In this document: positions 1 to 64,000 of the stretch, one piece after another | How the letters are laid out: the number at the start of each line of letters is the position of its first letter | How positions within the stretch are numbered: position 1 is the first letter of the stretch | NCBI RefSeq assembly: GCF_030063205.1 | Contig: NZ_JASISQ010000004.1 | Span: 124,001 to 188,000, forward strand | Source: Arthrobacter antibioticus | GTDB lineage: Bacteria; Actinomycetota; Actinomycetes; Actinomycetales; Micrococcaceae | Direction: 5' to 3' | DNA: 64,000 nucleotides | Position numbers and translations under genes: made by a program | The notes under the pieces: generated by a model | The model's input: only the letters and a program-made list of their open reading frames with translations | Databases searched by the model: none | What the model was told of the DNA's origin: nothing

Positions 1-638
1 TCATTGGTCCATCCGGATCCGGCAAATCAACATTGTGCCGTGCCATCAATCGGCTGGAAACCATTGACTCCGGTTCCATCACCATTGAAGGCAAGGAACT
101 CCCCAAGGAAGGCAAACAGCTTGCCAACCTGCGTGCCGACGTTGGCATGGTGTTCCAGTCCTTTAATTTATTTGCGCACAAAACAATTTTGGAAAACGTC
201 ACCCTTGGTCCGATCAAGGTCAAGGGCATGTCCAAGGCCGACGCCGAAAAGCTCGCCTTGTCACTGTTGGAGCGGGTAGGCGTGGGTCACCAGGCCGCAA
301 AGTTGCCCGCTCAACTTTCAGGTGGGCAGCAACAGCGCGTGGCAATTGCCCGTGCGTTGGCGATGAAGCCAAAGGTCATGCTTTTTGATGAGCCCACCAG
401 CGCCCTCGACCCCGAAATGATCAATGAGGTCCTGGATGTCATGGTCGAGTTGGCCAAGGAAGGGATGACAATGGTGGTTGTCACCCACGAGATGGGTTTT
501 GCACGCAAAGCCGCTGACCGTGTCATCTTCATGGCTGATGGACAGATCGTTGAAGAAGCCACACCGAATGAATTCTTCACCAACCCGCAAACGGCAAGGG
601 CCAAGGACTTCCTGTCCAAAATCCTCACCAACGGATAA
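1..638 (+). CDS. gluA: Glutamate/polar amino acid ABC transporter ATPase (5' truncated)
   Basis: ATP-hydrolysing subunit of a polar amino-acid importer, acting on the inner face of the membrane. The reading frame is already open at the first base and the window begins inside the Walker A loop (GPSGSGKST encoded from about base 9), so the start lies upstream. The ABC signature LSGGQQQR, Walker B VMLFDEP and the H-loop THEMG follow in the expected order. The product ends about 200 residues after Walker A, which is normal for this family. A binding protein and two permeases follow on the same strand, matching the gluABCD order of Corynebacterium. Glutamate as substrate is inferred from this order; another polar amino acid is possible. 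Confidence 0.9.
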
Positions 639-704
639 CTTGCAGCTTTTTGAAATTTTCCGGCTGTTTCAGCCGTTCACTACACCGGCCAATGGTGGCC
701 GATT

Positions 705-1634
705 ATGAAAGGAACCCCCTTGAAGAACTTTTTTAGTAGCAAAAGCCTCGGTTTCGCGGCTGTGCTGACAGCCGCAGCTCTGGCCATGACTGGCTGTGGC
801 GGCGCGGACACCGCAGGCGGCGGAGACTCTGCCGGAGGAGGCGCCGGCGACGCGCCCGCCTTCGAAGTAGCCAAAGATGTGGCGCTGACTGGCAGCCCCA
901 CCTTCGACAAAATCAAGGCAGATGGAACCATTCGTATCGGCGTTAAGCCCGATCAGCCAGGATTGGGCTTCCTCGACGCAGCCACGGGCAAGTACAGCGG
1001 CTTTGACATCGAAATCGCCACATGGATGGCTGCCTCGCTAGGTGTCGCGGCGGATAAAATTGAGTTTAAGTCAATCCCTTCCGCAACCCGTGAAACAGCG
1101 TTGGCCAAAGGTGACGTAGACCTTTATGTTGGCACCTACTCCATCACTGACAAGCGCAAGAAGCTCGTTGACTTTGCGGGACCGTATTTCATCACGGGTC
1201 AGGGCCTGCTGGTCGCCAAGAAGAACGAAGACATCAAGAGTGAGAAGGACTTGGCCGGGAAGAAGGTTTGCTCCGCTACCGGTTCAACCCCCATTCAGAA
1301 CATCCGGGAGAACTTCCCGGAGGCCACCCCGGTGGAATTTGATTTGTACTCCAAGTGTGTTGAGGCGCTGAAGAACGGCGACGTGGACGCAGTCACCACC
1401 GACCAGGCCATCTTGCTCGGCTTTGCATCGCAGGAGCCTGAACTCCTGAAGGTTGTTGGCGAACCGTTCACCACGGAGAACTACGGCGTTGGTTTGCCTT
1501 TGGGTGACACAACTTTGCGCACACACTTAAACACCACCCTCACTGACGGCAACGCGACGTGGACAAAGATCTTTGATTCCACGCTTGGCAAGTCCGGCAC
1601 CAAGGTTCAGCAGCCCAAGGTTGACCAGTACTAA
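705..1634 (+). CDS. gluB: Glutamate-type ABC transporter substrate-binding lipoprotein
   Basis: Extracellular solute-binding protein that delivers an amino acid to the permeases encoded next. The N-terminus is a lipoprotein signal: a hydrophobic stretch, then a lipobox ending MTGC with the lipidated cysteine at residue 31. A Gly/Ala/Asp-rich linker follows, then an SBP_bac_3 domain (for example GTIRIGVKPDQPG and the GKYSGFDIE region). The start is uncertain. ATG at 705 has only a weak ribosome site, whereas the in-frame TTG at 720 has AAAGGA at the right distance and gives a signal peptide beginning MKNFF. The gene lies 66 bases after the ATPase gene. Confidence 0.88.
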   Translation: MKGTPLKNFFSSKSLGFAAVLTAAALAMTGCGGADTAGGGDSAGGGAGDAPAFEVAKDVALTGSPTFDKIKADGTIRIGVKPDQPGLGFLDAATGKYSGFDIEIATWMAASLGVAADKIEFKSIPSATRETALAKGDVDLYVGTYSITDKRKKLVDFAGPYFITGQGLLVAKKNEDIKSEKDLAGKKVCSATGSTPIQNIRENFPEATPVEFDLYSKCVEALKNGDVDAVTTDQAILLGFASQEPELLKVVGEPFTTENYGVGLPLGDTTLRTHLNTTLTDGNATWTKIFDSTLGKSGTKVQQPKVDQY

Positions 1635-1647
1635 ATAGTCCCCTAAT

Positions 1648-1681
1648 CGGTGGTGCTGTGGCCATGGCCACGGCACCACCG
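1648..1681 (+). terminator. Intercistronic hairpin between binding-protein and permease genes
   Basis: A long stem-loop lies 14 bases after the gluB stop. CGGTGGTGC (1648-1656) pairs with GCACCACCG (1673-1681), and the inner part is the palindrome TGGCCATGGCCA; ATTTT follows. In ABC operons a hairpin here commonly works as a partial terminator or 3' stabiliser, giving more binding protein than permease. That role is inferred. Confidence 0.6.
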
Positions 1682-1720
1682 ATTTTCCGCTAGCCAATTC
1701 ACTGAAAGCGACGCTGCACT

Positions 1721-2371
1721 GTGAATGTACTCATTGATAACAGTGACTTGTTTCTCACTGGTTTCAAGAACACGGGGATTCTGTTTGTCATCTCTGCGTT
1801 CTTTGCCTTGATTTTGGGCACCATTGTGGCCGGTATGCGAGTCTCCCCGGCACCGGCTATGCGTGCCGCCGGGACGCTTTACGTCAACGCTGTCCGCAAC
1901 ACGCCACTTACACTGATCCTGGCGTTCTTCGCCCTCGGCTACCCTAAATTAGGACTGCCCTCCATCGATTTCATGACGGCCGCCATCGTTGGGCTCTCGC
2001 TCTACACCGCAACCTATGTTTGCGAAGCGATCCGGTCCGGCATCAACACCGTATCCGTAGGTCAGTCCGAGGCCGCTCGCGCCATTGGCCTACCGTTCAT
2101 GCAAACGTTGACGTTGATAGTGCTCCCGCAGGCTTTCCGCTCAGTGGTTCCGCCGCTCTTTAGTGTTTTTATCGCCCTGTTGAAAAACACAACGGTTGCG
2201 GCCGGTTTCTCCGTCTTCGAGTCCGGCGCTATTCGCGCGTACCTTAGTGAACGTGGAGAGCCCCTGCTGCCTGGTCTGCTATGGGTTGCTTTGATCTTTG
2301 TGGTGATGGTCCTTGGCGTCTTGACTCCGCTGCAAAGCTACCTCGAAAAGAAGTGGAGGGTTGCGCGATGA
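1721..2371 (+). CDS. gluC: Glutamate-type ABC transporter permease 1
   Basis: Membrane subunit of the importer, 216 residues. It has several hydrophobic helices and the permease EAA loop (EAARAIGLPFMQTLTLIVLPQAF, seen around residues 124-146) that contacts the ATPase. It starts at GTG 1721 with only a weak GAAAG ribosome site, which fits lower expression than gluB. Its stop overlaps the next start as ATGA. The length is usual for HisM/GlnP-type permeases. Confidence 0.88.
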   Translation: MNVLIDNSDLFLTGFKNTGILFVISAFFALILGTIVAGMRVSPAPAMRAAGTLYVNAVRNTPLTLILAFFALGYPKLGLPSIDFMTAAIVGLSLYTATYVCEAIRSGINTVSVGQSEAARAIGLPFMQTLTLIVLPQAFRSVVPPLFSVFIALLKNTTVAAGFSVFESGAIRAYLSERGEPLLPGLLWVALIFVVMVLGVLTPLQSYLEKKWRVAR

Positions 2372-3210
2372 GTTCAGTTCTTTTTGACGTTCCCGGCCCC
2401 AAAGCCCGCACACGTTACGCCTTCATGAACGTCTTCACATTAATCGTGGTGGTGGGCATTGTCGCGTTCATACTCTTCCGCTTTTATGAAAGCGGGCAGT
2501 TCACGGCCAAGAAGTGGGAAATCTTTACGTTCCCGCTCGTTCAGGAGAATTTCCTTAAGGCCATCGGCGCAACGCTGAGTGCTTTCGGTGTTGCCGCCGT
2601 CGGCAGCCTCATCTTGGGAATCGTGCTCGCCTTTGGCCGACTGGCTGACTCTAAATGGGTCAGTCGGCCCTGCTACTGGTTCACGGAGCTTTTCCGTGCT
2701 GTTCCGCTACTGATTCTCATGATGATCATGTACTACGGCCTGTCCTCTGCCGGAATCAAGGGCATTACACCGTTCATGGGTGTTGTGGTCGGTTTGATCC
2801 TGTACAACGGTTCTGTCTTGGCCGAAGTGTTCCGTGCAGGCATTGAATCGCTGCCCAAGGGCCAGCAAGAGGCCGGTTATGCCATTGGTTTGTCCAAGGG
2901 CCAGGTGATGCGCACTATCTTGCTGCCGCAGGCCGTCCGGGCCATGCTGCCTGTGATCATTTCCCAGCTGGTGGTCATCATGAAGGACACCGCCTTGGGA
3001 TTCCTCATCCTGTACGAGGAGATCTTGTTCTACGCGAATTCCCTAGGATCCCAGATTCAGTATGGATCCCCCGTGGTTCCAGGTCTCATGGTCGCCGCTG
3101 TCACGTACGTGGGTATCTGTCTGATCCTCTCAGGTGTGGCCAAGCTGGTGGAATCCAAGATGTCTTCACGCGTGAAGGTTATCAAGGCCAAGGTTGGCGT
3201 AGCAGGCTAA
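2368..3210 (+). CDS. gluD: Glutamate-type ABC transporter permease 2
   Basis: Second permease of the importer, 280 residues, longer than gluC because of an N-terminal extension before the first helix. The EAA loop (QEAGYAIGLSKGQ, then LPQAVRAMLP) marks the family. ATG 2368 is chosen because it overlaps the gluC stop (ATGA) and has GTGGAGG just upstream; an upstream in-frame start would run deep into gluC. The two permeases probably form a heterodimeric channel, as in Corynebacterium GluCD. Confidence 0.88.
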   Translation: MSSVLFDVPGPKARTRYAFMNVFTLIVVVGIVAFILFRFYESGQFTAKKWEIFTFPLVQENFLKAIGATLSAFGVAAVGSLILGIVLAFGRLADSKWVSRPCYWFTELFRAVPLLILMMIMYYGLSSAGIKGITPFMGVVVGLILYNGSVLAEVFRAGIESLPKGQQEAGYAIGLSKGQVMRTILLPQAVRAMLPVIISQLVVIMKDTALGFLILYEEILFYANSLGSQIQYGSPVVPGLMVAAVTYVGICLILSGVAKLVESKMSSRVKVIKAKVGVAG

Positions 3211-3222
3211 AGCTGCCCAACT

Positions 3223-3264
3223 AAAGTGCCGGCGTCGTTCTTCAAAGAACGACGCCGGCACTTT
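3223..3264. terminator. Bidirectional terminator between gluD and dapE
   Basis: A perfect inverted repeat of 20 bases per arm (3223-3242 and 3245-3264) with almost no loop. It begins AAAGTGCCGG and ends CCGGCACTTT, so each strand has a T-run at its exit. It lies between two convergent genes and can serve both. Confidence 0.85.
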
Positions 3265-3296
3265 ACTTTCTGCTCTTACCTCACCCTTCGCTGGGG

Positions 3297-4442
3297 CTAA
3301 GCCAGCCAGCGCATCAGCGCGGCAAGGCACTCCCGGATGTCCGCGGCGTGCACGTGCTCATCATCGCTGTGGGCCAGCAAGGGATCCCCCGGGCCAAAGT
3401 TCACGGCTGGAATCCCCATCTCACTGAGCCGGGCAACGTCTGTCCAACCATATTTAGGCTTGGGAGTTTTACCCACGGCCGACACAAAGGTGGCGGCAGC
3501 TGGGGCATTCAGCCCTGGTCTGGCCCCTGCTGAAGAGTCTGTGCAGAGCAGGTCGAAGCCCTCCATCAGCTGGCGAATGTGCGCCTCGGCTTGCGCCGGG
3601 GTCTTATCAGGGGCAAAACGGTAGTTTATTTCCACAACGCATTCATCCGGGATCACATTGCCGGCCGTTCCTCCGCGGATCTTCACGGCGTTGAGGGACT
3701 CCCGGTAATCAAGAGAATCCACCGTGACCGTGGCAGGACTGTAGCTCGCCAGCCGTTCCAGAATGGGTGCTGCACCATGAATGGCGTTCTCCCCCATCCA
3801 AGCCCGGGCCGAGTGTGCCGCCAGCCCCCGGGTAACGGCCTCGAACCGGATAGTGCCGTTACAGCCACCTTCAACGGTGCCGTTTGTCGGTTCAAGTAGG
3901 ATGCCAAAATCGGCATCGAGCAGCTCACGGTTTTCACGTACCAAGCGGCCCAAGCCACTTTTGCTGGCAGCAACTTCTTCGTGATCGTAAAAGATAAACG
4001 TCAGGTCCTTGCTCGGCTCAAGCAGTGCTGCTGCCAGAGCCAGCTGCACCGCCACACCACCTTTCATATCGGTTGCTCCCCGGCCGTACAGCACCTCACC
4101 TTCCCAGGAACTGGGAACTGTGCCACGCGCTCCGGCTACGCTCGGCAACGGCACAGTATCTAGGTGGCCGGCCAGAATGACTCTCTCACTACGGCCCAGT
4201 GAGGTCCTAGCCACCACCGCATCTCCATTGCGAGTTACTGACAGATGCCCCAATGGCACCAATGCCGCCTCGACTGCGTCCGCGAGCGTGCGCTCATTGC
4301 CGGACACACTCTGGATATCCATCAAAGCGGCTGCCAGGGCGGCGACGTCCCCGCCTAAATCCAGTCCGGCGTCGCGCTCCACAGCGCCGTGTTCATCAGC
4401 CACAGCATTACTATTTCCTGCTCGGTTTCCAGAGTTGCTCAT
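3297..4442 (-). CDS. dapE: Succinyl-diaminopimelate desuccinylase
   Basis: M20-family zinc amidohydrolase that removes succinate from N-succinyl-LL-diaminopimelate in lysine and cell-wall DAP synthesis. Metal-site motifs appear in order: [17 protein letters not shown], the catalytic FYDHEEV, and a late HSDDEHV histidine. About 380 residues is usual. The first 30 residues look like a non-conserved extension, so the true start may be a little inside. dapD and dapC of the same pathway are also in this window, at 8.5 and 13.8 kb, but in separate units. A general M20 deacylase is the alternative, made less likely by the length and the pathway neighbours. Confidence 0.85.
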
Positions 4443-4494
4443 GGGTTGAGTTTAGCGGGGTGGACCCGGCCAAAAAAGTTTTTTACTTTCATTC

Positions 4495-4525
4495 CAATCC
4501 GTTCCAACCTTTGCTCCGAAGTACC
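4495..4525 (+). promoter_or_regulatory. Putative SigK-dependent promoter of the fasciclin-sigK-rskA unit
   Basis: CAATCC (4495-4500), 15 bases, then CCGAAGTACC (4516-4525). The same arrangement with identical spacing recurs before the molybdoenzyme gene at 6838. Both genes flank the ECF sigma factor gene, so this is proposed as the sigma factor's own promoter. The leader to the ATG at 4614 would be about 85 bases. Confidence 0.6.
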
Positions 4526-4613
4526 TTTTGTAAGCCCACCGAAGCAGAGCATCGCGGCAACGGAATTGGGAAACAAACCGGAATCCTTCCGCTTCACACT
4601 ATGGAGAATCATC

Positions 4614-5294
4614 ATGAACACCACCTTTAAGCTTGGAAATCGTAAGAGCATGAGCCTTGGCCTTGGCCTCCTGGCCATCACCGCACTGGGCATCACCTCT
4701 TGCAGCGGCGGAACAACAACTGCCAGCCCCAGCGAATCAATGGATGCTCCGGCAGCAACCAGCGAAGCACCCATGTCAACCATGGATGCAATGGACACCG
4801 AACTGGTTGGCGCAGGTTGCGCAGCATACGCTGCGGCAGTTCCCGAGGGTGCAGGTTCAGTTGCCGGCATGGCCGCCGATCCTGTAACAACAGCAGCTTC
4901 CAACAACCCCTTGCTGAAGACGCTGACAGCAGCTGTTTCAGGAGAACTCAATAAGGACGTCAACTTGGTTGACACCCTGAACTCCGGCGAATTCACAGTC
5001 TTCGCCCCCGTTGATGACGCCTTCGCAAAGATCCCGGCAGAGACCATCGACGGCTTGAAGACAGATTCAGCCGCGCTGACCTCCATCCTTACTTACCACG
5101 TAGTCCCCGGCCAGATCGCCCCGAGTGATATTGACGGAGAGCACGAAACAGCTGAGGGCAGCACTCTGAAGGTCACCGGCAGTGGCGACAACATCATGGT
5201 CAACGACTCCAAGGTCATCTGCGGTGGCGTAAAGACAGCCAACGCCACGGTTTACCTGATCGACACCGTCCTGATGCCGCCGGCCAAGAAGTAG
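4614..5294 (+). CDS. Fasciclin (FAS1)-domain lipoprotein
   Basis: Predicted surface lipoprotein of 226 residues. The signal ends in a lipobox with Cys30 (ITSC). An Ala/Ser/Thr/Met-rich linker follows, then one FAS1 domain over about residues 85-225, with [18 protein letters not shown] and the YHVVPG motif near its end. This is the MPT70/MPT83 architecture; in mycobacteria those are main SigK targets. ATG 4614 has GGAGAA upstream and begins a normal signal peptide. The sigma gene follows 44 bases later, so the two are probably co-transcribed. The molecular role of FAS1 lipoproteins is not firmly known; adhesion is the usual suggestion. Confidence 0.88.
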
Positions 5295-5338
5295 CAGTAT
5301 CGGAACAAATCGCAACACGCTTTGAAGGAACCGGGTTC

Positions 5339-5950
5339 GTGGACACAGACCGTGACAAAGTAGACACCATGCGTTTACCTTGGTTACGGTCTGTGGATAC
5401 CTTGGCACCGCCAAGCCACGAAGACCTGATCCGCCTCGTCGCCCTTGGCGACGAGGCGGCTTTCGAAACACTCTACGATGCTGTTTCACCCCGTGTTTTT
5501 GGTCTTGTTCGTAAAGTCCTACGAGACCAGGCACAGAGTCAGGAAGTTACCCAAGAAGTTTTTTTGGATATTTGGACTCAGGCAGCAAGGTTTGATGCCG
5601 ACAAAGGCAAAGCGATGTCATGGATTCTCGTCATCGCTCACCGAAAGGCCGTTGACAAAGTCAGGGCTAGTCAAGCCAGTAGCGATAGGGACCTTCGCGA
5701 AGGCATCAAGGAATACCAGGAAAGTTACGACGATGTCGCTGACACAGTCGAAACGAAAATGGAAGCCGCCCGTGTGCAGAAAGCACTAGCAACCCTGACA
5801 AAAGCGCAGCAGGAATCTATCAGCTTGGCGTACTACGGTGGGTATACCCACCAAGAAGTGGCTAAGCTGCTGGATGTGCCAGTTGGCACAGTTAAAACCA
5901 GAATTCGTGACGGAATGATAAAACTCAGGGACACGTTAGGAGTGCCGTGA
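5339..5950 (+). CDS. sigK: ECF sigma factor, SigK type
   Basis: RNA polymerase sigma factor of 203 residues with region 2 (DEAAFETLYDAVSPRVFGLVRKVL, then the EVTQEVFLDIW stretch) and region 4 (QQESISLAYYGGYTHQEVAKLLDVPVGTVKTRIRDG). The GTG at 5339 is preferred over ATG 5369 because GAAGGA lies at the right distance before it. It overlaps the next gene, which encodes its anti-sigma factor, and sits behind a fasciclin lipoprotein; this is the standard SigK neighbourhood. The protein contains no cysteine, unlike mycobacterial SigK, for which a redox-active cysteine pair has been described. Confidence 0.88.
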   Translation: MDTDRDKVDTMRLPWLRSVDTLAPPSHEDLIRLVALGDEAAFETLYDAVSPRVFGLVRKVLRDQAQSQEVTQEVFLDIWTQAARFDADKGKAMSWILVIAHRKAVDKVRASQASSDRDLREGIKEYQESYDDVADTVETKMEAARVQKALATLTKAQQESISLAYYGGYTHQEVAKLLDVPVGTVKTRIRDGMIKLRDTLGVP

Positions 5951-6786
5951 TGGAAAATCAATTACATTTGCTCACCAGCTCCTACGCCCTTAATGCCTTG
6001 GAACCGGAAGAGCGCAAAGAGTTTGAACGCTACGCCCTCAGCAACCCAGAAACATCTGCAGAGGTTAGGAGTCTGAGCGAGACTGCGGCTTTGCTTGCTT
6101 TCAACACAGCCGAAGAAGCACCGCCTGCTGCTTTGAAGATAAACCTGATGGCCGCTATTCGAAACACCCCTCAAGTACCCGCCACATCCGTTGTTCGTGA
6201 TATTTCCTCGGCCACTGGCGTTGGCTCACGTAACAGAGCCGCGGGCCATCGCCCTACTGGCGAGCAAAACAGGGCACAAAACAAGCGGTGGGTTCCAGCA
6301 CTCAGCGCGGCAGCAGCGCTTGCCGTATTTGCCGGTGTTGGTGTTGGCGGATGGGCTGTAGGCCAAAATTCCAACCAACAAGAATTAGCCCAGGAACTCC
6401 TTACTCTCCAGCAACAGCAAGCGGCTTCCGCTGCTCAACAAGAAGCCATGCTGAGTATTGTTAGCTCCCCGGATGCGAAAATCGCCAGGACTGCCCTCGG
6501 AGATAGCGGGTCCGTGACAGTGGCCTCGTCCAGTAAAGCTGACAAAGCAGCCGTGATGGTTCAGGGGGTACCTGCATTGCCAGCAGATAAAACCTATGAA
6601 CTATGGTTCATTTCAGCTGCTGGTGCAGTACCTGCAGGACTGATGACTAGCGATGATCCGGCGGTGCCTGGCATGCAGGTCTTGAACGGATCTCTGGCCG
6701 GAGCCACCCACGTGGGCATCACTGTAGAACCTGCTGGTGGATCTCCGGCTCCCACTACCACCCCAATTTTGGTCCAAGCCATCTAG
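5950..6786 (+). CDS. rskA: Anti-sigma-K factor
   Basis: Membrane protein of 278 residues that should hold SigK inactive. The N-terminal 100 residues form the cytoplasmic sigma-binding part. One transmembrane helix follows (WVPALSAAAALAVFAGVGVG region, about residues 115-138), then a Gln-rich stalk and an extracellular RskA domain with YELWFISAAGAVPAGL. ATG 5950 overlaps the sigma stop (TGATG) and has AGGAG seven bases upstream. In mycobacteria RskA is cut by intramembrane proteolysis to free SigK, and the topology here allows the same. No zinc-binding HxxxCxxC motif is present. Confidence 0.88.
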   Translation: MENQLHLLTSSYALNALEPEERKEFERYALSNPETSAEVRSLSETAALLAFNTAEEAPPAALKINLMAAIRNTPQVPATSVVRDISSATGVGSRNRAAGHRPTGEQNRAQNKRWVPALSAAAALAVFAGVGVGGWAVGQNSNQQELAQELLTLQQQQAASAAQQEAMLSIVSSPDAKIARTALGDSGSVTVASSSKADKAAVMVQGVPALPADKTYELWFISAAGAVPAGLMTSDDPAVPGMQVLNGSLAGATHVGITVEPAGGSPAPTTTPILVQAI

Positions 6787-6822
6787 GCCGGGTAGCTGCG
6801 TTCACCACTGTTTTAGGAAAAG

Positions 6823-6854
6823 AAAAGCCCATTGGAGCAATCCAATGGGCTTTT
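6823..6854 (+). terminator. rskA terminator overlapping the next promoter
   Basis: AAAAGCCCATTGGA (6823-6836), loop GCAA, then the exact complement 6841-6854 ending in TTTT. It lies 37 bases after the rskA stop. The -35 of the SigK-type promoter (6838-6843) falls in its loop and right arm. Confidence 0.88.
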
Positions 6855-6868
6855 CGTTCCGAAGTACC
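6838..6868 (+). promoter_or_regulatory. Putative SigK-dependent promoter of the molybdoenzyme gene
   Basis: CAATCC (6838-6843), 15 bases, then CCGAAGTACC (6859-6868), identical in both boxes and in spacing to the element at 4495. It overlaps the rskA terminator hairpin and gives a leader of about 60 bases. Confidence 0.6.
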
Positions 6869-6928
6869 CATAAGTACTTCTACCGGCTAAACCGGCGGTA
6901 GACAATCAAGCGTTCTAAGGAGCCCGAC

Positions 6929-8500
6929 ATGGGCAAAAGAAGCATGTCGTTGAATCAATCTTCCGCACAGTCACTTCTCCACGGAGGACTTGCGGGTGTT
7001 ATTTCCGCAGGTATTTTGTTCGGTGTGGCTCAGCTGTTGGCGGCGTTTTTCTCGCCAGTCTCGGCACCCCTGACATCTTTGGGTTCCACCTTTATTGATT
7101 TCACCCCAGGTTGGCTGAAAGATTTTGCTATTGCCACTTTTGGCACTAATGATAAATTGGTGTTGCTAATCTCAATGGGCATTGTTGCAGCGCTGCTAGC
7201 TGCCGCTGCCGGTGTGGTGGCCCGGAAGAACCTGCGGGTTGGCTACATCATGGTTCTGGTGTTCGCCGTTGTTTTGGGCCTGAGCGTCATCACGCGTTCC
7301 GGCGCCGGCGTCCTTGACCTCTTCCCCCTCTTGGTCGGAACCACGGCCGGTATACTTTCGCTCCGTTTTCTAACACCCACAGCTACCACCACAGCCCAGG
7401 TCGAAGTGGATAAACCGACGGTCCACACCCCAAGTCGCCGATCATTTTTTCTAAAGTCTGGTGCGCTTGCGGCAGTAGCCCTCGTGGCGGGCTTTGGCGG
7501 CACAGTTCTTGGTAATGCCCGTAATAAGGCCAGAACGATCCGGGAAGCGCTTAAACTCCCGGCTCCCAAGACCAAAGCGGCAGCATTGCCTGACGGTGTT
7601 CAGGCCCCCGTGGAGGGTATCAGCTCGTTTGTGACGCCAAACGCTGATTTCTACCGGATCGATACAGCCTTGGTGGTGCCAGAACTTGACCCCTCAACGT
7701 GGGCACTTCGAGTCCATGGGATGGTCGAGGAGGAATTCACCATTGGGTTTGATGAACTGTTGGCCTCTGAGCTTGTTGAAAGCTGGACCACGTTGACGTG
7801 CGTTTCCAATGTGGTGGGTGGCAATCTTGTCGGAAATGCTAAATGGCTGGGCTACCCGTTGCGTGAAGTTCTGGCACGGGCCAAGCCAAAGGCTGGTGCT
7901 GACATGGTGCTCTCTACCAGCAGTGACGGCTTCAGCGCCTCTACTCCCCTGCCAGTGCTGCAGGACGACCGTAACGCCATACTTGCTGTGGGCATGAATG
8001 ATGAACCGCTTCCCTTGGAGCATGGTTTCCCCGTTCGTATGGTTGTCCCTGGCCTTTACGGCTATGTTTCAGCCACGAAATGGGTGGTTGACCTTGAAGT
8101 GACAACGTTCGCGGAAAAGGAAGGTTACTGGACCTCACGCGGCTGGACCTCGCACGGACCCATCAAAACTTCATCGCGTGTAGAAGTGCCACGCGCACTA
8201 AGCAGGGTCGAGGCTGGCAAGGTTGTCATTGGTGGTAGCGCTTGGGCCCAAACCAAGGGCATCTCCAAAGTTGAGGTCCAACTCGACGGTGGAGATTGGC
8301 AGCTAGCGGAATTGGCTAGCGAAGCATCTGTAGATACCTGGCGCCAATGGTCATTTATTTGGGATGGGGCACAATCAGGTACCCACAAGGTCACCGTGCG
8401 CGCCTACGACACCGACAATGTCCTCCAAATTGAAGACAAGGCTCCGCCTGCACCGAACGGTTCCAGTGGCTGGCATTCAATGACTTTCACGGTTATCTAG
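6929..8500 (+). CDS. Membrane-anchored molybdopterin-dependent oxidoreductase (sulfite oxidase family)
   Basis: A 523-residue fusion. Residues 1-150 hold about four hydrophobic helices. A twin-arginine-like segment (SRRSFFLK, R170-R171) with its own hydrophobic run follows. The remainder is a sulfite-oxidase-fold catalytic domain with Cys291 in TLTCVSNVVGG, the likely molybdenum ligand, and a C-terminal Mo-co dimerisation domain (VEVQLDGGDW). AAGGAG precedes ATG 6929. A shared promoter motif puts it in the SigK unit. The substrate is unknown. Related MsrP enzymes reduce oxidised methionines outside the membrane, which would suit a stress regulon, but that is inference. Confidence 0.85.
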   Translation: MGKRSMSLNQSSAQSLLHGGLAGVISAGILFGVAQLLAAFFSPVSAPLTSLGSTFIDFTPGWLKDFAIATFGTNDKLVLLISMGIVAALLAAAAGVVARKNLRVGYIMVLVFAVVLGLSVITRSGAGVLDLFPLLVGTTAGILSLRFLTPTATTTAQVEVDKPTVHTPSRRSFFLKSGALAAVALVAGFGGTVLGNARNKARTIREALKLPAPKTKAAALPDGVQAPVEGISSFVTPNADFYRIDTALVVPELDPSTWALRVHGMVEEEFTIGFDELLASELVESWTTLTCVSNVVGGNLVGNAKWLGYPLREVLARAKPKAGADMVLSTSSDGFSASTPLPVLQDDRNAILAVGMNDEPLPLEHGFPVRMVVPGLYGYVSATKWVVDLEVTTFAEKEGYWTSRGWTSHGPIKTSSRVEVPRALSRVEAGKVVIGGSAWAQTKGISKVEVQLDGGDWQLAELASEASVDTWRQWSFIWDGAQSGTHKVTVRAYDTDNVLQIEDKAPPAPNGSSGWHSMTFTVI

Positions 8501-8530
8501 CCCTGGGTCTACTGGCTGTAAACTACAACC

Positions 8531-9517
8531 ATGACTGACACAACTGCGAATAACCGCACCGCTAATGGCTTTGGGATCGCCACCATTGCCAACTCAGGCG
8601 ATGTTTTGGATGTTTGGTTTCCCGCGCCCAAACTAGGTGTCGGCGCAGACTCCTTGGGCAACGTCCCCGAAGCTAGCCCGGAGCTGACTGCATTGGCTGC
8701 GTCAGGGACGGACACCGACCGCGACGTGCACCAAAATGTTCTCTTTGCCCAAATTAATCTCGACGCCGAACCGGCAGATGCAGTTGACGCCTATCTTCGA
8801 CTGCATCTGCTCTCCCACAGACTGGTGGCGCCGAACAGCATTAACCTTGAAGGAATCTTCGGCAAACTCAGCAATGTTGTCTGGACCAATTTTGGTCCAG
8901 CCCCGGTGCCCAACTTTGAGCTCACCCGCGCCAAGCTTCGCCTGCGGGGAGCGGTGACGGTTTATTCCGTGGACAAGTTCCCTCGAATGCTTGATTACGT
9001 GATCCCCACGGGTGTCCGGGTTGGCGATGCAGATAGGGTCCGCCTTGGAGCTCATCTGGCGGAGGGCACAACAGTTATGCATGAAGGTTTTGTAAACTTC
9101 AATGCCGGCACACTAGGTATCTCTATGGTTGAAGGCCGCATTTCTGCCGGGGTGGTTGTTGGCAACGGTACCGATGTTGGCGGCGGCGCCTCAATCATGG
9201 GCACCCTGTCCGGCGGCGGCAGGCAGCGAATTGTCCTTGGTGAGCGGGTCCTGCTTGGCGCCAACTCCGGTGTAGGCATCAGCATTGGCGATGATTGCGT
9301 GGTGGAGGCTGGCCTCTACGTCACAGCCGGCACCCGGGTTCGTCTCGCCGGAGCCAAGAACGCAGATGGCGAAGACACAACTGTGATTGTTAAAGCCAGT
9401 GAGCTTTCAGGTGTGCCCAACCTGCTCTTCCGGCGCAACTCCACCTCGGGTGGTGTCGAGGTGCTACCGCGCAACGGTTCCGCTATTGAACTCAACGACA
9501 GTCTGCATGCCAACTAA
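8531..9517 (+). CDS. dapD: 2,3,4,5-tetrahydropyridine-2,6-dicarboxylate N-succinyltransferase
   Basis: Transfers succinyl from succinyl-CoA to tetrahydrodipicolinate in DAP/lysine synthesis. The 328-residue protein has the actinobacterial DapD layout: an N-terminal helical domain, then hexapeptide repeats of a left-handed beta-helix (for example VGDADRVRLGAHLAEGTTVM, GGGASIMGTLSGGG and ISIGDDCVVEAG). The gene starts 30 bases after the molybdoenzyme gene and may be read partly from it. Confidence 0.93.
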   Translation: MTDTTANNRTANGFGIATIANSGDVLDVWFPAPKLGVGADSLGNVPEASPELTALAASGTDTDRDVHQNVLFAQINLDAEPADAVDAYLRLHLLSHRLVAPNSINLEGIFGKLSNVVWTNFGPAPVPNFELTRAKLRLRGAVTVYSVDKFPRMLDYVIPTGVRVGDADRVRLGAHLAEGTTVMHEGFVNFNAGTLGISMVEGRISAGVVVGNGTDVGGGASIMGTLSGGGRQRIVLGERVLLGANSGVGISIGDDCVVEAGLYVTAGTRVRLAGAKNADGEDTTVIVKASELSGVPNLLFRRNSTSGGVEVLPRNGSAIELNDSLHAN

Positions 9518-9583
9518 TCCACTAAACACCCCTCACATGCCCCTGGCTCCACTCTGTGGCGGCAGAATTTTTGGCGGTAAAGA

Positions 9584-10501
9584 ATGAGGAGTCGGGCCGC
9601 TTTTGGTTGGCTCACCGTTTTGGGCCTCACTTCCGGTCTGCTCATTGGCAGTGGAATTTGGCTAGCCAACACGTTCAGCGGTGCCTTAGCCCCCGGCCTG
9701 TCGCTGGGATGCCAGGCCACAGTCGGTGAAAACAGCTACAGCCTGGCGCTGGACCAAACCGAAAATGCGGCCTTGATCTCCAACCTGGCGGTGCAAAGGG
9801 GCATGCCTGCGCGTGCAGCATCCATTGCTTTGGCCACCACCATGCAGGAGTCAAAACTGCGCAATATTCCCTACGGTGATCTGGACTCAGTGGGATTGTT
9901 CCAACAACGTCCATCTCAGGATTGGGGCAGCGTGGAGCAAATCATGGATCCTGTTTATTCCGCCAATGCTTTTTACGATGTCCTGGCACAAGTACCCAAC
10001 TACGTGGATCTGCCTATCAACGATGCAGCTCAAATTGTGCAGCGCTCTGGTTTCCCTCACGCATACGCCCAGCATGAATCCCTTTCACGCGCTTTCGCCT
10101 CCGCATTGACAGGGCAAATGCCGCAGGGGCTTAACTGCACGTTGCCGCCGGCCACCTCCGGCAGTGCGCCGGAAACCGTGGGTGCGGCTGCGCAAGCGGC
10201 GTTGGGCCCGTTGGCCACTATTACTTACACCACAGGAACCTCAGAGACAGTGCCCGCCAAGCCGGGAACAACGGCACAAGGTTCACAGCTGGAGTTTAGT
10301 GTCCCCGATGCCTATGGCTGGATGATGGCTCATTGGGCACTGGCCAACGCCAACCAGCTGGGTATTATCGAAGTCAGTTATGCAGATCACACATGGAATC
10401 GTGATGCCAACGCCGAGGGCCGCAACATGGGCTGGCAAGCCGGAAAGTCAACTGTTCAAGGACAGCTGAGAATCATCTTGGCCGCTGTTCCAAGCGCATG
10501 A
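9584..10501 (+). CDS. Secreted lysozyme-like-fold protein
   Basis: 305-residue protein with an uncleaved or cleaved N-terminal signal/anchor (hydrophobic residues 9-30). It has a lytic-transglycosylase-like core: TTMQESKLRN, then GDLDSVGLFQQRPSQDWG. This pattern occurs in actinobacterial lysozyme-fold domains, and the Glu of MQES is the candidate catalytic residue. Database names for such proteins (for example heavy metal transporter) are poorly founded. The C-terminal 100 residues, ending in a WQAGKSTVQGQLRIIL segment, are of unknown fold. The ribosome site is weak. A cell-wall role is likely but not shown. Confidence 0.6.
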   Translation: MRSRAAFGWLTVLGLTSGLLIGSGIWLANTFSGALAPGLSLGCQATVGENSYSLALDQTENAALISNLAVQRGMPARAASIALATTMQESKLRNIPYGDLDSVGLFQQRPSQDWGSVEQIMDPVYSANAFYDVLAQVPNYVDLPINDAAQIVQRSGFPHAYAQHESLSRAFASALTGQMPQGLNCTLPPATSGSAPETVGAAAQAALGPLATITYTTGTSETVPAKPGTTAQGSQLEFSVPDAYGWMMAHWALANANQLGIIEVSYADHTWNRDANAEGRNMGWQAGKSTVQGQLRIILAAVPSA

Positions 10502-10523
10502 TGCAGCTTGTTGCCAAGCGCCT

Positions 10524-11135
10524 TCACACAAGCATCTCCACCACCGGCTGAACGTAACTGACAAACACTTCTTGGTCATCAAGTAAATTAGAGCTCATGA
10601 TCAAACGGTTGGGCTCAATGAACCAGGCGCGCGGTTCAGAAAGCGGAATTTCAACAATAGCTAAGGTGAAATCCCTGGCACTTCGGCCCAGTTCCATTTC
10701 ACGGTTGTGAACCAAATCGGCAAGAATCTTGTGCCCGCCGTGTGTTTCACGCGCAGTTGCCATCAATGAATATTGTTTTGACTGCTCGCGGGACCAGTTC
10801 AATGCGGCCCCGTAGTGTGCATGAGCCACTCGTTGGAGGGCGGGCATTCCAGCCAGTTCAGGAAAATCCGGAGGGGAGAAATTCTCTTGTTTCTCGGCGA
10901 AATTGTGCAAGATTGTTCTCCACCAAAATTCCCACTGGTCACGTAATGCCTCTGAGCCGCCCACATCCGCTGTGAGCATGCTGTGGTCCGCGGCTTTCAC
11001 AGGAGGCACCACGTGGGACAAAGCAGGAGTTCCTGCACCTACCAGTCCGGCCGCATCGCGCAGGTAAAGTGCCATCAGCATTGGCGGGCATGTATCCATG
11101 GTAATCCGCCAGCCTGGACCTCCGGTGTGGTGCAT
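10524..11135 (-). CDS. Hypothetical protein
   Basis: I do not recognise this family. The frame stays open to 11258, but its upper part runs into a long palindrome. The start is placed at 11135 because GGAGG lies eight bases before that ATG, giving 203 residues. The sequence is mixed alpha/beta in character without signal peptide or membrane helices. It is rich in Trp and His (DQWEFWWRTILHNF) and ends in EPRAWFIEPNRLIMSSNLLDDQEVFVSYVQP. It lies head to tail after a TetR gene, but the palindrome between them probably separates transcription. Confidence 0.6.
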   Translation of the reverse strand: MHHTGGPGWRITMDTCPPMLMALYLRDAAGLVGAGTPALSHVVPPVKAADHSMLTADVGGSEALRDQWEFWWRTILHNFAEKQENFSPPDFPELAGMPALQRVAHAHYGAALNWSREQSKQYSLMATARETHGGHKILADLVHNREMELGRSARDFTLAIVEIPLSEPRAWFIEPNRLIMSSNLLDDQEVFVSYVQPVVEMLV

Positions 11136-11224
11136 AGTTCCCGCCTCCAGCCAGCCGCAGAACAGGCGCGGCGATCCTACGCACCAGCTTACTCTGAACA
11201 CGTCGACTCGGCATCGCCCACCTA

Positions 11225-11318
11225 GACGCTCGCTCACTTTATGCTCACTTTTGGCCAACGCTCGCTCACCTAGGTGAGCGAGCGTTGGCCAAAAGTGAGC
11301 ATAAAGTGAGCGAGCGTC
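11225..11318. repeat. 94-bp perfect palindrome
   Basis: Two 47-base arms (11225-11271 and 11272-11318) are exact reverse complements with no spacer, centred on CACCT/AGGTG. Inside each arm CGCTCGCTCAC is itself repeated, at the outer and inner ends. It begins 12 bases after the TetR stop, so one function may be termination for that gene. Its length and internal repeats suggest a dispersed intergenic palindromic element rather than an ordinary terminator. Confidence 0.9.
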
Positions 11319-11329
11319 GGTTTGGTGGG

Positions 11330-11950
11330 TTACGCCAGCAAAGTGTGTAAGTGGCGTCGCAAAGTTGCCCTGCCTTGTTCCGGGGCTGTCCAGGCCGGCT
11401 GCAGAACCATGCGCAGGCTCAAACCATCCAAGAGACCAATCAATCGCTCCGCCTCATTGACAGGCACCAGGGATTGGGCGGCTAGTGGGCTTTGAAACAA
11501 CGCCAGCAGCACGCGGCCCACCACAGCGCCGGTTGCTCTGTAGTCGTCCCGTGCGGCATCAGCGAGGTTCGTATTGGTACGGGCGTCGAGCATGAACTCC
11601 ATACGCACAACAGCGTCAGCGCGCCGTGACTCATCGAGGGGCAAAAGTTCTTCCAAAACCACTGCACACTTTTCAATCACACCGTCAGCGCTTGTGGGTA
11701 GCGGGTCTTGTTCCAGGGCTTCCAATTTTTCCAAGGCGCGTAAATGGATTCGCTCCGAATTCACGCTAAAAGCAAACACCATTAATTCGGCTTGGCTCTG
11801 AAAATAATGCCGCACTGATCCCAGTGCCAATTTTGCGCTCTGCGCCACGTTACGCAACGAGGCCTGTGTCAGCCCACGCTCAGCAATAACGTCAAATACG
11901 GCATCTGCAACAAGCTCACGGCGATCATCGGCATCCACAATTTTAGGCAC
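11330..11950 (-). CDS. TetR family transcriptional regulator
   Basis: DNA-binding repressor of 206 residues. The N-terminal TetR helix-turn-helix is clear (DAVFDVIAERGLTQASLRNVAQSAKLALGSVRHYFQSQAEL, residues 17-57). The rest is a helical BetI-like ligand-binding and dimerisation domain. The start is GTG 11950, because the nearby upstream ATG frame stops at once. A small membrane-protein gene lies upstream on the same strand. The target and ligand cannot be told from the sequence. Confidence 0.88.
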   Translation of the reverse strand: MPKIVDADDRRELVADAVFDVIAERGLTQASLRNVAQSAKLALGSVRHYFQSQAELMVFAFSVNSERIHLRALEKLEALEQDPLPTSADGVIEKCAVVLEELLPLDESRRADAVVRMEFMLDARTNTNLADAARDDYRATGAVVGRVLLALFQSPLAAQSLVPVNEAERLIGLLDGLSLRMVLQPAWTAPEQGRATLRRHLHTLLA

Positions 11951-12005
11951 ACATCTTTTTTAGCACAGATGTTTCATGATTGCTCAATATCTGAGCGTAA
12001 CATTC

Positions 12006-12191
12006 CTAATGCCCTGCTATACGGTCCTTCTTTTTATCCAAGTACAGCAGCACTAACAAAACTAACATGATGACAAGGGAGCCAATAAAGAACGGCAAGA
12101 ACACGCTCTTGCCAACCAGCAATAACACTCCCAGCACCACAACAACAATGGGAAAAGCCATGGAAAAGGTGTGCAGCAGCAACTTCAACAT
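12006..12191 (-). CDS. Small membrane protein, 61 residues
   Basis: Two hydrophobic helices (about residues 12-29 and 31-53) joined by a short turn, then a charged tail (DKKKDRIAGH). The start MLKLLLHTF is consistent with an integral membrane protein whose tail is cytoplasmic. It is in line with the TetR gene downstream, 55 bases apart, so the two may be co-regulated. No family is recognised. Confidence 0.55.
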   Translation of the reverse strand: MLKLLLHTFSMAFPIVVVVLGVLLLVGKSVFLPFFIGSLVIMLVLLVLLYLDKKKDRIAGH

Positions 12192-12246
12192 TTTTTACTT
12201 CTCTAACTTTTTACAGGAATATGGGGCAGGACTTTTCATGAGAAAA

Positions 12247-12283
12247 GCGGCGGGAGACTTTCCAAGGGAAAGCCGCCCGCCGC
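12247..12283 (-). terminator. gltA terminator hairpin
   Basis: GCGGCGGG (12247-12254) pairs with CCCGCCGC (12276-12283), with further pairing inside. Read on the minus strand it comes shortly after the gltA stop and is followed by CTTTTCTC. Confidence 0.65.
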
Positions 12284-12299
12284 CGCTGTACTTAACTCT

Positions 12300-13583
12300 T
12301 TAGCGCGAAGGGTACATGCGCTCCGGCTCACCCGTGTACAACTGGCGCGGGCGGCCGATTTTTGTTTGGGGATCCTTCATCATTTCGCGCCACTGGGCAA
12401 TCCAGCCCGGCAGCCTGCCAATGGCGAATAAGACAGTGAACATCTTCTCAGGGAAGCCCATGGCCTTGTAGATCAGTCCCGTGTAGAAGTCCACGTTCGG
12501 GTAGAGCTTGCGGGAGATGAAGTACTCATCCGTCAGCGCAACCTCTTCCAAGCGCATGGCAATGTCCAGGAGTTCGTCGTTACCGCCGAGCTTCTCCAGA
12601 ATTTCATGGGCCGTTGCCTTGACGATCTTGGCGCGGGGATCATAATTCTTGTAGACGCGGTGGCCGAAGCCCATAAGCTTGACCCCCTCTTCTTTGTTCT
12701 TGACCCGCTCAACAAATTTCTCAACAGGTTCTCCGCTTTCCTGAATCTGACGGAGCATGTTAAGCACGGCTTCATTGGCGCCACCATGCAGCGGGCCGAA
12801 GAGGGCGTTGATGCCTGCAGATACGGAGGCGAACATGTTGGTGTTCGCGCTGCCCACCAAGCGGACGGTGGAGGTGGAACAGTTCTGTTCATGATCCGCA
12901 TGCAGGATCAACAGCAGGTCAAGAGCCTTGACCACTACCGGGTCCATCTCATACTGCTCCGTGGGAACACCGAAGCTCAAGCGCAGGTAGTTTTCCACCA
13001 GGTTCATGGAGTTGTCCGGGTACAGCATGGGCTGGCCGATGGACTTCTTGTGCGCGTAGGCGGCAATGACGGGCATCTTGGCCATGAGGCGGATGGTTGC
13101 CATCTCAACCTGCTCGTCATCAAAGGGGTCCAGTGAGTCCTGGTAGAACGTGGACAGCGCCGAGACAGCAGATGACAGAACCGGCATGGGGTGCGCGTCA
13201 CGCGGGAAGCCGTTGAAGAAGCCTTTGAGGTCTTCATTGAGCATGGTGTGCCGACGGATGCGCTGATCGAAGGCGTCCAGCTCTGCTGCCGTGGGCAGGT
13301 TCCCGTAGATCAGCAGGAAGGAGACTTCCAGGAAGCTTGAGTGCTCTGCCAGTTCTTCGATGGGGTAGCCGCGGTAGCGCAGGATGCCCTTGTCACCGTC
13401 AATGAAAGTAATGGCGGAGGAGGTTGCTGCCGTGTTAACAAAGCCGGGGTCATAGGCAACAGAGCCGGTGGTTGCCAAAAGCTTGGAAACGTCAAAGCCG
13501 TTGTTGCCTTCTACTGCTTCGAGTCGCGGAAGTTCTAGTTCTCCGCCGTCGTAGCGCAGTGATGCGCTCGTGGAATCAGTCAT
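12300..13583 (-). CDS. gltA: Citrate synthase
   Basis: Condenses acetyl-CoA and oxaloacetate into citrate, the first TCA-cycle step. 427 residues, with the type II bacterial citrate synthase landmarks: HADHEQNCSTSTVR, GPLHGGANEAV, GFGHRVYKNYDPRA and the C-terminal GYTGE-like TGEPERMYPSR. The start at 13583 (MTDSTSASL) has AAGGGG just upstream; the longer frame to 13661 has no such support. It stands alone with its own terminator. Confidence 0.95.
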   Translation of the reverse strand: MTDSTSASLRYDGGELELPRLEAVEGNNGFDVSKLLATTGSVAYDPGFVNTAATSSAITFIDGDKGILRYRGYPIEELAEHSSFLEVSFLLIYGNLPTAAELDAFDQRIRRHTMLNEDLKGFFNGFPRDAHPMPVLSSAVSALSTFYQDSLDPFDDEQVEMATIRLMAKMPVIAAYAHKKSIGQPMLYPDNSMNLVENYLRLSFGVPTEQYEMDPVVVKALDLLLILHADHEQNCSTSTVRLVGSANTNMFASVSAGINALFGPLHGGANEAVLNMLRQIQESGEPVEKFVERVKNKEEGVKLMGFGHRVYKNYDPRAKIVKATAHEILEKLGGNDELLDIAMRLEEVALTDEYFISRKLYPNVDFYTGLIYKAMGFPEKMFTVLFAIGRLPGWIAQWREMMKDPQTKIGRPRQLYTGEPERMYPSR

Positions 13584-13804
13584 GGAGTCCCCTTCATGAG
13601 GTAGCCTGCGAAAGGCCTTCGTTAGTTCAATGCTAATGTCCGTCCGCAGGCACCTGCTCACGTTGAGTCAATCCCCAAGAAAACCATGAAACTCAGTATA
13701 TTAAGAGTCGGGTGGCGTAGACGGCTACCTACGAAACTACCGCTTAGTAGCCCTTCAACACTAATCCTGTGGCCGATTGTGCCGTACGGGCCATCAAAAT
13801 GGGT

Positions 13805-15004
13805 CTATTTTGCGCTGAGACGGCTTGCGGCCGCCGCAATGCGTTCGTCAGTACCTGTCAGTGCCACCCGGATAAATCCGTTTCCTGCTTCACCGTAGAA
13901 GGTGCCCGGACCTGCCAGAATTCCTCGTTCAGCGAGCCGGCCAATGGTTCTCCAGGTGTCCTCGCCCGCTGTGCACCATAGATAAAGGCCAGCCTCTGAG
14001 TGGTGGATTGTGAGCCCAAACGTTTCCAAAGCCGAAACAAGCTGTTCACGACGCTTGCGATAAAGCGCTTTCTGGATCCTGACGTGGCTGTCATTGGCCA
14101 GCGCCACAGTCATAGCGTCCTGAACCGGACGCGGAACTATCATTCCTGCATGTTTGCGGCTGTTGACGAGATTGGCCACCAGTGCGCTATCCCCGGCAAC
14201 AAATGCTGCCCGGTAACCGGCCATATTGGATTGTTTACTCAATGAGTAAATAGCAAGCAGGCCCTCATGTGAGCCGCCACTAACCCGCGGATCCAGCACG
14301 CAAGGCACTGCTTCGCCACCATTTTCAGGATCCCACGGTCCCCAGCCAAGCTCGCCATAGCATTCATCGGAAGCCACAACAGCTCCGATGGACCGGGCCT
14401 GCTCAACGAGCGTGCGAAGTTCTTGCACACCGCGGACAATTCCTGTGGGGTTGCCCGGAGAATTCACCCACACCAACCGCACCTTTGCGCGGGTCTCCGC
14501 GTCCAGCTCATCAAGGGAATCGGCGGCCACAGAGGTGGCACCGGCAAATACCGCCCCCATGTCATAGGTGGGGTAGGCAACTGTTGGCCGCATAATAACG
14601 TCATCCTCGCCCAGACCCAGCAGCAGCGGCAGCCACGCTACCAGCTCCTTGGAACCCACAGTTGGCATGACATTCACCGGATCAAGATCTGGGACGTTAC
14701 GGCGCCGCGCAAACCAGTCAACAACAGCCTGACGCAAAGCCAGCGTGCCATGCGTTGTTGGATAACCCGGCGCATCCGCAGCAGCCCGCAGCGCATCCTG
14801 AATCAGATCTGGGGTGGGGTCCACGGGAGTGCCGATTGACAGGTTCACCACCCCGTCAGGATGCTTCGCCGCAGTAGCCAGATAGGGTGCCAACGCATCC
14901 CAGGGATAATCTGGCAGCTGCAGGCCCAACGGCCGCACAGGCTCATTGGGCTGGCTGGGCTCATTTGAGGGTGCGTTGGAGGTGCTCTGCGGGACCTTCG
15001 TCAT
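13805..15004 (-). CDS. dapC: Succinyldiaminopimelate transaminase
   Basis: PLP enzyme giving N-succinyl-LL-diaminopimelate in the succinylase lysine pathway. 399 residues of class I/II aminotransferase: NLSIGTPVDPTPD, then GYPTTHG, then WVNSPGNPTG, and the PLP lysine in SLSKQSNMAGYR. The start is ATG 15004, ten bases after the ferredoxin stop. The fdx-dapC pair downstream of mshB is the same as the Rv1177-Rv1178 arrangement of Mycobacterium tuberculosis, as I recall it. dapE and dapD are elsewhere in the window. Confidence 0.9.
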   Translation of the reverse strand: MTKVPQSTSNAPSNEPSQPNEPVRPLGLQLPDYPWDALAPYLATAAKHPDGVVNLSIGTPVDPTPDLIQDALRAAADAPGYPTTHGTLALRQAVVDWFARRRNVPDLDPVNVMPTVGSKELVAWLPLLLGLGEDDVIMRPTVAYPTYDMGAVFAGATSVAADSLDELDAETRAKVRLVWVNSPGNPTGIVRGVQELRTLVEQARSIGAVVASDECYGELGWGPWDPENGGEAVPCVLDPRVSGGSHEGLLAIYSLSKQSNMAGYRAAFVAGDSALVANLVNSRKHAGMIVPRPVQDAMTVALANDSHVRIQKALYRKRREQLVSALETFGLTIHHSEAGLYLWCTAGEDTWRTIGRLAERGILAGPGTFYGEAGNGFIRVALTGTDERIAAAASRLSAK

Positions 15005-15014
15005 CGGGTGCGGC

Positions 15015-15338
15015 TCAGTCCTGGTTCTGTGGCGGAAGTGCTGCAATCAGCGGGTGATCGGTGTGCGTATTTCCTACCTTCGCAGCACCGCCCGGGGAGC
15101 CCAGCACGTCAAAGAACTCGACATTTGCCTTGTAGTACTCGGCCCACTCGTCAGGGGTGTCATCCTCGTAGTAGATCGCTTCCACGGGACATACCGGTTC
15201 ACAGGCACCACAGTCAACGCACTCGTCGGGGTGGATATAGAGCGAGCGTTCACCTTCGTAGATACAGTCAACGGGGCACTCCTCGACACATGCCTTGTCC
15301 TTGACATCCACGCACGGTTGCGCAATTACGTACGTCAC
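15015..15338 (-). CDS. fdxA: Seven-iron ferredoxin
   Basis: Small electron carrier of 107 residues. The cysteine spacing matches Azotobacter-type 7Fe ferredoxins: C9, C17 and C50 suit a 3Fe-4S cluster; C21, C40, C43 and C46 suit a 4Fe-4S cluster; C25 is the extra cysteine. The acidic C-terminal half with DEWAEYYKANVEFF is usual for the group. It is probably co-transcribed with dapC, ten bases downstream. Confidence 0.93.
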   Translation of the reverse strand: MTYVIAQPCVDVKDKACVEECPVDCIYEGERSLYIHPDECVDCGACEPVCPVEAIYYEDDTPDEWAEYYKANVEFFDVLGSPGGAAKVGNTHTDHPLIAALPPQNQD

Positions 15339-15442
15339 GTACCCAACCTTCCTTACAAGTTTTCAACCGGCACAGATCGGACCGGTCTGTTCATTATCCA
15401 TCACCACCGCCGTCGCTGCACATCCACGAGACTTAGGATGAA

Positions 15443-15673
15443 GTGGTGAACAGTGCAAATGAGAGACTCGCGCAGCTTCCCCTGGGCACCCGAATGGTTG
15501 TCCGCTACCGGATTGACGGCTCGCTCACCGACGCATTAGGCGATCTCAGCGACCGCGATGACCACGGCGTTACCATCACCACTCGTTCCGGGCCACTGAG
15601 AATAATGTTCGACGACGTCCAGCTCGCCAAGTCTGTGCCACCGCCACCGCCTCGGCGAGACAGGCGTGCATAA
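15443..15673 (+). CDS. Small SH3-like protein resembling the Rv0428c N-terminal domain
   Basis: 76 residues, divergent from fdxA. GTRMVVRYRIDG, TDALGDLSDRDDHGV, TITTRSGPLRI and VPPPPPRR resemble the small beta-barrel domain found at the N-terminus of Rv0428c-type GNAT acetyltransferases, here without the acetyltransferase. Recognition is by eye. It starts at GTG 15443 or the next GTG at 15446, with AGGA upstream. The last codons and the stop lie in the first unit of a tandem 19-bp repeat. Confidence 0.5.
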   Translation: MVNSANERLAQLPLGTRMVVRYRIDGSLTDALGDLSDRDDHGVTITTRSGPLRIMFDDVQLAKSVPPPPPRRDRRA

Positions 15674-15711
15674 GCCAGACAGGCGTGCATAAGCCAGACA
15701 GGCGTGCATGG
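15661..15711 (+). repeat. 19-bp tandem repeat, 2.7 copies
   Basis: CAGGCGTGCATAAGCCAGA occurs at 15661-15679 and 15680-15698, followed by a 13-base partial copy to 15711. It spans the stop codon of the small SH3-like gene and the start of the spacer after it. Confidence 0.9.
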
Positions 15712-15788
15712 CTAAACCCTGCTGAACGGATGGCTGCAGGCCCGCTTCACGCCCTTTATGCACCACCCTTTTTGCACGGCCGCGCACT

Positions 15789-16265
15789 TTACCGCCTGGT
15801 TGTGCCGCCCCGTATCAGTATCCAGGTGAGCCAGGCGACCAGCGGTGTAACCACCGCTATGCCGTACAGCCAAACCGAGCCCTGGGTGTTGTTAAAGATC
15901 ATGCCAAACGAACCCAACTGCAAAGACAGAAGTCCTGCTGTGGCGTAGGCAGCGCCTCCGCAACAGATGACTATCCACGAGCTTTTGCTCCATAGCCCCA
16001 CGAACAGGCTCACTGCCGCGAGCAGAAGCAAAGCAAGGACGGCGCCGTAAGGAATGGCGCTGTGTGGCCCATCCGGGAACCAGGCGTGTCCGTGCAGTGA
16101 AGTCCCCAGTAACCCGGCACCCACTCCGGCACCAACCGCGGCTGAAATCACTGCCAGGCGTCGCGGCGCGGGGAATGAGAAACGTGAGGTGCCCTGCTGG
16201 GGGTTTTCCACCGGAGGGCCCTGCACGGGGTTCTGCTTGCCCGGAAAATTCACCGGCACGTTCAT
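15789..16265 (-). CDS. Membrane protein downstream of mshB
   Basis: 158 residues with a Pro-rich cytoplasmic N-terminus and four hydrophobic helices, the last followed by a short Arg tail (RGGTTRR). The start ATG 16265 overlaps the mshB stop by the ATGA pattern, which fixes it; the longer frame is mshB shadow. A small membrane protein after mshB is also found in mycobacteria (Rv1171), so the position is conserved. Function unknown. Confidence 0.75.
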   Translation of the reverse strand: MNVPVNFPGKQNPVQGPPVENPQQGTSRFSFPAPRRLAVISAAVGAGVGAGLLGTSLHGHAWFPDGPHSAIPYGAVLALLLLAAVSLFVGLWSKSSWIVICCGGAAYATAGLLSLQLGSFGMIFNNTQGSVWLYGIAVVTPLVAWLTWILIRGGTTRR

Positions 16266-17203
16266 GCTTTTTCCTGCCCATAAATCAGCGCGGGATCCAC
16301 AGCGACAAATTCTTCCACGGCGGCGATGTCTTTCCACACATTATCTGAGAGTGCATAGCGCTGCCGGTCCACGGTGATTTGGGTCCGGTGGGCCTTCATG
16401 GCCGCAGTTTTGGCGCAAAGATTGCCCGCAACTGCCAACCGCACAACACCATCCTCGTGCGGGCGCTCCGGCCGATCACTGACAATGGCATAGACATGAG
16501 GCACCACCCATCCCAAAGTACCGGCAGCTGTCCCGGCTGCGGCAGAAGCGCCAGCACCAACTGCGGGGCTGGGCACCGGAACGGCAGCAATCCGCAGTGC
16601 TGCCATGGTGAGCTGGTGTGCCCGGACATGGTCGGGATGACCGTAACCTCCGTCAGCGGCATAACTAATGACGCTCTGGGGCCGCAGAGCCCGGATGGCC
16701 GCTGCCAAGAGTTCCGCGGTCTCCTCAAAGGGTGCGCGGGAGAGGGACCCTGGCAAGACTGTGGTGGCCGCAGTGGCTCGGCCATCTTGGCCCCACGCCA
16801 TGCCAGAGTCGCGGAAGGTCACCTCGCCTCCGGCTGGTGCCGTGAGTCCTTGCCCCAACCAGATATGCTCGCTAACACCCAACGCGGCCAGAGCAGCCGC
16901 CAACTCCTGCTCTCTTACGCTAGCCAACCCCGCACCTGGCAGGGGGGCATCCCTAAGGGGGTGTCCGGCGTCGTACATATCCTCGCTGAGGAACGCCGGC
17001 TTAACTTCCAGATGAGCCAACTCAGCCGGAATAACCTCCCCCAGCTCTCCTCGCGTGCACGTCACCAACACAACATTGACACCTTGGGCTGCCGCTGCGG
17101 CCATAGTTCCACCGGTGACAATGGTCTCGTCATCCGGGTGTGCATGGACAAAAAGTGCTGTGGTGTTTGGGGTCATACCGGGCAACAATGCGGGTGTTTC
17201 CAT
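16262..17203 (-). CDS. mshB: Mycothiol synthesis deacetylase
   Basis: Zinc deacetylase that removes acetyl from GlcNAc-inositol in mycothiol synthesis (EC 3.5.1.103). 313 residues of LmbE fold. AHPDDE (residues 21-26) supplies zinc ligands and the catalytic Asp, and the third ligand lies in YGHPDHVRAHQ. The C-terminal region with YALSDNVW is typical of MshB rather than Mca. A slightly later start at MTPNTTALF is possible. Mycothiol is an actinobacterial thiol, which supports the taxonomic placement. Confidence 0.9.
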   Translation of the reverse strand: METPALLPGMTPNTTALFVHAHPDDETIVTGGTMAAAAAQGVNVVLVTCTRGELGEVIPAELAHLEVKPAFLSEDMYDAGHPLRDAPLPGAGLASVREQELAAALAALGVSEHIWLGQGLTAPAGGEVTFRDSGMAWGQDGRATAATTVLPGSLSRAPFEETAELLAAAIRALRPQSVISYAADGGYGHPDHVRAHQLTMAALRIAAVPVPSPAVGAGASAAAGTAAGTLGWVVPHVYAIVSDRPERPHEDGVVRLAVAGNLCAKTAAMKAHRTQITVDRQRYALSDNVWKDIAAVEEFVAVDPALIYGQEKA

Positions 17204-17317
17204 GGCACCAATCTACCCGCCGCGCGAGGGTCAGCTGCAACTGGCCTCCCGCAGGTACTCCCGTTACTGGGTAACGGAACTGGCCCCCGCAGCTGGGCAA
17301 TAGTTTATTCAACAGCT

Positions 17318-17361
17318 AAGGCCGGCACCCCCGGAACTAATTCCATGAGTGTGCCGGCCTT
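17318..17361. terminator. Hairpin after the oligopeptide transporter operon
   Basis: AAGGCCGGCAC (17318-17328) pairs with GTGCCGGCCTT (17351-17361). It lies between the transporter ATPase stop and mshB, both minus strand, so it probably ends the transporter transcript. No long U-run follows. Confidence 0.65.
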
Positions 17362-17385
17362 GGCCATGCAAATTTCCTGTCAGCT

Positions 17386-19146
17386 TTACACTAGGAGCGA
17401 AGCGCCCGGAATAGCGTTGAGCAGGTCCTGCGTGTAGCGCTGCTTGGGGTTGTTGAAGACCTCGTCAGTGGAAGAAGCCTCCACCACACGGCCCGTCTGC
17501 ATCACTGTGACATGGTCCGCGATCTGGCGCACTACCGCCAAGTCGTGGGTAATAAACAAGTAGGTCAGGCCCAGCTCTTCCTGCAGTTCGTTCAGCAGGT
17601 TAAGCACCTGAGCCTGGACCAGAACATCCAACGCCGAGACGGCCTCGTCGCAGATGATCACATCCGGATTCAGCGCCAGAGCCCGCGCAATGGCAATGCG
17701 CTGACGCTGTCCACCAGAGAGCTCGTTCGGGTATCGATTCATAGCCGAGGTCGGCATCGACACCTGTTCCAACAGCTCGCGAACTTTCTTCTCCCGCGAC
17801 TTGGCATTACCAACTTTGTGGATCTTTAGCGGCTCTTCAATGGTCCGATAGATGTTGAACATCGGGTCCAATGAGCCATAAGGGTCCTGGAAGATGGGCT
17901 GCACACGCCGACGGAAGTTAAACAGGTCCTTGCCCTTGAGGCTATTGACCTCTACGCCTTCGAACAAGATCTTGCCCTCGGTGGGTGCCAGCAGGCTCAA
18001 AGCCATCTGCGCCACCGTTGACTTTCCCGAGCCCGACTCCCCCACGATCGCCATGGTGGTGCCGCGCTTAACGCTCAATGAAACGTTGTCGACGGCCTTG
18101 AAGTCAGTTGACTTACCCAGGGCCCCACGGAGCTTAAAGACCTTTGTGAGGTTTTTAATCTCCAGGAACGAATCTCCTGACGTGTCAGCCTGGATCGGCT
18201 CCGCCTTTTTCAAGGACGACGTCACGTGCCCGGCGGGTTCAACCGGGGTGCCGAGATCCTCTGCGGCCGCTGCCAGTGCGTCCTTTGCCTTCTGCGACTG
18301 CAGTCGCCGTGACGCCAATGACGGCGCGGAGTTAACCAGACGCTGCGTGTACGGGTGCTGCGGGTTGCGAAGGATTTCCAATGCGGGACCCGATTCAACC
18401 ACCTGCCCCTTGTACATGACCACAAGCTTTTCTGCACGCTCCGCGGCAAGACCGAGATCGTGTGTAATAAGTAGCACGGCCGTGCCCAACTCACTTGTCA
18501 TCCGGTCCAGGTGGTCCAGAATCTGCCGCTGCACCGTAACATCCAAGGCGGATGTAGGCTCATCGGCAATGAGCAGTCGCGGACGGCACGCCAGGCCAAT
18601 GGCGATCAAGGCCCGCTGACGCATACCGCCGGAAAACTCGTGCGGGTACTGCTTTGCTCGAGCTTCGGCGTCAGGCAATCCGGCCTCGGTGAGCACCTCT
18701 GCTACCCGTGCCTTGGAATCGGCCCCAGCCAAACCATTGGCTTGCAGTGTTTCCTTAACCTGAAAACCAATTTTCCACACTGGGTTCAGGTTGGACATGG
18801 GATCCTGAGGCACCATACCAATGGAGCTTCCGCGGAGTTCAACGATCCGCTTCGAGCTGGCTTTGGTGATGTCCTCACCATCAAAGATGATTTGACCGCC
18901 ACTCACCCGGCCATTGCTGGGCAGCAAACCAATCGCTGCCAGCGCCGTAGTCGATTTACCGGAGCCTGACTCGCCCACAATGGCCACAGTCTCACCGGGC
19001 ATGATCGTCAGATCTGCCTTGCGTACCGCATGTACGGGACCATTGGCAGTTTCAAAAGTGATGGCCAGATCCTTGATTTCAAGCAAGGGGACATCGGTTT
19101 CTTTGGCGGAACGTTTCACGTTCATGCCCTCGTCATTGGCTGACAT
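17386..19146 (-). CDS. oppD: Oligopeptide ABC transporter, fused double ATPase
   Basis: A single 586-residue chain with two ABC domains, equal to OppD plus OppF. Domain 1 (about residues 20-270) has [14 protein letters not shown]-like SGGMRQRALIA and [12 protein letters not shown]. Domain 2 (about 330-580) has GESGSGKST again, ELSGGQRQRIAIA and VIICDEAVSALD. Each has its C-terminal oligopeptide ABC extension. Start MSANDEG at 19146 lies four bases downstream of the oppC stop region. It powers the importer encoded by the three genes upstream. Fused OppDF is common in actinobacteria. Confidence 0.92.
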   Translation of the reverse strand: MSANDEGMNVKRSAKETDVPLLEIKDLAITFETANGPVHAVRKADLTIMPGETVAIVGESGSGKSTTALAAIGLLPSNGRVSGGQIIFDGEDITKASSKRIVELRGSSIGMVPQDPMSNLNPVWKIGFQVKETLQANGLAGADSKARVAEVLTEAGLPDAEARAKQYPHEFSGGMRQRALIAIGLACRPRLLIADEPTSALDVTVQRQILDHLDRMTSELGTAVLLITHDLGLAAERAEKLVVMYKGQVVESGPALEILRNPQHPYTQRLVNSAPSLASRRLQSQKAKDALAAAAEDLGTPVEPAGHVTSSLKKAEPIQADTSGDSFLEIKNLTKVFKLRGALGKSTDFKAVDNVSLSVKRGTTMAIVGESGSGKSTVAQMALSLLAPTEGKILFEGVEVNSLKGKDLFNFRRRVQPIFQDPYGSLDPMFNIYRTIEEPLKIHKVGNAKSREKKVRELLEQVSMPTSAMNRYPNELSGGQRQRIAIARALALNPDVIICDEAVSALDVLVQAQVLNLLNELQEELGLTYLFITHDLAVVRQIADHVTVMQTGRVVEASSTDEVFNNPKQRYTQDLLNAIPGASLLV

Positions 19147-19150
19147 ATGC

Positions 19151-20164
19151 TCACCGCTTCCTTGCTTTAGGATCAAGTGCATCACGCAAGGCATCGCCGA
19201 GCATGATGAAGCTCAAAACCGTGATCGAGAGTGCAACAGCTGGCCAGAGCAGTACTCCGGGGTTGTTGCGCACCTGGGGCTGCGCCGAAGCAATATCATT
19301 GCCCCACGACATGGTGGATGGCGGCAGACCCAAACTAAGGAACGACAGTGTTGCCTCGGCCACGATGAACGTGCCCAAGGAAATACTGGCAACCACAATA
19401 ATTGGTGCCAGCGAGTTTGGAAGTACGTGACGCATCAACGCCTTGAAACGGGACAGACCCAATGCCCTGGCTGCCGTGACGAAGTCCGCATTGCGGTTCT
19501 CCAACACAGCCCCACGGGTAATACGAGCAATTTGGGGCCACCCAAAGAGCACCAGAGCCACAACTACTGTCCACACACTCCGGTTATCACGGAAGGATGG
19601 CAACTGGTTGATAACAATGGCACCCAAGATCAATGGCAGTGCGAAGAAGATATCACCAAGTCGCGCCAGGATCATGTCCAACCAGCCACCATAGAAGCCA
19701 GCCAAAGCGCCCATGATTCCACCGATGATCAGCACACCAATGGTGGTGAAAACACCAACCATCAAGGATGCTCGGGTGCCGTAGATCATGCGTGAGTAAA
19801 CATCACAACCCTGCAGGGTAAACCCAAGGGGATGCCCTGATCTGGCTGGCTCTGACGAATTAGCCAAGGTGCAGTCGGTAGGTGAAACTTGAACAAAAAG
19901 TTGTGGGAAGAACGCCACAACAAGTACCAACAGGATCAAAATGGAGGAAATAAGAAATAGCGGCTGCTTACGCAAATTCCGCCAGGCGTCCGCCCAGAGG
20001 CTTAACGGAGCAGCAGTTTCATCGACATTGTCAATGGCTGCTAATGGAGTTTCCTCCAACGGGGCAACATAATGTTCAATGACACGGTGGGAGATTTTAC
20101 CCTGGCGTGGGGCGTCAACGGCCCGCTTCGTGGGGTCTTTATCGGGAGTCAGGTTCTCAGACAT
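19151..20164 (-). CDS. oppC: Oligopeptide ABC transporter permease C
   Basis: 337-residue inner-membrane permease. A 60-residue cytoplasmic N-terminus precedes the first helix, the OppC_N hallmark. The EAA-loop region (ENRNADFVTAARALGLSRFKALMRHVLPN) couples it to the ATPase. ATG 20164 is fixed by its 8-base overlap with the oppB stop. It forms the channel together with OppB. Confidence 0.92.
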   Translation of the reverse strand: MSENLTPDKDPTKRAVDAPRQGKISHRVIEHYVAPLEETPLAAIDNVDETAAPLSLWADAWRNLRKQPLFLISSILILLVLVVAFFPQLFVQVSPTDCTLANSSEPARSGHPLGFTLQGCDVYSRMIYGTRASLMVGVFTTIGVLIIGGIMGALAGFYGGWLDMILARLGDIFFALPLILGAIVINQLPSFRDNRSVWTVVVALVLFGWPQIARITRGAVLENRNADFVTAARALGLSRFKALMRHVLPNSLAPIIVVASISLGTFIVAEATLSFLSLGLPPSTMSWGNDIASAQPQVRNNPGVLLWPAVALSITVLSFIMLGDALRDALDPKARKR

Positions 20165-21083
20165 AACGAATCCTTGGGTCGAGCAGCGCATACAGAAGGT
20201 CCACAACGAGGTTGGCCACGACGAACACGATGACTAGGACGCCAACGACGGCAACCACCGTTGCACTTTCGCCCTTCAAGATGGCTTGATAGAGAAGGTT
20301 ACCAACACCGGGGACGTTGAAGATTCCCTCGGTGACAATGGCGCCACCCATGAGCCCACCCAAGTCGGCACCTAGGAAGGTGACCACCGGGATCAGCGAG
20401 TTGCGCAAAATATGAACCACAACCACACGACGTCGGCTAAGACCTTTTGCAGTGGCCGTACGGACGTAGTCAGCATTCATGTTTTCACTGACGGATGCCC
20501 GGGTTAGGCGGATGACGTAGGCCAATGAAACTAGGCCTAGGACCAAGGCCGGCAAGACCAGTTCGTTCCACGGCGCGGTACCTGTCACGGTGGGACGGGC
20601 CCAACCGAGTTGGACACCAATTACCAGCTGCAGGACGAAGCCCAAAACAAAGGTGGGCACCGCAATAACAACCAAGGAAGCTACAAGGACGGTGCTGTCA
20701 AACAGCTTGCCCTTGCGAAGACCGGCAATGACACCAAAAAATACGCCAAAGATTGCTTCGAATGCCAGAGCCATGATGGCCAGACGTGCCGTGACGGGAT
20801 AGGCACGGCCAATAACTGCCGCAACCTCCTGACCGGAGAAAGTTTGACCAAGGTTAAGTGTTACAAGATTTTTCAAATAAAGGCCATATTGCACCCAAAA
20901 TGGTTGGTCAAGGTTGTACTGGGCACGCAAGGCAGCTTCCACGGCCGGGGCCATGGGCTTGCCACCTGAGAGCGCCGCAATAGGGTCCCCAGGTGTTGCG
21001 AAAACAAGAAAATACACCAACAAAGTGGCGCCAAAAAAGACTGGAATCAGCTGCAGGAAGCGGCGGAAAGTGAACATCAGCAT
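20157..21083 (-). CDS. oppB: Oligopeptide ABC transporter permease B
   Basis: 308-residue permease with the conserved OppB start (MFTFRRFLQLIPVFFGATLLVYFLV), a large loop, and the EAA-type motif NADYVRTATAKGLSRRRVV before the last helices. The start at 21083 has GAGAGGTG eight bases upstream; the longer frame to 21107 has none. It ends LLDPRIRYV, typical for the family. Confidence 0.92.
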   Translation of the reverse strand: MLMFTFRRFLQLIPVFFGATLLVYFLVFATPGDPIAALSGGKPMAPAVEAALRAQYNLDQPFWVQYGLYLKNLVTLNLGQTFSGQEVAAVIGRAYPVTARLAIMALAFEAIFGVFFGVIAGLRKGKLFDSTVLVASLVVIAVPTFVLGFVLQLVIGVQLGWARPTVTGTAPWNELVLPALVLGLVSLAYVIRLTRASVSENMNADYVRTATAKGLSRRRVVVVHILRNSLIPVVTFLGADLGGLMGGAIVTEGIFNVPGVGNLLYQAILKGESATVVAVVGVLVIVFVVANLVVDLLYALLDPRIRYV

Positions 21084-21289
21084 TGAAGTGTCACCTCTCG
21101 CCAGCATTCAGTTAGCAAAACGTTCATTATATTACCTGTTCGGATAGTGGTCGGTACAGGGTACCGAGCGGGATCCACCGCAATGATCTGCACGGATGGA
21201 ACATACTTCCTTCTTTCTCGCGCAAACACAATGGGGCCCCGGCCCAAAGGCCGGGTCCCCATTGTTACGCCGCGGCAGTAATTACTAAA

Positions 21290-22927
21290 TTACTTGGCGG
21301 TCACATTGTAGTACAGGGGAACGCCGTTCCAGCCGAACTCTACATTGTTGACGTTGTTGCTCCATACGCCCTGAACAGCCTGGTACCACAGGGGTACAAC
21401 CGGCAGGTCCTTGAGCAGGATTTCCTGGGCTTCGTTGAAGATCTTGTTACCGTCTTCAACGCTTGTTGCGGCCAGGCCTTCAGCCAACTTGTCATCAAAT
21501 GCCTTGTTGGAGTAGTTACCATCGTTTGAACCAGCTCCGGTGGCGTACAGCGGGCCAAGGAAGTTGAACAGTGACGGGTAATCTGCCTGCCAGCCGGCAC
21601 GTGATGCACCGGTCAGCTTCTTGGAGTTCACCAGGGCACGCATCTCCTTGAAGGAGGTGACGGGGTTGAGCTCAGCCTTGATGCCCAAGTTCGTGGCAAT
21701 CTGGTTGGCCATAGCCGTGATGTATTCCTTGTTACCGGCACCGTCCACGTTGGAGGTAACGGTGAAGACCTTATCTGCGGGCCAGGGAGTAATGGCGTCA
21801 GCCTTCTGCCACAGTTCCTTGGCCTTGGCAGCATCAAACTTCAGGACATCGCTGCCCTTCAGAGCGGCTTCATAACCATCCAAAACGGGTGAGGTGAACT
21901 CCGTGGCAACCTTCTTGTTACCGTAGAAGATCTTGTCGATGATCTGCTGGCGATCAATGGCCATGGAGATTGCCTGACGGCGCAGAATGCCGGCTTCACC
22001 TTCAAATTCAGGAAGGTAGCTCGGGATGACCATTGTTGCGTTACCAGCGTAAGGCTGGTTAACGAAGCGGCCTTCAAAGTCCTGCTTGAAGTTCGGCAGG
22101 CTGCTCGGCGGAACCTGGTCCAGGACATCCAACGTGTCAGACTGAACGCTGGTGTACGCAGCATCAAAGTTAGTGAAGATTGAGAACGTCACGCCACCAT
22201 TTTTAGCCTTGCGCGGTCCGTCATAGTTCTCGTTAGGCACCAATGCGATGCTGACGTCATGCTTCCAGCCGCCTTCAGCCAACTTGTAGGGGCCGGTTCC
22301 AACAGGGTTCTCGCCGAAGGCCGCGGTATCTGCATAAGCAGACTCGGGCAGCGGGTAGAACGCCGTGTAGCCAAGACGCAAGGGGAAGTCAGATTCAGGC
22401 TGGTTCAGCTCGACTGTGAAGGTGCTGTCATCAACAACCTTCAAGCCTTCCATGGTTTCTTCGGTAGCGCCTTCTGCGCTGACCTTGTCGTAGCCCTTGA
22501 TGGACTCGAAGAAGTAGCTGTTCAACTGAGCGTTCTTAGCAGCCGCACCGAAGTTCCAAGCGTCAACAAAGTTCTTGGCCGTTACCGGGGTACCGTCGCT
22601 GAACTTCTTATCAGTCTTGATTTTGATGGTGTAGTTCTGAGAATCTTTAGTCTCGATGGAGTCTGCGATCTCATTAACGATCTGACCCTTAACGTCATAG
22701 CTGACCAAGCCAGAGAAAAGCAGGTCCATAACTCGTCCGCCACCAACTTCGTTGGTGTTGGCGGGGAGCAGCCCGTTGCCAGGCTCGGTGCTGTTAGCTG
22801 TAATAACCTTGCTGGTATCGCCGCCGGCATTGCTGCCACCGTCACCTGCGCCGCCGCCACATGCCGTGAGGGACATAGCCAAAACGGCTACGATTCCCAG
22901 TGCCTTGGAAGTGCGTGTGAAACGCAT
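21290..22927 (-). CDS. oppA: Oligopeptide-type ABC transporter substrate-binding lipoprotein
   Basis: 545-residue SBP_bac_5 protein and first gene of the importer operon. The signal ends in a lipobox with Cys23 (SLTAC). Family marks include GGRVMDLLFSGLVSYD, KKFSDGTPVTAKNFVDAW, the GTGPYKL turn, and the C-terminal LPVVPLWYQ. The ligand is probably a peptide; other class C ligands such as nickel or heme peptides cannot be excluded. The 180-base gap to oppB is longer than the other gaps in the operon. Confidence 0.92.
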   Translation of the reverse strand: MRFTRTSKALGIVAVLAMSLTACGGGAGDGGSNAGGDTSKVITANSTEPGNGLLPANTNEVGGGRVMDLLFSGLVSYDVKGQIVNEIADSIETKDSQNYTIKIKTDKKFSDGTPVTAKNFVDAWNFGAAAKNAQLNSYFFESIKGYDKVSAEGATEETMEGLKVVDDSTFTVELNQPESDFPLRLGYTAFYPLPESAYADTAAFGENPVGTGPYKLAEGGWKHDVSIALVPNENYDGPRKAKNGGVTFSIFTNFDAAYTSVQSDTLDVLDQVPPSSLPNFKQDFEGRFVNQPYAGNATMVIPSYLPEFEGEAGILRRQAISMAIDRQQIIDKIFYGNKKVATEFTSPVLDGYEAALKGSDVLKFDAAKAKELWQKADAITPWPADKVFTVTSNVDGAGNKEYITAMANQIATNLGIKAELNPVTSFKEMRALVNSKKLTGASRAGWQADYPSLFNFLGPLYATGAGSNDGNYSNKAFDDKLAEGLAATSVEDGNKIFNEAQEILLKDLPVVPLWYQAVQGVWSNNVNNVEFGWNGVPLYYNVTAK

Positions 22928-23029
22928 TCCGCCTCCTTGATTTTCTAATGGTTTCGAGTGGAATCATGAAAACCGCATACATTTCAGGTTCGCCATCGAA
23001 CCCCGCAGTGTTCCAACTCATACCCCACA

Positions 23030-23060
23030 ATCTTAGTCATGAAATATTACTTGCAAGTAA
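23030..23060 (-). promoter_or_regulatory. Putative oppA promoter with overlapping palindrome
   Basis: On the minus strand TTGCAA (23056-23051) and TAAGAT (23035-23030) could be -35 and -10 boxes 15 bases apart. The -35 is the core of the perfect 14-base palindrome TTACTTGCAAGTAA (23047-23060), a likely operator. Confidence 0.4.
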
Positions 23061-23110
23061 GCCAGGGCACATTTTGGGAAGATCTTTACCGAGATGAGAC
23101 TTTAGACACA

Positions 23111-23144
23111 AGAGTCCGCCCCGGTTTCTACCGGGACGGACTCT
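23111..23144. terminator. typA terminator hairpin
   Basis: AGAGTCCG and CGGACTCT (23111-23118, 23137-23144) with inner CCCGG/CCGGG pairing and a loop TTTCTA. It lies 37 bases after the typA stop on the minus strand. Confidence 0.75.
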
Positions 23145-23180
23145 TATAGGGGAGCAATAAAACCGTTTACACGGGTGAGG

Positions 23181-25097
23181 CTATGACTTGGCGCGGGCGC
23201 GGAACGCCTTGGCGCGGTCACCGGCGTCCAAGATGAGTTTCCGGATGCGGATTGCTTCCGGGGTAACCTCAACGCACTCGTCTTCGCGAGCGAATTCGAG
23301 GGATTCTTCAAGGGTCAGGTTGCGCGGCGGGGTCATGTTCTCGAAGGTGTCCGAGGAGGCTGCACGCATGTTGGTGAGCTGCTTCTCCTTGGTGATGTTC
23401 ACGTCCATGTCATCGGAACGGGAGTTCTCGCCAACGATCATGCCTTCGTAAACCTCCGACGTGGGCTGCACGAAGAAGTTCATGCGTTCCTGGAGTTTGA
23501 TCATCGCGAACGGGGTGACAACCCCTGAGCGGTCAGCCACGATGGAACCGTTATTGCGGTATTCGATGGAGCCGTGCCACTGCTCGTAGCCCTCGGCCAG
23601 CGAGGAAGCGATACCGGCACCGCGGGTATCTGTCATGAAGCGGGTGCGGAACCCGATCAGGCCACGGGCCGGAACGATGAATTCCATACGGCACCAGCCG
23701 GTGCCGTGGTTGGCCATGTTAACCATGCGGCCCTTGCGAGCTGCCATGAGCTGAGTGACGCCGCCCAAGTACTCTTCGGGTACGTCGATGGTCATGTGGT
23801 CCATCGGCTCGTGGGTCTTGCCGTCAACCTGAATGGTCACAACCTGCGGCTTGCCCACGGTCAACTCGAAGCCTTCGCGACGCATCTGCTCAACGAGGAT
23901 GGACAGAGCCAATTCGCCACGGCCCTGAACTTCCCAAGCATCTGGACGCGCGGTCGGGAAAACCTTCAAGGAAACGTTGCCGATCAGTTCCTTGTCAAGG
24001 CGATCCTTGACCTGGCGGGCAGTGACTTTGGCGCCCTTTACCCGTCCGGCCAGCGGTGAAGTGTTGATACCGATGGTCATGGAGATAGCCGGCGGGTCAA
24101 CCGTGATTAGCGGCAGCGGCTGCGGGTTTTCCAGATCGGTCAGGGTCTCACCAATGGTGATGTCTTCAATACCGGCAACGGCCACGATCTCGCCGGGGCC
24201 AGCAGACTCCGCAGGCACACGGGTCAGCGCCTGGGTTGCCAGTAGTTCGGTGATCTTGACGGGCTTGATGGTGCCATCGGCACGCGCCCAGGCAACGGTC
24301 TGGCCCTTGCGCAGGGTGCCGTTGAAGATACGCAGAAGAGCCAAGCGGCCCAGGAAGGGGGAAGCGTCAAGGTTGGTGACGTGCGCCTGCAGGACACCTT
24401 CCGGGTTGTAGGTGGGTGCGGGGATGTGCTCGATGATGGTCTTGAACAGCGGCTCAAGATTGTCACAGTCAGGGGCGGCACCGTTTTCGGGCTGATTCAA
24501 GGAGGCGCGGCCCAGTTTGCCGGATGCGTAAACAACCGGAACATTCAGAACGGCGTCGAGGTCAAGGTCTGGAACTTCATCAACCATGTCAGAGGCGAGG
24601 CCCAGCAGCAGGTCCATGGACTCCGCAACAACTTCATCGATGCGAGCATCGGGGCGGTCTGTCTTGTTGACCAACAAAATTACGGGAAGCTTCGCGGCCA
24701 GTGCCTTACGCAGCACAAAGCGGGTCTGCGGCAGCGGTCCCTCAGAGGCATCCACGAGCAGAACAACACCGTCAACCATGGACAGTCCACGCTCAACTTC
24801 GCCACCGAAGTCGGCGTGGCCGGGCGTGTCAATGACGTTGATGGTCATGATTTCACCGTTGGCTGACGGGCCGTTGTAGGCAACCGTGGTGTTCTTGGCC
24901 AAGATGGTGATGCCCTTTTCGCGCTCCAAGTCACCGGAGTCCATGACGCGCTCAGCAACATTGCCGTGTTCGGCGAATGAGTGCGTTTGCTTGAGCATGG
25001 CGTCGACCAGTGTGGTCTTGCCATGGTCAACGTGCGCCACAATGGCGACGTTGCGCAGGTCATTGCGCGAGGCTGTGTTGAGAGAAAGATCGCTCAT
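23181..25097 (-). CDS. typA: Ribosome-associated GTPase TypA/BipA
   Basis: 638-residue translational GTPase related to EF-G. It binds the ribosome and helps growth under stress and cold. The G motifs are intact: AHVDHGKTT (G1), the EREKGITI switch, DTPGHADFGGEV (G3) and VNKTDRPDAR (G4). Domain II, domain V and the TypA-specific C-terminus (ITKEKQLTNMRAA) follow. In mycobacteria typA sits next to lpqW and near mshB, and the same neighbours are seen here. Confidence 0.95.
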   Translation of the reverse strand: MSDLSLNTASRNDLRNVAIVAHVDHGKTTLVDAMLKQTHSFAEHGNVAERVMDSGDLEREKGITILAKNTTVAYNGPSANGEIMTINVIDTPGHADFGGEVERGLSMVDGVVLLVDASEGPLPQTRFVLRKALAAKLPVILLVNKTDRPDARIDEVVAESMDLLLGLASDMVDEVPDLDLDAVLNVPVVYASGKLGRASLNQPENGAAPDCDNLEPLFKTIIEHIPAPTYNPEGVLQAHVTNLDASPFLGRLALLRIFNGTLRKGQTVAWARADGTIKPVKITELLATQALTRVPAESAGPGEIVAVAGIEDITIGETLTDLENPQPLPLITVDPPAISMTIGINTSPLAGRVKGAKVTARQVKDRLDKELIGNVSLKVFPTARPDAWEVQGRGELALSILVEQMRREGFELTVGKPQVVTIQVDGKTHEPMDHMTIDVPEEYLGGVTQLMAARKGRMVNMANHGTGWCRMEFIVPARGLIGFRTRFMTDTRGAGIASSLAEGYEQWHGSIEYRNNGSIVADRSGVVTPFAMIKLQERMNFFVQPTSEVYEGMIVGENSRSDDMDVNITKEKQLTNMRAASSDTFENMTPPRNLTLEESLEFAREDECVEVTPEAIRIRKLILDAGDRAKAFRARAKS

Positions 25098-25187
25098 GGA
25101 TGAAGACTCGTTTCAGTTGGGCCCGGCTGCAGGCCCGGAAGGGCTAAAGCAGAAAGTCACATTGATAATTGGCCGTGGAGAATCGGC

Positions 25188-25216
25188 AGATAACACCATT
25201 CTAGTCGTACTGACAA
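25188..25216 (-). promoter_or_regulatory. Possible typA promoter
   Basis: On the minus strand TTGTCA (25216-25211) and TTATCT (25193-25188) are 17 bases apart, about 90 bases before the typA start. Spacing is ideal but the -10 match is weak. Apart from this and the hairpin at 25323 the region 25098-25415 shows nothing else. Confidence 0.35.
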
Positions 25217-25322
25217 ATACGGCCTCCCCACTTTATCCCATAATTGGCCTAATTTTTGCCATCTGGGCACTTCTTCCTTCCTCCAATGTCCGCCTGGCCC
25301 CGGTTTTTAGCACTTATAGAAC

Positions 25323-25367
25323 GACGGCGGTGGGTAAGTTTCGTGATGAAACTCACCCACCGCCGTC
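25323..25367. terminator. Terminator hairpin upstream of typA
   Basis: GACGGCGGTGGGT and its complement ACCCACCGCCGTC, extended inward by AGTTTC/GAAACT with one bulge on each side. It lies about 50 bases after the stop of the 25416-26066 gene and separates it from typA. Confidence 0.8.
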
Positions 25368-25415
25368 TTACTTCATGGACTTCGGTGAGAGAAGAAGAGC
25401 TTTGAAGTTCATCCG

Positions 25416-26066
25416 TTATGGAAGCCGGGCAAACTTTCCGCGCACCACTTCGCCGGGTCGCTGATCTGCGGGTATCTCCGAGACGGTGAGCTGGCCGTCA
25501 TCGGTGAGCGGCAACGCGGCGAGTTGATGAGTGCCGTCAGTATTCACTTTAATATTGGCAACAACAGGCTCGGCCCCAAGCTTCCAGCACTGGGCAACAA
25601 TTACCCCTTCACCGGCCGTGGCTGCATCCGCAACGGCACCATCAACAACTTGTTCAACAAACTCCAGAAGGTCAGCGTCTTCAAGCAAGGGTAGGCAGAC
25701 GTATTCACTCATGGGCTGCAGAAAAATTGCCGCCCGCGCCCCTACCGCCTCCACGACGTAGGTGGGAAGTGCCGACTGGGGACCGACCCGAATCACCTGG
25801 TACCAGGTATGTGCACTGGCGAGGATCCTGGCGATGACTTCGGCATCACCTTGCAAAATGATCTCTTCGCCATCTCGCTGGAGGGAATCCCTGATGTTCA
25901 GAGTTCCCATTCCTGCGCGGATCAGGTCACTGTCCTCGGGAATTTCAGCCAAGTTCAGAACCTTGCGACTCTGATCGATTTCTGCTCCCGCGTTGAAAGA
26001 CATCAAAGCAAGAATTTCGTGGCTGGTGATGCGGTAGGCGCTCTCGGGAAGATCTGAGATGTTCAT
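25416..26066 (-). CDS. Hypothetical protein paired with a WXG100-like gene
   Basis: 216 residues, soluble, acidic, without signal peptide or membrane helix. MNISDLPESAYRITSHEILALMSFNAGAEI begins the chain; AAAGGAACCC precedes the ATG. The overall look (DEVIARILASAHTWYQVIRVG-like middle, then VVEAVGARAAIFLQP) recalls EspG-type chaperones of ESX substrates or other ESX-linked cytosolic proteins, but I cannot assign a family. It follows the WXG100-like gene by 65 bases on the same strand and is probably co-transcribed. Confidence 0.65.
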   Translation of the reverse strand: MNISDLPESAYRITSHEILALMSFNAGAEIDQSRKVLNLAEIPEDSDLIRAGMGTLNIRDSLQRDGEEIILQGDAEVIARILASAHTWYQVIRVGPQSALPTYVVEAVGARAAIFLQPMSEYVCLPLLEDADLLEFVEQVVDGAVADAATAGEGVIVAQCWKLGAEPVVANIKVNTDGTHQLAALPLTDDGQLTVSEIPADQRPGEVVRGKFARLP

Positions 26067-26100
26067 GGGTTCCTTTTCATTGGCTTCTTTAGCTTCTAGC

Positions 26101-26132
26101 TACTGGGGCTTCGAGCTACTGGGGCTTCGAGC
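26101..26132 (+). repeat. 16-bp tandem duplication
   Basis: TACTGGGGCTTCGAGC occurs twice in direct tandem (26101-26116 and 26117-26132), immediately after the stop of the WXG100-like gene and before the start of its partner. Confidence 0.9.
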
Positions 26133-27001
26133 TACGCAGACATCCAGCGCGGATTGGGTGTTCCGAAGCTGGGCCTCTCACTGTGTTGGTCTATAAAATC
26201 TCCAAGGAAGGGAGAAACGGTGTTGGCGACCCACTCCATCTGGCCGGCATAATAATCCCACACGCGTTTAGTGACTGGTTTATCGCCTGAAATCAAGGAT
26301 GCAAGTCCCCATACGTTTCCTATGGCGCTCACGATGGGAGCCCCAACGGTTCCATATCCTGATGCTGCCAGCACAATGGTCGTATAAGCCAAGGCCATGG
26401 CAATATAGCCGTCTGCTACGCGGAACGGATCCTGATTTTCAATTCCAGAGGCTATGTCCAGTATGCCTATGATTCCACCAACTACTGTGCCTGTCATGCC
26501 AAAAATTTTGAAGATCTTCAGCACAGTCAGGTTGTCTGCGACCCAGAGGAAGTTGTCCCCGAGGAGTTTTATTACAGCTGCTTGCAAAGCAATATTGGAG
26601 CCGTCTGCAGCAAAGATCTTTTCAAGAAGATACTCAATCCCGCCGGGAGCAGGGCGGTAGTTCGGATCATTGAATACATAGTCCAACGTCCGTTGCTCAC
26701 CACCAGTCCCGCCCCGCAAACGACCGCCGTCAACCGCACTGGCTTTTTCTTGCTCCGTTGCCTGAACCAACAAGAGTTTGGAAGCATCCTCAAGTCCCGC
26801 ACAGGCGGTGCGAAGGGTAGGTCGCAGACGCGAGATCCATTGTTGGCGAAAGCGTTCACTATCCGGACCGTGCCAGCGTGATTGAGTAACAGCGGATTGC
26901 AAAGAGACTGCCACCTTCTCCAACGCCTGCCCCGAGAGACTCATGGATTTTGCCAGCTCTCTCATCTGGGCTGGATTTGCACCGATCATTCCTTCAGTCA
27001 C
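26132..27001 (-). CDS. WXG100-like protein with C-terminal hydrophobic domain
   Basis: 289 residues. The first 95 form a helical hairpin like ESX/type VII substrates: MRELAKSMSLSGQALEKVAVSL, then the WXG-type turn RWHGPDSERF, then a second long helix. The rest holds Gly/Ala-rich hydrophobic stretches (VVGGIIGILDIASG and MALAYTTIVLAASGYGTVGAPIV), so it may insert in membranes. The N-terminal domain with a larger C-terminus recalls WXG/LXG effectors. GTG 27001 has AAGGGA eight bases upstream. No ESX secretion genes are in the window. Export is inferred. Confidence 0.65.
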   Translation of the reverse strand: MTEGMIGANPAQMRELAKSMSLSGQALEKVAVSLQSAVTQSRWHGPDSERFRQQWISRLRPTLRTACAGLEDASKLLLVQATEQEKASAVDGGRLRGGTGGEQRTLDYVFNDPNYRPAPGGIEYLLEKIFAADGSNIALQAAVIKLLGDNFLWVADNLTVLKIFKIFGMTGTVVGGIIGILDIASGIENQDPFRVADGYIAMALAYTTIVLAASGYGTVGAPIVSAIGNVWGLASLISGDKPVTKRVWDYYAGQMEWVANTVSPFLGDFIDQHSERPSFGTPNPRWMSA

Positions 27002-27132
27002 AGCAAGTTCCCTTCAATGCGGCGCACAGCTGACAAAGGCGGGAAGGCCCATTGCGGTGCATCATCTTTGATAGAGACTAGCTTCGATACAACGCCACCG
27101 CGATGGGTACATGTCCCCGCGCCGGCAGGTGC

Positions 27133-28953
27133 CTACTTGACATATGACCACTTGGAAACACTGGCCCATGGACCAATCTCCAAGGGCGAGTATTCCACCC
27201 CTGCAACATGCTTACCGCTGGCGCTCAGAGTTGTGCGCTGGAACAGCGGCAACCCATAGCCCGCTTCAATGACAAGCTTGTCAATCTGCATTTTCAACGC
27301 GTTTTGTTTGGCTTCATCCGGCTCCGCTGCTAGTTGCGCGGTGAGCTGGTCAACCACAGTATCTGAGAAGTGATTGAGGTTGGAGGCTGCTCCCGTCCGG
27401 AAAATTTGAGGCACTTGAACTGAGCCCGTGGAATTCCTGATCCAGCCGTAGAGCGCCACATCAAAGGCACCGTCCTTCAGCGCCGCCAGCCACTCCCCGG
27501 CGTTCCTGCCGGCGTCCGTAACTGTAAAGCCTGCCTCTGCGGCTGCGGCCGCAATGAGTGAATATTCCTGGAGCCGGGTGGGGTCATCTTTGTTGTACAG
27601 TATCCGCACCGTGGGCCGGGCGCCGTCGAGCAGTTCCTTAGCCTTTTCCATCCCAGGATTGACGGCTCCGGGAGTCTCCGGCGTGGCCTGTGCAAAGGCA
27701 TTGATGCCACTACTAGCCACAGATTCCTTGTAAGGAACATGCCCCGGATGGAACAAAAACGAGTTCAATAGTTGTGCATCTGCATTCAGCGGCTTAGCCA
27801 CCAGTTCCAGGATCTCTTGTCGGGGAACTGTATGCAGGAAGGCCGTCCTAAAATCTGGAGGAGAGAGGACTCCTTGGAAGTTAAGCACCACTTGGTCAAA
27901 GCCCAGTCCCTGGCCCTGTTGGATCTTGACGCCGGCAGATTTTAATCCGGCCAAAGTGTCCAGCCGTTCGCTCGTCACCGCTGGTGAAATAATGTCGGCT
28001 GTCTGCGCCTCGAGTGCCCCCAGTTGATTCGCCGGATCACTTTCATAGTGCACAGTCAAGGTATCAAGTTTGGGCTCTTCTCCCCACGTGTAATCTGCGT
28101 TGGGAGTAAGAACTAATTCCTTCTGCGCGGTGATTGCCTTCACCAGGTAGGGGCCATTGGAGAGAGCCAACGAAGGGTCGGGCATACTTTTGGTGTCGAA
28201 GCCTGTGTTCCAAAAATCGGCAACCTTACGCAGAGTTGGGTTGGCAGGCCCGGGGTTGGCTGCATCGCCTTTAGATAAAAGTTGCATCAGAGCGCTCAGT
28301 GCCGGAGCATCCGCAAGCCCCGAACGGATGGCCACAACATGGGCCGGAACACTCACAGTTGTCCCCAGTGCGGTTTCCCAATCAGAAAAAGGAGTGGTGT
28401 ATGTCAGTGTCAAGGACATCCCATCGTCACCGATAACGGGGACTTCGGTCTGAGCAAGGCCCGTGTTATCTCCGGCTGTGTGGAAATATGCTGTGCCTGT
28501 TGTGACGGCGAAATTCTCATCCAAGGTTGCATCATTGAAATAGCCCGATTCCGCAGCCCACTCCAAGAACAAGTCATCTGCGGTGACGGGCGCCCCATCA
28601 GACCACTGAACGCCACTGTTGATGGTGTATTTAATCGTCAGTGGCTGGTCCTTGATCTTCTCGTATTTACCAAACTTTTCATTCTTCACAATTTTCAGGT
28701 CAGTGCCCACATGATTGAATCCTGAGTGAGTGGCTGCTTCGATCCGAGTGTTGGTTGAAGTGCTGCCTGTGACGCTGCTGGCGTTAAATGAGGTGAATGG
28801 CGCACTCTCGAGAACAGTGACGTTTCCGCCGGGGGTAGCGGTTGGCGACGTTGTGGATTCGTTGGGTGGTGGCGGCGTGCTTGTGCATGCCGCCAGGGTG
28901 AGAGCCAGCGCCGCGGCCATGGCCAGTACTTTGGAAATGCGTCCGGGCCGCAT
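27133..28953 (-). CDS. LpqW/OppA-family lipoprotein
   Basis: 606-residue lipoprotein with Cys23 at the end of LTLAAC and a Pro/Ser/Thr-rich linker. The fold is that of class C solute-binding proteins (VQWSDGAPVTADDLFLEW, then NGPYLVK, then a C-terminal GYGLPLFQ). It has no transporter genes beside it. In mycobacteria typA is followed by LpqW, an OppA relative that regulates lipoarabinomannan and PIM synthesis, and this gene occupies the equivalent neighbourhood. An LpqW-like role is inference; a plain peptide-binding protein is possible. Confidence 0.75.
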   Translation of the reverse strand: MRPGRISKVLAMAAALALTLAACTSTPPPPNESTTSPTATPGGNVTVLESAPFTSFNASSVTGSTSTNTRIEAATHSGFNHVGTDLKIVKNEKFGKYEKIKDQPLTIKYTINSGVQWSDGAPVTADDLFLEWAAESGYFNDATLDENFAVTTGTAYFHTAGDNTGLAQTEVPVIGDDGMSLTLTYTTPFSDWETALGTTVSVPAHVVAIRSGLADAPALSALMQLLSKGDAANPGPANPTLRKVADFWNTGFDTKSMPDPSLALSNGPYLVKAITAQKELVLTPNADYTWGEEPKLDTLTVHYESDPANQLGALEAQTADIISPAVTSERLDTLAGLKSAGVKIQQGQGLGFDQVVLNFQGVLSPPDFRTAFLHTVPRQEILELVAKPLNADAQLLNSFLFHPGHVPYKESVASSGINAFAQATPETPGAVNPGMEKAKELLDGARPTVRILYNKDDPTRLQEYSLIAAAAAEAGFTVTDAGRNAGEWLAALKDGAFDVALYGWIRNSTGSVQVPQIFRTGAASNLNHFSDTVVDQLTAQLAAEPDEAKQNALKMQIDKLVIEAGYGLPLFQRTTLSASGKHVAGVEYSPLEIGPWASVSKWSYVK

Positions 28954-29176
28954 TCCACCTCCAAATTCTTCGTTTCAATGTTCATCCGAGATTCATTCGG
29001 CGATAACTTTCACGCCATGCCCACCCGGGAATAGTCCTGCAAGATACAGTACCGCAGCCACCCGTTCGGCTCCTGGTAATGTTTCTTCTCCGATTGCACT
29101 ATCCGCGATTCATGTTCATCAACCGTGCCCGTGAGGACTCTGTTCAGGACAGCCATAGAGGTGGCACAATGGCGCC

Positions 29177-29572
29177 ATGGCAATTCGAATCGAGACCTAC
29201 TCCATTGACTCCATCTCACCGTCTGAGATCGCACGGTTCTGGGCTGAAGCGTTGGGTTGGCGGATTACCGAGGACGACGGCGATGAAGTCGCCTTGCAGC
29301 CCCCTGCCGACAGTCCCGAGGCTGGAGTTATTCCAGACCTCTTATTCCTCCGGGTACCAGAGCGAAAGTCTATAAAGAATCGCTTCCATCTTGATCTACG
29401 CTCGGATGATCAGCCTGCCGAAGTAGCGCGCCTGGAAGCGCTGGGTGCCACCAGGGTTGAGGTGGGTCAGGGAAGTGAGGTGTCGTGGGTAGTGTTGGCA
29501 GATCCGGAAGGCAACGAATTTTGCGTGCTCAGCACTCACGCTTCTTCTGCTCACACCCCCAGCAACACCTAG
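29177..29572 (+). CDS. VOC (glyoxalase/bleomycin resistance-like) family protein
   Basis: 131 residues with the two-repeat VOC fold: IARFWAEALGW in the first half, then RFHLDLRSDD, ending in VLADPEGNEFCVL. This is the actinobacterial Glyoxalase_6 type. Substrate unknown. It is convergent with the next gene and the two stops overlap by four bases (29569-29572). Confidence 0.85.
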   Translation: MAIRIETYSIDSISPSEIARFWAEALGWRITEDDGDEVALQPPADSPEAGVIPDLLFLRVPERKSIKNRFHLDLRSDDQPAEVARLEALGATRVEVGQGSEVSWVVLADPEGNEFCVLSTHASSAHTPSNT

Positions 29573-30177
29573 GGCGCCTTAGCTACCTTGCCGTTTCCTG
29601 GCTGATCTGTGCGCAATAATGGCAAAAAAGCGATGGCAAATCCGGCGGTGAGAGAACCCAACCCACCGAGTGCCATATCGGCGATTGTGTCCCCGTAAGC
29701 GGTGTAGATTTCATCGCTAATGTAGGCACGGCCCAGCCATTCCACCATCTCCCAGACGGCACTCAAAGCGAGTCCTATGGTTAATGTGAGGATGACCCCC
29801 GACGTTCTCGAGTTTCTTCCTCCCCGCAGTAGAGGAACCATCTGCAGGTTTGCCAGCACAAGATAAGCCCCCGCTGCAACAACGCCGGTACACACGAAAT
29901 GCACTGCCAGGTCCCACCAGCTAATTTTTGTGTAGAGATCAAAAACGTTGCTCCACGCAGCAATAAGTACCGTTCCCGCAAATAGCAGGTCCGCCCACGC
30001 CCGCATCCCGACAAATCGTGGAAAATAAAGTCCCGGCAACGCAAACGCAACTATGGCTGCATCGGTGAGGTCAAAGAATATTGCGGCTAAGACTACGCTC
30101 ACTGTTCCCACTGCCCGCAGAACGTCTGCGCCGAGCTCCACTGGGCCACATGCCGCGCGGAGAAAGTTCTCTATCAC
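29569..30177 (-). CDS. Multi-pass membrane protein, DUF2238-like
   Basis: 202 residues with about six hydrophobic helices. The conserved-looking part SAVWEMVEWLGRAY, then YGDTIADMALGGLGSL, resembles DUF2238 / YjdF-type membrane proteins. It starts at GTG 30177, which overlaps the stop of the upstream endonuclease-like gene (GTGA). With the two genes upstream it forms a three-gene minus-strand operon. Function unknown. Confidence 0.7.
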   Translation of the reverse strand: MIENFLRAACGPVELGADVLRAVGTVSVVLAAIFFDLTDAAIVAFALPGLYFPRFVGMRAWADLLFAGTVLIAAWSNVFDLYTKISWWDLAVHFVCTGVVAAGAYLVLANLQMVPLLRGGRNSRTSGVILTLTIGLALSAVWEMVEWLGRAYISDEIYTAYGDTIADMALGGLGSLTAGFAIAFLPLLRTDQPGNGKVAKAP

Positions 30178-31058
30178 GGGCTGTTATTGTGCTCGGGGAG
30201 CGCAAGCACCGTTTGAACAGGTAGGTGATCTGATGCCCACGCTCCTTTATATTGCTGTGGGTTGATTGCCACACGCTCTACACGGAAAACTGGTGAGGCA
30301 AAAATCCAGTCGATGCGTTTGCCGCCGCTGCGGGGAGCTTTGTAGTTGGCAAAAGTACCCCATTCCTCAGTTTCACGACTATGCGCGTTCACCCATGTTT
30401 CCACCACCAGATCATCGTGAAACAGGTCACACAACACACTGCTACCAGCTGGTGCGTTCATGTCCCCTGTCAGTACCGCGGGCAACTCGCTGTCGGCAAT
30501 GATCCGACGAATGGCTTGAACGGACCGCAAACGTGAATGACCGGACAGGTGATCAAGATGAGTATTAAAGACCATGAAGCGTCGGGCGCTCGCACGATCC
30601 ACGAACGCAGCCGACACCAGGATTCGTGGGATGACGTTACCCCACGATACTGAACCGGGTCGTGTTGGCCGATCAGAAAGCGCGGTCTGTTTCCAGTCGA
30701 TTAAATCGAGTCTTTGCGTGTCAAAATATATTGGACATCCCTCACCCCTACCGTCAGCATTTCTCCCCCGACCAACCCATGCATAGTTGGCCCCCAAAGA
30801 ATCGCCAACGAACTGCGCTTGATCCGCAAGCGCCTCCTGCACACCCAAGAGCGTAGGGCGTTCAGCACTCAGTAATGCTTTCAGTGCAGGCGCTCGGCGG
30901 TCCCATCGATCCGCGGGCCGAGGAATCAGGTGACGGATCCGTCGTCGAACATTCCAACTCATAACGTGCAGCGACGGCGCCTCCACGTATCCAACGAGGT
31001 TGCTCCTGCGTGAGGGTGGCAGCTCCGGGGGACCGACCTGGGAATTCTCAGTGTTCAT
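30174..31058 (-). CDS. Endonuclease/exonuclease/phosphatase family protein
   Basis: 294 residues, metal-dependent phosphodiesterase fold of the DNase I/EEP superfamily. Motifs run in order: VMSWNVRR, LLGVQEAL (metal Glu), FNTHLDHLSGHSR (catalytic His), LTGDMNAP, RIDWIFAS and ASDHLPV (final His). No signal peptide is seen, so it is probably cytoplasmic. It overlaps the glycosyltransferase gene by 11 bases and the membrane-protein gene by 4. The substrate could be nucleic acid, inositol phosphate or lipid. Confidence 0.85.
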   Translation of the reverse strand: MNTENSQVGPPELPPSRRSNLVGYVEAPSLHVMSWNVRRRIRHLIPRPADRWDRRAPALKALLSAERPTLLGVQEALADQAQFVGDSLGANYAWVGRGRNADGRGEGCPIYFDTQRLDLIDWKQTALSDRPTRPGSVSWGNVIPRILVSAAFVDRASARRFMVFNTHLDHLSGHSRLRSVQAIRRIIADSELPAVLTGDMNAPAGSSVLCDLFHDDLVVETWVNAHSRETEEWGTFANYKAPRSGGKRIDWIFASPVFRVERVAINPQQYKGAWASDHLPVQTVLALPEHNNSP

Positions 31059-31857
31059 GGGTTAGCCCCAGTGAGGCCAGCAGGCTCCGGCACTGAAGCG
31101 TAACTATCCTGAACCAACGATGGGGCGGAAAGTCCCTGGGCCAATGGACCGTTACGGTGCGAAAGCCACGGTAGGTACGTCGGCGGAACGAGCTCATACT
31201 CCTGAACGGACGCATGGACATACCCATCGCCTCAGACTTAAGGTACTGAACGTGGTGACGCTCACCGATGTGGAACGAAAGATCAAGGTCGTCGTGTAAT
31301 TCGGGGTCGTCACGATGCACGGATGTTCGAACCGACTGCCAAACCTCACGACGCATTGCGAAATTGGATCCAAACAGGGGCCGGTGTCCTAAAGCTGGGG
31401 CCGTCATTAGGGTGTAGATAGAAAGATAAATCGCAGACAGCGGCGCTCTCATAGCGGCCGGACCGTCGATGAATCTGGCGGGACCGGTGAGGGCCGAGAC
31501 ATCAGTGTGATGTGCGAAGTAATTCACACTGCTGGCGATCCATGATTCGGGTGGCACACAATCCGCGTCCAGCCGGAAGATCAGGTCACCGGTTGCAAAG
31601 TCGTAGCCCCGTGAACTTGCCGCAGGTATGCCGGGCTCAGGACAGTAAATCACGGTCGCCCCGGCAACCTCAGCCGTACGGACCGAGTCATCTGATGAGC
31701 CATTGTCCACCACGATTATCTCATCAGCAGGCCTGGTTTGCGCCCCTAGTGCTCGCAAGCATCTGCCTAGAACAGCGCTGTCATTCTTAACAGGGATGAC
31801 CACTGAAACCACGGCTCGCAGCGGACTTGCGGGCATGCTTTGATTCTCAGTGTGCAT
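31048..31857 (-). CDS. Family 2 glycosyltransferase
   Basis: 269 residues, GT-A fold: VVSVVIPVKNDS at the start, IIVVDNGSSDDS, and the DXD-like RLDADCVPP. A basic C-terminal region with FRSMSSFRRRTYRGF follows, perhaps membrane-associated. It is the first gene of a tight operon with the EEP-family and DUF2238-like genes, so a shared cell-envelope task is possible. The acceptor is unknown. Confidence 0.88.
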   Translation of the reverse strand: MHTENQSMPASPLRAVVSVVIPVKNDSAVLGRCLRALGAQTRPADEIIVVDNGSSDDSVRTAEVAGATVIYCPEPGIPAASSRGYDFATGDLIFRLDADCVPPESWIASSVNYFAHHTDVSALTGPARFIDGPAAMRAPLSAIYLSIYTLMTAPALGHRPLFGSNFAMRREVWQSVRTSVHRDDPELHDDLDLSFHIGERHHVQYLKSEAMGMSMRPFRSMSSFRRRTYRGFRTVTVHWPRDFPPHRWFRIVTLQCRSLLASLGLTHEH

Positions 31858-32111
31858 GTTGGCTCCTGTCCGGCGCTCTGCTCATCCTAGATTAGCTGCT
31901 CGCCCACGGTATGGCACAGCGAACTGCGGTTCATCAATAGATGGCTCACCAATAAATCGGGAGGAATGGCAAGCTTTCTGTGCTTAAACTGAGCTGGAAT
32001 AAGGGCAGGCCACCGTTATCCTAGTACTGACAGTGATACAGCGGCGCATCGCCCTGAGCACTAAGCTCCAAAACGGAGTTAGTACAACTACTTGGCAGCT
32101 GGAGGCCTAAA

Positions 32112-32873
32112 TTGGAGTCCTATCCATATGCAATTGACCGGTGTCCCCCTCCTCTAGGTAGCACCGCCATTTTGCGACAGCGGTGGAGTGATGTCAGCTT
32201 TTTGCATTGGAAAGTTGATCCAAAACTGGTCCAAGATTATATGCCCGCAGGATGCACTCCTGATGTGATCGATGGAAGTACGTGGGTGGGGCTTATCGGG
32301 TTCCAAATGTCAAAGAGTTCATTCTTTGGCAGTCCGAGTATTCCGTGGCTTGGGAACTTTCCTGAAGTGAACGTTCGTTTGTACTCGATCGACGAGCTCG
32401 GCCATCGAGGGGTTGTTTTTCTCAGCCTTGAAGCATCACACGTGATCCCGGTGCTCATAGCTCGAATGGCGTTCGGTCTGAAGTATCAGTGGGCGGCAAT
32501 GAAATTGGAACAACGCGATGGCATGGTTGCCTACTTGACACGACGCCATGGCCAACCCGACGCCTCATCACACATGATCGTGCAGCCAAGTCACGATGTA
32601 GCAGCAAATGCTGCAATCGCCCTTGACCCGGTATCAATCTTTTTGACGTCGCGGTGGGGGTTCCATGAGAGGCACTTGGGCCATACCATCTACTGCCGGA
32701 ACCATCACCAGCCCTGGCCACTCCAGCACGCCAAGCTTGTGCACCTTGACGATGGACTCCTGGCCGCAGCAGGTTTCAAAGGGCTAGCTGATCGGGCCCC
32801 CGATTCCGTGCTTTATGCCACGGAAGTGACAACTGTGTTCGCTTCTCCGCAGCAACGCAATAGAGTCCGTTAG
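32112..32873 (+). CDS. DUF2071 (YqjF-like) protein
   Basis: 253 residues of the YqjF/DUF2071 family, a beta-rich fold related to acetoacetate decarboxylase. RQRWSDVSFLHWKVDP and the Pro-rich turn before VDGSTWVGLIGF-like IDGSTWVGLIGFQM are the family's first strands, and NVRLYSID follows. The start is TTG 32112, with GGAGG six bases before it. It is convergent with an FAD oxidoreductase gene. In other actinobacteria such genes lie near FAD enzymes and glycosyltransferases, as here, but no function is established. Confidence 0.85.
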   Translation: MESYPYAIDRCPPPLGSTAILRQRWSDVSFLHWKVDPKLVQDYMPAGCTPDVIDGSTWVGLIGFQMSKSSFFGSPSIPWLGNFPEVNVRLYSIDELGHRGVVFLSLEASHVIPVLIARMAFGLKYQWAAMKLEQRDGMVAYLTRRHGQPDASSHMIVQPSHDVAANAAIALDPVSIFLTSRWGFHERHLGHTIYCRNHHQPWPLQHAKLVHLDDGLLAAAGFKGLADRAPDSVLYATEVTTVFASPQQRNRVR

Positions 32874-32890
32874 TCCGTTAGTCCTGGCGA

Positions 32891-34147
32891 TCAACGGCGC
32901 AAGTAGTCCGTTACGGTTTGTCCGGCACAGTCTCCGGAAGTCAGTGCACCTTGAATGGATCCTGCGCTGCGGTGGTCCCCTGTCACAAGAGTCCTCTCCC
33001 CCGCCCAGATTGGACTGTTGTTTTGAAATGGTGGCGGATGCCGTGGAAGTGCGTGTGGCACCACATCGTGGCGCAGGATCTCCCAATCCTTGGTGGAGGT
33101 CTGGTAAAGGCGTTCAAGGTCACGCCGGACGTCGGCTTCGGAGGCGAGGCCGTCAGGACGATCCAGCAAAGTTGTTGCCTCGATGAGATGCTCACCGGCG
33201 GGCGCGTAAGAGGGTGCAGCATCGGAGACCACGGCGGTGTGCCAGATCGGTCCAGCAGGACCGCCACCTGGGCGGCTCGCATCCAACATCAAGAACGGGC
33301 TTTTTCGCGGTCGATCCGGCGCTCGGAACCACCAAGTGGTTAGCCCACGGGTGAGAGTCGCAGACAAATTTGTGAACTTAGGGACATCCTGAGGGCCAAC
33401 TGCCAGAACGGCAACTCGTGCACGGATTATCCCGTTGTCTGTCCTGACTTGAATGCCGTCTGGTATCTCCTGCAGTTCCCTGGCTGCGCAGTTCAATAGA
33501 ACGGAATTCTGGAGCGAAGAAGCCATCTGTTCTGGTAGGGCCTTCATCCCTTGACGCGGAAGACCGGGAGTACCAAGGGCAAAGAAGCGCATCAGCACTC
33601 GTGAGTAGTTCGCGGAGGTCTCTCCTGAGCTATCAGCAAGCACTCCAGCGAGAAAAGTATCAAGTACATCACGCCTTAGTGGTCCGGTAACGCCCGCGCC
33701 GTCTAGTGAGGCACTAAGTGTTTGATCGCGCCAGGAGCGGTAGGCAATTGAGGGACGCAACAGGGTCGGCACAAACCATCGAGTGAGGTTAACTAGTTCA
33801 GATATTGAGGTGAGCTCGCTGCGCAGTGTGGCAAGAGCGTGTGTGGGATGGTAGATCGGATGAGCAAGGGTGGTGGTCTTTTCACCGACTCGAACCACAA
33901 CGCCAACACCAAATTTCTGGAGTTTCAGTGCTGGCACATTGATCCATTGGCGTACCGCAGGGTATGCCGGATTTAGCAGCTGAAACCCCCTATCACACAG
34001 AAATCCATCGATCTGATCAGTCTGAACCCGGCCACCAACGGCACTTCCAGCCTCAAGAACTATGACCTTGTGACCGTTGCGTTGTGCCCTACGTGCGCAT
34101 TGCAGACCAGCTAGTCCTGCTCCAATGACGATGACATCGGCTTCCAT
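32891..34147 (-). CDS. FAD-dependent oxidoreductase (amine oxidase/phytoene desaturase-like)
   Basis: 418 residues. The N-terminus is a Rossmann FAD site (VIVIGAGLAGLQCARRAQRNGHKVIVLEAG), followed by GGRVQTD, the usual flavin amine oxidase motif. The C-terminus has the second FAD contact (LVTGDHRSAGSIQGALTSG). A protoporphyrinogen oxidase or carotenoid desaturase type is possible. No carotenoid genes are adjacent, so the substrate stays open. Confidence 0.88.
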   Translation of the reverse strand: MEADVIVIGAGLAGLQCARRAQRNGHKVIVLEAGSAVGGRVQTDQIDGFLCDRGFQLLNPAYPAVRQWINVPALKLQKFGVGVVVRVGEKTTTLAHPIYHPTHALATLRSELTSISELVNLTRWFVPTLLRPSIAYRSWRDQTLSASLDGAGVTGPLRRDVLDTFLAGVLADSSGETSANYSRVLMRFFALGTPGLPRQGMKALPEQMASSLQNSVLLNCAARELQEIPDGIQVRTDNGIIRARVAVLAVGPQDVPKFTNLSATLTRGLTTWWFRAPDRPRKSPFLMLDASRPGGGPAGPIWHTAVVSDAAPSYAPAGEHLIEATTLLDRPDGLASEADVRRDLERLYQTSTKDWEILRHDVVPHALPRHPPPFQNNSPIWAGERTLVTGDHRSAGSIQGALTSGDCAGQTVTDYLRR

Positions 34148-34283
34148 GGGGCTCCGTCCAGTTTCGCTTCAGTCTAGCGTTGGCCGGGGTTTCGGTAGGT
34201 AGTTCCCCGAAATACTTGTTCCATCTGCACGCGAATGGTGCTGGCATTCTCGAATCACTAGTCGCTAGAAGTATCTTTAGCGT

Positions 34284-34508
34284 ATGCCTCTGTTGTTTTA
34301 CATTGCCGCGATTCCATTGTTGCTTTCGGCAATCGTGATGTTCTACGTTGGGTACCTATACCGCGGGTTCGAAAAGTTGCTCCGACCTTCGCCTTCGCGT
34401 ATCAGCACATGGATCTGGATGACACTCGCCGTGGTGCTCGCTCTTATGGGAATCACTCTCACGCAACTCTCAAAAATAGCGCGCACCAAAACCGTCCCAT
34501 CGGCTTAG
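34284..34508 (+). CDS. Small two-helix membrane protein
   Basis: 74 residues with hydrophobic helices at about 4-25 and 44-62, separated by a basic loop (YRGFEKLLRPSPSR). It starts at ATG 34284. The next gene, also membrane-bound, follows in the same direction within about 20-50 bases. No family recognised. Confidence 0.5.
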   Translation: MPLLFYIAAIPLLLSAIVMFYVGYLYRGFEKLLRPSPSRISTWIWMTLAVVLALMGITLTQLSKIARTKTVPSA

Positions 34509-34524
34509 TTCCTAGATTTGCGCT

Positions 34525-35178
34525 GTGTGCAGGCTCCCGGCTAGCTTGAGCAGGGTGACACTAGACGCGATTTTTGCTATCTCCCTGCCTTTCCTCCTCA
34601 TTGGGGGTATCACGACCGTGACATGGCTGTTCGTCAGACGCCGGCACCAGCGTGAACGTGAGCAGGGAACCTACCGTCCGCCGTTGCTACTTAGAATCAC
34701 TGGTGTCTTCACTGTCTTTGTTGGCGCAATTTTGCTCCCAATCGGTATTACACAGATCATGGTTGCGTTATCAGCCGGTTCCCCGATTACGGATGACTTC
34801 GTGGCCCAGGCTGTCATCGGTGTTGTGTTTCTGCTTGTGGGACTCTTCCTGTGGCTTAAAAATTCCACCCGCCTGACCCTGGGCTCTGAAGGGCTGAGCT
34901 ACTGCAAATACCTTGTCGTCAAGGGGACAATGAACTATGGAGATATTGAATCGGTTGTGACTAGCAAACTGACTCAAGTAACTACCATCACATTGCGTGA
35001 CATCCAGGGCAAAAAACTGGATATGCCTGCGGGATCCGTGGATTGGAGCCGGCTGATCGAATGGGCCCTGACGAACTCCCGCTCCGACATCTACGAAATC
35101 TTCTCGGTAAGCCCCCACATGGAAGTTACGAAAAGTTCAAGCGAGAACTCCAAGTACAGCCCTGAGTGGAAGCAGTGA
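34525..35178 (+). CDS. Membrane protein of unknown function
   Basis: Up to 217 residues. Three hydrophobic helices lie in the first 110 residues; the C-terminal half is soluble, with YCKYLVVKGTMNYGDIESVVTSKLTQVTTITL resembling a PH-like beta domain. The start is unsure: GTG 34525 or GTG 34555, the latter with a GCAGG-like site and a better N-terminal helix. Function unknown. Confidence 0.6.
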   Translation: MCRLPASLSRVTLDAIFAISLPFLLIGGITTVTWLFVRRRHQREREQGTYRPPLLLRITGVFTVFVGAILLPIGITQIMVALSAGSPITDDFVAQAVIGVVFLLVGLFLWLKNSTRLTLGSEGLSYCKYLVVKGTMNYGDIESVVTSKLTQVTTITLRDIQGKKLDMPAGSVDWSRLIEWALTNSRSDIYEIFSVSPHMEVTKSSSENSKYSPEWKQ

Positions 35179-35255
35179 GACGCTCAATGTGAACCAGTGC
35201 GTGTGGCACGCACCTGCTCCTGAGTGCTCCCAACTAGGGTAGTTTTACTCGGATA

Positions 35256-35651
35256 TCACGGCCGGGAATCCCTGGCCACAAGTTCGATCTCCACAGCCGC
35301 CCCAAGCGGCAGACCTGCCGCCGCGATCGTTGTTCTTGCCGGATACGGTTCGGAGAAAACTTCACCGTAGATCGCGTTCATAGCGCTGAAGTCATCGAGG
35401 GTGGTCAGGTACACGTTGACCTTCAGCACCGCGTCGAAGTTCAAGTCCGCAGCTGCTAGCACTGTCCCCAGATTGGCAAACACCTGCCGAGTCTGTACTT
35501 CGATCCCACCGGTCACAATCTCTCCCGTTTGCGGGTCAATCGGAGTTTGGCCGGAGAGGAACAGCAGGCCTCCGTGGCGAACTGCATGGGAGTACGGTCC
35601 CACAGCGGCTGGCGCTCCGGGAGCATGAATAGAATTACGCTTCATTTGCAT
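35256..35651 (-). CDS. RidA family enamine/imine deaminase
   Basis: 131 residues of the YjgF/YER057c/UK114 family. It hydrolyses reactive enamines such as 2-aminoacrylate formed by PLP enzymes. Conserved marks: AVGPYSHAV, LFLSGQTPIDP, KVNVYLTTLDDF and EPYPARTTIAA with the substrate-binding Arg. It may act as a trimer. The start could be MQ or the third-codon Met. It diverges from the phosphatase operon. Confidence 0.9.
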   Translation of the reverse strand: MQMKRNSIHAPGAPAAVGPYSHAVRHGGLLFLSGQTPIDPQTGEIVTGGIEVQTRQVFANLGTVLAAADLNFDAVLKVNVYLTTLDDFSAMNAIYGEVFSEPYPARTTIAAAGLPLGAAVEIELVARDSRP

Positions 35652-35814
35652 AATCTAGAACCTACCTTTTTACCTAAAACAAACCCACCCAAATGTTGTT
35701 TAAAGTTGAGATATACGCGTTAACAGCTAATGAATGGGATCAACTGCTCATATTACGCCAGCGCGAATTGTGCCAGCACGAACCGCGCGACGCCCTTGTG
35801 GCTAGGCTGGTTAG

Positions 35815-36507
35815 ATGACAACAGTAATTCTTGTGCGGCACGGCCGCACCACAGCCAATGCCACCGGACTGCTGGCTGGCCGGACGGAGGGCGTCGATCT
35901 GGACCAGGTCGGGCGCGACCAAGCGGCTTTGACAGGAGAACGGCTCGCGGCCGTGCCCCTAGTCGGGGTTGTTTCAAGCCCTCTTGAGCGTTGCCAGCAG
36001 ACAACTCAGCTCATCCTCGATCGCCAAGCTGGCAAGCCGAATACGCTGATCGATCCGGCTCTCATCGAGTGCGACTACGGCCAATGGCAGGGCCGCACAT
36101 TGCGTGATCTCGCGACCGAGGATCTGTGGCCGGTGGTGCAGTCGCAACCGTCCGCCGTCGTCTTTCCCGGGGGTGAATCGATGGCCGGGATGCAGGCTCG
36201 GTCTGTGGCAGCAATTCGACGCCATGATGCAGCCTTCGAAGCCGAGTACGGGCCGGAGGCCGTATGGGTTGTTGTCAGTCATGGTGACATCATCAAGTCA
36301 ATCCTCGCCGATGCGTTCGGCATGCACCTTGACCTGTTCCAGCGGATTAACGTTGGCCCTGCCTCTGTATCGATCGTGCATTACGGCGTTGATCGGCCGA
36401 GCGTCTACGCAACGAACACCACAGCAGGCGATCTATCGTGGCTTTCAAACAAAATTCTGGGTGGTGATGCGCCGGTGGGTGGCGGTGCAGGTCAAAAGGC
36501 GCCGTGA
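35815..36507 (+). CDS. MSMEG_4193-type histidine phosphatase
   Basis: 230 residues of the phosphoglycerate-mutase-like superfamily. LVRHGRT (residues 7-13) carries the phospho-acceptor His, SSPLERCQQT the second Arg motif, ECDYGQWQGR the third, and VVSHGDI the second His. With the DUF3090 and SCO1664-like genes after it, it forms a trio widely conserved in actinobacteria. The trio's substrate is unknown; in other genomes it is often next to the mycothiol gene mshC, which is absent here. Confidence 0.9.
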   Translation: MTTVILVRHGRTTANATGLLAGRTEGVDLDQVGRDQAALTGERLAAVPLVGVVSSPLERCQQTTQLILDRQAGKPNTLIDPALIECDYGQWQGRTLRDLATEDLWPVVQSQPSAVVFPGGESMAGMQARSVAAIRRHDAAFEAEYGPEAVWVVVSHGDIIKSILADAFGMHLDLFQRINVGPASVSIVHYGVDRPSVYATNTTAGDLSWLSNKILGGDAPVGGGAGQKAP

Positions 36508-36531
36508 AGCAAATGTGCCTAGACTACACAT

Positions 36532-37086
36532 ATGTCTACACATATCCACGAGTTTGACTGGCCGGATCGGGTCGTCGTTGGCACCATTGGCGTTCCGGGA
36601 ACACGTACCTTTTATCTGCAGGTGCGCGCAGGGAAGCAGATTCTCAGTATTGCCCTCGAGAAGCAGCAGGCCGCTCTGCTCGCAGAGAAGATCGAGGAAA
36701 TTCTTGATCAGCTCATCACTTTGGAGGGTAACCCCTTCAGTGTTCCCACGAGCACTCCCATTGAACTTGTTGACAATGACCAACTCGAAGCCGTCGATGA
36801 GCAGTTTCGCACCGGGGCCATGAGCTTAGGGTGGGACCCCACCACAGCCCAGGTTGTCATTGAAGCCCACCCCATCACCACTGTCGATGCTGATGACAAC
36901 GACGAATGGCTTGTAGAAGACGCCGCCAACGAGCCAGAAATGCTGCTGGTGCGCATGCCGGTCGGTACCGCCCGCGCCTTCGCTATGCGCACCCATGAGA
37001 TAGTGGGCGCAGGGCGTCCCACGTGCCCACTCTGCGGGTACCCAATGGACGCCGACGGGCACCTCTGTCCCCCTCCCGAGGCCTGA
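36532..37086 (+). CDS. DUF3090 family protein
   Basis: 184 residues, starting MSTHIHEFDWPDRVVVGTIG. The LEKQQAALLAEKIEEILD helix and the C-terminal zinc-ribbon-like CPLCGYPMDADGHLC are typical of DUF3090. It follows the phosphatase gene by 24 bases, and its stop overlaps the next start (TGATG). Biochemical role unknown; conserved pairing with both neighbours implies one process. Confidence 0.9.
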   Translation: MSTHIHEFDWPDRVVVGTIGVPGTRTFYLQVRAGKQILSIALEKQQAALLAEKIEEILDQLITLEGNPFSVPTSTPIELVDNDQLEAVDEQFRTGAMSLGWDPTTAQVVIEAHPITTVDADDNDEWLVEDAANEPEMLLVRMPVGTARAFAMRTHEIVGAGRPTCPLCGYPMDADGHLCPPPEA

Positions 37087-37853
37087 TGGCAGCGCCAAAC
37101 CTAGCGACCTCTGAGCTGACTCTCACCGGACGGATCACAACGGCTTCAAACGCTACATTCCTGGGCAGCATCGGCGATGTGGTGGTGGTCTACAAGCCGA
37201 TAGCTGGGGAAAATCCGCTGTGGGATTTTCCGCACGGAAGTCTGGCTCATCGGGAGGTGGCCGCATATCTAGTCTCGCAGGTCTTCGGCGGCGACGTGGT
37301 GCCGCATACTTGGCTGCGCGATGGTCCACTGGGCGAAGGCATGGTGCAACTCTGGCAGGAGCAAGACCCCGCCCAAAACGCCGTCGACCTTATCGCAACG
37401 GACCTTGTGCCGGAGACAGGCTGGAAATACGTTCTCGAGGGACGCGGCGAGAACGGGCAGATGGTTGCGCTCGTTCACGAAGACTCACCAGCGCTGCGAC
37501 GTATGGCGGTGCTGGACATCATCATCAACAACGCCGACCGCAAAGGCGATCACATACTTTCGATGGCTGACGGACTCCGGCACGGTGTGGACCACGGCCT
37601 CACCTTTCACCGTGACCACAAGCTGCGCACGGTTCTGTGGGGATGGGTGGGAGAGGATCTAAGCGCTAAGGAACTCGACGGCATAGATCGTGTCAGCCAA
37701 GGACTTCACGGTGAGCTGGGGCGAAATTTGACGGACTTACTCAGCGCCGAAGAAATCGCGTCACTAGCCGCGCGTTGCGCCCGGTTGCGCTTGGCAGGGC
37801 AGTTTCCGGCTCCAAGCGGTGAGATGTCAGCGGTTCCTTGGCCGCTTTTCTAA
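37086..37853 (+). CDS. SCO1664-family kinase-like protein
   Basis: 255 residues, start ATG 37086 fixed by the TGATG overlap with the DUF3090 gene. It resembles the phosphatidylinositol 3/4-kinase-like fold: VVVYKPIAGE is the ATP-lysine region, and the catalytic-loop-like part is DIIINNADRKGDHIL, followed by HGVDHGLTFH as metal loop. The target is unknown. It is the last conserved core gene before the island begins. Confidence 0.88.
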   Translation: MAAPNLATSELTLTGRITTASNATFLGSIGDVVVVYKPIAGENPLWDFPHGSLAHREVAAYLVSQVFGGDVVPHTWLRDGPLGEGMVQLWQEQDPAQNAVDLIATDLVPETGWKYVLEGRGENGQMVALVHEDSPALRRMAVLDIIINNADRKGDHILSMADGLRHGVDHGLTFHRDHKLRTVLWGWVGEDLSAKELDGIDRVSQGLHGELGRNLTDLLSAEEIASLAARCARLRLAGQFPAPSGEMSAVPWPLF

Positions 37854-37931
37854 GGGAATGACGGTCCTGGCTTCCCAGACTGCGCCCCGTTGAGTCACCC
37901 TCTCTACCGGTCAGCCCGTGGCAATAGGTGT

Positions 37932-37965
37932 CTGACCGCTAAGAACACGTGTTCTTAGCGGTCAG
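37932..37965. terminator. 34-bp perfect palindrome before the first att-like site
   Basis: CTGACCGCTAAGAACAC (37932-37948) is followed directly by its exact complement (37949-37965). It can end the phosphatase operon from the left and transcripts from the right. It lies 20 bases outside the att-like copy A1. Confidence 0.8.
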
Positions 37966-37985
37966 CGGTACAAGTTTCAGGCAGT

Positions 37986-38022
37986 CCAGCGGCTCAGACG
38001 TTGAAGCGGAACTCCACCACGT
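37986..38022. other. att-like site A1 (copy of the ychF 3' end)
   Basis: 37 bases identical to the 3' end of ychF at 50545-50581, including the stop codon and 8 bases beyond it. Read on the minus strand it encodes VVEFRFNV and a stop. It marks the distal end of the island. With copy A2 the identity extends 5 bases further left (GCAGT). Confidence 0.85.
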
Positions 38023-38409
38023 TCCGTAATCGAATAATCTTTGGGCCGCCGGTTCACTCTCAGCAACCTTCTATCCTCCGGCCTCCAACTCATCTGATTT
38101 CTGTTCTCCGCACGACGTCGGCTCAAAACGCTCAGCCACGCCGCATCCTACAACTCCATTTTCCGAAAATCGCACCAATAACACTTTTTACCGCTAGTCC
38201 GCTGTGAACACCCGATGTTCATCCCGACCCGGTAAGCGTCCGACTCCGGAACGGCCTAAGCACAGTTCCTGCCGCTCGTCCCACGTAGACTCCGCCGCAA
38301 CGACTCCTCCAACTGATCCGCCAGTACCAGCAATCCAGTTTCAGATTGATTTGGCAACCTGTGCCATTACGTCGCGCGCGGTTCCGTTCGACGTTCCCGG
38401 CCACCTAAA

Positions 38410-38979
38410 GTGAGCTTTGGATTCCAGCAGCTCAAGCCCGTACCTGAACCAGAACCATCCATGTCCTTTCTACTGTCCATGGTGATTGCCGTTGTGACCT
38501 TGATCATCGCCTGGATGACATTCAAGGTGTCGAAGGAGAGCAGAATTGTGGCCGAGCAAGGCCACAGGACGTCACAGGAGTCCCTACAAGTGGCCAGCAA
38601 CGGCTGGAAGCAGGTGGGCCGTGAAGAGCCGTGGTCCCTTACCAAGCTAGATAAGAACAACTGACCCCTGGAACACCTGCACTATAGCCCTGCTGCCATT
38701 GTTGCTGCGGCTGAAGCGTCGCCACTTTTCAGAGGCTCTCCTGTGAACTTCCAAAACCCTGCCGGGGCACCGGTGTCAATCTCCCGCAGCGGAGCAAAAG
38801 TTGTCCTGGAAATTCCGTCAACGAACCCGGGCGCCTCCCTCACCCTGTATTACCGTGAGTTCGCTGAGACCGAAGCTGTTCCGACATGGAATCAGCTGTA
38901 CTTTGCCGGCAACGACTGGACGACGGCCCAGTACTGCGCAGCTTGGGGCTTCTGCCACCGCCCCACCACGTCGCCTTAG
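38410..38979 (+). pseudogene. Broken copy of the island membrane-protein gene
   Basis: Same frame and sequence as the intact gene at 42441-43124. It is interrupted by TGA at 38662-38664, where the other copy has TGG in YWLLE. Relative to the intact copy it lacks 33 residues before the membrane helix and a short repeat (VAEQS-type) after it, both in frame. The normal stop has become a sense codon, adding about 14 residues. The start is GTG here and ATG in the intact copy. Probably no functional product. Confidence 0.85.
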
Positions 38980-39131
38980 CCGCCTAGCCTCAGACTAAGG
39001 TTTCACCCTGCCAATTTGTCACGGAGCCACTGTCTGTTCGAATCGCGATACCGAAAGCCCCGAGATTAGCTCGGGTGGCGAAGCACCGACACCAAAGCTT
39101 GTGTCAAGCCCCGGGATTGGTGGAGGGTTTA

Positions 39132-39263
39132 TTAGACCCGTTCCAGCGTTTTGAGGGCAGGTAGATTTGAGTTGTAGTTGGCTTCTTCTTCGACTGGCGG
39201 GATCTATCCGATTTCTCCGTGGAGTCGTCGGTGGTTGTACAAATCGATGTACTCGTCGACGCC
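39132..39263 (-). mobile_element. IS3-family transposase remnant (3' end of orfB)
   Basis: On the minus strand the frame reads EYIDLYNHRRLHGEIG, then a TAG at 39204-39206, then IPPVEEEANYNSN and a TAA. This is the C-terminus of an IS3-type transposase. The upstream part and both terminal repeats are gone. It lies just after the end of the direct repeat and shows past insertion activity. 39264-39366 holds nothing recognisable. Confidence 0.8.
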
Positions 39264-39366
39264 TAAGCATAGGCATCTGCCGAGCGTACCGCACGAGCCG
39301 GCAGCCACGGCTGTGGCATCAACGGCCCAGACGAGAAATGAGCGATCCGCCCAATTTATGCTCTAG

Positions 39367-40029
39367 CTAATCGATGATCCTGACGGCGTCGATTACGTCC
39401 GCGGCGTGCAGTCGGTGCACCGTGGCCTGCCAGTAGTCTCTTGTGCCAAAATTCGTACTGTCGAAGATGCACCCCCAGGACTGCTCGGCCTCCTCAACCA
39501 AGGCTGCGGGCCACTGACTGATCGGAGTGTTGACCACGCCGGCGGCCTTGAGACGCGCATGGAAGCCGTCGTAAATCTGATCCCAACGCTTATCGAACTC
39601 GTCTTCTGGCTCTCCTGGCCACTTCGGGATCGCCAGAGTCGAGTTGAGCACGGAATGCCATTCATCGAAGTGCGACAGAAGGACCCTTTCCCGAGGAATC
39701 CTGCAGGTCAGCAGGACCTGGCTCCGAGCACGACGACAGTCTGCGACCAGATCGACCCGTCGAATCTTTGCCCACAACCACAGCGCAGCATCACCAGACG
39801 TGGGCAACTGCGCTGCCATCATCCGGCCCATCCAACCATACGCCTCTGACAAGAACGGATCCGCCAGAGCCGAGTCCGGCCACAACACCTCTGTTGTCAA
39901 CAGTTCCTCGAACGCGGCACGCGTCTGGATCGTGTGCAGGAGTAAAACGTCAGCGTGCAGGTCATGGGCGAGCCTGCCCGGAGGTACAGCCGTCTCTGGC
40001 GCAGCGGATCGAATCGGAAACGGTGGCAT
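39367..40029 (-). CDS. DUF3841 protein
   Basis: 220 residues. LLHTIQTRAAFEELLTTEVLWPD, then FLSEAYGWMGRMM, LWLWAKIRRVDL and RVLLSHFDEWHSVLN are the DUF3841 landmarks. The family has no known function and is scattered in bacteria. The start is placed at ATG 40029 (MPPFPIRS), where similarity begins; the frame stays open to 40296 but would cross the divergent gene. It faces a small zinc-ribbon-like gene across a 67-base gap with an inverted repeat. Confidence 0.75.
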   Translation of the reverse strand: MPPFPIRSAAPETAVPPGRLAHDLHADVLLLHTIQTRAAFEELLTTEVLWPDSALADPFLSEAYGWMGRMMAAQLPTSGDAALWLWAKIRRVDLVADCRRARSQVLLTCRIPRERVLLSHFDEWHSVLNSTLAIPKWPGEPEDEFDKRWDQIYDGFHARLKAAGVVNTPISQWPAALVEEAEQSWGCIFDSTNFGTRDYWQATVHRLHAADVIDAVRIID

Positions 40030-40049
40030 GAGCACTATTCTGCCGTACC

Positions 40050-40076
40050 GCACCGACAACCCTTGCTTGTCGGTGC
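40050..40076. promoter_or_regulatory. Inverted repeat between divergent island genes
   Basis: GCACCGACAA (40050-40059), seven bases, then the exact complement TTGTCGGTGC (40067-40076). It sits in the middle of the 67-base gap between the DUF3841 gene and the zinc-ribbon-like gene, so it could be an operator serving both promoters. Confidence 0.55.
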
Positions 40077-40096
40077 TTCCGACTAGAGTTACCGTC

Positions 40097-40315
40097 ATGA
40101 GCAAAGATAATTTGGACATCGTAAAAATAGAAGAAGCGATCCTCCAGAAAGAAGAGGACATGAAAGCCTGGTGCCCGTCCAGTGGTGAGAACGTGGGCCG
40201 CATGATCGAGTCCTCCGCCACCGACAACTGGTACATCGCGTGCCCCACCTGCGGGGTGCGGTGGGCCGGTGGAAGTACAGTGCTTTCCGACCACACAAGG
40301 CCGGGCTACCGGTGA
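40097..40315 (+). CDS. Small zinc-ribbon-like protein
   Basis: 72 residues. An acidic/basic N-terminal helix (DIVKIEEAILQKEED) precedes WCPSSG and CPTCGVRW, which could bind a metal with three cysteines. It starts at ATG 40097 and diverges from the DUF3841 gene. No family is recognised. Between its end and 40506 only broken coding traces are seen. Confidence 0.5.
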   Translation: MSKDNLDIVKIEEAILQKEEDMKAWCPSSGENVGRMIESSATDNWYIACPTCGVRWAGGSTVLSDHTRPGYR

Positions 40316-40506
40316 TCAACATCGAATAAGCCGAGGCTGGGATCATCCAACGGCGGTGAGACACTGCACCGACGGGAGCAAAGTCGAGCCGGAAATTCCC
40401 CTATCGTCCGTGGCCGTGAGTTCGCTGGGTGGGAACCTGCTCAGCCGCTGTCGAATAAAGGCAAACGAAAGGCGGAGCGAATCGAACACGCGCGGAACAC
40501 GTCTGA

Positions 40507-41121
40507 CTACGAGACCCGCTTGTTCGACTGGATCGAAAACTCTGGGGACTCACTTGCCGGGTACGAATCGTACGTCTTGTCTATGATCTCGCCCTTTAGC
40601 GGGATCAGCATCCCAGCGACGGCGAGAAGTTCCTCCTTGTCATCGAGCTCGGGTTCGTTAGCGTCGCCGATCTCGGTATGACCAAGCTCGAACCTTACTG
40701 TGCACCACTGTCTGCCTCGATAGTCGAGCTTCGCGTCGAAGGGTTGCATGACGTACACCGTGGGAACGGCTGGCGGTCGAGGTGCGGCTTTCTCTACCAA
40801 TCGCCCGGTGAACCCAGCCTAACCTTCCTCCAAGGCAGCCTAGAAATCGCTGTGGAATTGAGCCAGTGTCTGGTTCCGTGCGGCGTCGAGGTCCTTGGTA
40901 AACCGCGTCCCCTACCCATCACGCAGCGCCATAGCGCTACCATCCTTGATTACTCCCCCGGGGAGCGGCTGGCCAACGACGACCAAGGCCATGCAGATCC
41001 TACGCCGTTGGGCCAACCCGTCGTCACCTTCGATGGTGCGGATTCGTCGCTCTAAGGAGTGCATATTCGTCCGCGTGTCCGTGTACGTCACTTCTTGAGT
41101 CCTTTTTTCACTCACTGCCAT
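40507..41121 (-). pseudogene. AbiEii-like nucleotidyltransferase toxin with three in-frame amber stops
   Basis: One continuous frame of about 205 codons, interrupted by TAG at 40912, 40840 and 40819. Read through, it gives VIKDGSAMALRDG, TRFTKDLDAARNQTLAQF, GFTGRLVEKAAPRPP and YVMQPFDAKLDYRGRQWCTVRFELGHTEIGDA, matching AbiEii/AbiGii toxins. The nucleotidyltransferase GG has become DG. The C-terminal part after GDANEPE does not look like the family, so the 3' end is probably replaced. The start overlaps the AbiEi antitoxin stop by 10 bases, as in working operons. Confidence 0.8.
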
Positions 41122-41630
41122 TCGGTGGTAGTTAACAACCCTTCCGCCCGCGCCTCTTTAGTGGCATTCACTAGGCGTTCAGTCTCGACACGCCCAGGAC
41201 ACTCAAGGAGAGCATCGGCAACGCGTTGCGCGGCAAGTCCCTCATAGACAGTCCTAGGTGCGCCCCCTCTCACCTGTGTCAGTTCAACGAATGAGGGCAG
41301 CTTCGGCCGCGCGCGTCGCGGAACGGCCACTTTGATCCGGCGAGGGTTGACATCGGCGAGCCCGAAGAAGGCCAGCACCGATTCCCCATGGAGGTATGCA
41401 CCCTCACCTACACGCAGGAGAGCCTCAGCAAACTGGTCATAACGGGTGGGTGGGACGTCCGGCACGCGGTACAGTCCGTAAGCGACATTCTCCAAACCGC
41501 CCCTAGCGGCCAGTTTGGGGAGCTCAACCGCGGGAACGCCTGCCTCGATAGCTTCTTTTGTGCTGACATACCCGTAATGATCGAGCGCTAGCTCACGCAC
41601 GATGTCTCGGTACTTCGCGCCTGCAACCAT
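41112..41630 (-). CDS. AbiEi-family antitoxin
   Basis: 172 residues from ATG 41630 (MVAGAKYRDI); the frame is open to 41681. It carries the AbiEi winged-helix domain (YVSTKEAIEAGVPAVELPKLAARGGLENVAYGLYRV) and the C-terminal antitoxin part (EALLRVGEGAYLHGESVLAFFGLADVNPRRIKVAVPRRARPKL). In type IV systems this protein represses its own operon and neutralises the nucleotidyltransferase AbiEii. The toxin gene next to it is broken, so this is an orphan antitoxin. Confidence 0.85.
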   Translation of the reverse strand: MVAGAKYRDIVRELALDHYGYVSTKEAIEAGVPAVELPKLAARGGLENVAYGLYRVPDVPPTRYDQFAEALLRVGEGAYLHGESVLAFFGLADVNPRRIKVAVPRRARPKLPSFVELTQVRGGAPRTVYEGLAAQRVADALLECPGRVETERLVNATKEARAEGLLTTTEWQ

Positions 41631-41636
41631 GTTACA

Positions 41637-41656
41637 ACTAAACCGAAATCGGTAGT
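41637..41656. promoter_or_regulatory. Dyad upstream of the AbiEi gene
   Basis: ACCGA-AA-TCGGT with outer ACT/AGT, seven bases before the AbiEi start. AbiEi proteins are known to bind inverted repeats in their own promoter, so this is a candidate autoregulatory site. Confidence 0.45.
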
Positions 41657-41951
41657 GTTGTGACGAGCCAGCGCTTTTCATGACGATCTATAAAACTAAG
41701 GAATACAAGCTTGGAGAGGACAGCGCCGTCAAGTATAAGTGCCACAACCAGAAGTTCTTTGACGGTGCTGAAAACACTTGGGACGAAGCCGAGGAAGTCG
41801 TGGAATCGTGAGGTGCTGACTATCCGATCACGTTTGATTGGCTTAAGCAATACCTATGAGCCCAGCGTCAGCAGGATGCACCATTTCAAGGCCACACGGT
41901 GTCAGATAAACCAATGATTTGCCACCCATCTTAGGCCACACTAGCGGACTA

Positions 41952-41986
41952 AGACGCCCTGGATGCTCGAAGCATCCAGGGCGTCT
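41952..41986. terminator. Strong hairpin before att-like site A2
   Basis: AGACGCCCTGGATGCT (41952-41967), loop CGA, exact complement 41971-41986. It lies 11 bases outside att-like copy A2. In ychF orientation it would be a terminator directly after the ychF-like end. The stretch 41657-41951 has only a 43-codon ORF of doubtful status (41680-41811). Confidence 0.85.
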
Positions 41987-41997
41987 CACAAAGCAGT

Positions 41998-42034
41998 CCA
42001 GCGGCTCAGACGTTGAAGCGGAACTCCACCACGT
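41998..42034. other. att-like site A2 (copy of the ychF 3' end)
   Basis: 37 bases identical to the ychF end at 50545-50581 and to A1. It separates the AbiE-containing segment from the DUF5677-containing segment. On the minus strand it encodes VVEFRFNV and a stop. Confidence 0.85.
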
Positions 42035-42440
42035 TCAATAATCGAATAACCTTTGGGCCGCCGATTCGCCCTCAGCAACCTTCCCTCCTCCGGCCGCCAA
42101 CTCATCTGATTTCTGTTTTTTTCACACCTTGTTGGCTCAAAACGCTCAGCAACGCCGCGCCCTACCGCGCCGTTTTCCGAAAATCGCACCAACAACACCT
42201 TTTTACCACTAGTCGGTTGCGAACGCCTGATGTTCATCCCGACCCGGTAAGTGTCCGACTCCGGAATGGCCTAAGCACAGTTCCTGCTGCGGTTGCTTGT
42301 CCCATGTAGACTCCGCCGGAGTCCGCCGCAACGCCTCCTCCGACTGATCCTGCACTACCAGCAATCCAGTTTCCTATTGATTTGGCAACCTGTGCCATCA
42401 CGTCGCGCGCGGTTCTGTTCGACGTCCCCGACCACCTAAA

Positions 42441-43124
42441 ATGAGGTTTGGATTCCAGCAGCTCAAACCCCTACCTGAACCAGGACTATCCATGCATTTT
42501 CTACTGCCCATGTCGCTCGCCCACCTCTTGGTGACACAGGAGACCAAAAATGCTGTGATCGCATTCTTGGACACGTCCGTGCATTTCATCTCGGGCGCAC
42601 TGCCCACGGTGATTGCCGTTGTGACCTTGCTCATCGCCTGGATGACATTCAAGGTGTCGAGGGAGAGCAAGCTCGTCGCAGAGCAGAGCAGAATTGTGGC
42701 CGAGCAAAGCCACAGGACTTCACAGGAGTCCCTACAAGTGGCCATCAACGACTGGAAGCAGGTAGGCCGTGAAGAGCCGTGGTCCCTTACCAAGCTGGAT
42801 AAGAACTACTGGCTGCTGGAACGCCTGCACTATAATCCTGCTGCCATTGTTGCTGCTGAAGCGTCGCCACATTGCGGAGGCTCTGCTGTGAACTTCCAAA
42901 ACCCTGCCGGGGCACCGGTGTCGATCTCCCGCCGCGGAGCAAAAGTTGTCTTGGAAATTCCGTCAACGAACCCGGGCGCCTCCCTCACCCTGTATTACCG
43001 TGAGTTCGCTGAGTCCGAAGCTGTTCCGACTCGGAATCAGCTGTATTTTGCCGGCAACGCCTGGTCCGACGAAGGCGTTGCTGCCAGGGATGGCTCCAAC
43101 GACTGGACAACGGCCCTGTACTGA
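42441..43124 (+). CDS. Island membrane protein, intact copy
   Basis: 227 residues. A hydrophobic region at about 34-75 (the helix TVIAVVTLLIAWMTFKV is clearest) is followed by a short repeat, SRESKLVAEQSRIVAEQS, of coiled-coil character. A soluble C-terminal half contains REEPWSLTKLDKNYWLLERLHYNPAAIV. No known family is recognised. The layout of membrane anchor, coiled coil and soluble domain suits a sensor or a membrane-acting effector. The start may be ATG 42441 or an internal Met; no good ribosome site is seen. A broken paralogue lies 4 kb upstream. Confidence 0.6.
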   Translation: MRFGFQQLKPLPEPGLSMHFLLPMSLAHLLVTQETKNAVIAFLDTSVHFISGALPTVIAVVTLLIAWMTFKVSRESKLVAEQSRIVAEQSHRTSQESLQVAINDWKQVGREEPWSLTKLDKNYWLLERLHYNPAAIVAAEASPHCGGSAVNFQNPAGAPVSISRRGAKVVLEIPSTNPGASLTLYYREFAESEAVPTRNQLYFAGNAWSDEGVAARDGSNDWTTALY

Positions 43125-43316
43125 GTAGCTTGGGGCTAGCCACCGCCCCCACCACGTCGCCTTAGCCACCTAGCCTCAGGCTACGGTTTCACTGTGCCGA
43201 GTTGTCACGAGGCCACTGTCCGTTCGAATCGCGATGCCGAAAGCCACGAGATTAGCCCGGGCGGCGAAGCACCGACGCCAAAGCTCGCACTTCCCGCATA
43301 GCCACATATAGAAACG

Positions 43317-44987
43317 TCACGAGTCCAGACCCTCATCGCCAGATGCCACTGATGGCTCGTCGGCGTTGTCCATCCAGGCGAAGGCTTCACTTACTGCGTC
43401 CTTGTCAGTCCCCAGGATGCCCAGTCCCGCGCGCACGAGCGAGTAGAACTGCTCAACCCAAGAAGCAGCTAGCTCAACGTTGCCACCCGGGTTCAGGGCG
43501 ATGCTAGGAATGAGGTGCATTCCGTGGAGAACATTCAAACAAGGCTCCATTGCGTGCGTTTCGACTGACCACCATTCCGAGTGCACTACCCCACTAGACA
43601 GGGAGTATGCCTGTCGGTAGAAGTCCAACATGCCGGCGTCCTCCGCCATCGCACGAATCGACTTGCCCTCTGCAAAGGTGTCGCGAGTATCAACTGTCCG
43701 GTAATCGAGCACGTCGTGATTGCGGCTGAGGCGCTGAAGCTCGTCGATGCTCTCTCGAAAGCCCTCGGTTCGCGCATCGTCAGGCAACTCATCCGAGATG
43801 CGTGCGTAGAGCTTCGCCTTCCCTGCTCCATATTCTTGGAACTGTCTATAGATGGCCGGATCCTGCCGTGCCATCCAGTGGAGATAGATCTTTGTCTCCA
43901 CCAACATGCGCCCGATATGCGCACCATGTTCCATGCACCACAAATCGGGAGCCCCCAGCACCGCCATGACATCACGCCCTGCGCGGGACACAAGCCCGGA
44001 AATGACTTCCTGCCGTTCGTTGTCATACAGGTGGGCCGGGGCGGTCTCCAGCGCCTCAACGAAGCTGCTCATAACATCCATCGTGAACCCGCGCAGATTC
44101 TCGCCGCCCGCGGGCACGGAAGTCGGCTCAGTTTGATCGGAGCTGACGGCTGATGCAGCTTGCCCGTCAAGTTCGCCGTCGGTCGACTCCGTAGGGCCGT
44201 CGTCGGGACTGTCGACATCCCCCTTCCGAATACACCCGGATGTCATAGAGTTTGCTCCCCAAAACACACGTGCCCACTTGATCGCTTCATCGAAGTAGTT
44301 CGGATCATCGACTTGCAGTATCGCTTTGTGGGCACCCCAGGAAGCACGCACCAGGGAATCTGATGCCGCTCGGTTGGCCAAATTGCCCGGATAATCTTTT
44401 AGAAGCTCGATCGTTCGAGTGTCAGCACTGAAAGTTCCTGCTTGAACCGCACTCCATGTTCGCAAGCACTTCAGGAGCGCCTCGCGGTGACCATCGCGCA
44501 AGACTGATAGCAGCGCATCTCTAATCAGTTCGAGGGCCGGCCGCTCCGGTGGTACGACCTCGGTGTCGTCGACAAGCCACGGAGCCGGCAAACATGGGTA
44601 CGAGGCCAGCGCGCTGCGAACGACTTCAGAGAGTAGGCAATGTCGATGGGCTTCGTCAACGATGATCTCGGATGCGTCAGGAAACTTCACGGCCAGTGCA
44701 GCCAAGTGCGTGAGGCGTCCGTCTAGCGCTTCCGCGACCGATACTTCATCTCCATGGTGCGCAAGTCGTTCCTGTACAGCTTTCTGCCACTTCACGAAAT
44801 ACCGGAAACTGGCATCACCCTGCTCAGCCAGGACAAGTGCGGGCCAGAGGAGATCTGGGAAGTCGTCCTTGATCCAGTTCCCCATAGCCAACATCCCGGT
44901 CGCTGCGAGCGGGGTTTTGAACACGCGGCCCTTTCGCACATGGCCGTCCATAGGCCCTGAGTGTTGGTTTGCCTTAGGAATGCTCAT
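43317..44987 (-). CDS. DUF5677 domain protein
   Basis: 556 residues in two parts. The N-terminal 250 residues are helical and unassigned (MGNWIKDDFPDLLWPALVLAEQGDASFRYFVKW). An acidic, low-complexity linker follows at about 255-300, then a DUF5677 domain at about 335-515 (HIGRMLVETKIYLHWMARQDPAIYRQFQEYGAGKAKLYARI, later SSGVVHSEWW). DUF5677 proteins are helical, often lie in mobile or defence regions, and have no proven activity. No membrane helix or signal. It converges on the membrane-protein gene, with about 190 bases between. Confidence 0.75.
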   Translation of the reverse strand: MSIPKANQHSGPMDGHVRKGRVFKTPLAATGMLAMGNWIKDDFPDLLWPALVLAEQGDASFRYFVKWQKAVQERLAHHGDEVSVAEALDGRLTHLAALAVKFPDASEIIVDEAHRHCLLSEVVRSALASYPCLPAPWLVDDTEVVPPERPALELIRDALLSVLRDGHREALLKCLRTWSAVQAGTFSADTRTIELLKDYPGNLANRAASDSLVRASWGAHKAILQVDDPNYFDEAIKWARVFWGANSMTSGCIRKGDVDSPDDGPTESTDGELDGQAASAVSSDQTEPTSVPAGGENLRGFTMDVMSSFVEALETAPAHLYDNERQEVISGLVSRAGRDVMAVLGAPDLWCMEHGAHIGRMLVETKIYLHWMARQDPAIYRQFQEYGAGKAKLYARISDELPDDARTEGFRESIDELQRLSRNHDVLDYRTVDTRDTFAEGKSIRAMAEDAGMLDFYRQAYSLSSGVVHSEWWSVETHAMEPCLNVLHGMHLIPSIALNPGGNVELAASWVEQFYSLVRAGLGILGTDKDAVSEAFAWMDNADEPSVASGDEGLDS

Positions 44988-45482
44988 ATCAGGAATCTAC
45001 CTGACTTGATCCGACATAGCTGTTGGTGACCACCGGCATCGATTTTGCGACAGCCTCCCGCGGATTGCCACGAACGTGAAGAGCATCTAAGTCCGCTGGG
45101 TTCATTCGAGCTAAGAGACCCGCAGTCGAATGCGTTAGTGCCCAGAGGCCAAAACGCGAGTCTAAACTCCACCACGTCGCCGCACATAACAACCACTGAA
45201 GTGCAACGAGTCAGAGAGCCCGGACTTTGTGAGCTACCGCATGCGCACGCTAGCTCCGGCAGACAGAAGTATCTGGCGACCACGCGTCACTTGGACGCGC
45301 TTATAGGTCGCTCAATGGGTGGCAGCTCGACGCTGGTGAACGCGAAAGTACGTAGTGCTGCGAAAAACGGGCACAGTTCAAAACGCGTTCAATGCGAGGC
45401 TCCCTTCGCAGGCAACATACTGTCGTACCAGTACGTCACAATAAGGTTGTTTGAGTTGCGAAAACTGGAGTGAGGTCCGTAA
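44988..45482. other. Intergenic region with degenerate att-like site A3
   Basis: No convincing gene in 495 bases. It separates two divergent island genes, so both promoters should be here. At 45165-45182 AACTCCACCACGTCGCCG is identical to the ychF end, and CATAAC follows as in ychF. On the minus strand this encodes VMC-GDVVEFRL, compared with [12 protein letters not shown] in YchF; the codons for FR differ (TTTAGA, not TTCCGC). Confidence 0.6.
45165..45190. other. Degenerate att-like site A3
   Basis: AACTCCACCACGTCGCCG plus CATAAC, matching codons near the ychF stop apart from a small deletion. TCTAAACTCCACC (45161-45173) is also shared with site A4, but not with ychF. Confidence 0.55.
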
Positions 45483-47447
45483 TTGAGTGAAGAGGAGATG
45501 GCCCCGCGGCGGGTTAAATTTTATGGCATACATGATATGGCAACAGGTTGGCAGATCCCACGCGTAGCTGAACTTGCTGAGCGGTTCGACCCCGAGAACG
45601 TCCCGATGAACGTCGATGACATCCTTGAGCTTCACAATGTGCAGCAGTACCTCGAACAGGGGTTATTTTCGACCGCCTACGACGAAGTGGAACATAACCG
45701 GGCCAAGTCACGGATTCCCCAGATGCGTAGCACAGTAGCGCGGTTCTTTTCGGCGGTCAACAACACGAACTTTGCAGCCGTAGTAGTTGGTGTCGGCCAC
45801 GAGTATCGCGCAGACCTTCTGGATCTCCTCGGTCGGAACAATGTTTTCGAGCGCTGCGACAGCGTGGTGGTTCTTCCCGCGCTCGCCGCTACTGGTGTAC
45901 GTCTAGCTTCGATGCTCGCAAGTAAGAAGCTCGTACAAGCCTACGACACCGCGTTGCGAGACGAGCTCAGTGCATCACCTCGTGGTGCAGAGAATCTGAT
46001 TCGAAAGTATCTGCAGGAGGATGTGCGAGAAGAAATACATCTTCCAAGAAGTTTCACGTCAGTCGATGCTCGCGAATTGCTTGAGAGCTACGTCGACAGC
46101 GAGGACGCGAACCCGAACTACATCGGGCTTATTGCGATCGCTAACGAGAACACTAAGGCAGGAATCGACGCCAAGCTCAAGTTGCGAGCGAAGCGTCGCA
46201 AAGCTGAGATGAACGTGAAATACTTCAGCGAGAACGAAGGATTCAAAACTGGATACGAGGTGGGTATCTCCGACTCCCAAGATGAACCGGTCGAGTTCAA
46301 AATGGACACTTCAGATGGAATGGTCTCCCGGTACACGTTCAGCAGACAGTGGTTGGAGGAGACCATCGACAACCCCAGTATTCTCAACAACTTTCAGCAC
46401 CTGTTCGAATTTGTGGACCGTCAAGTGCTGCTGACTCTTCCGGCCTACCCGGCGAATCTGGGCGTCATGGAACGAATCATGGGTACCACTGGAAAGACCG
46501 AGTACAAGGTCGGCGCTGCGTTTCAATCCGTCGACATGGTTACCCGACTCCAGACCCGTCTGTACCTTCATTTCCTCGAGTCAAAGGACATCGACTTTGA
46601 GCATGTCATCTCCTGGTTCTTCGAGGAGTACCTCGTTGAGGAGTTCGGAGTCTCGAACTTCTCATTCAGCCCCTCAGACAGGGGAACCTCATACCTCCAG
46701 AAGGTTAGGCACGTATTCGCTGAGATAGAAAGCGTTGCAAACCAATTCACACTTTTCGTAAGGGACGGCGACCTCGACCGTGACTTGCTGGCCATGGAAT
46801 CCCTTCAGGTCCGATACAAAGAGGTACCGAGCCTCCTCAAGGGAAAGTACGTCTATCCATCCGAAGGTGAGGAGATTGTTGGCATCCTTCATCTCTTGTT
46901 CTCCGACCAGTCGTCGCTGAGTTACATCAACACGAACCTGAATGCGGACAACGCATCCATGCTTCTACTGGAAAACCGGGTGTCGTATGACGACTTTGAA
47001 GAGTATCAAAAGCCAGGCGTCGACTACCTGATTAAACATGGAGTTCTTGAGGACAACGGAGCTCAGGTTCAGTTCGTGAGCGTAGAGCAATTCCTCATCT
47101 TCAAGGCACTGTTCGACACTCAAGCAGCCAGCTACTACCACCTATCTGACGCCGGACGAGCAGAAGCGGAGACCATGGTGGCGAAGGGCTGGGTGACGCG
47201 CGGTTCCTCATTGTTGACCGAGGCCGAAGGTAAATACTTCAACTACTTTCTCAATGGGGTGGACTTCAGTAACGGGCCCCAGTTGCGCAATAAGTACCTT
47301 CATGGTTCGCAAGCCAACTCCGACGGTGAGGATGCGCACTTCACCACCTACATCACGGTACTGCGACTGATCGTGGCTTTGGTTATCAAGATGAACGACG
47401 ATTTTTGTCTCTCCTCGCTTGAGTCGAACCCGGAGGGAATCAGCTAA
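45483..47447 (+). CDS. Large protein with C-terminal HEPN-like RX4H motif
   Basis: 654 residues, no signal or membrane helix, family not recognised. The N-terminal part begins KFYGIHDMATGWQIPRVAEL. The middle is alpha/beta (FAAVVVGVGHEYRADLLDLLG). The C-terminal 100 residues end LRNKYLHG (R602 to H607), the RX4H form of the HEPN RNase motif with the common Asn after Arg, followed by a hydrophobic helix as in HEPN folds. An RNase effector is therefore inferred. TTG 45483 has GGAGTGAGG upstream; ATG 45498 is the alternative. It is alone in its segment. Confidence 0.65.
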   Translation: MSEEEMAPRRVKFYGIHDMATGWQIPRVAELAERFDPENVPMNVDDILELHNVQQYLEQGLFSTAYDEVEHNRAKSRIPQMRSTVARFFSAVNNTNFAAVVVGVGHEYRADLLDLLGRNNVFERCDSVVVLPALAATGVRLASMLASKKLVQAYDTALRDELSASPRGAENLIRKYLQEDVREEIHLPRSFTSVDARELLESYVDSEDANPNYIGLIAIANENTKAGIDAKLKLRAKRRKAEMNVKYFSENEGFKTGYEVGISDSQDEPVEFKMDTSDGMVSRYTFSRQWLEETIDNPSILNNFQHLFEFVDRQVLLTLPAYPANLGVMERIMGTTGKTEYKVGAAFQSVDMVTRLQTRLYLHFLESKDIDFEHVISWFFEEYLVEEFGVSNFSFSPSDRGTSYLQKVRHVFAEIESVANQFTLFVRDGDLDRDLLAMESLQVRYKEVPSLLKGKYVYPSEGEEIVGILHLLFSDQSSLSYINTNLNADNASMLLLENRVSYDDFEEYQKPGVDYLIKHGVLEDNGAQVQFVSVEQFLIFKALFDTQAASYYHLSDAGRAEAETMVAKGWVTRGSSLLTEAEGKYFNYFLNGVDFSNGPQLRNKYLHGSQANSDGEDAHFTTYITVLRLIVALVIKMNDDFCLSSLESNPEGIS

Positions 47448-47640
47448 ATGGAACCTGCATCGTTCGTACTGTTTCTGTGTATGCCCTCGTGGCGCGCAGA
47501 AGGACCTGCATAGAAACGAGGTTCCTTTTAGCAACGACGGCTGACGCAGACAGTCGCCGGACTGTGCGTCCCTTGTTCTAACCATCTGGCCAACTGAAGC
47601 CAGCAGGTCCCCACGACTTCTTGCCGCCGGAAATGGAAAT

Positions 47641-47673
47641 GCCTGGAATGTAAAAGCATTCCTGGCATTTTTT
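47641..47673 (+). terminator. Rho-independent terminator after the HEPN-like gene
   Basis: GCCTGGAATG and CATTCCTGGC form a 10-base stem with one T-T mismatch around loop TAAAAG, followed by ATTTTTT. It ends about 40 bases before att-like site A4. The stretch 47448-47640 holds nothing else. Confidence 0.8.
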
Positions 47674-47710
47674 ACGGTCTAGACCGAAGCGGTTCTATAC
47701 ATTAGATCTA

Positions 47711-47728
47711 AACTCCACCGCGTTCCGT
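47711..47728. other. Degenerate att-like site A4
   Basis: AACTCCACCGCGTTCCGT resembles the start of A1 (AACTCCACCACGTTCCGT), one base different. On the minus strand it reads RNAVEFRSNV followed by TAG, close to the YchF ending VVEFRFNV. The codons differ from ychF, so it looks like a diverged or foreign ychF end. Confidence 0.5.
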
Positions 47729-47914
47729 TACAGACCAACCTCTGGGATCTACAAATCTCCCGAGCCTCCGGAAAGGAGTAGATCAGTCACTTGACCCGCG
47801 GTATCGCGCACTACGCTAGCCTCGAAGCACCTCGCCACCTGGCATGGGCACCCGCATCGGAGCGGCATCAAACCGGGGGCGGGGCACACGGCGGGAGAAT
47901 CGGCCTGGTGGCGC

Positions 47915-47951
47915 TTGAGCGTCAGTGCCTTACCCTATGATTGGGATAAGG
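47915..47951 (+). promoter_or_regulatory. Putative promoter and operator of the ImmA/PIN operon
   Basis: TTGAGC (47915-47920) and TATGAT (47936-47941) are 15 bases apart. An imperfect dyad, CCTTACCC...GGGATAAGG (47928-47951), covers the -10 box. The first protein has an N-terminal HTH, so autoregulation through this dyad is plausible. The rest of 47729-47914 shows nothing. Confidence 0.45.
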
Positions 47952-48003
47952 CCACCCTCACCCCGGCCGCCGCCGCTTACTGCTACCCACGGAGGTGACC
48001 GCA

Positions 48004-49137
48004 ATGGCACGCGCACCCATCAACGGGGCCACGCTGACATGGGCACGCTCCGTCATGCACCTGAACGCCCAGGACGTAGCCAGCGCGGCTGGCACGACCC
48101 TCGAACGGACACTTGCATTTGAGTCCGGCGACGAGATGCCGACCCTCAAGCAGCTAGAGAAAATTGCTAAGAAGTTGGACCGGACCATGGCCTTCTTCTT
48201 CGCTCCTCCACCGGTGTCCACGGACGTCCCACAGACCGCTGACTTTCGTGGACGTGAAGCGGGACCCCTTCCGCCACTTCTGGCCCGCGAGATGCGCCGC
48301 GCGGAACAGCACCGTGACACCGTGCTAGACCTCCAGGGAGCCCCGGATCAGACAGCCCGAGTGAGTTCCATCGCTTGGGACTCTCACCGCAAGCGTGCCA
48401 GCGAGCTCCGTACCCAGCTCGGTCTCCGTGAGGAGTTTGTACCCCCCGAGAACGGTCAGAACCAGGTGCTGAACTTCTGGAGGGGGTTACTGGAGCACCA
48501 TGGCTACCTCGTGTTCCAGACGACTAAGGTGCCCCTCAGCACCTTCCGAGGTCTGTCCATCCAGCACGAGTCCCTGCCAATCATCATCCTCAACGGGTCC
48601 GATTCCAACAACGGCAAGGTGTTCACCCTTTTCCATGAGGTGGCACATCTCGCCAACAGAACCAGTGGCCTGTGCGACCTAGATGAGGATGTGAACGAAG
48701 AAGCCATAGCTAACGCGTTCGCAGCGAACTTCCTCATGCCCCACAAGCAGGTCACGGCAATGGTGCAGATGTTGGATGGGGAGCCGGCCGACTTGGCGTT
48801 CAAGGTGGCGGCGCGCTTCAAGGTCAGTTTCCTGGCCGCAGGCATCCGCCTCCGAACCCTGGATGTCATTGATGACGATGAATTGGAAGCCATCTGGCAG
48901 AAGAGTGACGATGTCTGGGCAAAGAGTCGAGAGGACCAGAAAGCAAGACCCGGCGGGCCCGCCCCCTGGCGCGTGCGTTACCGAGACCTGGGTAGCACCT
49001 ACATCGGCACCGTGGCACGCGCCGTGGAGGACTCCCGAGTTGACTGGATGGATGCCAGCTACCTCCTGAACGCACGCATTCCCATGGTCAGACAGATGTT
49101 TGAGGAGTATTACCGGAATGAGGGGAGTAGCCAGTGA
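48004..49137 (+). CDS. XRE / ImmA-IrrE metallopeptidase family protein
   Basis: 377 residues. Residues 5-65 are a Cro/C1-type HTH (LTWARSVMHLNAQDVASAAGTTLERTLAFESGDEMPTLKQL). The C-terminal part is an ImmA/IrrE peptidase with HEVAH in TLFHEVAHLAN and the downstream Glu in EEAIANAFAANFLMP. ATG 48004 has GGAGG eight bases upstream. The stop overlaps the start of a PIN-domain gene. HTH-ImmA proteins joined to DUF4411 PIN genes are a recurring toxin-antitoxin-like pair in which this protein should be the regulator or antitoxin. Confidence 0.88.
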   Translation: MARAPINGATLTWARSVMHLNAQDVASAAGTTLERTLAFESGDEMPTLKQLEKIAKKLDRTMAFFFAPPPVSTDVPQTADFRGREAGPLPPLLAREMRRAEQHRDTVLDLQGAPDQTARVSSIAWDSHRKRASELRTQLGLREEFVPPENGQNQVLNFWRGLLEHHGYLVFQTTKVPLSTFRGLSIQHESLPIIILNGSDSNNGKVFTLFHEVAHLANRTSGLCDLDEDVNEEAIANAFAANFLMPHKQVTAMVQMLDGEPADLAFKVAARFKVSFLAAGIRLRTLDVIDDDELEAIWQKSDDVWAKSREDQKARPGGPAPWRVRYRDLGSTYIGTVARAVEDSRVDWMDASYLLNARIPMVRQMFEEYYRNEGSSQ

Positions 49138-49595
49138 GCTACACCCTCGATTCCAACATTCTCATTAACATGGAACGGCTCTACCCTCGTGACATCTTCC
49201 CGTCACTTTGGGCTTCCATCGAAAGCCTGGTTGGCCAGGGCGAGGCCTGCATCTGTGAAGCAGTCCTCCGCGAGTTGGAGCGAGGTGATGACGACCTCCA
49301 CACCTGGGCAAAGAACCTCCACGGGTTCCTATGCACAACGCATCAAAGCGAGGTGCTGACAGTGGCGGCAATCACCCAGGCCCACCCCGGATGGGTGAGC
49401 GGGACCCAGAACGATGCCGACCCCTGGGTCATTGCCCATGGACTACAGGAGCAGCGGACAGTCGTTACCGAGGAAAACCTGAAAGGCCCCAACACCCCAG
49501 ACCGAAATCAGAAGATTCCCAACGTTGCCCTAGAACACGGGGTAGCCACCATGAAGTTCTTCGGATTTGTCAAGGCGAAGGGCTGGACCTTCTAG
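49134..49595 (+). CDS. DUF4411 PIN-like RNase toxin candidate
   Basis: 153 residues. The PIN-type acidic sites are visible: LDSNILI (residues 5-11), then EAVLRELERGDDDL, then NDADPWVIAHG and VVTEEN. The ending LEHGVATMKFFGFVKAKGW is the DUF4411 signature. The start overlaps the metallopeptidase stop by four bases (ATGA), so translation is coupled. Single-stranded RNA cleavage is the known activity of PIN toxins; for DUF4411 it is inferred. Confidence 0.85.
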   Translation: MSYTLDSNILINMERLYPRDIFPSLWASIESLVGQGEACICEAVLRELERGDDDLHTWAKNLHGFLCTTHQSEVLTVAAITQAHPGWVSGTQNDADPWVIAHGLQEQRTVVTEENLKGPNTPDRNQKIPNVALEHGVATMKFFGFVKAKGWTF

Positions 49596-49598
49596 CCG

Positions 49599-49772
49599 CT
49601 ATGCACACCGCGGAAAGAACGCGGGGGCTGGATCTTGGTTTTTCTTGATGGCCCCGTCTTCGACCATTTCACGATACTTCGCAGTCACGCTGGTGTCTGG
49701 ACGGCAGCGCCACGGAACCGCGTAGATGACGAAGCCTTCCCGAGATAGCAGGCTCCCAACCTGACCAGCTAT
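49599..49772 (-). pseudogene. Gene remnant downstream of the glycosylase gene
   Basis: An open stretch of about 57 codons on the minus strand without a clear start: GQVGSLLSREGFVIYAVPWRCRPDTS, then TAKYREMVEDGAIKKN, then a TAG. Composition looks coding, but no family is recognised. It is probably the 3' end of a lost gene; a very short real gene is the alternative. Confidence 0.35.
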
Positions 49773-49812
49773 GCGTCAACAGCATGAATCACTCGGAGAT
49801 CGATCTGCGTTG

Positions 49813-50361
49813 TTAGCGGTCCAGAAAGGCCGCCAACCCATGCCAGTAGTCGACAGGTGGCCTCTCGAGCCCATTCACTCCCTTGAGCGGCCTCGTAGCG
49901 GGGTTGGCTGAGGAAGTTGACGGCAGGACAAACACGAGGCTTTCGCCCACCGCCCAATCCTGGGGGCCGAAGTGAACGTCTCCGAAATACCCGATGAATG
50001 AACCAAAGGATGCTTCCACACCGAGCTTCCCGGCGAAAGCTACGACTTTGGGCCGGAGGGTTGTGAGGCGGTCAATCAGGCCCTTACAATCAAAGCTGTC
50101 GCTTTGCTCCTCGCTGCCATCCATGCCAGCATAGGTCTTGCTGAGGTCGGTCAGACCGATCCCAAAGACAGGCAGTAGGTGGTCGTCGGTCGGCTTCAGC
50201 AGATTTGGGGTGAACCCAGTCTCGTGTAGCCAGCGGTAAAACCGGTTGCCGCCGTTGCTGTAGTAGTGCCCGGCTTCGGCGCTCCTCTTACCGGCGGATG
50301 CGCCAACAAAGACGACGCCAAGATCGGGGCCCATGATGTCCGGAAGCTTCTCCCCCGCCAC
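49813..50361 (-). CDS. MUG-like uracil/mismatch-DNA glycosylase family protein
   Basis: 182 residues from GTG 50361, chosen because AAGGAGG lies four bases upstream; the frame stays open to 50478. Family marks: VVFVGASAGKRSAEAGHYYSNGGNRFYRWL (first active-site region) and VFVLPSTSSAN (second motif). In classical MUG the first motif reads NPG; here the Asn position is Ala (GASAG), so catalysis may be altered. It lies 180 bases from the ychF stop, inside the last island segment, convergent with the PIN gene. Confidence 0.75.
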   Translation of the reverse strand: MAGEKLPDIMGPDLGVVFVGASAGKRSAEAGHYYSNGGNRFYRWLHETGFTPNLLKPTDDHLLPVFGIGLTDLSKTYAGMDGSEEQSDSFDCKGLIDRLTTLRPKVVAFAGKLGVEASFGSFIGYFGDVHFGPQDWAVGESLVFVLPSTSSANPATRPLKGVNGLERPPVDYWHGLAAFLDR

Positions 50362-50544
50362 ACTGCCTCCTTCAGGTTGCACCGTTTCCCTCGCGAGCAA
50401 GTAGGCACGTTCTGGACCTATTATCACATGTCCAGACCATCCACCGATTCCGCATAGAGGGCGGGGCTGCAGCCGCAATTAGCCACCTCAGTCAGCACAG
50501 TGAGACCGAGCCCAACACGGACGACTCTTGCACCGCAATCGTCA

Positions 50545-50581
50545 CCAGCGGCTCAGACGTTGAAGCGGAACTCCACCACGT
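50545..50581. other. att-like site A5 (the ychF 3' end itself)
   Basis: The last 27 coding bases of ychF, its stop codon at 50553-50555 and 8 bases beyond. The same 37 bases recur at 41998 and 37986 in the same orientation. This is the chromosomal anchor of the island. No terminator hairpin follows ychF here before the glycosylase gene. Confidence 0.85.
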
Positions 50582-51638
50582 CGCCGTCGTGCATAACGTA
50601 TTCCTTGCCCTCAATACGGACCTTGCCCTTGGCCTTGGCCTCGTGCATCGATCCAGCTTCTATCAAGTCATCAAAGTGGACAACTTCAGCCTTGATGAAT
50701 CCACGCTGGAAATCTGTGTGGATAACTCCGGCTGCCTGCGGAGCTGTGTCACCCTGACGGATGGTCCACGCGCGCGTTTCTTTCGGACCTGCCGTGAGGT
50801 ACGTCTGCAAACCAAGGGTGTGGAAGCCAACGCGGGCCAGCTGATTCAGGCCTGATTCCTCTTGGCCACTCATCTCGAGCATCTCCCTAGCCTCCTCCTC
50901 ATCTAGCTCAACGAGGTCGGATTCCAGCTTGGCGTCAAGGAAAATCGCGTCTGCGGGAGCCACAAGTTCACGCAGCTCGGCTTGGCGCTCCGGGTTGGCC
51001 AGAACTGCGTCATCAACATTGAAAACATAGATGAAAGGTTTGGCCGTGAGCAGGCTGAGCTCGGCCAAGTGCTCCATCTCCAGCTTGTCGCTCTTGATGG
51101 AAGCAAAGATGGTGTCCCCGCGTTCAAGGACAGTCTGGGCGGCCAAAATTGCCTTCAACTCGGCTGCATCGCGCTGCTTGAGCTTGACAGCCTTTTCCAA
51201 GCGCGGAATCGCCTTTTCAATGGTCTGCATATCAGCCAGAATCAGCTCTGTATTGATGGTTTCCATATCGGAACGGGGGTCAACCTTACCGTCCACATGA
51301 ATAACATCGGGATCGTCGAAGACCCGGATGACCTGAGCGATCGCTTCAGCCTCGCGAATATTGGCCAGGAATTTATTGCCCAGCCCTTCCCCTTCCGAAG
51401 CGCCTTTGACAATTCCTGCGATGTCAACAAAAGACACCACTGCAGGCAGCAAGCGCTGCGAGCCGAAGATCTCAGCGAGCTTCGCCAAACGGGGATCGGG
51501 CAGGCTGACGACGCCAACATTGGGCTCGATGGTGGCGAACGGATAGTTCGCTGCGAGCACGTTGTTGCGAGTCAGTGCGTTGAAAAGAGTTGATTTGCCG
51601 ACGTTGGGCAGTCCGACGATGCCAATTGTAAGAGCCAC
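50553..51638 (-). CDS. ychF: Redox-regulated ATPase YchF
   Basis: 361-residue Obg-family P-loop protein that prefers ATP, binds ribosomes, and affects oxidative-stress responses. G1 [15 protein letters not shown] (residues 8-22), [17 protein letters not shown] (G3), NVDD (the altered G4) and a C-terminal TGS domain ([26 protein letters not shown]) are present. The C-terminus [10 protein letters not shown] is complete. Its 3' end doubles as the island's att-like site, so repeated integration has kept the protein intact. Confidence 0.95.
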
Positions 51639-51841
51639 GGGTCAAGCTTACCGGCAGGGCGCCCATTTTGTTCAGCCGCGCGAATTCAGCACTCCGCTCC
51701 CTGAACACGGACTCGGGGGTAGTTATTACTTTCCGCCCGCCGTACACCGGGTGCTAAACGTAATATCTACCCCCTGGCGCCGTGCCGAGGCTGCAGCGAG
51801 AAGAAACGCTCAATGTCAGTGCTTCATGCGAAGGTAGTTTC

Positions 51842-53038
51842 ATGAATGGAATTGGGTGGCTTGTAGCCGTATTGATGTTGGTAGTTGGGCTGGTGCTCGG
51901 CGCTGCCGCAGTAGCGTGGGTGCTGCTGGGCAGACTGCGCGGTGCAAACGAGGAGGCAGATGCGGCCCATGAGCGGGTGGCCGCGCTCAATACGAGTTTT
52001 GCTGGTGCGGATGCAGAACGCAGGCTTCTTGCCTCGCAGAATCACGCCCTCACAGCTCAGCAAGGCTCTGATTCGAACGTCCTGCAGGCATTGGGGCCTG
52101 TCTCCGAGAAGCTCAGCGCCGTGCAGCGCCAAGTCGCTTTGCTCGAGCGTGATCGTGTAGAACAGTACGGTCAGCTCGCCGAACAGCTACGAGCCGCTAA
52201 GGACGCAGACGCCAAATTATTGGCCACGACCTCATCGCTGGCCTCAGCCCTTCGCTCCAATAGTGCCCGTGGCAAATGGGGCGAAGTCCAGCTGCGCCGT
52301 GTGGTGGAGTCCGCTGGCATGCTTGCCCACGTCGACTTTGAGGAACAGGTCCACACCGCCACGGACGACGGCGTTCACCGCCCCGACATGATTGTCCGGC
52401 TTCCCGGTGGTAAGGAGTTGGTCCTGGATGCCAAGGTTCCATTATCTTCCTTTCTCAACGCGCACGACGCCGGCACAACCGACAGCGCCGAATCACAGCA
52501 ACATTTGGCTCGCCATGCCAAAGCCGTTAAGGCTCACATTGATGCGCTGGCTGGTAAGCAGTACTGGGCCTCAGCGACAAACTCTCCGGAACTGGTGATT
52601 TGTTTTGTGCCGGTGGAGTCAATCCTCTCAGCGGCACTGATGTCCGACCCCGGTCTCTTGGATTATGCAATGTCCAAAAACGTGGTGCTCGCCTCGCCCA
52701 TCTCACTTATGGCCATTTTGAAGTCCGTGGCCTTTAGTTGGCGCCAAGACGTCCTGACCGAAAGCGCCAAGGAACTCTTTGAGCTCTCAGCCCAGCTGTA
52801 CACGCGTCTGGGCACCATGGGCGAGGCCGTTTCAGCAGTAGGCGTCTCACTTAAGACAAGTGTTGACCGCTACAACAAATTAGTGGGAACTCTCGAAGCA
52901 AGGGTTCTGCCCACCGCCCGCAAGCTCAATGCTCTTGACCCGAAATCGCTTGAATCTCCTGCCCAAGTGGAGAGCACCCCGCGAATACTCACAGCTCCTG
53001 AATTTGAGGAAACACCAAGGATAAATCAAGCTATTTAG
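51842..53038 (+). CDS. rmuC: DNA recombination protein RmuC
   Basis: 398 residues. An N-terminal membrane helix (WLVAVLMLVVGLVLGAAAVAWVLL) is followed by a coiled coil at about 40-135, then the RmuC domain (SNSARGKWGEVQLRRVVESAGM, GKELVLDAKVPLSSF and the ARHAKAVKAHIDALAGKQYW region), a restriction-endonuclease-like fold. It limits DNA rearrangements at inverted repeats. ATG 51842 has GAAGG upstream. It diverges from ychF. Confidence 0.92.
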   Translation: MNGIGWLVAVLMLVVGLVLGAAAVAWVLLGRLRGANEEADAAHERVAALNTSFAGADAERRLLASQNHALTAQQGSDSNVLQALGPVSEKLSAVQRQVALLERDRVEQYGQLAEQLRAAKDADAKLLATTSSLASALRSNSARGKWGEVQLRRVVESAGMLAHVDFEEQVHTATDDGVHRPDMIVRLPGGKELVLDAKVPLSSFLNAHDAGTTDSAESQQHLARHAKAVKAHIDALAGKQYWASATNSPELVICFVPVESILSAALMSDPGLLDYAMSKNVVLASPISLMAILKSVAFSWRQDVLTESAKELFELSAQLYTRLGTMGEAVSAVGVSLKTSVDRYNKLVGTLEARVLPTARKLNALDPKSLESPAQVESTPRILTAPEFEETPRINQAI

Positions 53039-53058
53039 TGTTTTATGGTCCAGGCTAA

Positions 53059-54138
53059 TTACAGCAGGTTGGCGCTGCGAACTCCCTTGTAATCGGGGTC
53101 GCCGGCTGCCTTCAATGTTGCGCGTAGTTCTTTGGGCAGGGAGAACAAGATGTCTTCTTTTGCCGTGACTACTTCTTCCACTGACTCGTAACCGTAAGTG
53201 GCAAGCAGGTGCAGCACATCCTGGACAAGCACTTCAGGTACTGAAGCCCCACTGCTAACGCCTACACTGGCCACGCCTTCAAACCAGGTTTCATCAATTT
53301 CGTGGGCAAAGTCCACTCGGTAGGATGCTTTGGCACCGTACTCGAGAGCAACTTCCACCAAACGGACCGAGTTGGAGGAGTTGGCTGAACCAACAATTAT
53401 CACCAGATCGGCTTGAGGGGCTATCTCCTTGATGGCAGTCTGGCGGTTCGTGGTGGCATAACAAATATCGTCGCTGGGAGGATTCTGCAACTTCGGGAAC
53501 CGCTCACGCAAGATTTCAACAATCTCCATAGTCTCATCCACTGACAGAGTGGTCTGAGAAAGCCAGATCAGGCGGTCGGGGTCTGCAACATGAACGGTCC
53601 GAGCCTCATCCGGGTTGTTCACAATCGTGATGCTCTCGGGTGCCTCGCCATAGGTTCCTTCCACTTCCTCGTGGCCTTCGTGGCCGATCAGGAGAATGTG
53701 GTTTTCTTCCTTGGCGAATCTGACAGCTTCCTTGTGAACCTTGGTTACCAGCGGGCATGTGGCGTCGATGGTCCGCAGCCCGCGCTCCGCAGCGGACGCA
53801 ACCACGGCCGGGGAAACACCGTGGGCGGAGAAGACCACTAGTTCACCTTCTGGAACTTCCTCGTTCTCTTCCACGAAGATTGCCCCGCGTGCTTCAAGGG
53901 AAGAGACAACATGAACGTTGTGCACAATTTGTTTGCGTACGTAAACGGGTGCTCCGTGATGTTCAATCGCCTTCTCCACGGCAATGACGGCGCGGTCTAC
54001 TCCAGCGCAATAGCCACGCGGGGCGGCAAGCAGGACGCGCTTTTCTCCGCTCACAGGGGCGGCGGCGGCCACCTCTTCGGGCGACCTGCGACGGCGCGGA
54101 ACGGCGGGCATAGGAAAAGAAATTGCAGTGGTGCTCAT
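53059..54138 (-). CDS. ispH: 4-hydroxy-3-methylbut-2-enyl diphosphate reductase
   Basis: Last enzyme of the MEP pathway, giving IPP and DMAPP; a 4Fe-4S protein. The three cluster cysteines are in [24 protein letters not shown] and [12 protein letters not shown]. The catalytic Glu region is EVEGTYGE, and HDVD-like histidines are present. 359 residues from MSTTAISFP at 54138; the frame to 54159 is less likely. It has about 35 extra N-terminal residues, common in actinobacteria. Confidence 0.95.
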
Positions 54139-54160
54139 ACCCACCATCCTACGTGCCATC

Positions 54161-55027
54161 CTACGTGGTGCGTCTGCCCTTAACTATGAGAGCTCCAACA
54201 CCAGCCACGGCCACCACTGCCGCCGTCACGAATGTGAGGGTAATCCCACCCTGCCAGCTTTGCCGCGCAAGGACACTGAGCTCCTGGCCAAACTGCTGCG
54301 CAACCTCCGGCCCAACAACAAGTTCCGCCAGGATCGTCTCCACAAAACCTGAGCCCGCCACCCACAACAACGCCACCACTGCCAGTCCCAAGCCAGCCAG
54401 CACAACTGTCACAGCGCGCCGTCGGGCAACCACTATCCCCAAAATAAGAAGATCCACGGCGATAAAAGCCAACCAGCCACTCCAACCGGCCACCATGGTC
54501 AGTTTGGGTAGCAACTGGGCCACCTTAGGCTGATCAAGGCTCACGACTACGTCTTTAGGGGTGGGCACAGTGATGCCGATATCCTTGCCGACACTAGCGG
54601 AAATCAAGCCAACTAGCGGAGCAATATCCACCAGGACATCCCCCTGAATATCTTTGTTTCCGGCGGCGTCAAAAGTCAGTTTGTGGCTACGCTTCAGGGT
54701 ATCTTTCCACGCTTGGGCATAGCCAGGGTCGGTGTAAATGCTACGGGCCGCAGAGTTAATGACAGCAGCCGCGATATTGTTCAGCTGCGGTGGCAGGTCA
54801 AGTGAGGCTGTTGCCTGGCTGGTGGCCATGGCTGACAGTCCCTCTTGGAACGCCTCATTACTGCCAAGGGGGCCGGCAAGCTCAACAAACCCGGCCTGGG
54901 CAACAACGTTATGTTGCATCCATATGGCTGGCCCGGCTACGGCTGCTAACAGCAACGCCAGGACGACGAGAAATACTGAGGTAAGCGTGCGCATGAACCA
55001 TCCCAAAACACGAGAATTTTCTGACAT
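54161..55027 (-). CDS. Membrane protein of unknown function
   Basis: 288 residues. A first helix at about 12-35 is followed by an external region of about 150 residues (ending [14 protein letters not shown]), then three more helices to the C-terminus. The layout is common in actinobacterial envelope proteins of unknown role. It is 22 bases upstream of ispH on the same strand and may be co-transcribed with it. Confidence 0.7.
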
Positions 55028-55195
55028 TGGACTCCAACATTAGTGCATGGCTGTGGATGACGGTGTGCCAGTGTCAGTGCGTGAAGCTAGAGTTATTTCA
55101 AGACTGTATGGTGGCGTCCCACTAGTCACCCAGGCTGAAGACCCCAGGCTGAACACTCAGATTGAGCACTCAGAGCAAAGGACGGCGACACTGTT

Positions 55196-56512
55196 ATGGC
55201 GGACACCCCGGAGCGTCAGGTTATTGCGCCAACGGCGGCCGAGACCTCACCTGAAAACCCGTGGCCTTTGCAACTACTGAGCCAAAAGCTCAAGTCCCAC
55301 ATTGAGAAAGCCCCGCCAGCTTGGGTTGAGGCCCAAGTGATCGAGCTGAACAAGCGTGCCAACGTCAGCTATCTGACCTTGCGTGACATAGACGCTGAGG
55401 TCTCCTTGAGTGTTACGGTGTGGGGCTCTGTTCTGAGCCGTTTGGAAGCACCTTTGGAGCAAGGTTCCCGTGTTGTAGCCCAGCTCAAACCAGATTTTTG
55501 GCTCAAGACAGGCCGCCTGTCCATGCAAGGACAGGACATTCGGCCTGTGGGCTTGGGGGATCTGCTGGCACGGATCGAACAATTGCGCCAGGCCTTGGCG
55601 GCTGAAGGACTCTTTGACCCGCGCCGTAAAAAGCCGCTGCCGTTACTCCCCCACCGGATTGGCCTGATCACGGGCAGAAATTCAGATGCTATGAAGGACG
55701 TGATTCGCAATGCCTCGTTGCGGTGGCCTGCAGTGGAATTTGAAGTGCGCGAAGTTGCCGTCCAGGGCGTCAATGCAGTCACGGCTGTTATCGGGGCGCT
55801 GAGGGAACTCGATGCCGATCCCCGGATCGATGTCATTGTCATTGCCCGTGGTGGCGGTTCCCTCGAGGACCTGCTCGCTTTCAGCCACGAATCATTGGTC
55901 CGTGCCGTGGCTGCCGCGCATACCCCCATTGTCAGCGCTATTGGTCACGAAGCGGACAGGCCGCTCCTGGACGAGGTTGCCGATCTGCGTGCTTCAACGC
56001 CAACCGCTGCCGCCAAACGTATTGTCCCGGACGTTGGCGAGGAGCTGCGCCGCGTAGATCAGGCACGATCGCAGCTCAACCGCAGAATACAAGGCCTCCT
56101 GGACCGCGAAACTGAGCGCCTGCTTTATCTTCGGTCCCGGCCAGTGCTGGCAAACCCTATGCTCATGTTCACAACAAAGTATGACGAAGTTACCTCCTCA
56201 CGCGGGCGGATGCGCACCGCCGTCCGCACCCAGGTAGGGCGTCATTTCGACCAGCTCAGACACCTCCGCGCCCAAGTTCGTGCCCTGTCTCCGCAAAAAA
56301 CTCTCGACCGAGGGTATGCGGTGGTTCAACTCGAAGACGGGGCCATCGTCAGGGACCCCGAGCAGGCCCCCGCCCGGACACTCTTGAGAGTTCGAGTTGC
56401 AGGCGGAGATATCACCGCCGTAAGCACCGAAGGTACAGCAGCACCTCGTACCGATGACTCATCTGCCAAACCGCTCGTCTCAAACACCACATCAGCAAAG
56501 GACTCAGTATGA
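55196..56512 (+). CDS. xseA: Exodeoxyribonuclease VII large subunit
   Basis: 438 residues, catalytic subunit of the single-strand exonuclease. The N-terminal OB fold ([22 protein letters not shown]), the catalytic domain ([67 protein letters not shown]) and the C-terminal coiled coil are all present. ATG 55196 begins MADTPERQV. Its stop overlaps xseB. Confidence 0.95.
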
Positions 56513-56754
56513 ACCCCGCCGAAACACCCGCTACCCCCACTAATATTGACGCACTCAGCTACGAGCAGGCCCGTGAACAACTGATGAACGTGGTCAACCA
56601 GCTCGAGGCCGGCAGTTCAAACCTTGAGGACTCTTTGGCCCTCTGGGAACGAGGCGAGTCACTGGCTAAGCGTTGCGAAGAATGGTTGGAAGGCGCCAAA
56701 GCCCGCCTCGAAGCCGCGCGTTCCATTGACAATCAAGTACCCTCGGAGCAGTAA
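56509..56754 (+). CDS. xseB: Exodeoxyribonuclease VII small subunit
   Basis: 81 residues. [45 protein letters not shown] is the usual XseB helical hairpin. It overlaps xseA by four bases (ATGA), so the subunits are translationally coupled. Confidence 0.95.
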
Positions 56755-56776
56755 TTTAAAGTGTGAAGGAAATGCA

Positions 56777-57619
56777 GTGAGAGCCGAGATCGAAGTTGCT
56801 GGCCGTAAACGGTCTTACCAGCTGATTACAAGAACGTCAGCTGATACTCAAAGTCAGCAAGAAACCTCCGCCGTGCTCATTTTTTTACACGGTTCCAAGC
56901 AAACCGGGCAGTCGGTACGCGAGTTCGCTGGGAACAGCATTGATCAGCTGGCAGACAACGGGCATGTGGCAGTTGTTTACCCGGATGGACTGCAAAAACG
57001 CTGGAATCATAATAAAAACAGCTCCGGCAGTACCAATGATGTTGCTTTCATAGAATCCCTGGCAGACCATTTTCATGGCAAATACGGTCCCATTCCGGTG
57101 ATTATTGCTGGTTTTTCCAACGGCGGACAGTTGGTCATCCGGCTGATTCATGAAAACCAGGAGAAATTCCATGGAGCCGCTATCATCGGTGCCACACTGC
57201 CACGACCGGGGGGTTTGGACTTCGCCGATCAGCTAAGACCATTACCGGTGCTGCTGATCCACGGGACAAGTGACCTTGTGGTTCCATACGGAGGTGAAGG
57301 CTGGTTTGCCACGTTCTTCGGTGGCCGGCGCGGACCCTCAGCCCTGAAAACGGCCCAGTACTTCGCTGCGCGCAACTCGATCTCTAACCCGCCTTTGCAT
57401 GAGGTATTGCCGCATCGCAAGGAGAGCGGTAGGACCACTGTTGGCCTCACCCGCTTTGAGCAGGATGCGCTCCCAAGCGTTTGGCTTTATACAGTCAGAG
57501 GCGGCGGTCACGTGGTGCCGAACCGCCATCGAAAAGCCATCTTTCTCGCAGGCAGAACAACCCAGGACATCACAACAGCACAGGCACTGGCAGACTTTTT
57601 TCCCGTACTGCGCAAATGA
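56777..57619 (+). CDS. LpqC-like esterase / PHB depolymerase family
   Basis: 280-residue alpha/beta hydrolase. LIFLHGSKQTG is the oxyanion-hole region, GFSNGGQLV the nucleophile elbow, LLIHGTSDLVVPY carries the acidic residue, and GGGHVVPN the His. No signal peptide is seen with the chosen start, GTG 56777, which has AAGGAA five bases upstream. In mycobacteria LpqC is a lipoprotein; this version appears cytoplasmic. The substrate is an ester of unknown nature. Confidence 0.8.
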   Translation: MRAEIEVAGRKRSYQLITRTSADTQSQQETSAVLIFLHGSKQTGQSVREFAGNSIDQLADNGHVAVVYPDGLQKRWNHNKNSSGSTNDVAFIESLADHFHGKYGPIPVIIAGFSNGGQLVIRLIHENQEKFHGAAIIGATLPRPGGLDFADQLRPLPVLLIHGTSDLVVPYGGEGWFATFFGGRRGPSALKTAQYFAARNSISNPPLHEVLPHRKESGRTTVGLTRFEQDALPSVWLYTVRGGGHVVPNRHRKAIFLAGRTTQDITTAQALADFFPVLRK

Positions 57620-57706
57620 TGCCCAGACGCTTTCTCCTACTGCGCTTCTTTCGCATGCTGCGCTATCTAGGAGTACCGTGCTTCTCAATGCATGCGGCTG
57701 TCCGCA

Positions 57707-58561
57707 TCAAGCGTCTTTAAGCCGGGCACGCTCAGCGGCAAGGTCGTAGTCACCTGCCGGCCATTGCAGATTCAGACTTCCCAGTGTCTTAATAAGAATT
57801 TCTTGGACTGCCATACGGGCGTACCACTTCTTGTCCGCTGGGACCACATACCAGGGCGCATTCTCGGTGCTGGTCTGCTCAAAGACACGCTGGTAGGCGT
57901 CCATGTACTCCGGCCAAAACTCACGTTCGTCCAGGTCTGTAGGACTGTATTTCCAGTACTTCGTGGGGTCATGTAAACGCGCGGTGAGCCGTTCTAGCTG
58001 TTCCTTAGGACTGACGTTCAACATGATTTTTACAATAGAAGTACCAGATTCAACCATCTCTGCCTCAAACTCGTTGATGGCTTCATAGCGCCGCTGAAGT
58101 TCGTCGGCATCTGCCCAAGCATGAACACGGTGGATCAGCACATCTTCGTAGTGGGACCTATCAAAGACGCCAAACATCCCAGGTACTGGGGCCGCGGGGC
58201 GTACACGCCAGAGAAAATGGTGAGCCTTCTCCTCATCAGTTGGTGCCTTGAACGTGGTCAGCTGCACACCTTGCGGATCTACCGAACCAACCACATGCCC
58301 AACAATCCCGCCCTTGCCTGCGGTGTCCATCGCCTGCAAAATCAACAAAATCGATTTTCTGGAGCCAAAACGACTTTCGGCGAAAAGCTGCTCTTGAAGC
58401 TGGGCAAGCACAGGTGCCCTCGCTGCCAAGGTTTCGGCGCCGTCGGACTTCTTGCCTGAAAAACCTGGAGAGACATTGGTTGCTTGCTCCGCAAGAGAAA
58501 AGCCGGAATCTACTTTCAGCAAATCGCTTGGGTGTTTAGTGAATCCAATTGGCAATGACAT
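57707..58561 (-). CDS. ppk2: Polyphosphate kinase 2 family protein
   Basis: 284 residues. It transfers phosphate between polyphosphate and nucleotides. Walker A-like MDTAGKGG, Walker B-like FDRSHYEDVLIHRVH, and the lid NVSPKEQLERLTARL are present, typical of single-domain class III or I PPK2 (AMP/ADP phosphorylation). The start at 58561 (MSLPIGF) has GGGAAAGG upstream. The aminotransferase gene upstream ends 13 bases away, so the two are probably co-transcribed. Confidence 0.9.
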   Translation of the reverse strand: MSLPIGFTKHPSDLLKVDSGFSLAEQATNVSPGFSGKKSDGAETLAARAPVLAQLQEQLFAESRFGSRKSILLILQAMDTAGKGGIVGHVVGSVDPQGVQLTTFKAPTDEEKAHHFLWRVRPAAPVPGMFGVFDRSHYEDVLIHRVHAWADADELQRRYEAINEFEAEMVESGTSIVKIMLNVSPKEQLERLTARLHDPTKYWKYSPTDLDEREFWPEYMDAYQRVFEQTSTENAPWYVVPADKKWYARMAVQEILIKTLGSLNLQWPAGDYDLAAERARLKDA

Positions 58562-58574
58562 GGTGGGCCTTTCC

Positions 58575-59792
58575 CTAGGGTTTGTAAGTACTGAGGAATT
58601 CTGCGATGCGTCCAATGGCTTCTTCCAGGACCAACACATTAGGCAACGTCACAAGGCGAAAATGATCGGGACGAATCCAATTAAACGCTGTGCCATGTGA
58701 AATCAGGATTTTTTGGGATTCCAGGAGATCCAAGGCAAATTTCTCGTCACTTTTGATCGGGTAAGCCTCCGGGTCAAGTTTGGGAAATAAGTAGAGCGCA
58801 CCCTTGGCCTGATTGGTAGTAACCCCGGGGATGTCGTTGAGTACCTTATAGGCGATGTCCCGCTGTTCCTTGAGCCGACCGCCAGGCAGGATCAGATCCT
58901 TAATGCTCTGGTATCCCCCCAAAGCTGTCTGAATGGCGTGCTGTCCAGGGACATTGGCACACATGCGCATATTCGCCAGTAGGTTGATCCCCTCAAGATA
59001 ATCCGCTGCCCGAGCCTTGGGCCCGGAAATAGCAAGCCAGCCAGAGCGATACCCACAGATCCGGTAGGCCTTAGACAACCCGCTGAAGGTCATGCACAGA
59101 ACGTCATCACCGGTGATGGTTGCTGTGTTGATGTGTTCGGCATCGTCGTAGAGAATCTTCTCGTAAATCTCATCCGAGAACACCACCAACCCGTACTTGT
59201 AGGCAAGGTCAACCATGGCTTTCACGATGTGTCTTGGGTAGACCGCGCCGGTGGGATTGTTGGGGTTAATGATCACTAGGCCCTTGGTTTTGGCGGTGAT
59301 CTTCGATTCAAGATCCTCAAGATCCGGCCACCATTCCTGGTTCTCGTCACAGAGGTAGTGCACCGGACGCCCGCCCGCCAGACTCACAGATGCGGTCCAC
59401 AAGGGGTAATCAGGAGTGGGAACAAGCACTTCATCGCCGGTATTCAGCAGCGCCATCAGGGACAGCGTGATCAATTCGCTGACACCGTTTCCCAGGTAGA
59501 CATCATCAACGTGGATGTTTTGGATACCTCGCGTTTGGTAATACTGCACGACGGCGGTCCTCGCCGAAAAGATCCCCCGAGAGTCGCTGTAGCCCTGAGC
59601 GTGTGGCAGGTGAGCCATCATGTCCACCAAAATGGCATCTGGTGCCTCAAATCCGAAAGGTGCCGGATTACCAATGTTCAGCTTCAGGATTCGGTGCCCT
59701 TCGGCTTCCAACTTTTGGGCCCGTTCCAGCACAGGTCCACGGATATCGTAGAGAACATTGTGAAGCTTGGTGGACTGCTTGAAATCTGCCAT
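58575..59792 (-). CDS. alaA: AlaA-type aminotransferase
   Basis: 405 residues of PLP-dependent class I aminotransferase. LKLNIGNPAPFGFEAPDAI at the start, NPNNPTGAVY in the substrate region, and the PLP lysine in TFSGLSKAYRICGYRSGW match the AlaA / glutamate-pyruvate transaminase group. It makes alanine from pyruvate and glutamate by family analogy. It begins MADFKQSTKLHNV. Confidence 0.88.
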   Translation of the reverse strand: MADFKQSTKLHNVLYDIRGPVLERAQKLEAEGHRILKLNIGNPAPFGFEAPDAILVDMMAHLPHAQGYSDSRGIFSARTAVVQYYQTRGIQNIHVDDVYLGNGVSELITLSLMALLNTGDEVLVPTPDYPLWTASVSLAGGRPVHYLCDENQEWWPDLEDLESKITAKTKGLVIINPNNPTGAVYPRHIVKAMVDLAYKYGLVVFSDEIYEKILYDDAEHINTATITGDDVLCMTFSGLSKAYRICGYRSGWLAISGPKARAADYLEGINLLANMRMCANVPGQHAIQTALGGYQSIKDLILPGGRLKEQRDIAYKVLNDIPGVTTNQAKGALYLFPKLDPEAYPIKSDEKFALDLLESQKILISHGTAFNWIRPDHFRLVTLPNVLVLEEAIGRIAEFLSTYKP

Positions 59793-59858
59793 TTACCCAA
59801 TATGGCACAGCTGCTCCGTGTTTGCTTCCGCAACGTGCCCACCTTCGCAGGCCAATGG

Positions 59859-60821
59859 CTAAGAACTGGCCTTGACAAGTCCCTGCTGTACCAGCCAGAT
59901 GGTTGCAACCTCGGATAAGTCGCCATAGTGACGGTCCTGGGACAGGCGGTTAAGGTTGGCTAGCTCTTCTGTGTTTAGAGCGGCGCTGACCCGGTTCAGA
60001 ACCGCCTGCACTTCTGCCGGAACCCTGTTCTTGGCCACCAAAGGGACAACGTTTTGGCTGAGAAAAAGTCCTTTGGGATCACTGAGTATCACTAAGGAGT
60101 TATCCGCTATCGCAGGAGAAGAATTGGGCAGCTGGGCAATTTGGATTTCATCCCGCAAGAGGGACCAGAGAATGCTCACGTCGTTGAAGTCCAGGGTGGG
60201 CATCAGCGCCTTGTAACTTTTTGGCGTGCAGTTATAGTCGTTGCCCAAGCCGGGTAAGCCCCGCTCCTTGACCTTAAACTCCGCCGAGCCACCCATGCCC
60301 AGTTTCTCGCACACCTTCCCCAAATCGGAGAGGCTCTTGAGCTGGTATTTCTCCGCCGTGAGTGCTGTGACCACAGTGACGTTGCTATTCTCGGTTTTGG
60401 CTGTATCCAGCAGGCCGATACCGGTTGGCAACGAGGTTTTTAGCGCATCAATAACATCGCCTGCACCCACATCAGTATCGGCAGGGGCAATGGCGGACAG
60501 TGCCAAACGAGAATAAACGGGAACAATGTCCACGCTCCCTGCCTCCACGCCCGAAACTACGGCCCCTTGGTTGAGCGGGGGCTTAATAATCTCGGCCTTG
60601 ACGCCTGCAGCATTCAACGCCGCGGCGTACACGTGGGCCAGCAGGGCACCTTCTTGGGGGTTCACGCCGTCGGGCACTTCCGGGGTTGCCACCTTGAGGG
60701 GAACCTGCGCTACTTCTTCAGAGGCGGTATGAATAGTGGTAATTGGTTCAGGAGTGCAAGCAACTGTTGTCCCCATGAGCAACAGGAAGATTCCCAGTGC
60801 GACAACTAATTTTCGATGCAC
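59859..60821 (-). CDS. Glycine betaine-type ABC transporter substrate-binding lipoprotein (orphan)
   Basis: 320 residues of OpuAC/ProX type. The lipobox ends VACTPE after a hydrophobic signal. Domain marks include VSGVEAGSVDIVPVYSRLAL and the C-terminal LSQNVVPLVAKNRVPAEVQAVLNRVSAAL. The start GTG 60821 is set by GGAG eight bases before it; longer frames run into the galactosidase gene. No transporter membrane or ATPase gene is nearby. It follows the beta-galactosidase gene by 25 bases. Confidence 0.8.
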   Translation of the reverse strand: MHRKLVVALGIFLLLMGTTVACTPEPITTIHTASEEVAQVPLKVATPEVPDGVNPQEGALLAHVYAAALNAAGVKAEIIKPPLNQGAVVSGVEAGSVDIVPVYSRLALSAIAPADTDVGAGDVIDALKTSLPTGIGLLDTAKTENSNVTVVTALTAEKYQLKSLSDLGKVCEKLGMGGSAEFKVKERGLPGLGNDYNCTPKSYKALMPTLDFNDVSILWSLLRDEIQIAQLPNSSPAIADNSLVILSDPKGLFLSQNVVPLVAKNRVPAEVQAVLNRVSAALNTEELANLNRLSQDRHYGDLSEVATIWLVQQGLVKASS

Positions 60822-60846
60822 TGCACTTCTCCCTAAAACTTTTTTA

Positions 60847-62793
60847 TTACCCCAAATCCTCAACATACGTTACCCCGACAAGACCCAAATTGGGCTCTTC
60901 AAGAAGTTCTCCATGCGTTCCGCCGCGTTCGAGTTCCAACACAGTTATCTCATTGCTGCCGGTTCTTAGCAGCGGAGCGGGAACGTACAGGGTGATTTGG
61001 GGGCCCACTTCCCAAAATCGTCCCAGCAGAAAACCATTGATCCACACCACGCCTTTTCCGAAACCTGGCAGTGCCAAGTACGTGTCGGCAGGCTCTTGGA
61101 CGTTGATCTCACCGTGAAAGTACCCCGGCCCAAGGGTATCAGCGGCGGCACTTTCATCAGCTGGTCCAGACAGCGTCCCCGGGCTTCGAGCAGGGACACC
61201 GATCTCCAACAGTTCGGTCAACGGCCTCTCCAGATTGATGGGGCGCTGCTCCCAATGGAAGACGTAACGTTGGTTGATCAGTACCCCGTCGAGGATACCT
61301 TTGCCCTGACCAAAGAATGGTCCGTAGTTCACACGGCCCTGGTTCTCCACCAAAATTTCCAGTTTTGCCAGCCCGCCGCCAGTTTCAACGTTCAAACCCT
61401 GCGCACCAGTCGCGTCATTGAGGACACCCGCGTAGACGTTGTCCACCCAGATGTAGGCTCTGTCATGCAAATCCCTAATCTTGATGGTTGCCTCACCGAC
61501 CGGCAGGATCGCTTTTGCGCCGTAGTGGACCATGCCTCGGTCAAGACCCAGTTTTTCAAAAGCTAGTGGCTTAACGCTCGCCACAGGTTCGATGTCCCTA
61601 ACAAAATCAAGCAGTCCCGTACCCCGGGTCAGATCAAAATGGCGGGCCGGCAGCACGGGTATAGGACGGGACAATTTCTCAGGGACAGGCGTCAGTTCCC
61701 GCCCGGATGCTGCAAAGAAAATCTCACGCATTGCATGGAACTTCTCTGTCAGGTGCCCATCCTCAGCAATCGGGGCATCCGAGTCGTAGCTGGTGACTGT
61801 CGGTTGAAGGGCGCCGTCGTGGTTTGCCCCAGATGCCAGACCAAAGTTGGTCCCGCCATGAGCCATGTACAGACAGATCGAGCCATCAAGGTCAAGAATC
61901 TTTTTTACTTCGGCTCCCGCATCAATTCCGCCGCGGGTGTGGTGATCTTCACCCCAGTGGTCAAACCAGCCATTCCAGAATTCAACGGTGAAGAACGGCT
62001 CACCGGGGCGCCTTCGTTCCCACACTGCATCCGCCTCTGGCCCGCGGGAGCCAAGAGTCGCCGTCGCCCACGTCTCTGGCAGGGAACCGCCGTCAAGGAA
62101 GTAGTCCGTACCGCCGTCGGCCGTAAACAAAATCTCAGTGATACCGCGATCCAGCAGCGCTTTGTTGTTCCAACGCAGATATTCCACATCGTCACCGTAA
62201 CTGCCGTACTCATTCTCGACTTGCACGGCAATCACCGGACCTCCATGGCACGCCTGTAATGGCTCAATGATCGGCAGCAGGACATCAAACCACTCTTCAA
62301 CGGCGTTGGTAAACAACGGATCTGATGAACGCAGCACCATGTCAGGGTTGGAGATGGCCCATGAGGGGAAACCTGCGTTGTCCCACTCGGCACAGATGTA
62401 AGGACCGGGGCGGACAATGACATCCAGCCCCGCATTTCCGGCCAGAGTAATGAAGGCGGCCAAGTCTTTCCAACCACTGAAATCCGGGGCGAGGTCCTTA
62501 TAGGGCTGGTGAAAATTCCATGCAACGTATGTGTCTAGTGTGTTCACCCCCATCGCCACAAGCCGGTCAATCCGGTCCTGCCAAAGCTGGGGATGGATCC
62601 GAAAATAGTGCACGGCACCGGCAATGATGCGGTGCGGTTCACCGTACCTAAAAAGTTTCCGGTTTGCGTAGGACAACGCCGGAGGGGTCGTGGCACCCCC
62701 GGAAGTTGCCGGCGTTTGAGGCTGAACGGGCTTTTCCGGTTTTAGGCGGGCGTTATCAGCCGGTTCCTCTGGTGAGATCGTGGACTTGGACAA
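60847..62793 (-). CDS. GH35 beta-galactosidase
   Basis: 648 residues. GAVHYFRIHPQLWQDRI begins the TIM barrel, PGPYICAEWDNAGFPSW is the hallmark, VQVENEYGSYG has the acid/base Glu, and TVEFWNGWFDHWG has the nucleophile Glu. Beta-sandwich domains follow. No signal peptide is seen; a Pro-rich 40-residue N-terminus precedes the domain. It probably cleaves beta-galactosides or galacto-oligosaccharides in the cytoplasm. The LacI-family gene divergent from it is the probable regulator. Confidence 0.92.
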   Translation of the reverse strand: MSKSTISPEEPADNARLKPEKPVQPQTPATSGGATTPPALSYANRKLFRYGEPHRIIAGAVHYFRIHPQLWQDRIDRLVAMGVNTLDTYVAWNFHQPYKDLAPDFSGWKDLAAFITLAGNAGLDVIVRPGPYICAEWDNAGFPSWAISNPDMVLRSSDPLFTNAVEEWFDVLLPIIEPLQACHGGPVIAVQVENEYGSYGDDVEYLRWNNKALLDRGITEILFTADGGTDYFLDGGSLPETWATATLGSRGPEADAVWERRRPGEPFFTVEFWNGWFDHWGEDHHTRGGIDAGAEVKKILDLDGSICLYMAHGGTNFGLASGANHDGALQPTVTSYDSDAPIAEDGHLTEKFHAMREIFFAASGRELTPVPEKLSRPIPVLPARHFDLTRGTGLLDFVRDIEPVASVKPLAFEKLGLDRGMVHYGAKAILPVGEATIKIRDLHDRAYIWVDNVYAGVLNDATGAQGLNVETGGGLAKLEILVENQGRVNYGPFFGQGKGILDGVLINQRYVFHWEQRPINLERPLTELLEIGVPARSPGTLSGPADESAAADTLGPGYFHGEINVQEPADTYLALPGFGKGVVWINGFLLGRFWEVGPQITLYVPAPLLRTGSNEITVLELERGGTHGELLEEPNLGLVGVTYVEDLG

Positions 62794-62997
62794 CTAAACT
62801 CCCGGCACTAATTTTTAGGCTGATACAAAGACTTTGATATGCATAACAATTCTAAGCCTGGCAGTCTGGGAAAAACGCCATGCCGCACCGTCGCACCCAG
62901 AATTAGCGGTATGTTACAAGTAAACAATCTTGGCTCTTTGGGGACCCGCTCCCCGTGCCGCAGCCCACCCGAAACACGTCACACTTAGAGGATCTCA
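62794..62997. promoter_or_regulatory. Divergent promoter region of galactosidase and LacI genes
   Basis: 204 bases separate the divergent starts. TGTTACAAGTAAACA at 62912-62926 is an imperfect dyad and could be a regulator site; nothing stronger is visible. Confidence 0.35.
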
Positions 62998-64000
62998 ATG
63001 AGCACGGAACAGTTCACTCGCGGGCCGGCAATGCGAGACGTCGCAGCAGCAGCACGCGTCTCCGCGCAGACGGTTTCTCGAGTGCTCAATGAGCACCCTA
63101 ATGTCCACGACAGCACAAGGCGGCGTGTTCTGGCAGCCATTGAAGACCTTGGTTACCGACGGAATAATACGGCACGCGCACTCGTCACTGGACGCTCTAA
63201 AACGATTGGCGCACTGACACTAGCAACTAACAATTACTCTCGATCCTCGTTGGCGTTGGGTGTTGAACTTGGCGCACGCGAAGCTGGCTACACAGTGACA
63301 TCCGCGACCTCCAGCTTCAATGTCCAAGCCTTAACCGATGCCGTGAGCCGATTGGTTCACCAAGGAGTCGATGGCATCATTATCTCCGCACCCTTGCACG
63401 ACGCAGCTGCGCAGATCAGCAAAATTACCTCGAGAATCCCAACTGTCAACACTGATGGGTCTTCCAACATGGGCCAGAACATGGTCGGTGTTGATCAGGA
63501 TACTGCCGCTGTTTTAGCAACCAAACATTTGCTGGAGCTAGGACACGAAACCGTATGGCACATAGCCGGTCCGCGCGAATGGTCGGATGCTGCAAGCCGC
63601 CTTAACAGCTGGCGGCGAACCCTACGGGAAGCAGGCGCTACGGTCCCGCCCGAGCTTTACGGCGATTGGAGTCCCGAATCCGGTTACCGCAATGGACTCA
63701 TCTTGGGCCGCATGCCAGAAGTCACAGCAATCTTGGTGGCTAGCGATGAAATGGCATTTGGCGTAGTCCGCGCGTTGACTGAGTTGGGGCGGCGTGTCCC
63801 TGAAGATGTTTCAGTGGTCGGCATTGATGACATTGATTTGGCAGCCTTTTCCAACCCTCCCCTGACAACAATTCGCCAATCGTTTGAAGAGACCGGCCGC
63901 CGCGCTGTGCAACATTTGGTTGCCCAGATCAATCACCCCGAGATGGCAAGCACCCCGGAGCTGGTTGCGCCGAGTCTGATGATTCGCTCAAGTACTGCGG
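62998..64000 (+). CDS. LacI-family transcriptional regulator (3' truncated)
   Basis: At least 334 residues, cut by the window end. Residues 10-60 are the LacI helix-turn-helix and hinge (AMRDVAAAARVSAQTVSRVLNEHPNVHDSTRRRV). The rest is the periplasmic-binding-like ligand domain (HLLELGHETVWHIAGP, VASDEMAFGVVRAL, VSVVGIDDIDLAAF). ATG 62998 has GAGG upstream. Its position divergent from the GH35 gene suggests that it represses that gene and releases it on binding a galactoside. Confidence 0.9.
   Translation, partial: MSTEQFTRGPAMRDVAAAARVSAQTVSRVLNEHPNVHDSTRRRVLAAIEDLGYRRNNTARALVTGRSKTIGALTLATNNYSRSSLALGVELGAREAGYTVTSATSSFNVQALTDAVSRLVHQGVDGIIISAPLHDAAAQISKITSRIPTVNTDGSSNMGQNMVGVDQDTAAVLATKHLLELGHETVWHIAGPREWSDAASRLNSWRRTLREAGATVPPELYGDWSPESGYRNGLILGRMPEVTAILVASDEMAFGVVRALTELGRRVPEDVSVVGIDDIDLAAFSNPPLTTIRQSFEETGRRAVQHLVAQINHPEMASTPELVAPSLMIRSSTA

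Follow-up and report, generated by a model that had tools for sequence, protein, structure and literature searches.

How did a tandem array of small, integrase-free gene cassettes come to lie at the 3' end of ychF in Arthrobacter antibioticus? Coordinates throughout are positions within the window, the 64-kb stretch of A. antibioticus DNA that was analyzed. The target gene, ychF, occupies 50553..51638 on the minus strand, and YchF is present in all 23 genomes of the genus. At the far side of the array, a conserved flank on the plus strand (35815..37853) consists of a histidine-phosphatase gene, a gene that we take to be DUF3090-like and a gene named SCO1664-like in the original prediction; this flank forms the right boundary across the genus. 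Two genomes, G010 and G013, have the SCO1664-like gene directly after ychF, providing the empty site anticipated for an insertion at this position.

The original prediction was built on a 37-base sequence from the ychF 3' end and its flank, which proved incomplete as the recognized unit. The recognition unit is a 50-bp site combining a conserved left half (AGAGGTTG...GGAAC), which is not ychF sequence, with a right half that specifies the final residues of YchF; in the P-B' form, the P left half (AGAGGTTGNTCNGTGCCGGAAC) is followed by the core and then by B', the C-terminal codons of YchF. Likewise, the three reported copies of a 37-mer are indeed identical and lie on a single strand (37986-38022, 41998-42034 and 50545-50581), but the total is higher, with five att copies and four cassettes. 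Two diverged copies had been overlooked: AACTCCACCACGT occurs exactly at 45165-45177, and AACTCCACCGCGT is found at 47711-47723 with one mismatch. Allowing up to two mismatches, the window contains six matches compared to 1.59 expected, a count reached in none of 100 shuffles; one of the six, at 9437, is unrelated to the array. Exact copies of the 16-mer core are confined, in the entire 3.79-Mb genome, to the three 37-mer positions, and the six other matches, one of which is the 45-kb copy, each carry two mismatches. A 50-column model, built from 37 sites including four of this genome's own, yielded five matches in the genome, every one inside the array. All on the minus strand, these are the chromosomal B-B' site at 50553..50602 (E 5.4e-9, columns 16-49), whose left half is ychF coding sequence and whose right half is the gene's last codons; a P-B' site at 47695..47744 (E 1.4e-12); a P-B' site with a decayed right half at 45149..45198 (match 45158-45198, columns 1-41 only, E 1.1e-8); a P-B' site at 42006..42055 (match 42007-42055, E 4.8e-12), where homology to another genome of the species, G019, breaks off; and the distal P-B' site at 37994..38043 (match 37995-38043, E 4.8e-13), which adjoins a conserved kinase-like gene.

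Cassette 1 (47745..50552) carries a UDG-superfamily gene (49813-50478, minus strand), a DUF4411 gene (49134-49595, plus) and an ImmA/IrrE-type (Peptidase_M78) gene (47995-49137, plus). Cassette 2 (45199..47694) has one main gene, the phage-defense candidate PDC-S56 (45483-47447, plus; E 9.4e-249), while cassette 3 (42056..45148) holds a DUF5677 gene (43317-44987, minus) and a 227-aa ORF (42441-43124, plus). Cassette 4 (38044..42005), present in G019 too, contains AbiEi (41112-41681, minus) and DUF3841 (39367-40296, minus) genes. To the right of the copies at 37986 and 41998, homology extends over about 1.2 kb (with pieces at 83.1% and 85.6% identity), which makes cassettes 3 and 4 relatives at their distal ends. 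At the search sensitivity used, the array encodes no integrase, as reported originally. The description of the cargo as defense-like is incomplete, as other arrays carry further genes, including SDR-, NUDIX- and RibD-like ORFs (a reading of the sequences rather than family calls). Intervals between sites have a median length of 1,707 bp, and five of 173 lack a qualifying ORF.

Sites of this type are located at ychF across the whole family: the site model matches 237 of 245 family genomes, counting matches that may be the ychF end itself. Two or more matches occur in 125 of the 245 genomes and five or more in 24, with 13 the most in a single genome; cassette number does vary between genomes, as had been proposed. 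In a sample of the phylum, mostly outside the class among the rows listed, 19 of 159 genomes match, and beyond the family, G300 and G400 alone have two apiece. Twenty further stretches comprised 18 flanks without a site and two ychF loci with sites (L151 and L152, from G174 and G186); in G137, a serine integrase lies about 10.6 kb beyond the last site and is tied to no site. Three plasmid records match the site, one of them (Nocardia farcinica) across most of the length, as do four phage records, none across most of the length. Four pattern scans of viral contigs returned 0, 0, 8 (the chance level) and 0 matches.

Near-identical cassettes cut at the sites are found in different orders, for example in Brevibacterium and Nocardia (99.1% identity over 1,347 bp), and identities of cassettes in common reach 99.1% (L104/L109), 98.9% (L083/L092) and 98.2% (L084/L103). 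Of 1304 HSP ends, 372 lie no more than 40 bp from a site, against a background of 3.5%. In G019, a different proximal array is joined at the same core, with 98% identity beginning at column 26. Bounded by the core, cassettes travel as units from genus to genus and from order to order. The earlier proposal that site-specific exchange takes place at the 3' end of ychF and regenerates that end is supported.

Aligning the sites narrowed down where within them this exchange would take place. In 179 unique sites, conservation sets in at columns 0-2 and extends to the stop codon (column 50), and flanking columns carry 0.01-0.15 bit. All 187 sites in the 72 loci with a ychF 3' end, a count that takes in ychF's own ends, lie on the ychF strand and none on the opposite one. 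Constraint on the right half follows the codons and leaves third positions free, and columns 24, 25 and 29 often differ among sites. A linkage analysis of 245 sites showed no association of columns 25 and below with columns 29 and above; taken alone, it puts the exchange somewhere from column 25 to column 35. In the closest cassette pairs (n = 6, 97.6-99.1% identical), the last difference at the left end is at column 25 in three of six and at column 16 in one of six; at the right end, where L083/L092 was left out, right-side differences begin at column 29 in four of five comparable pairs. In the pairs with the cleanest ends, the crossover maps, putatively, to columns 26-28. Exceptions at the left end are L063/L066, differing at columns 26 and 29, and L084/L103, differing at columns 29, 32, 38 and 47, and four pairs at 90-95% identity can differ in either half. 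Because of these differences inside halves, exchange would not always occur at 26-28, or halves were later replaced.

Pairs that differ inside the halves might also arise from uneven exchange by homologous recombination between short ychF-end repeats, without any site-specific enzyme, and the copies do have 25-37 bp of identity in common. We nevertheless regard this as very improbable, since the left half is conserved in the family and in other orders even though it is not ychF sequence, breakpoints are clean in most of the closest pairs, and serine integrases are encoded at the mirror junction described below.

A motif located at 19-26 in P (AGAGGTTG) recurs at 14-21 in B' (AGACGTTG), 5 bp closer to the center, while by eye ychF's own left half lacks it. 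The shift had been seen before the corresponding rule was looked up: for serine integrases, the sections of PMC3783163 used here place the motif 5 bp nearer the center in the attB than in the attP half-site. A crossover at columns 26-28 combined with the 5-bp shift led us to suspect a large serine integrase.

The array anatomy, the short intervals, the diverse cargo and the lack of an internal integrase would also suit an integron-like system, in which a resident tyrosine recombinase moves single cassettes as circles between any pair of sites. This is very unlikely, however: eight of 20 scanned array genomes (G164, G048, G107, G249, G042, G223, G161 and G207) have only two Phage_integrase-family matches, Xer-like by score, one candidate common to members of the genus is restricted to 18 of 245 genomes, and differences at columns 24, 25 and 29 would conflict with a matched central overlap of 6-8 bp. 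The array loci scanned contained no IntI tyrosine integrase and one tyrosine-recombinase fragment of 92 residues (L078). That host XerC/XerD are exploited, as by dif-using elements, seems hardly credible; they are the sole Phage_integrase candidates in the eight two-match genomes, but third codon positions are free to vary in the right half, as they would not be in a fixed Xer arm, and no arm resembling dif is evident. Also set aside as the enzyme were the glnA-adjacent tyrosine recombinase family (18/245 genomes) and the window genome's other integrases. The Streptomyces satellite phage MulchRoom has a tyrosine integrase beside a ychF-end attP; as its site lacks the left half, we take it to be a separate user of ychF.

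For a serine integrase, by comparison, candidates are encoded at ychF itself, where related loci contain large elements attached to the gene via a mirror half-site, P'. In G019, the ychF junction mirrors P in both sequence and position, and searching 395 genomes for this mirror half-site revealed five exact matches besides G019. With three mismatches, 56 of the 395 genomes match, many because of a single unrelated sequence that recurs or because the left half fits when read in reverse; a reversed control pattern matches in 11 genomes by hand count. Serine integrases of 449-570 aa are present in nine of 15 fetched ychF-P' loci but in none of 49 ordinary ends. Typing by script, with G019 among the 15 ychF-P' loci and L191 not typed, gave eight of 15 versus 0 of 49 (Fisher p 1.5e-6), an association that is not unbiased, because ychF-P' loci were picked by site and B-B' loci by site matches. 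The test left out eight of the 72 loci, which the script assigned to neither group (L032, L069, L074, L075, L085, L091, L109 and L191); among these only L191 (ychF-P') carries a serine integrase. No intact serine integrase lies in the fetched sequence of six of the 15 ychF-P' loci; L177 holds a fragment of one, and the L177, L183 and L184 loci each span less than 20 kb.

All three integrases scanned combine PF00239 (Resolvase) and PF07508 (Recombinase). The ychF integrases are 32-84% identical to one another and 22-37% identical to other serine recombinases of the family genomes, ranges that overlap; phage matches to two of them are all below 60% identity. A single origin is not shown by the integrase tree, which has two changes, with one change in 46% of bootstrap trees. 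In G166, the serine integrase belongs to a mobilizable element together with a relaxase and a NikA-like protein, followed by five P-B'-capped intervals, one with the conserved gene trio. This combination of integrase and relaxase, an integrative mobilizable element, was seen in G166 only, and no plasmid record matched its integrase. Integrase-bearing elements of the expected kind do exist at ychF in other genomes. Overall, the original prediction is partly supported: it anticipated exchange at the ychF end but gave no enzyme class, for which the evidence points to serine integrases.

On sequence grounds, we consider it likely that the array is a train of integrase-less passenger cassettes at a serine-integrase site in the ychF 3' end, and the cassettes are probably carried by mobile elements encoding a dedicated serine integrase. 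Movement in trans, as suggested originally, is upheld as the likely explanation. An autonomous element, mobilizable or similar, would integrate by recombining its attP (P-P') with attB (B-B'), giving attL (B-P') and attR (P-B'). Cassettes would be picked up if attL recombined on excision with a P-B' site farther away, so that the intervening cassettes left with the element; in a new host, excision by the nearest attR would leave them in place and restore a B-B' ychF end. Repeated cycles would build up the arrangement found in the window, a train in which every cassette ends in a P-B' cap. The A. antibioticus genome would correspond to the released state, its cassettes waiting for a helper, because no ychF-type serine integrase was seen there. 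A new cassette would at first have to acquire B' and P ends along with its genes. Cassettes should not move alone, as studied serine integrases lack attR x attR recombination. Single cassettes are 98-99% identical between genomes with otherwise different arrays, and integrase-free loci, G019 excepted, show only P-B' and B-B' sites, as if serine integrases moved single cassettes in trans by non-canonical P-B' x B-B' recombination and not as passengers. We deem this unlikely, since such pairings are inactive in the serine integrases covered by the sections of PMC3783163 used here, and passenger transfer with later loss of the rest would leave the same pattern.

Our literature search found no description of such ychF cassette arrays. 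In staphylococci, SCC elements use serine recombinases and the 3' end of a conserved gene, and direct repeats bound composite islands. The ychF arrays resemble SCC in all three respects, but differ in gene, host phylum and recombinases, and the recombinase is, as far as seen, absent from the arrays. Large serine integrase attP/attB systems, as presented in those sections of PMC3783163, are alike in their short core, P half of about 25 bp, 5-bp B shift and Resolvase plus Recombinase domains; tandem P-B' trains of passenger cassettes set the ychF system apart. CIMEs and accretion islands, in the part of PMC5704250 drawn on here, both lose integrase and transfer genes, keep att sites and lie in tandem at a host-gene end beside an integrase-bearing element, and the window cassettes likewise keep att sites and lack integrase and transfer genes. 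In the accretion scenario of that part of PMC5704250, however, a new element integrates into attR, which should not be a serine-integrase substrate in the ychF system. The ychF arrays are also unlike CIMEs in their up to 13 matches per genome, their occurrence in the family and several other orders, their 1.7-kb median intervals and their varied genes. With integrons and CALINs, as outlined in the portion of PMC9024848 used, they share a mobile cassette array, same-orientation sites, varied cargo and integrase-free arrays, but not the integron-type integrase, and they have a partly protein-coding 50-bp site and ychF as target. That portion of PMC9024848 reports Actinobacteria to be without complete integrons.

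We lean toward viewing the locus as a gene-exchange platform across Actinomycetes and a functional, serine-integrase-based analog of the integron, in which ychF would serve as dock, P-B' cassettes as cargo and helpers would move runs between orders, spreading defense and metabolic genes. If this reading is right, Actinobacteria reach the integron outcome by another route, with one chromosomal address, a 50-bp tag by which cassettes can be located in any genome, and a testable enzyme family. The tag would open defense-gene discovery to simple searching, and the ychF integrases, whose att sites are readable from the data, would be candidate tools for actinomycetes.

The original prediction held that three identical 37-bp copies of the ychF 3' end lie in the window. 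All three were exact and on the same strand, but the set turned out to be larger, with two more copies at 45.2 and 47.7 kb. A whole-genome pattern search for exact copies of the 16-base core returned those three places only, and a 50-column sequence model run on the whole genome gave five matches, every one inside the array. As the copies of the site total five, four cassettes, numbered from ychF (50553..51638, minus strand) outward to the distal site (37994..38043), lie between ychF and a conserved trio of kinase-like, DUF3090-like and histidine-phosphatase genes. Their cargo comprises a UDG superfamily gene, DUF4411, an ImmA/IrrE-type gene with an RmrA-like score, PDC-S56, DUF5677 (with a weak DitA match), AbiEi and DUF3841. 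About 1.2 kb is common to one end of cassettes 3 and 4 (42056-43285 and 38044-39099, respectively), the cargo otherwise differing, and a 227-aa ORF of cassette 3 has a shorter version in cassette 4.

Across 179 unique sites, the conserved block measured 50 bp and had abrupt edges. The right half (B') reads [12 protein letters not shown], the last codons of YchF, with variation at third codon positions, the pattern to be expected of copies that each formerly terminated ychF. The left half (P) is non-coding and unlike ychF sequence. Each of the 187 sites in 72 ychF-containing loci had the same orientation, and none pointed the opposite way. Column linkage was strong inside columns 18-25 and inside columns 35-47 and close to zero between these blocks, which by itself places the exchange point somewhere within columns 25-35. 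Six cassette pairs of 97.6-99.1% identity narrowed this position further: the last difference at the left end fell at column 25 in three pairs and at column 16 in one, and of five right ends that could be compared, four had their first right-side difference at column 29. The exceptions were the left ends of two pairs (L063/L066 and L084/L103), which differ inside the right half. Four pairs at 90-95% identity may differ in either half.

ychF was found in all 23 genomes of the genus, with at least one full site 3' of it in 17; wherever the kinase-like gene is visible, the site precedes it. The empty site expected from integration at ychF was present in two genomes (G010 and G013), in which ychF adjoins the kinase-like gene directly, with no insert; in four others (G009, G016, G017 and G020) the insert was short or decayed, or the contig ended there. 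A genome of the same species, G019, matches the window at 98% identity for 9 kb from column 26 of the site belonging to the third cassette onward, and identity returns in ychF up to the core; the arrays between these two points differ. Within the family, 237 of 245 genomes matched the 50-column model, many through ychF's own end alone. Cassette number varied as anticipated, with two or more matches in 125 of the 245 genomes and a maximum of 13. Outside the family, exact left-half patterns occurred in Rhodococcus, Phytoactinopolyspora, Microbacterium, Brevibacterium, an Actinomycetales bacterium, Demequina and Saccharopolyspora, and one site was found in Nocardia farcinica; all eight loci had at least two matches in series, counting ychF's own end where present. 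Some loci (L061, L065, L033, L021, L035 and L076) also carry sites beyond the hisP gene, on the far side of the trio, which in some genomes appears placed as if inside the array. The target end is present a second time on another contig of G001 (385 kb), where a 218-aa ORF (L045, 9321-9977) fuses an apparent Tn3-type transposase end to YchF's final 98 residues. A contig from the human gut, classed as phage (L124, MT836021), carries a whole ychF, followed by a HigB-type-looking gene in a cassette-like position.

Cassettes shared between distant genomes were cut at the sites in Brevibacterium/Nocardia (99.1% over 1,347 bp), G036/Microbacterium (98.2% over 1,529 bp), G048/G217 (98.9% over 4,106 bp) and G011/G229 (95.3% over 1,847 bp). 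Overall, 372 of 1,304 ends of shared stretches (at least 300 bp) lay within 40 bp of a site, against a background of 3.5%. In 73 loci, 244 sites delimited 173 intervals (median 1,707 bp), whose main ORF ran along the ychF direction in 90, opposite in 78 and was lacking, by our ORF criteria, in 5. Since main ORFs face both directions, the cassettes probably carry their own promoters. G019 carries a type I restriction-modification set and a GmrSD-type gene, and many ORFs of other arrays resemble, on reading, toxin-antitoxin and metabolic genes.

No intact tyrosine recombinase was found in any array locus scanned with a model that recovers the integrase of the Streptomyces satellite phage MulchRoom; the sole match was a 92-residue fragment (L078). 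Phage_integrase matches numbered just two per genome in 8 of 20 array genomes, and small serine recombinases gave three matches, one of them within an array (L033, G002). The site motif occupies positions 19-26 in the left half versus 14-21 in the right half. Serine integrases cross over at a central dinucleotide, and their zinc-ribbon motif is shifted 5 bp towards the centre in attB relative to attP (excerpts of PMC3783163). Site geometry therefore suggests an enzyme class other than tyrosine recombinases, namely serine integrases.

At the G019 ychF junction, a mirror image of the left half (P') sits at the mirror position in place of the ordinary end, and we therefore searched 395 genomes for this mirror half. 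With up to three mismatches, 56 genomes matched, many weakly or at unrelated places, compared with 11 for a reversed control pattern; exact matches came from G099, G053, G214, G116 and G209, plus G019. In 15 of 20 stretches fetched after this search, ychF was joined to P' (attL). The integrase-bearing genomes looked for at ychF emerged here: 9 of the 15 loci encode a serine integrase (449-570 aa), and one more a fragment. A scripted count, which takes in G019 and leaves out the untyped L191, gave 8 of 15 versus 0 of 49 ordinary-end loci. Full-length ychF integrases are 32-84% identical mutually and 22-37% identical to other large serine recombinases of the bacterial family's genomes, so the ranges overlap, and a tree did not demonstrate a single origin. 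In two elements (L188 and L189) the integrase gene start adjoins the attR (P-B' type, as at the cassette ends); the flanks, joined left to right, read [12 protein letters not shown] again. In loci such as L174, L175 and L179, the YchF C-terminus is altered in the occupied state (EFRHGITS...).

A serine-integrase element carrying integrase-less cassettes as passengers demands a composite of helper and passengers, and G166 is such a composite, seen complete in this one genome. Its element adjoining ychF encodes the integrase, a MobA/VirD2-like relaxase, a NikA-like protein, a D12 methyltransferase and a TnpB-like gene; P-B' sites follow at 21.1, 23.2, 27.6, 32.8, 36.8 and 37.5 kb, counted along the joined stretch, with the conserved trio between the fourth and fifth. 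In G214, an integrase fragment accompanies a ychF-P' junction 33 kb ahead of three P-B' sites. Because second P'-type half-sites follow the ychF-P' junction in L017 (G019), L184 (G452), L191 and L180, trains may grow on the attL side too.

Staphylococcal SCC is among the nearest known systems. So are CIME/accretion islands (PMC5704250) and integrons and CALINs (PMC9024848), with complete integrons reported absent from Actinobacteria in the consulted part of the latter source. Our searches of open-licence papers turned up no published account of such ychF arrays. A pneumococcal prophage with ychF downstream and a 14-bp repeat (PMC6375853, in part) differs from the cassette arrays. MulchRoom (L108, OQ784832) has its tyrosine integrase (6514-7269) beside a ychF 3' end attP (7336-7379); the available text of its paper (PMC10690885) leaves the site unnamed and lacks the words attP and attB.

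The sequences themselves establish the site, exchange at its core, the sharing of cassette units, a serine integrase at the mirror junction and a single composite. In the proposed mechanism, the element would enter by attP x attB and exit by attL x attR, choosing among successive attR sites, whereby cassettes would be added or left and the ychF end would be rescued upon exit. A new cassette could originate by aberrant excision capturing genes beside ychF in some host. We class the array as trains that resemble CIMEs, sit on a serine-integrase site and have an integron-like effect.

What the first reader, a model, noticed from the sequence alone, without database searches (positions are those of the whole stretch)
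37986..50581. Tandem array of small defence-like cassettes bounded by copies of the ychF 3' end
A 37-base sequence made of the last 29 bases of ychF (stop codon included) plus 8 following bases occurs identically at 50545 (ychF), 41998 and 37986, all in the same orientation. Integration into the 3' end of a conserved gene, regenerating that gene, is the standard signature of site-specific elements. Everything between 37.98 and 50.55 kb is accessory, and the genes are toxin/antitoxin- or defence-like: AbiE, ImmA plus PIN, a HEPN-like protein, DUF5677, DUF3841 and a DNA glycosylase. There is no integrase in the array, so the elements would have been moved in trans or have lost it. I know of no described element family that uses ychF in this way.
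Basis: partly seen in the sequence, partly recalled or inferred. Interest (0 to 1): 0.85.

Follow-up and report, generated by a model that had tools for sequence, protein, structure and literature searches.

The report
ychF-targeted serine-integrase island array
The bacterium has a row of small, mostly defence-like gene cassettes inserted one after another at the end of the housekeeping gene ychF; relatives point to a dedicated DNA-inserting enzyme that targets this gene in many actinobacteria and gives it a new ending.

Summary
The 37-bp ychF 3' end occurs identically three times, and two decayed copies (47707, 45161) divide 37,986-50,581 into four cassettes. Near-empty sites exist (G013, G010), and 16 of 22 congeners carry extra copies, up to eight. 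An integrase was found in relatives: a large serine recombinase of about 505 aa. It lies downstream of ychF on the same contig in 18 of 19 family genomes that have it, and in all 37 of 55 named, partly overlapping actinobacterial loci where ychF is in view. Its inferred attP is an inverted repeat around GTGGTGGA. Integration replaces the YchF ending EFRFNV with tails such as EFRHGITSAAQGKK. The arm motif sits 5 bp further out in attP than in attB, as published for serine integrases. The repeats inside the window are hybrid attR sites. One 9.2-kb element is 99.97% identical in Microbacterium and Brevibacterium, whose ychF genes are 72.7% identical. How the integrase-less cassettes travel (cis-mobilised accretions?) is inferred. 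Closest known: Dehalococcoides ssrA islands and SCC. New variant of a known kind; the literature searches run found no description for ychF.

The parts
50553..51638 (-). ychF, the target gene; ends ...[10 protein letters not shown]
   Evidence: 89-99% identity in 22 other genomes of the genus
50545..50581 (-). ychF-proximal att site (B.B', i.e. attB form); core GTGGTGGA on the - strand at 50572-50579
   Evidence: B' arm motif AACGTCT at +11
47718..50575 (.). cassette D (about 2.86 kb): M78/ImmA-like protein 47995-49137(+), DUF4411 PIN-like 49134-49595(+), UDG-superfamily protein 49813-50478(-)
   Evidence: bounds are the att cores
47707..47743 (-). decayed attR (P.B'): P arm at 47722-47743, 2 mismatches to the motif; right half would read VEFRSNV*
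45172..47717 (.). cassette C (about 2.5 kb): one 654-aa protein 45483-47447(+), PADLOC PDC-S56
   Evidence: E 9.4e-249
45161..45198 (-). decayed att-like site; left arm GGTTGTTATGTGCGGCGACG (second arm type), right arm degraded
   Evidence: assignment by resemblance to other arms
42029..45171 (.). cassette B (about 3.1 kb): DUF5677 protein 43317-44987(-), orf227 42441-43124(+)
41998..42054 (-). attR (P.B'): 37-bp repeat plus P arm AAAGGTTATTCGATTATTGAAC
38017..42028 (.). cassette A (about 4.0 kb): DUF3841 39367-40296(-), AbiEi 41112-41681(-) followed by a degraded frame, orf227-like pseudogene at about 38410-38934
37986..38042 (-). distal attR (P.B'): 37-bp repeat plus P arm AAAGATTATTCGATTACGGAAC; followed by the palindrome GAACACGTGTTCTT found after ychF in the near-empty genomes
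37023..37853 (+).
37981..39099 (.). 1.1-kb module at the P end of cassette A, homologous (81-94% in pieces) to 41993-43285 at the P end of cassette B

Best explanation
The region is an accretion array of site-specific islands. A family of ychF-specific large serine integrases integrates circular elements by attP x attB recombination; attB (B.B') is the last codons of ychF. Integration gives ychF-B.P'-element-P.B'. The element's P' arm supplies a new in-frame C-terminus and stop for YchF, and the old 3' end with its terminator is displaced to the far side as attR (P.B'). Supported by sequence: the site, the integrase linkage, the arm symmetry and 5-bp rule, near-empty sites, displacement of the native downstream sequence, and exchange at the site between strains and genera. 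Inferred: the integrase-less cassettes of this window (B'-start, P-end) were carried as passengers. An integrase-bearing element at ychF excised together with its neighbours by recombining its attL with a more distal attR. It re-integrated at the attB of a new host and then left alone through the nearest attR. That leaves the passenger cassettes behind and ychF as an intact attB, ready for the next round. So the array grows at the ychF-proximal end, with mostly toxin-antitoxin or defence-like cargo here.
For: Near-empty sites in G013 and G010. Extra copies in 16 of 22 congeners. Integrase homologue (E<=1e-40) in 19 of 245 family genomes; in 18 of the 19 it is on the ychF contig, 0.07-36 kb downstream. 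P arm: 50 matches at up to 3 mismatches in the loci, 44 of them followed by the GTGGTGGA-like core, against 0 in 1.19 Mb shuffled. Motif AACCTCT best, ties counted, at +11 in 18 of 21 EFRFNV arms and at +16 in 27 of 28 other arms; Rutherford et al. PMC3783163 reports such a 5-bp shift (passages). An element's P arm matches its own P' better than those of others (21 of 20,000 permutations reach it, 18 elements). The native palindrome follows the copy nearest SCO1664 in 10 of 15 arrays, ychF in 0 of 15 and other copies in 0 of 20; background 0.2%. Same-species G019 shares 35000-42030 and ychF from 50566, all between is replaced. 9,213 of 9,216 aligned bases identical in an element of M. gubbeenense and B. 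linens, ychF 72.7%.
Against: No integrase of this family in G000 or G019 at E 1e-40, so current mobility of this array is not shown. Of P'-tailed genomes without a hit, G019, G162, G237 and G245 have no PF07508 match at all and G025, G100, G150 and G213 only elsewhere (only G151 has one downstream of ychF; G211 unclear, contig edge), so attL does not always mark an integrase. In 5 of 15 arrays the copy nearest SCO1664 is not followed by the native palindrome. Rothia aeria has the integrase 106 bp from a ychF that still ends EFRFNV. P'-oriented arms without the core also lie inside elements upstream of the integrase gene in G127, G241 and G230 (2-4 mismatches), and similar arms lie just upstream of it in G166, G214 and G209 (4 mismatches), so some arms may be integrase-binding sites of its promoter rather than att remains. 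Some att copies lie beyond the SCO1664 block. No RDF was identified, and no composite of an integrase element plus a passenger was traced between two genomes.
Confidence: 0.82

Rival explanations
1. The B'-type cassettes are mobile in their own right: the integrase, acting in trans, recombines a circle's P.B' (attR-like) site directly with attB in ychF, as in integrons or the promiscuous Ccr system of SCC (recalled), so one enzyme serves a pool of integrase-less cassettes.
For: Integrase-less arrays are commoner than integrase elements (19 integrase genomes of 245; 16 of 22 congeners with extra copies, none with the integrase among the genus members listed). Whole cassettes recur at different positions with different neighbours: a 1,166-bp cassette is first in G174, G196, G223 and G240 but second in G248; G214 cassette 2 matches G247 cassette 4. 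Serine recombinases are not always strict: TndX is said to excise and integrate without an RDF (PMC5704250 passage) and phiC31 integrase to catalyse some reverse excision (PMC11784100 abstract in the listing).
Against: Rutherford et al. [quoted passage not shown] Cassette recurrence is equally expected from passenger transfer.
Confidence: 0.22
2. Fossil accretion: each cassette was once a full integrase element that lost its integrase and P' end by deletion or by homologous replacement of the ychF 3' end; nothing in the array moves any more.
For: Decayed att copies at 45161 and 47707, a degraded frame after AbiEi and an orf227 pseudogene. No integrase of the family in G000. Truncated integrase in G214.
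Against: Loss of P' would have to restore EFRFNV* each time. Two strains of one species differ by exchange with breaks at the repeats. A cassette is 95-99.8% identical in different array positions.
Confidence: 0.2
3. A tyrosine integrase (phage-satellite type such as MulchRoom's) or XerCD moves the cassettes.
For: Satellite phage MulchRoom carries a ychF 3'-end copy about 80 bp from its tyrosine integrase gene.
Against: G223 and G240 carry arrays with only two tyrosine-recombinase hits each (XerC- and XerD-like by score), and none of the hits listed for the 14 array genomes lies inside a fetched array except a 36-position fragment near the end of G214's. Arm symmetry and the 5-bp rule point to a serine integrase.
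Confidence: 0.05
4. Repeats spread by homologous recombination or segmental duplication of ychF ends.
For: Cassettes A and B share a 1.1-kb module.
Against: Shared identity with ychF stops at the att arms, codons of the copies differ within one genome (e.g. G011), and the left arms carry a motif absent from ychF.
Confidence: 0.03

Closest known systems
Dehalococcoides ssrA genomic islands (PMC3146451, passages read)
   Same: Tandem islands downstream of one essential gene, bounded by short repeats of its 3' end; a serine recombinase (DsiB) in some; 15 islands without integration module, which the authors suggest might be cis-mobilizable by accretion.
   Different: Target is ssrA RNA, not a protein gene; one bacterial genus; cargo reductive dehalogenases; a conserved six-gene integration module. 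Here the element re-codes the protein's C-terminus and the family spans many actinobacterial families.
Staphylococcal cassette chromosome (SCC) at rlmH/orfX (recalled; Ccr mentioned in PMC3146451 passages)
   Same: Large serine recombinases, 3' end of a conserved gene, tandem composite arrays, recombinase-less members.
   Different: CcrA/B/C and rlmH; no ychF, different att.
CIME/ICE accretion, e.g. ICESt1-related elements (PMC5704250 passages)
   Same: Integrase-less elements with att ends mobilised by a tandem neighbour.
   Different: Described there for ICEs and IMEs; the original papers were not read. Here a serine integrase, with attB regenerated at ychF.
Phage-type large serine integrases LI/A118, phiC31, Bxb1 (PMC3783163, passages)
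   Same: Domain make-up PF00239+PF07508; zinc-domain motif of attB shifted 5 bp inward relative to attP.
   Different: No relative found in viral contigs (words from one alignment of ten proteins); linked to ychF.
Streptomyces satellite phage MulchRoom (PMC10690885, passages)
   Same: Carries a ychF 3'-end copy next to its integrase.
   Different: Tyrosine integrase; a find in the paper's main text gives 0 for ychF and attP.
Pneumococcal prophage next to ychF (PMC6375853, passages)
   Same: Integration beside ychF.
   Different: Integrates between dnaN and ychF, altering the ychF promoter; 14-bp att unrelated.

Membership tests
Large serine integrase islands | Integrase with Resolvase and Recombinase domains | tested here: met
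   PF00239 and PF07508 in the G116 and G166 proteins; PDB matches include TP901-1 and phiC31 integrases
Large serine integrase islands | attP an inverted repeat, zinc-domain motif 5 bp further out than in attB | tested here: met
   rule from PMC3783163
Large serine integrase islands | Integrase encoded in the element itself | tested here: not met
   not met in the window's cassettes; met in relatives
Large serine integrase islands | Integrase recombines attP with the ychF site | not testable with these tools
   needs an assay
Cis-mobilizable elements (CIME) by accretion | att-bounded, no integrase or transfer genes, tandem with related element | tested here: met
   for the window (transfer genes judged from Pfam only); integrase element followed by such cassettes in G166, G116 and G214
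Cis-mobilizable elements (CIME) by accretion | Co-excision and co-transfer with an integrase element | not testable with these tools
   no composite transfer traced
SCC | ccr recombinases and insertion at rlmH | tested here: not met
   target is ychF; relation of the integrase to Ccr not tested
Dehalococcoides ssrA islands | Integration at ssrA | tested here: not met
   target is ychF
Integron cassette arrays | Tyrosine integrase IntI next to the array and attC hairpins | tested here: inconclusive
   no intact tyrosine recombinase seen in fetched arrays, but the genus list was truncated; the att fits a serine-integrase site; hairpins were not folded

The most novel reading that the evidence does not exclude
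A serine-integrase counterpart of the integron: one ychF-specific enzyme, resident or transient, serves a phylum-wide pool of integrase-less cassettes whose P.B' sites recombine directly with the ychF attB. Each cassette brings a replacement YchF 3' end, and strains thereby exchange defence modules in order at one locus.
Probability: 0.22. Interest if true: 0.88.

Novelty: new variant of a known kind. Interest (0 to 1): 0.66.

Why it matters
It gives actinobacteria a named, searchable hot spot where toxin-antitoxin and candidate defence genes collect, with exact borders, so new defence genes can be sought by reading what lies between att copies. The integrase family comes with predicted attP and attB sites at a conserved gene, which may be useful for genome engineering. 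The target protein's C-terminus is rewritten at insertion, which makes effects on YchF testable. The array makes cis-mobilisation by a serine integrase testable.

Tried and rejected
Tyrosine integrase in the arrays: PF00589 hits of 23 genus genomes (list truncated) and of 14 array genomes gave none inside fetched arrays beyond one fragment. Integrase relatives in viral contigs: none confirmed. Exact patterns in viral contigs: 0 and 1 hits. Plasmid and phage collections: three plasmid records and four phage records match part of the 49-base site; Nocardia farcinica NZ_LN868939 shows tandem copies. Pfam and PADLOC scans took 75 + 135 of the 278 array ORFs (ORFs judged chromosomal or doubtful were left out) and list only the 25 commonest families, so single hits may be hidden. 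An early idea that CGGAAC-GTGGTGGA-GTTCCG was a tyrosine-recombinase core was dropped. The tblastn parts of three scripts failed on bad input and were redone. The first arm test (21 elements, 2 of 20,000) used three hand-entered arms (G166, G214, G209) that may not be attR; without them it is 21 of 20,000 for 18 elements, and 42 of 20,000 for 17 after dropping a genome present twice. I first read the arms beside the integrase gene in G166, G214 and G209 as decayed attR; one search shows similar arms in the other orientation in G127, G241 and G230, so that reading is withdrawn as unproven. The cheese-rind papers PMC6579920 and PMC5526665 were checked by a find for ychF: 0 occurrences. The 49 ychF ends were chosen for arrays or unusual tails, not at random. 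Absence from the literature rests only, in open-licence papers; catalogues of serine integrases may hold these enzymes.
Full report
1. Observation. The 37-bp repeat is exact at 37986, 41998 and 50545; a genome-wide pattern search (3.79 Mb, up to 3 mismatches) finds only these places. A scored att scan (0 hits in about 120 kb of shuffled sequence) adds a decayed copy at 47707; a further partial copy at 45161 was found by repeat search and BLAST. The span therefore holds four cassettes: D (ImmA-like, PIN-like, UDG), C (PDC-S56), B (DUF5677, orf227) and A (AbiEi, DUF3841).

2. Relatives. All 22 other genomes of the genus searched have ychF. Between ychF and the SCO1664-like gene, or to the end of the fetched stretch, 16 of 22 have at least one further att copy (score 36 or more of 46), up to eight in G011; six have none: G010 and G013 (near-empty sites), G009, G016, G017 and G020 (contig end). 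Across 245 genomes of the family, 229 match the ychF-end pattern and many have 2 to 9 matches; in the part of the place list shown, matches of one genome mostly lie close together on one strand, and the reversed control is zero in the table. In a 396-genome sample of the phylum, 63 match the right-half pattern, and five outside the family (G518, G557, G642, G575, G300) have tandem copies.

3. Native 3' end is displaced. The two near-empty genomes carry the palindrome GAACACGTGTTCTT (0 and 2 mismatches) just after ychF. In 15 array genomes with SCO1664 in view (the window's included) it follows ychF in 0, the copy nearest SCO1664 in 10, and other copies in 0 of 20; random 100-bp stretches give 0.2%. 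So ychF now ends in imported sequence, and its own end lies at the far side in those 10; the other 5 lack the signal.

4. Strains. The same-species genome G019 shares 35000-38967 (97.1%), 38968-42030 (98.9%) and ychF (99.2% from 50566) but has a different 15 kb between, next to ychF genes that look like type I restriction-modification (read by eye from translations, not searched). The breaks fall inside the repeats.

5. The enzyme. In G166, G116 and G214 the element next to ychF encodes a serine recombinase (504 and 509 aa; about 250 aa, truncated, in G214), and YchF ends EFRHGITSA.QGKK. The changed end, GTTCCGTNNNNGAATAACCTCT, is the reverse complement of the arm AGAGGTTATTCNNNNACGGAAC that precedes internal att copies: 50 matches at up to 3 mismatches in 64 sources, 44 followed by the GTGGTGGA-like core and 4 at ychF in P' orientation; 0 in 1.19 Mb shuffled (at up to 4 mismatches 72 against 2). 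The inferred attP is thus P-GTGGTGGA-P'. Homologues at E 1e-40 occur in 19 of 245 genomes. With ychF positions, 18 of 19 lie on the ychF contig, 0.07 to 36 kb downstream; in G188 ychF is near a contig edge and the gene on another contig. In the named collection, 55 loci match, from Arthrobacter, Sinomonas, Rothia, Kocuria, Brevibacterium, Gordonia, Corynebacterium, Cutibacterium, Actinomyces, Schaalia, Bifidobacterium, Streptomyces and others; L220-L224 are partial matches (23 to 214 residues). ychF is in view in 37 (6 of them already seen), always with the integrase downstream, 34 bp to 8.7 kb; the tail is altered in 35 (one is EFRFNV, one was not read). Of the 18 without ychF in view, 7 (G166, G116, G222, G099, G053, G209, G144) have it farther downstream; the rest were not resolved.

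6. Site architecture. Sliding the motif AACCTCT (taken from the left arms) along ychF right arms gives best offset, ties counted, +11 in 18 of 21 EFRFNV arms and +16 in 27 of 28 other arms. PMC3783163 (passages) reports a 5-bp inward shift of the zinc-domain motif in attB. Internal copies combine a left arm at attP spacing with a right arm at attB spacing, hence attR. In 18 elements the P arm at the first att copy after the integrase matches the element's own P' better than those of other elements (mean 12.6 against 11.0 of 22; 21 of 20,000 permutations reach the observed sum; random 22-mers 5.7). Three (G057, L219, L214) score no better than random, perhaps because a wrong site was taken as attR.

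7. Transfer. Microbacterium gubbeenense L196 and Brevibacterium linens L206 share an element of 9.2 kb, 9,213 of 9,216 aligned bases identical, while ychF is 72.7% identical and the outer flanks reach only 55% and 46% in forced alignments. The change-over lies in GACGTGGT at ychF and CGGAACGTGGT at attR.

8. Cassettes. In 49 oriented loci, 101 intervals of 300 bp to 15 kb were cut at att copies, median 2.0 kb. Some recur in different positions: 1,166 bp first in four genomes and second in G248 (95-99.8%); G214 second against G247 fourth (91%). Some recurrent intervals are the SCO1664 block itself, which has an att copy beyond it in several genomes (SCO1664 placement). Cargo matches include PIN, Zeta toxin, Abi_2, AbiEi, TIR-TM, Avs2, DrmD and PifA but also transporters and metabolic enzymes.

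9. Mechanism. Supported by sequence: ychF-specific integration, hybrid sites, linkage to the integrase, exchange at the site. Inferred: how integrase-less B'-type cassettes travel. Canonical reactions suffice if an integrase element excises with neighbours through a distal attR and later leaves alone. This predicts integrase elements always proximal (met), P' arms with the core only at ychF (met at up to 1 mismatch; core-less P'-oriented arms near the integrase gene in G127, G241 and G230, may be promoter sites), and ychF restored to attB in integrase-less arrays (21 of 22 genus ychF ends read are EFRFNV; G019 is the exception). Direct P.B' x attB exchange is not excluded.

10. Known relatives. 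Dehalococcoides ssrA islands (PMC3146451, passages) and SCC work alike; CIME accretion (PMC5704250, passages) is the conceptual parent. Membership in the ssrA-island or SCC families is not met because the target differs. Searches for ychF with attB/integrase, genomic island, serine recombinase and integrative elements listed only pneumococcal papers among those holding ychF (the ten papers listed do not hold the YchF phrase).

Noticed in passing
L078:6514-7379 (Streptomyces satellite phage MulchRoom, OQ784832): A ychF 3'-end copy (GATGTGGTGGAGTTCCGCTTCAACGTGTGA) lies about 80 bp from the tyrosine integrase gene, suggesting an attP for ychF used by an unrelated recombinase; a find in the describing paper gives 0 for ychF.
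   Followed up: partly
L079:8709-12033 (Nocardia farcinica NZ_LN868939): Four strong att copies and one weaker in 3.4 kb on one strand, outside the family of the window.
   Followed up: partly
window 40290-41110: The stretch after AbiEi in cassette A looks by eye like a degraded AbiEii partner (interrupted frame), so AbiE is probably not intact.
   Followed up: partly
window 37981-39099 and 41993-43285: Cassettes A and B share a 1.1-kb module at the P end with orf227, a protein without Pfam match and with a hydrophobic segment by eye; the copy in A is broken.
   Followed up: partly
L046:18541, L053:18589, L040:2078, L079:8709, L084:11460: The same cassette start after the stop (TAGcgttattgacg...gtgatcagatcgttcgg), read by eye as the start of a HigB-like toxin gene (recalled, not searched), occurs in genus relatives, Nocardia and a human-gut contig.
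   Followed up: no
G127, G241, G230, G166, G214, G209 (composites): Copies of the att arm without the att core lie upstream of the integrase gene (about 10 to 50 bp, 555 bp in G230), pointing away from it in both gene orientations; possibly an integrase-binding site in its own promoter.
   Followed up: no
L068:5220, L063:16449, L088:19432, L072:12191, ychF of G067: A third right-arm class (such as EFRFAL*/EFRFSI*) with the motif at about +18 instead of +11 or +16; unexplained.
   Followed up: no
L056:9222-9878 (G001:C2): A second, partial ychF (residues 264-361, 82%) in an open frame on a 385-kb contig, possibly a plasmid.
   Followed up: no
L202 (Rothia aeria): Integrase 106 bp downstream of a ychF that still ends EFRFNV, the one read exception among 37 loci.
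   Followed up: no
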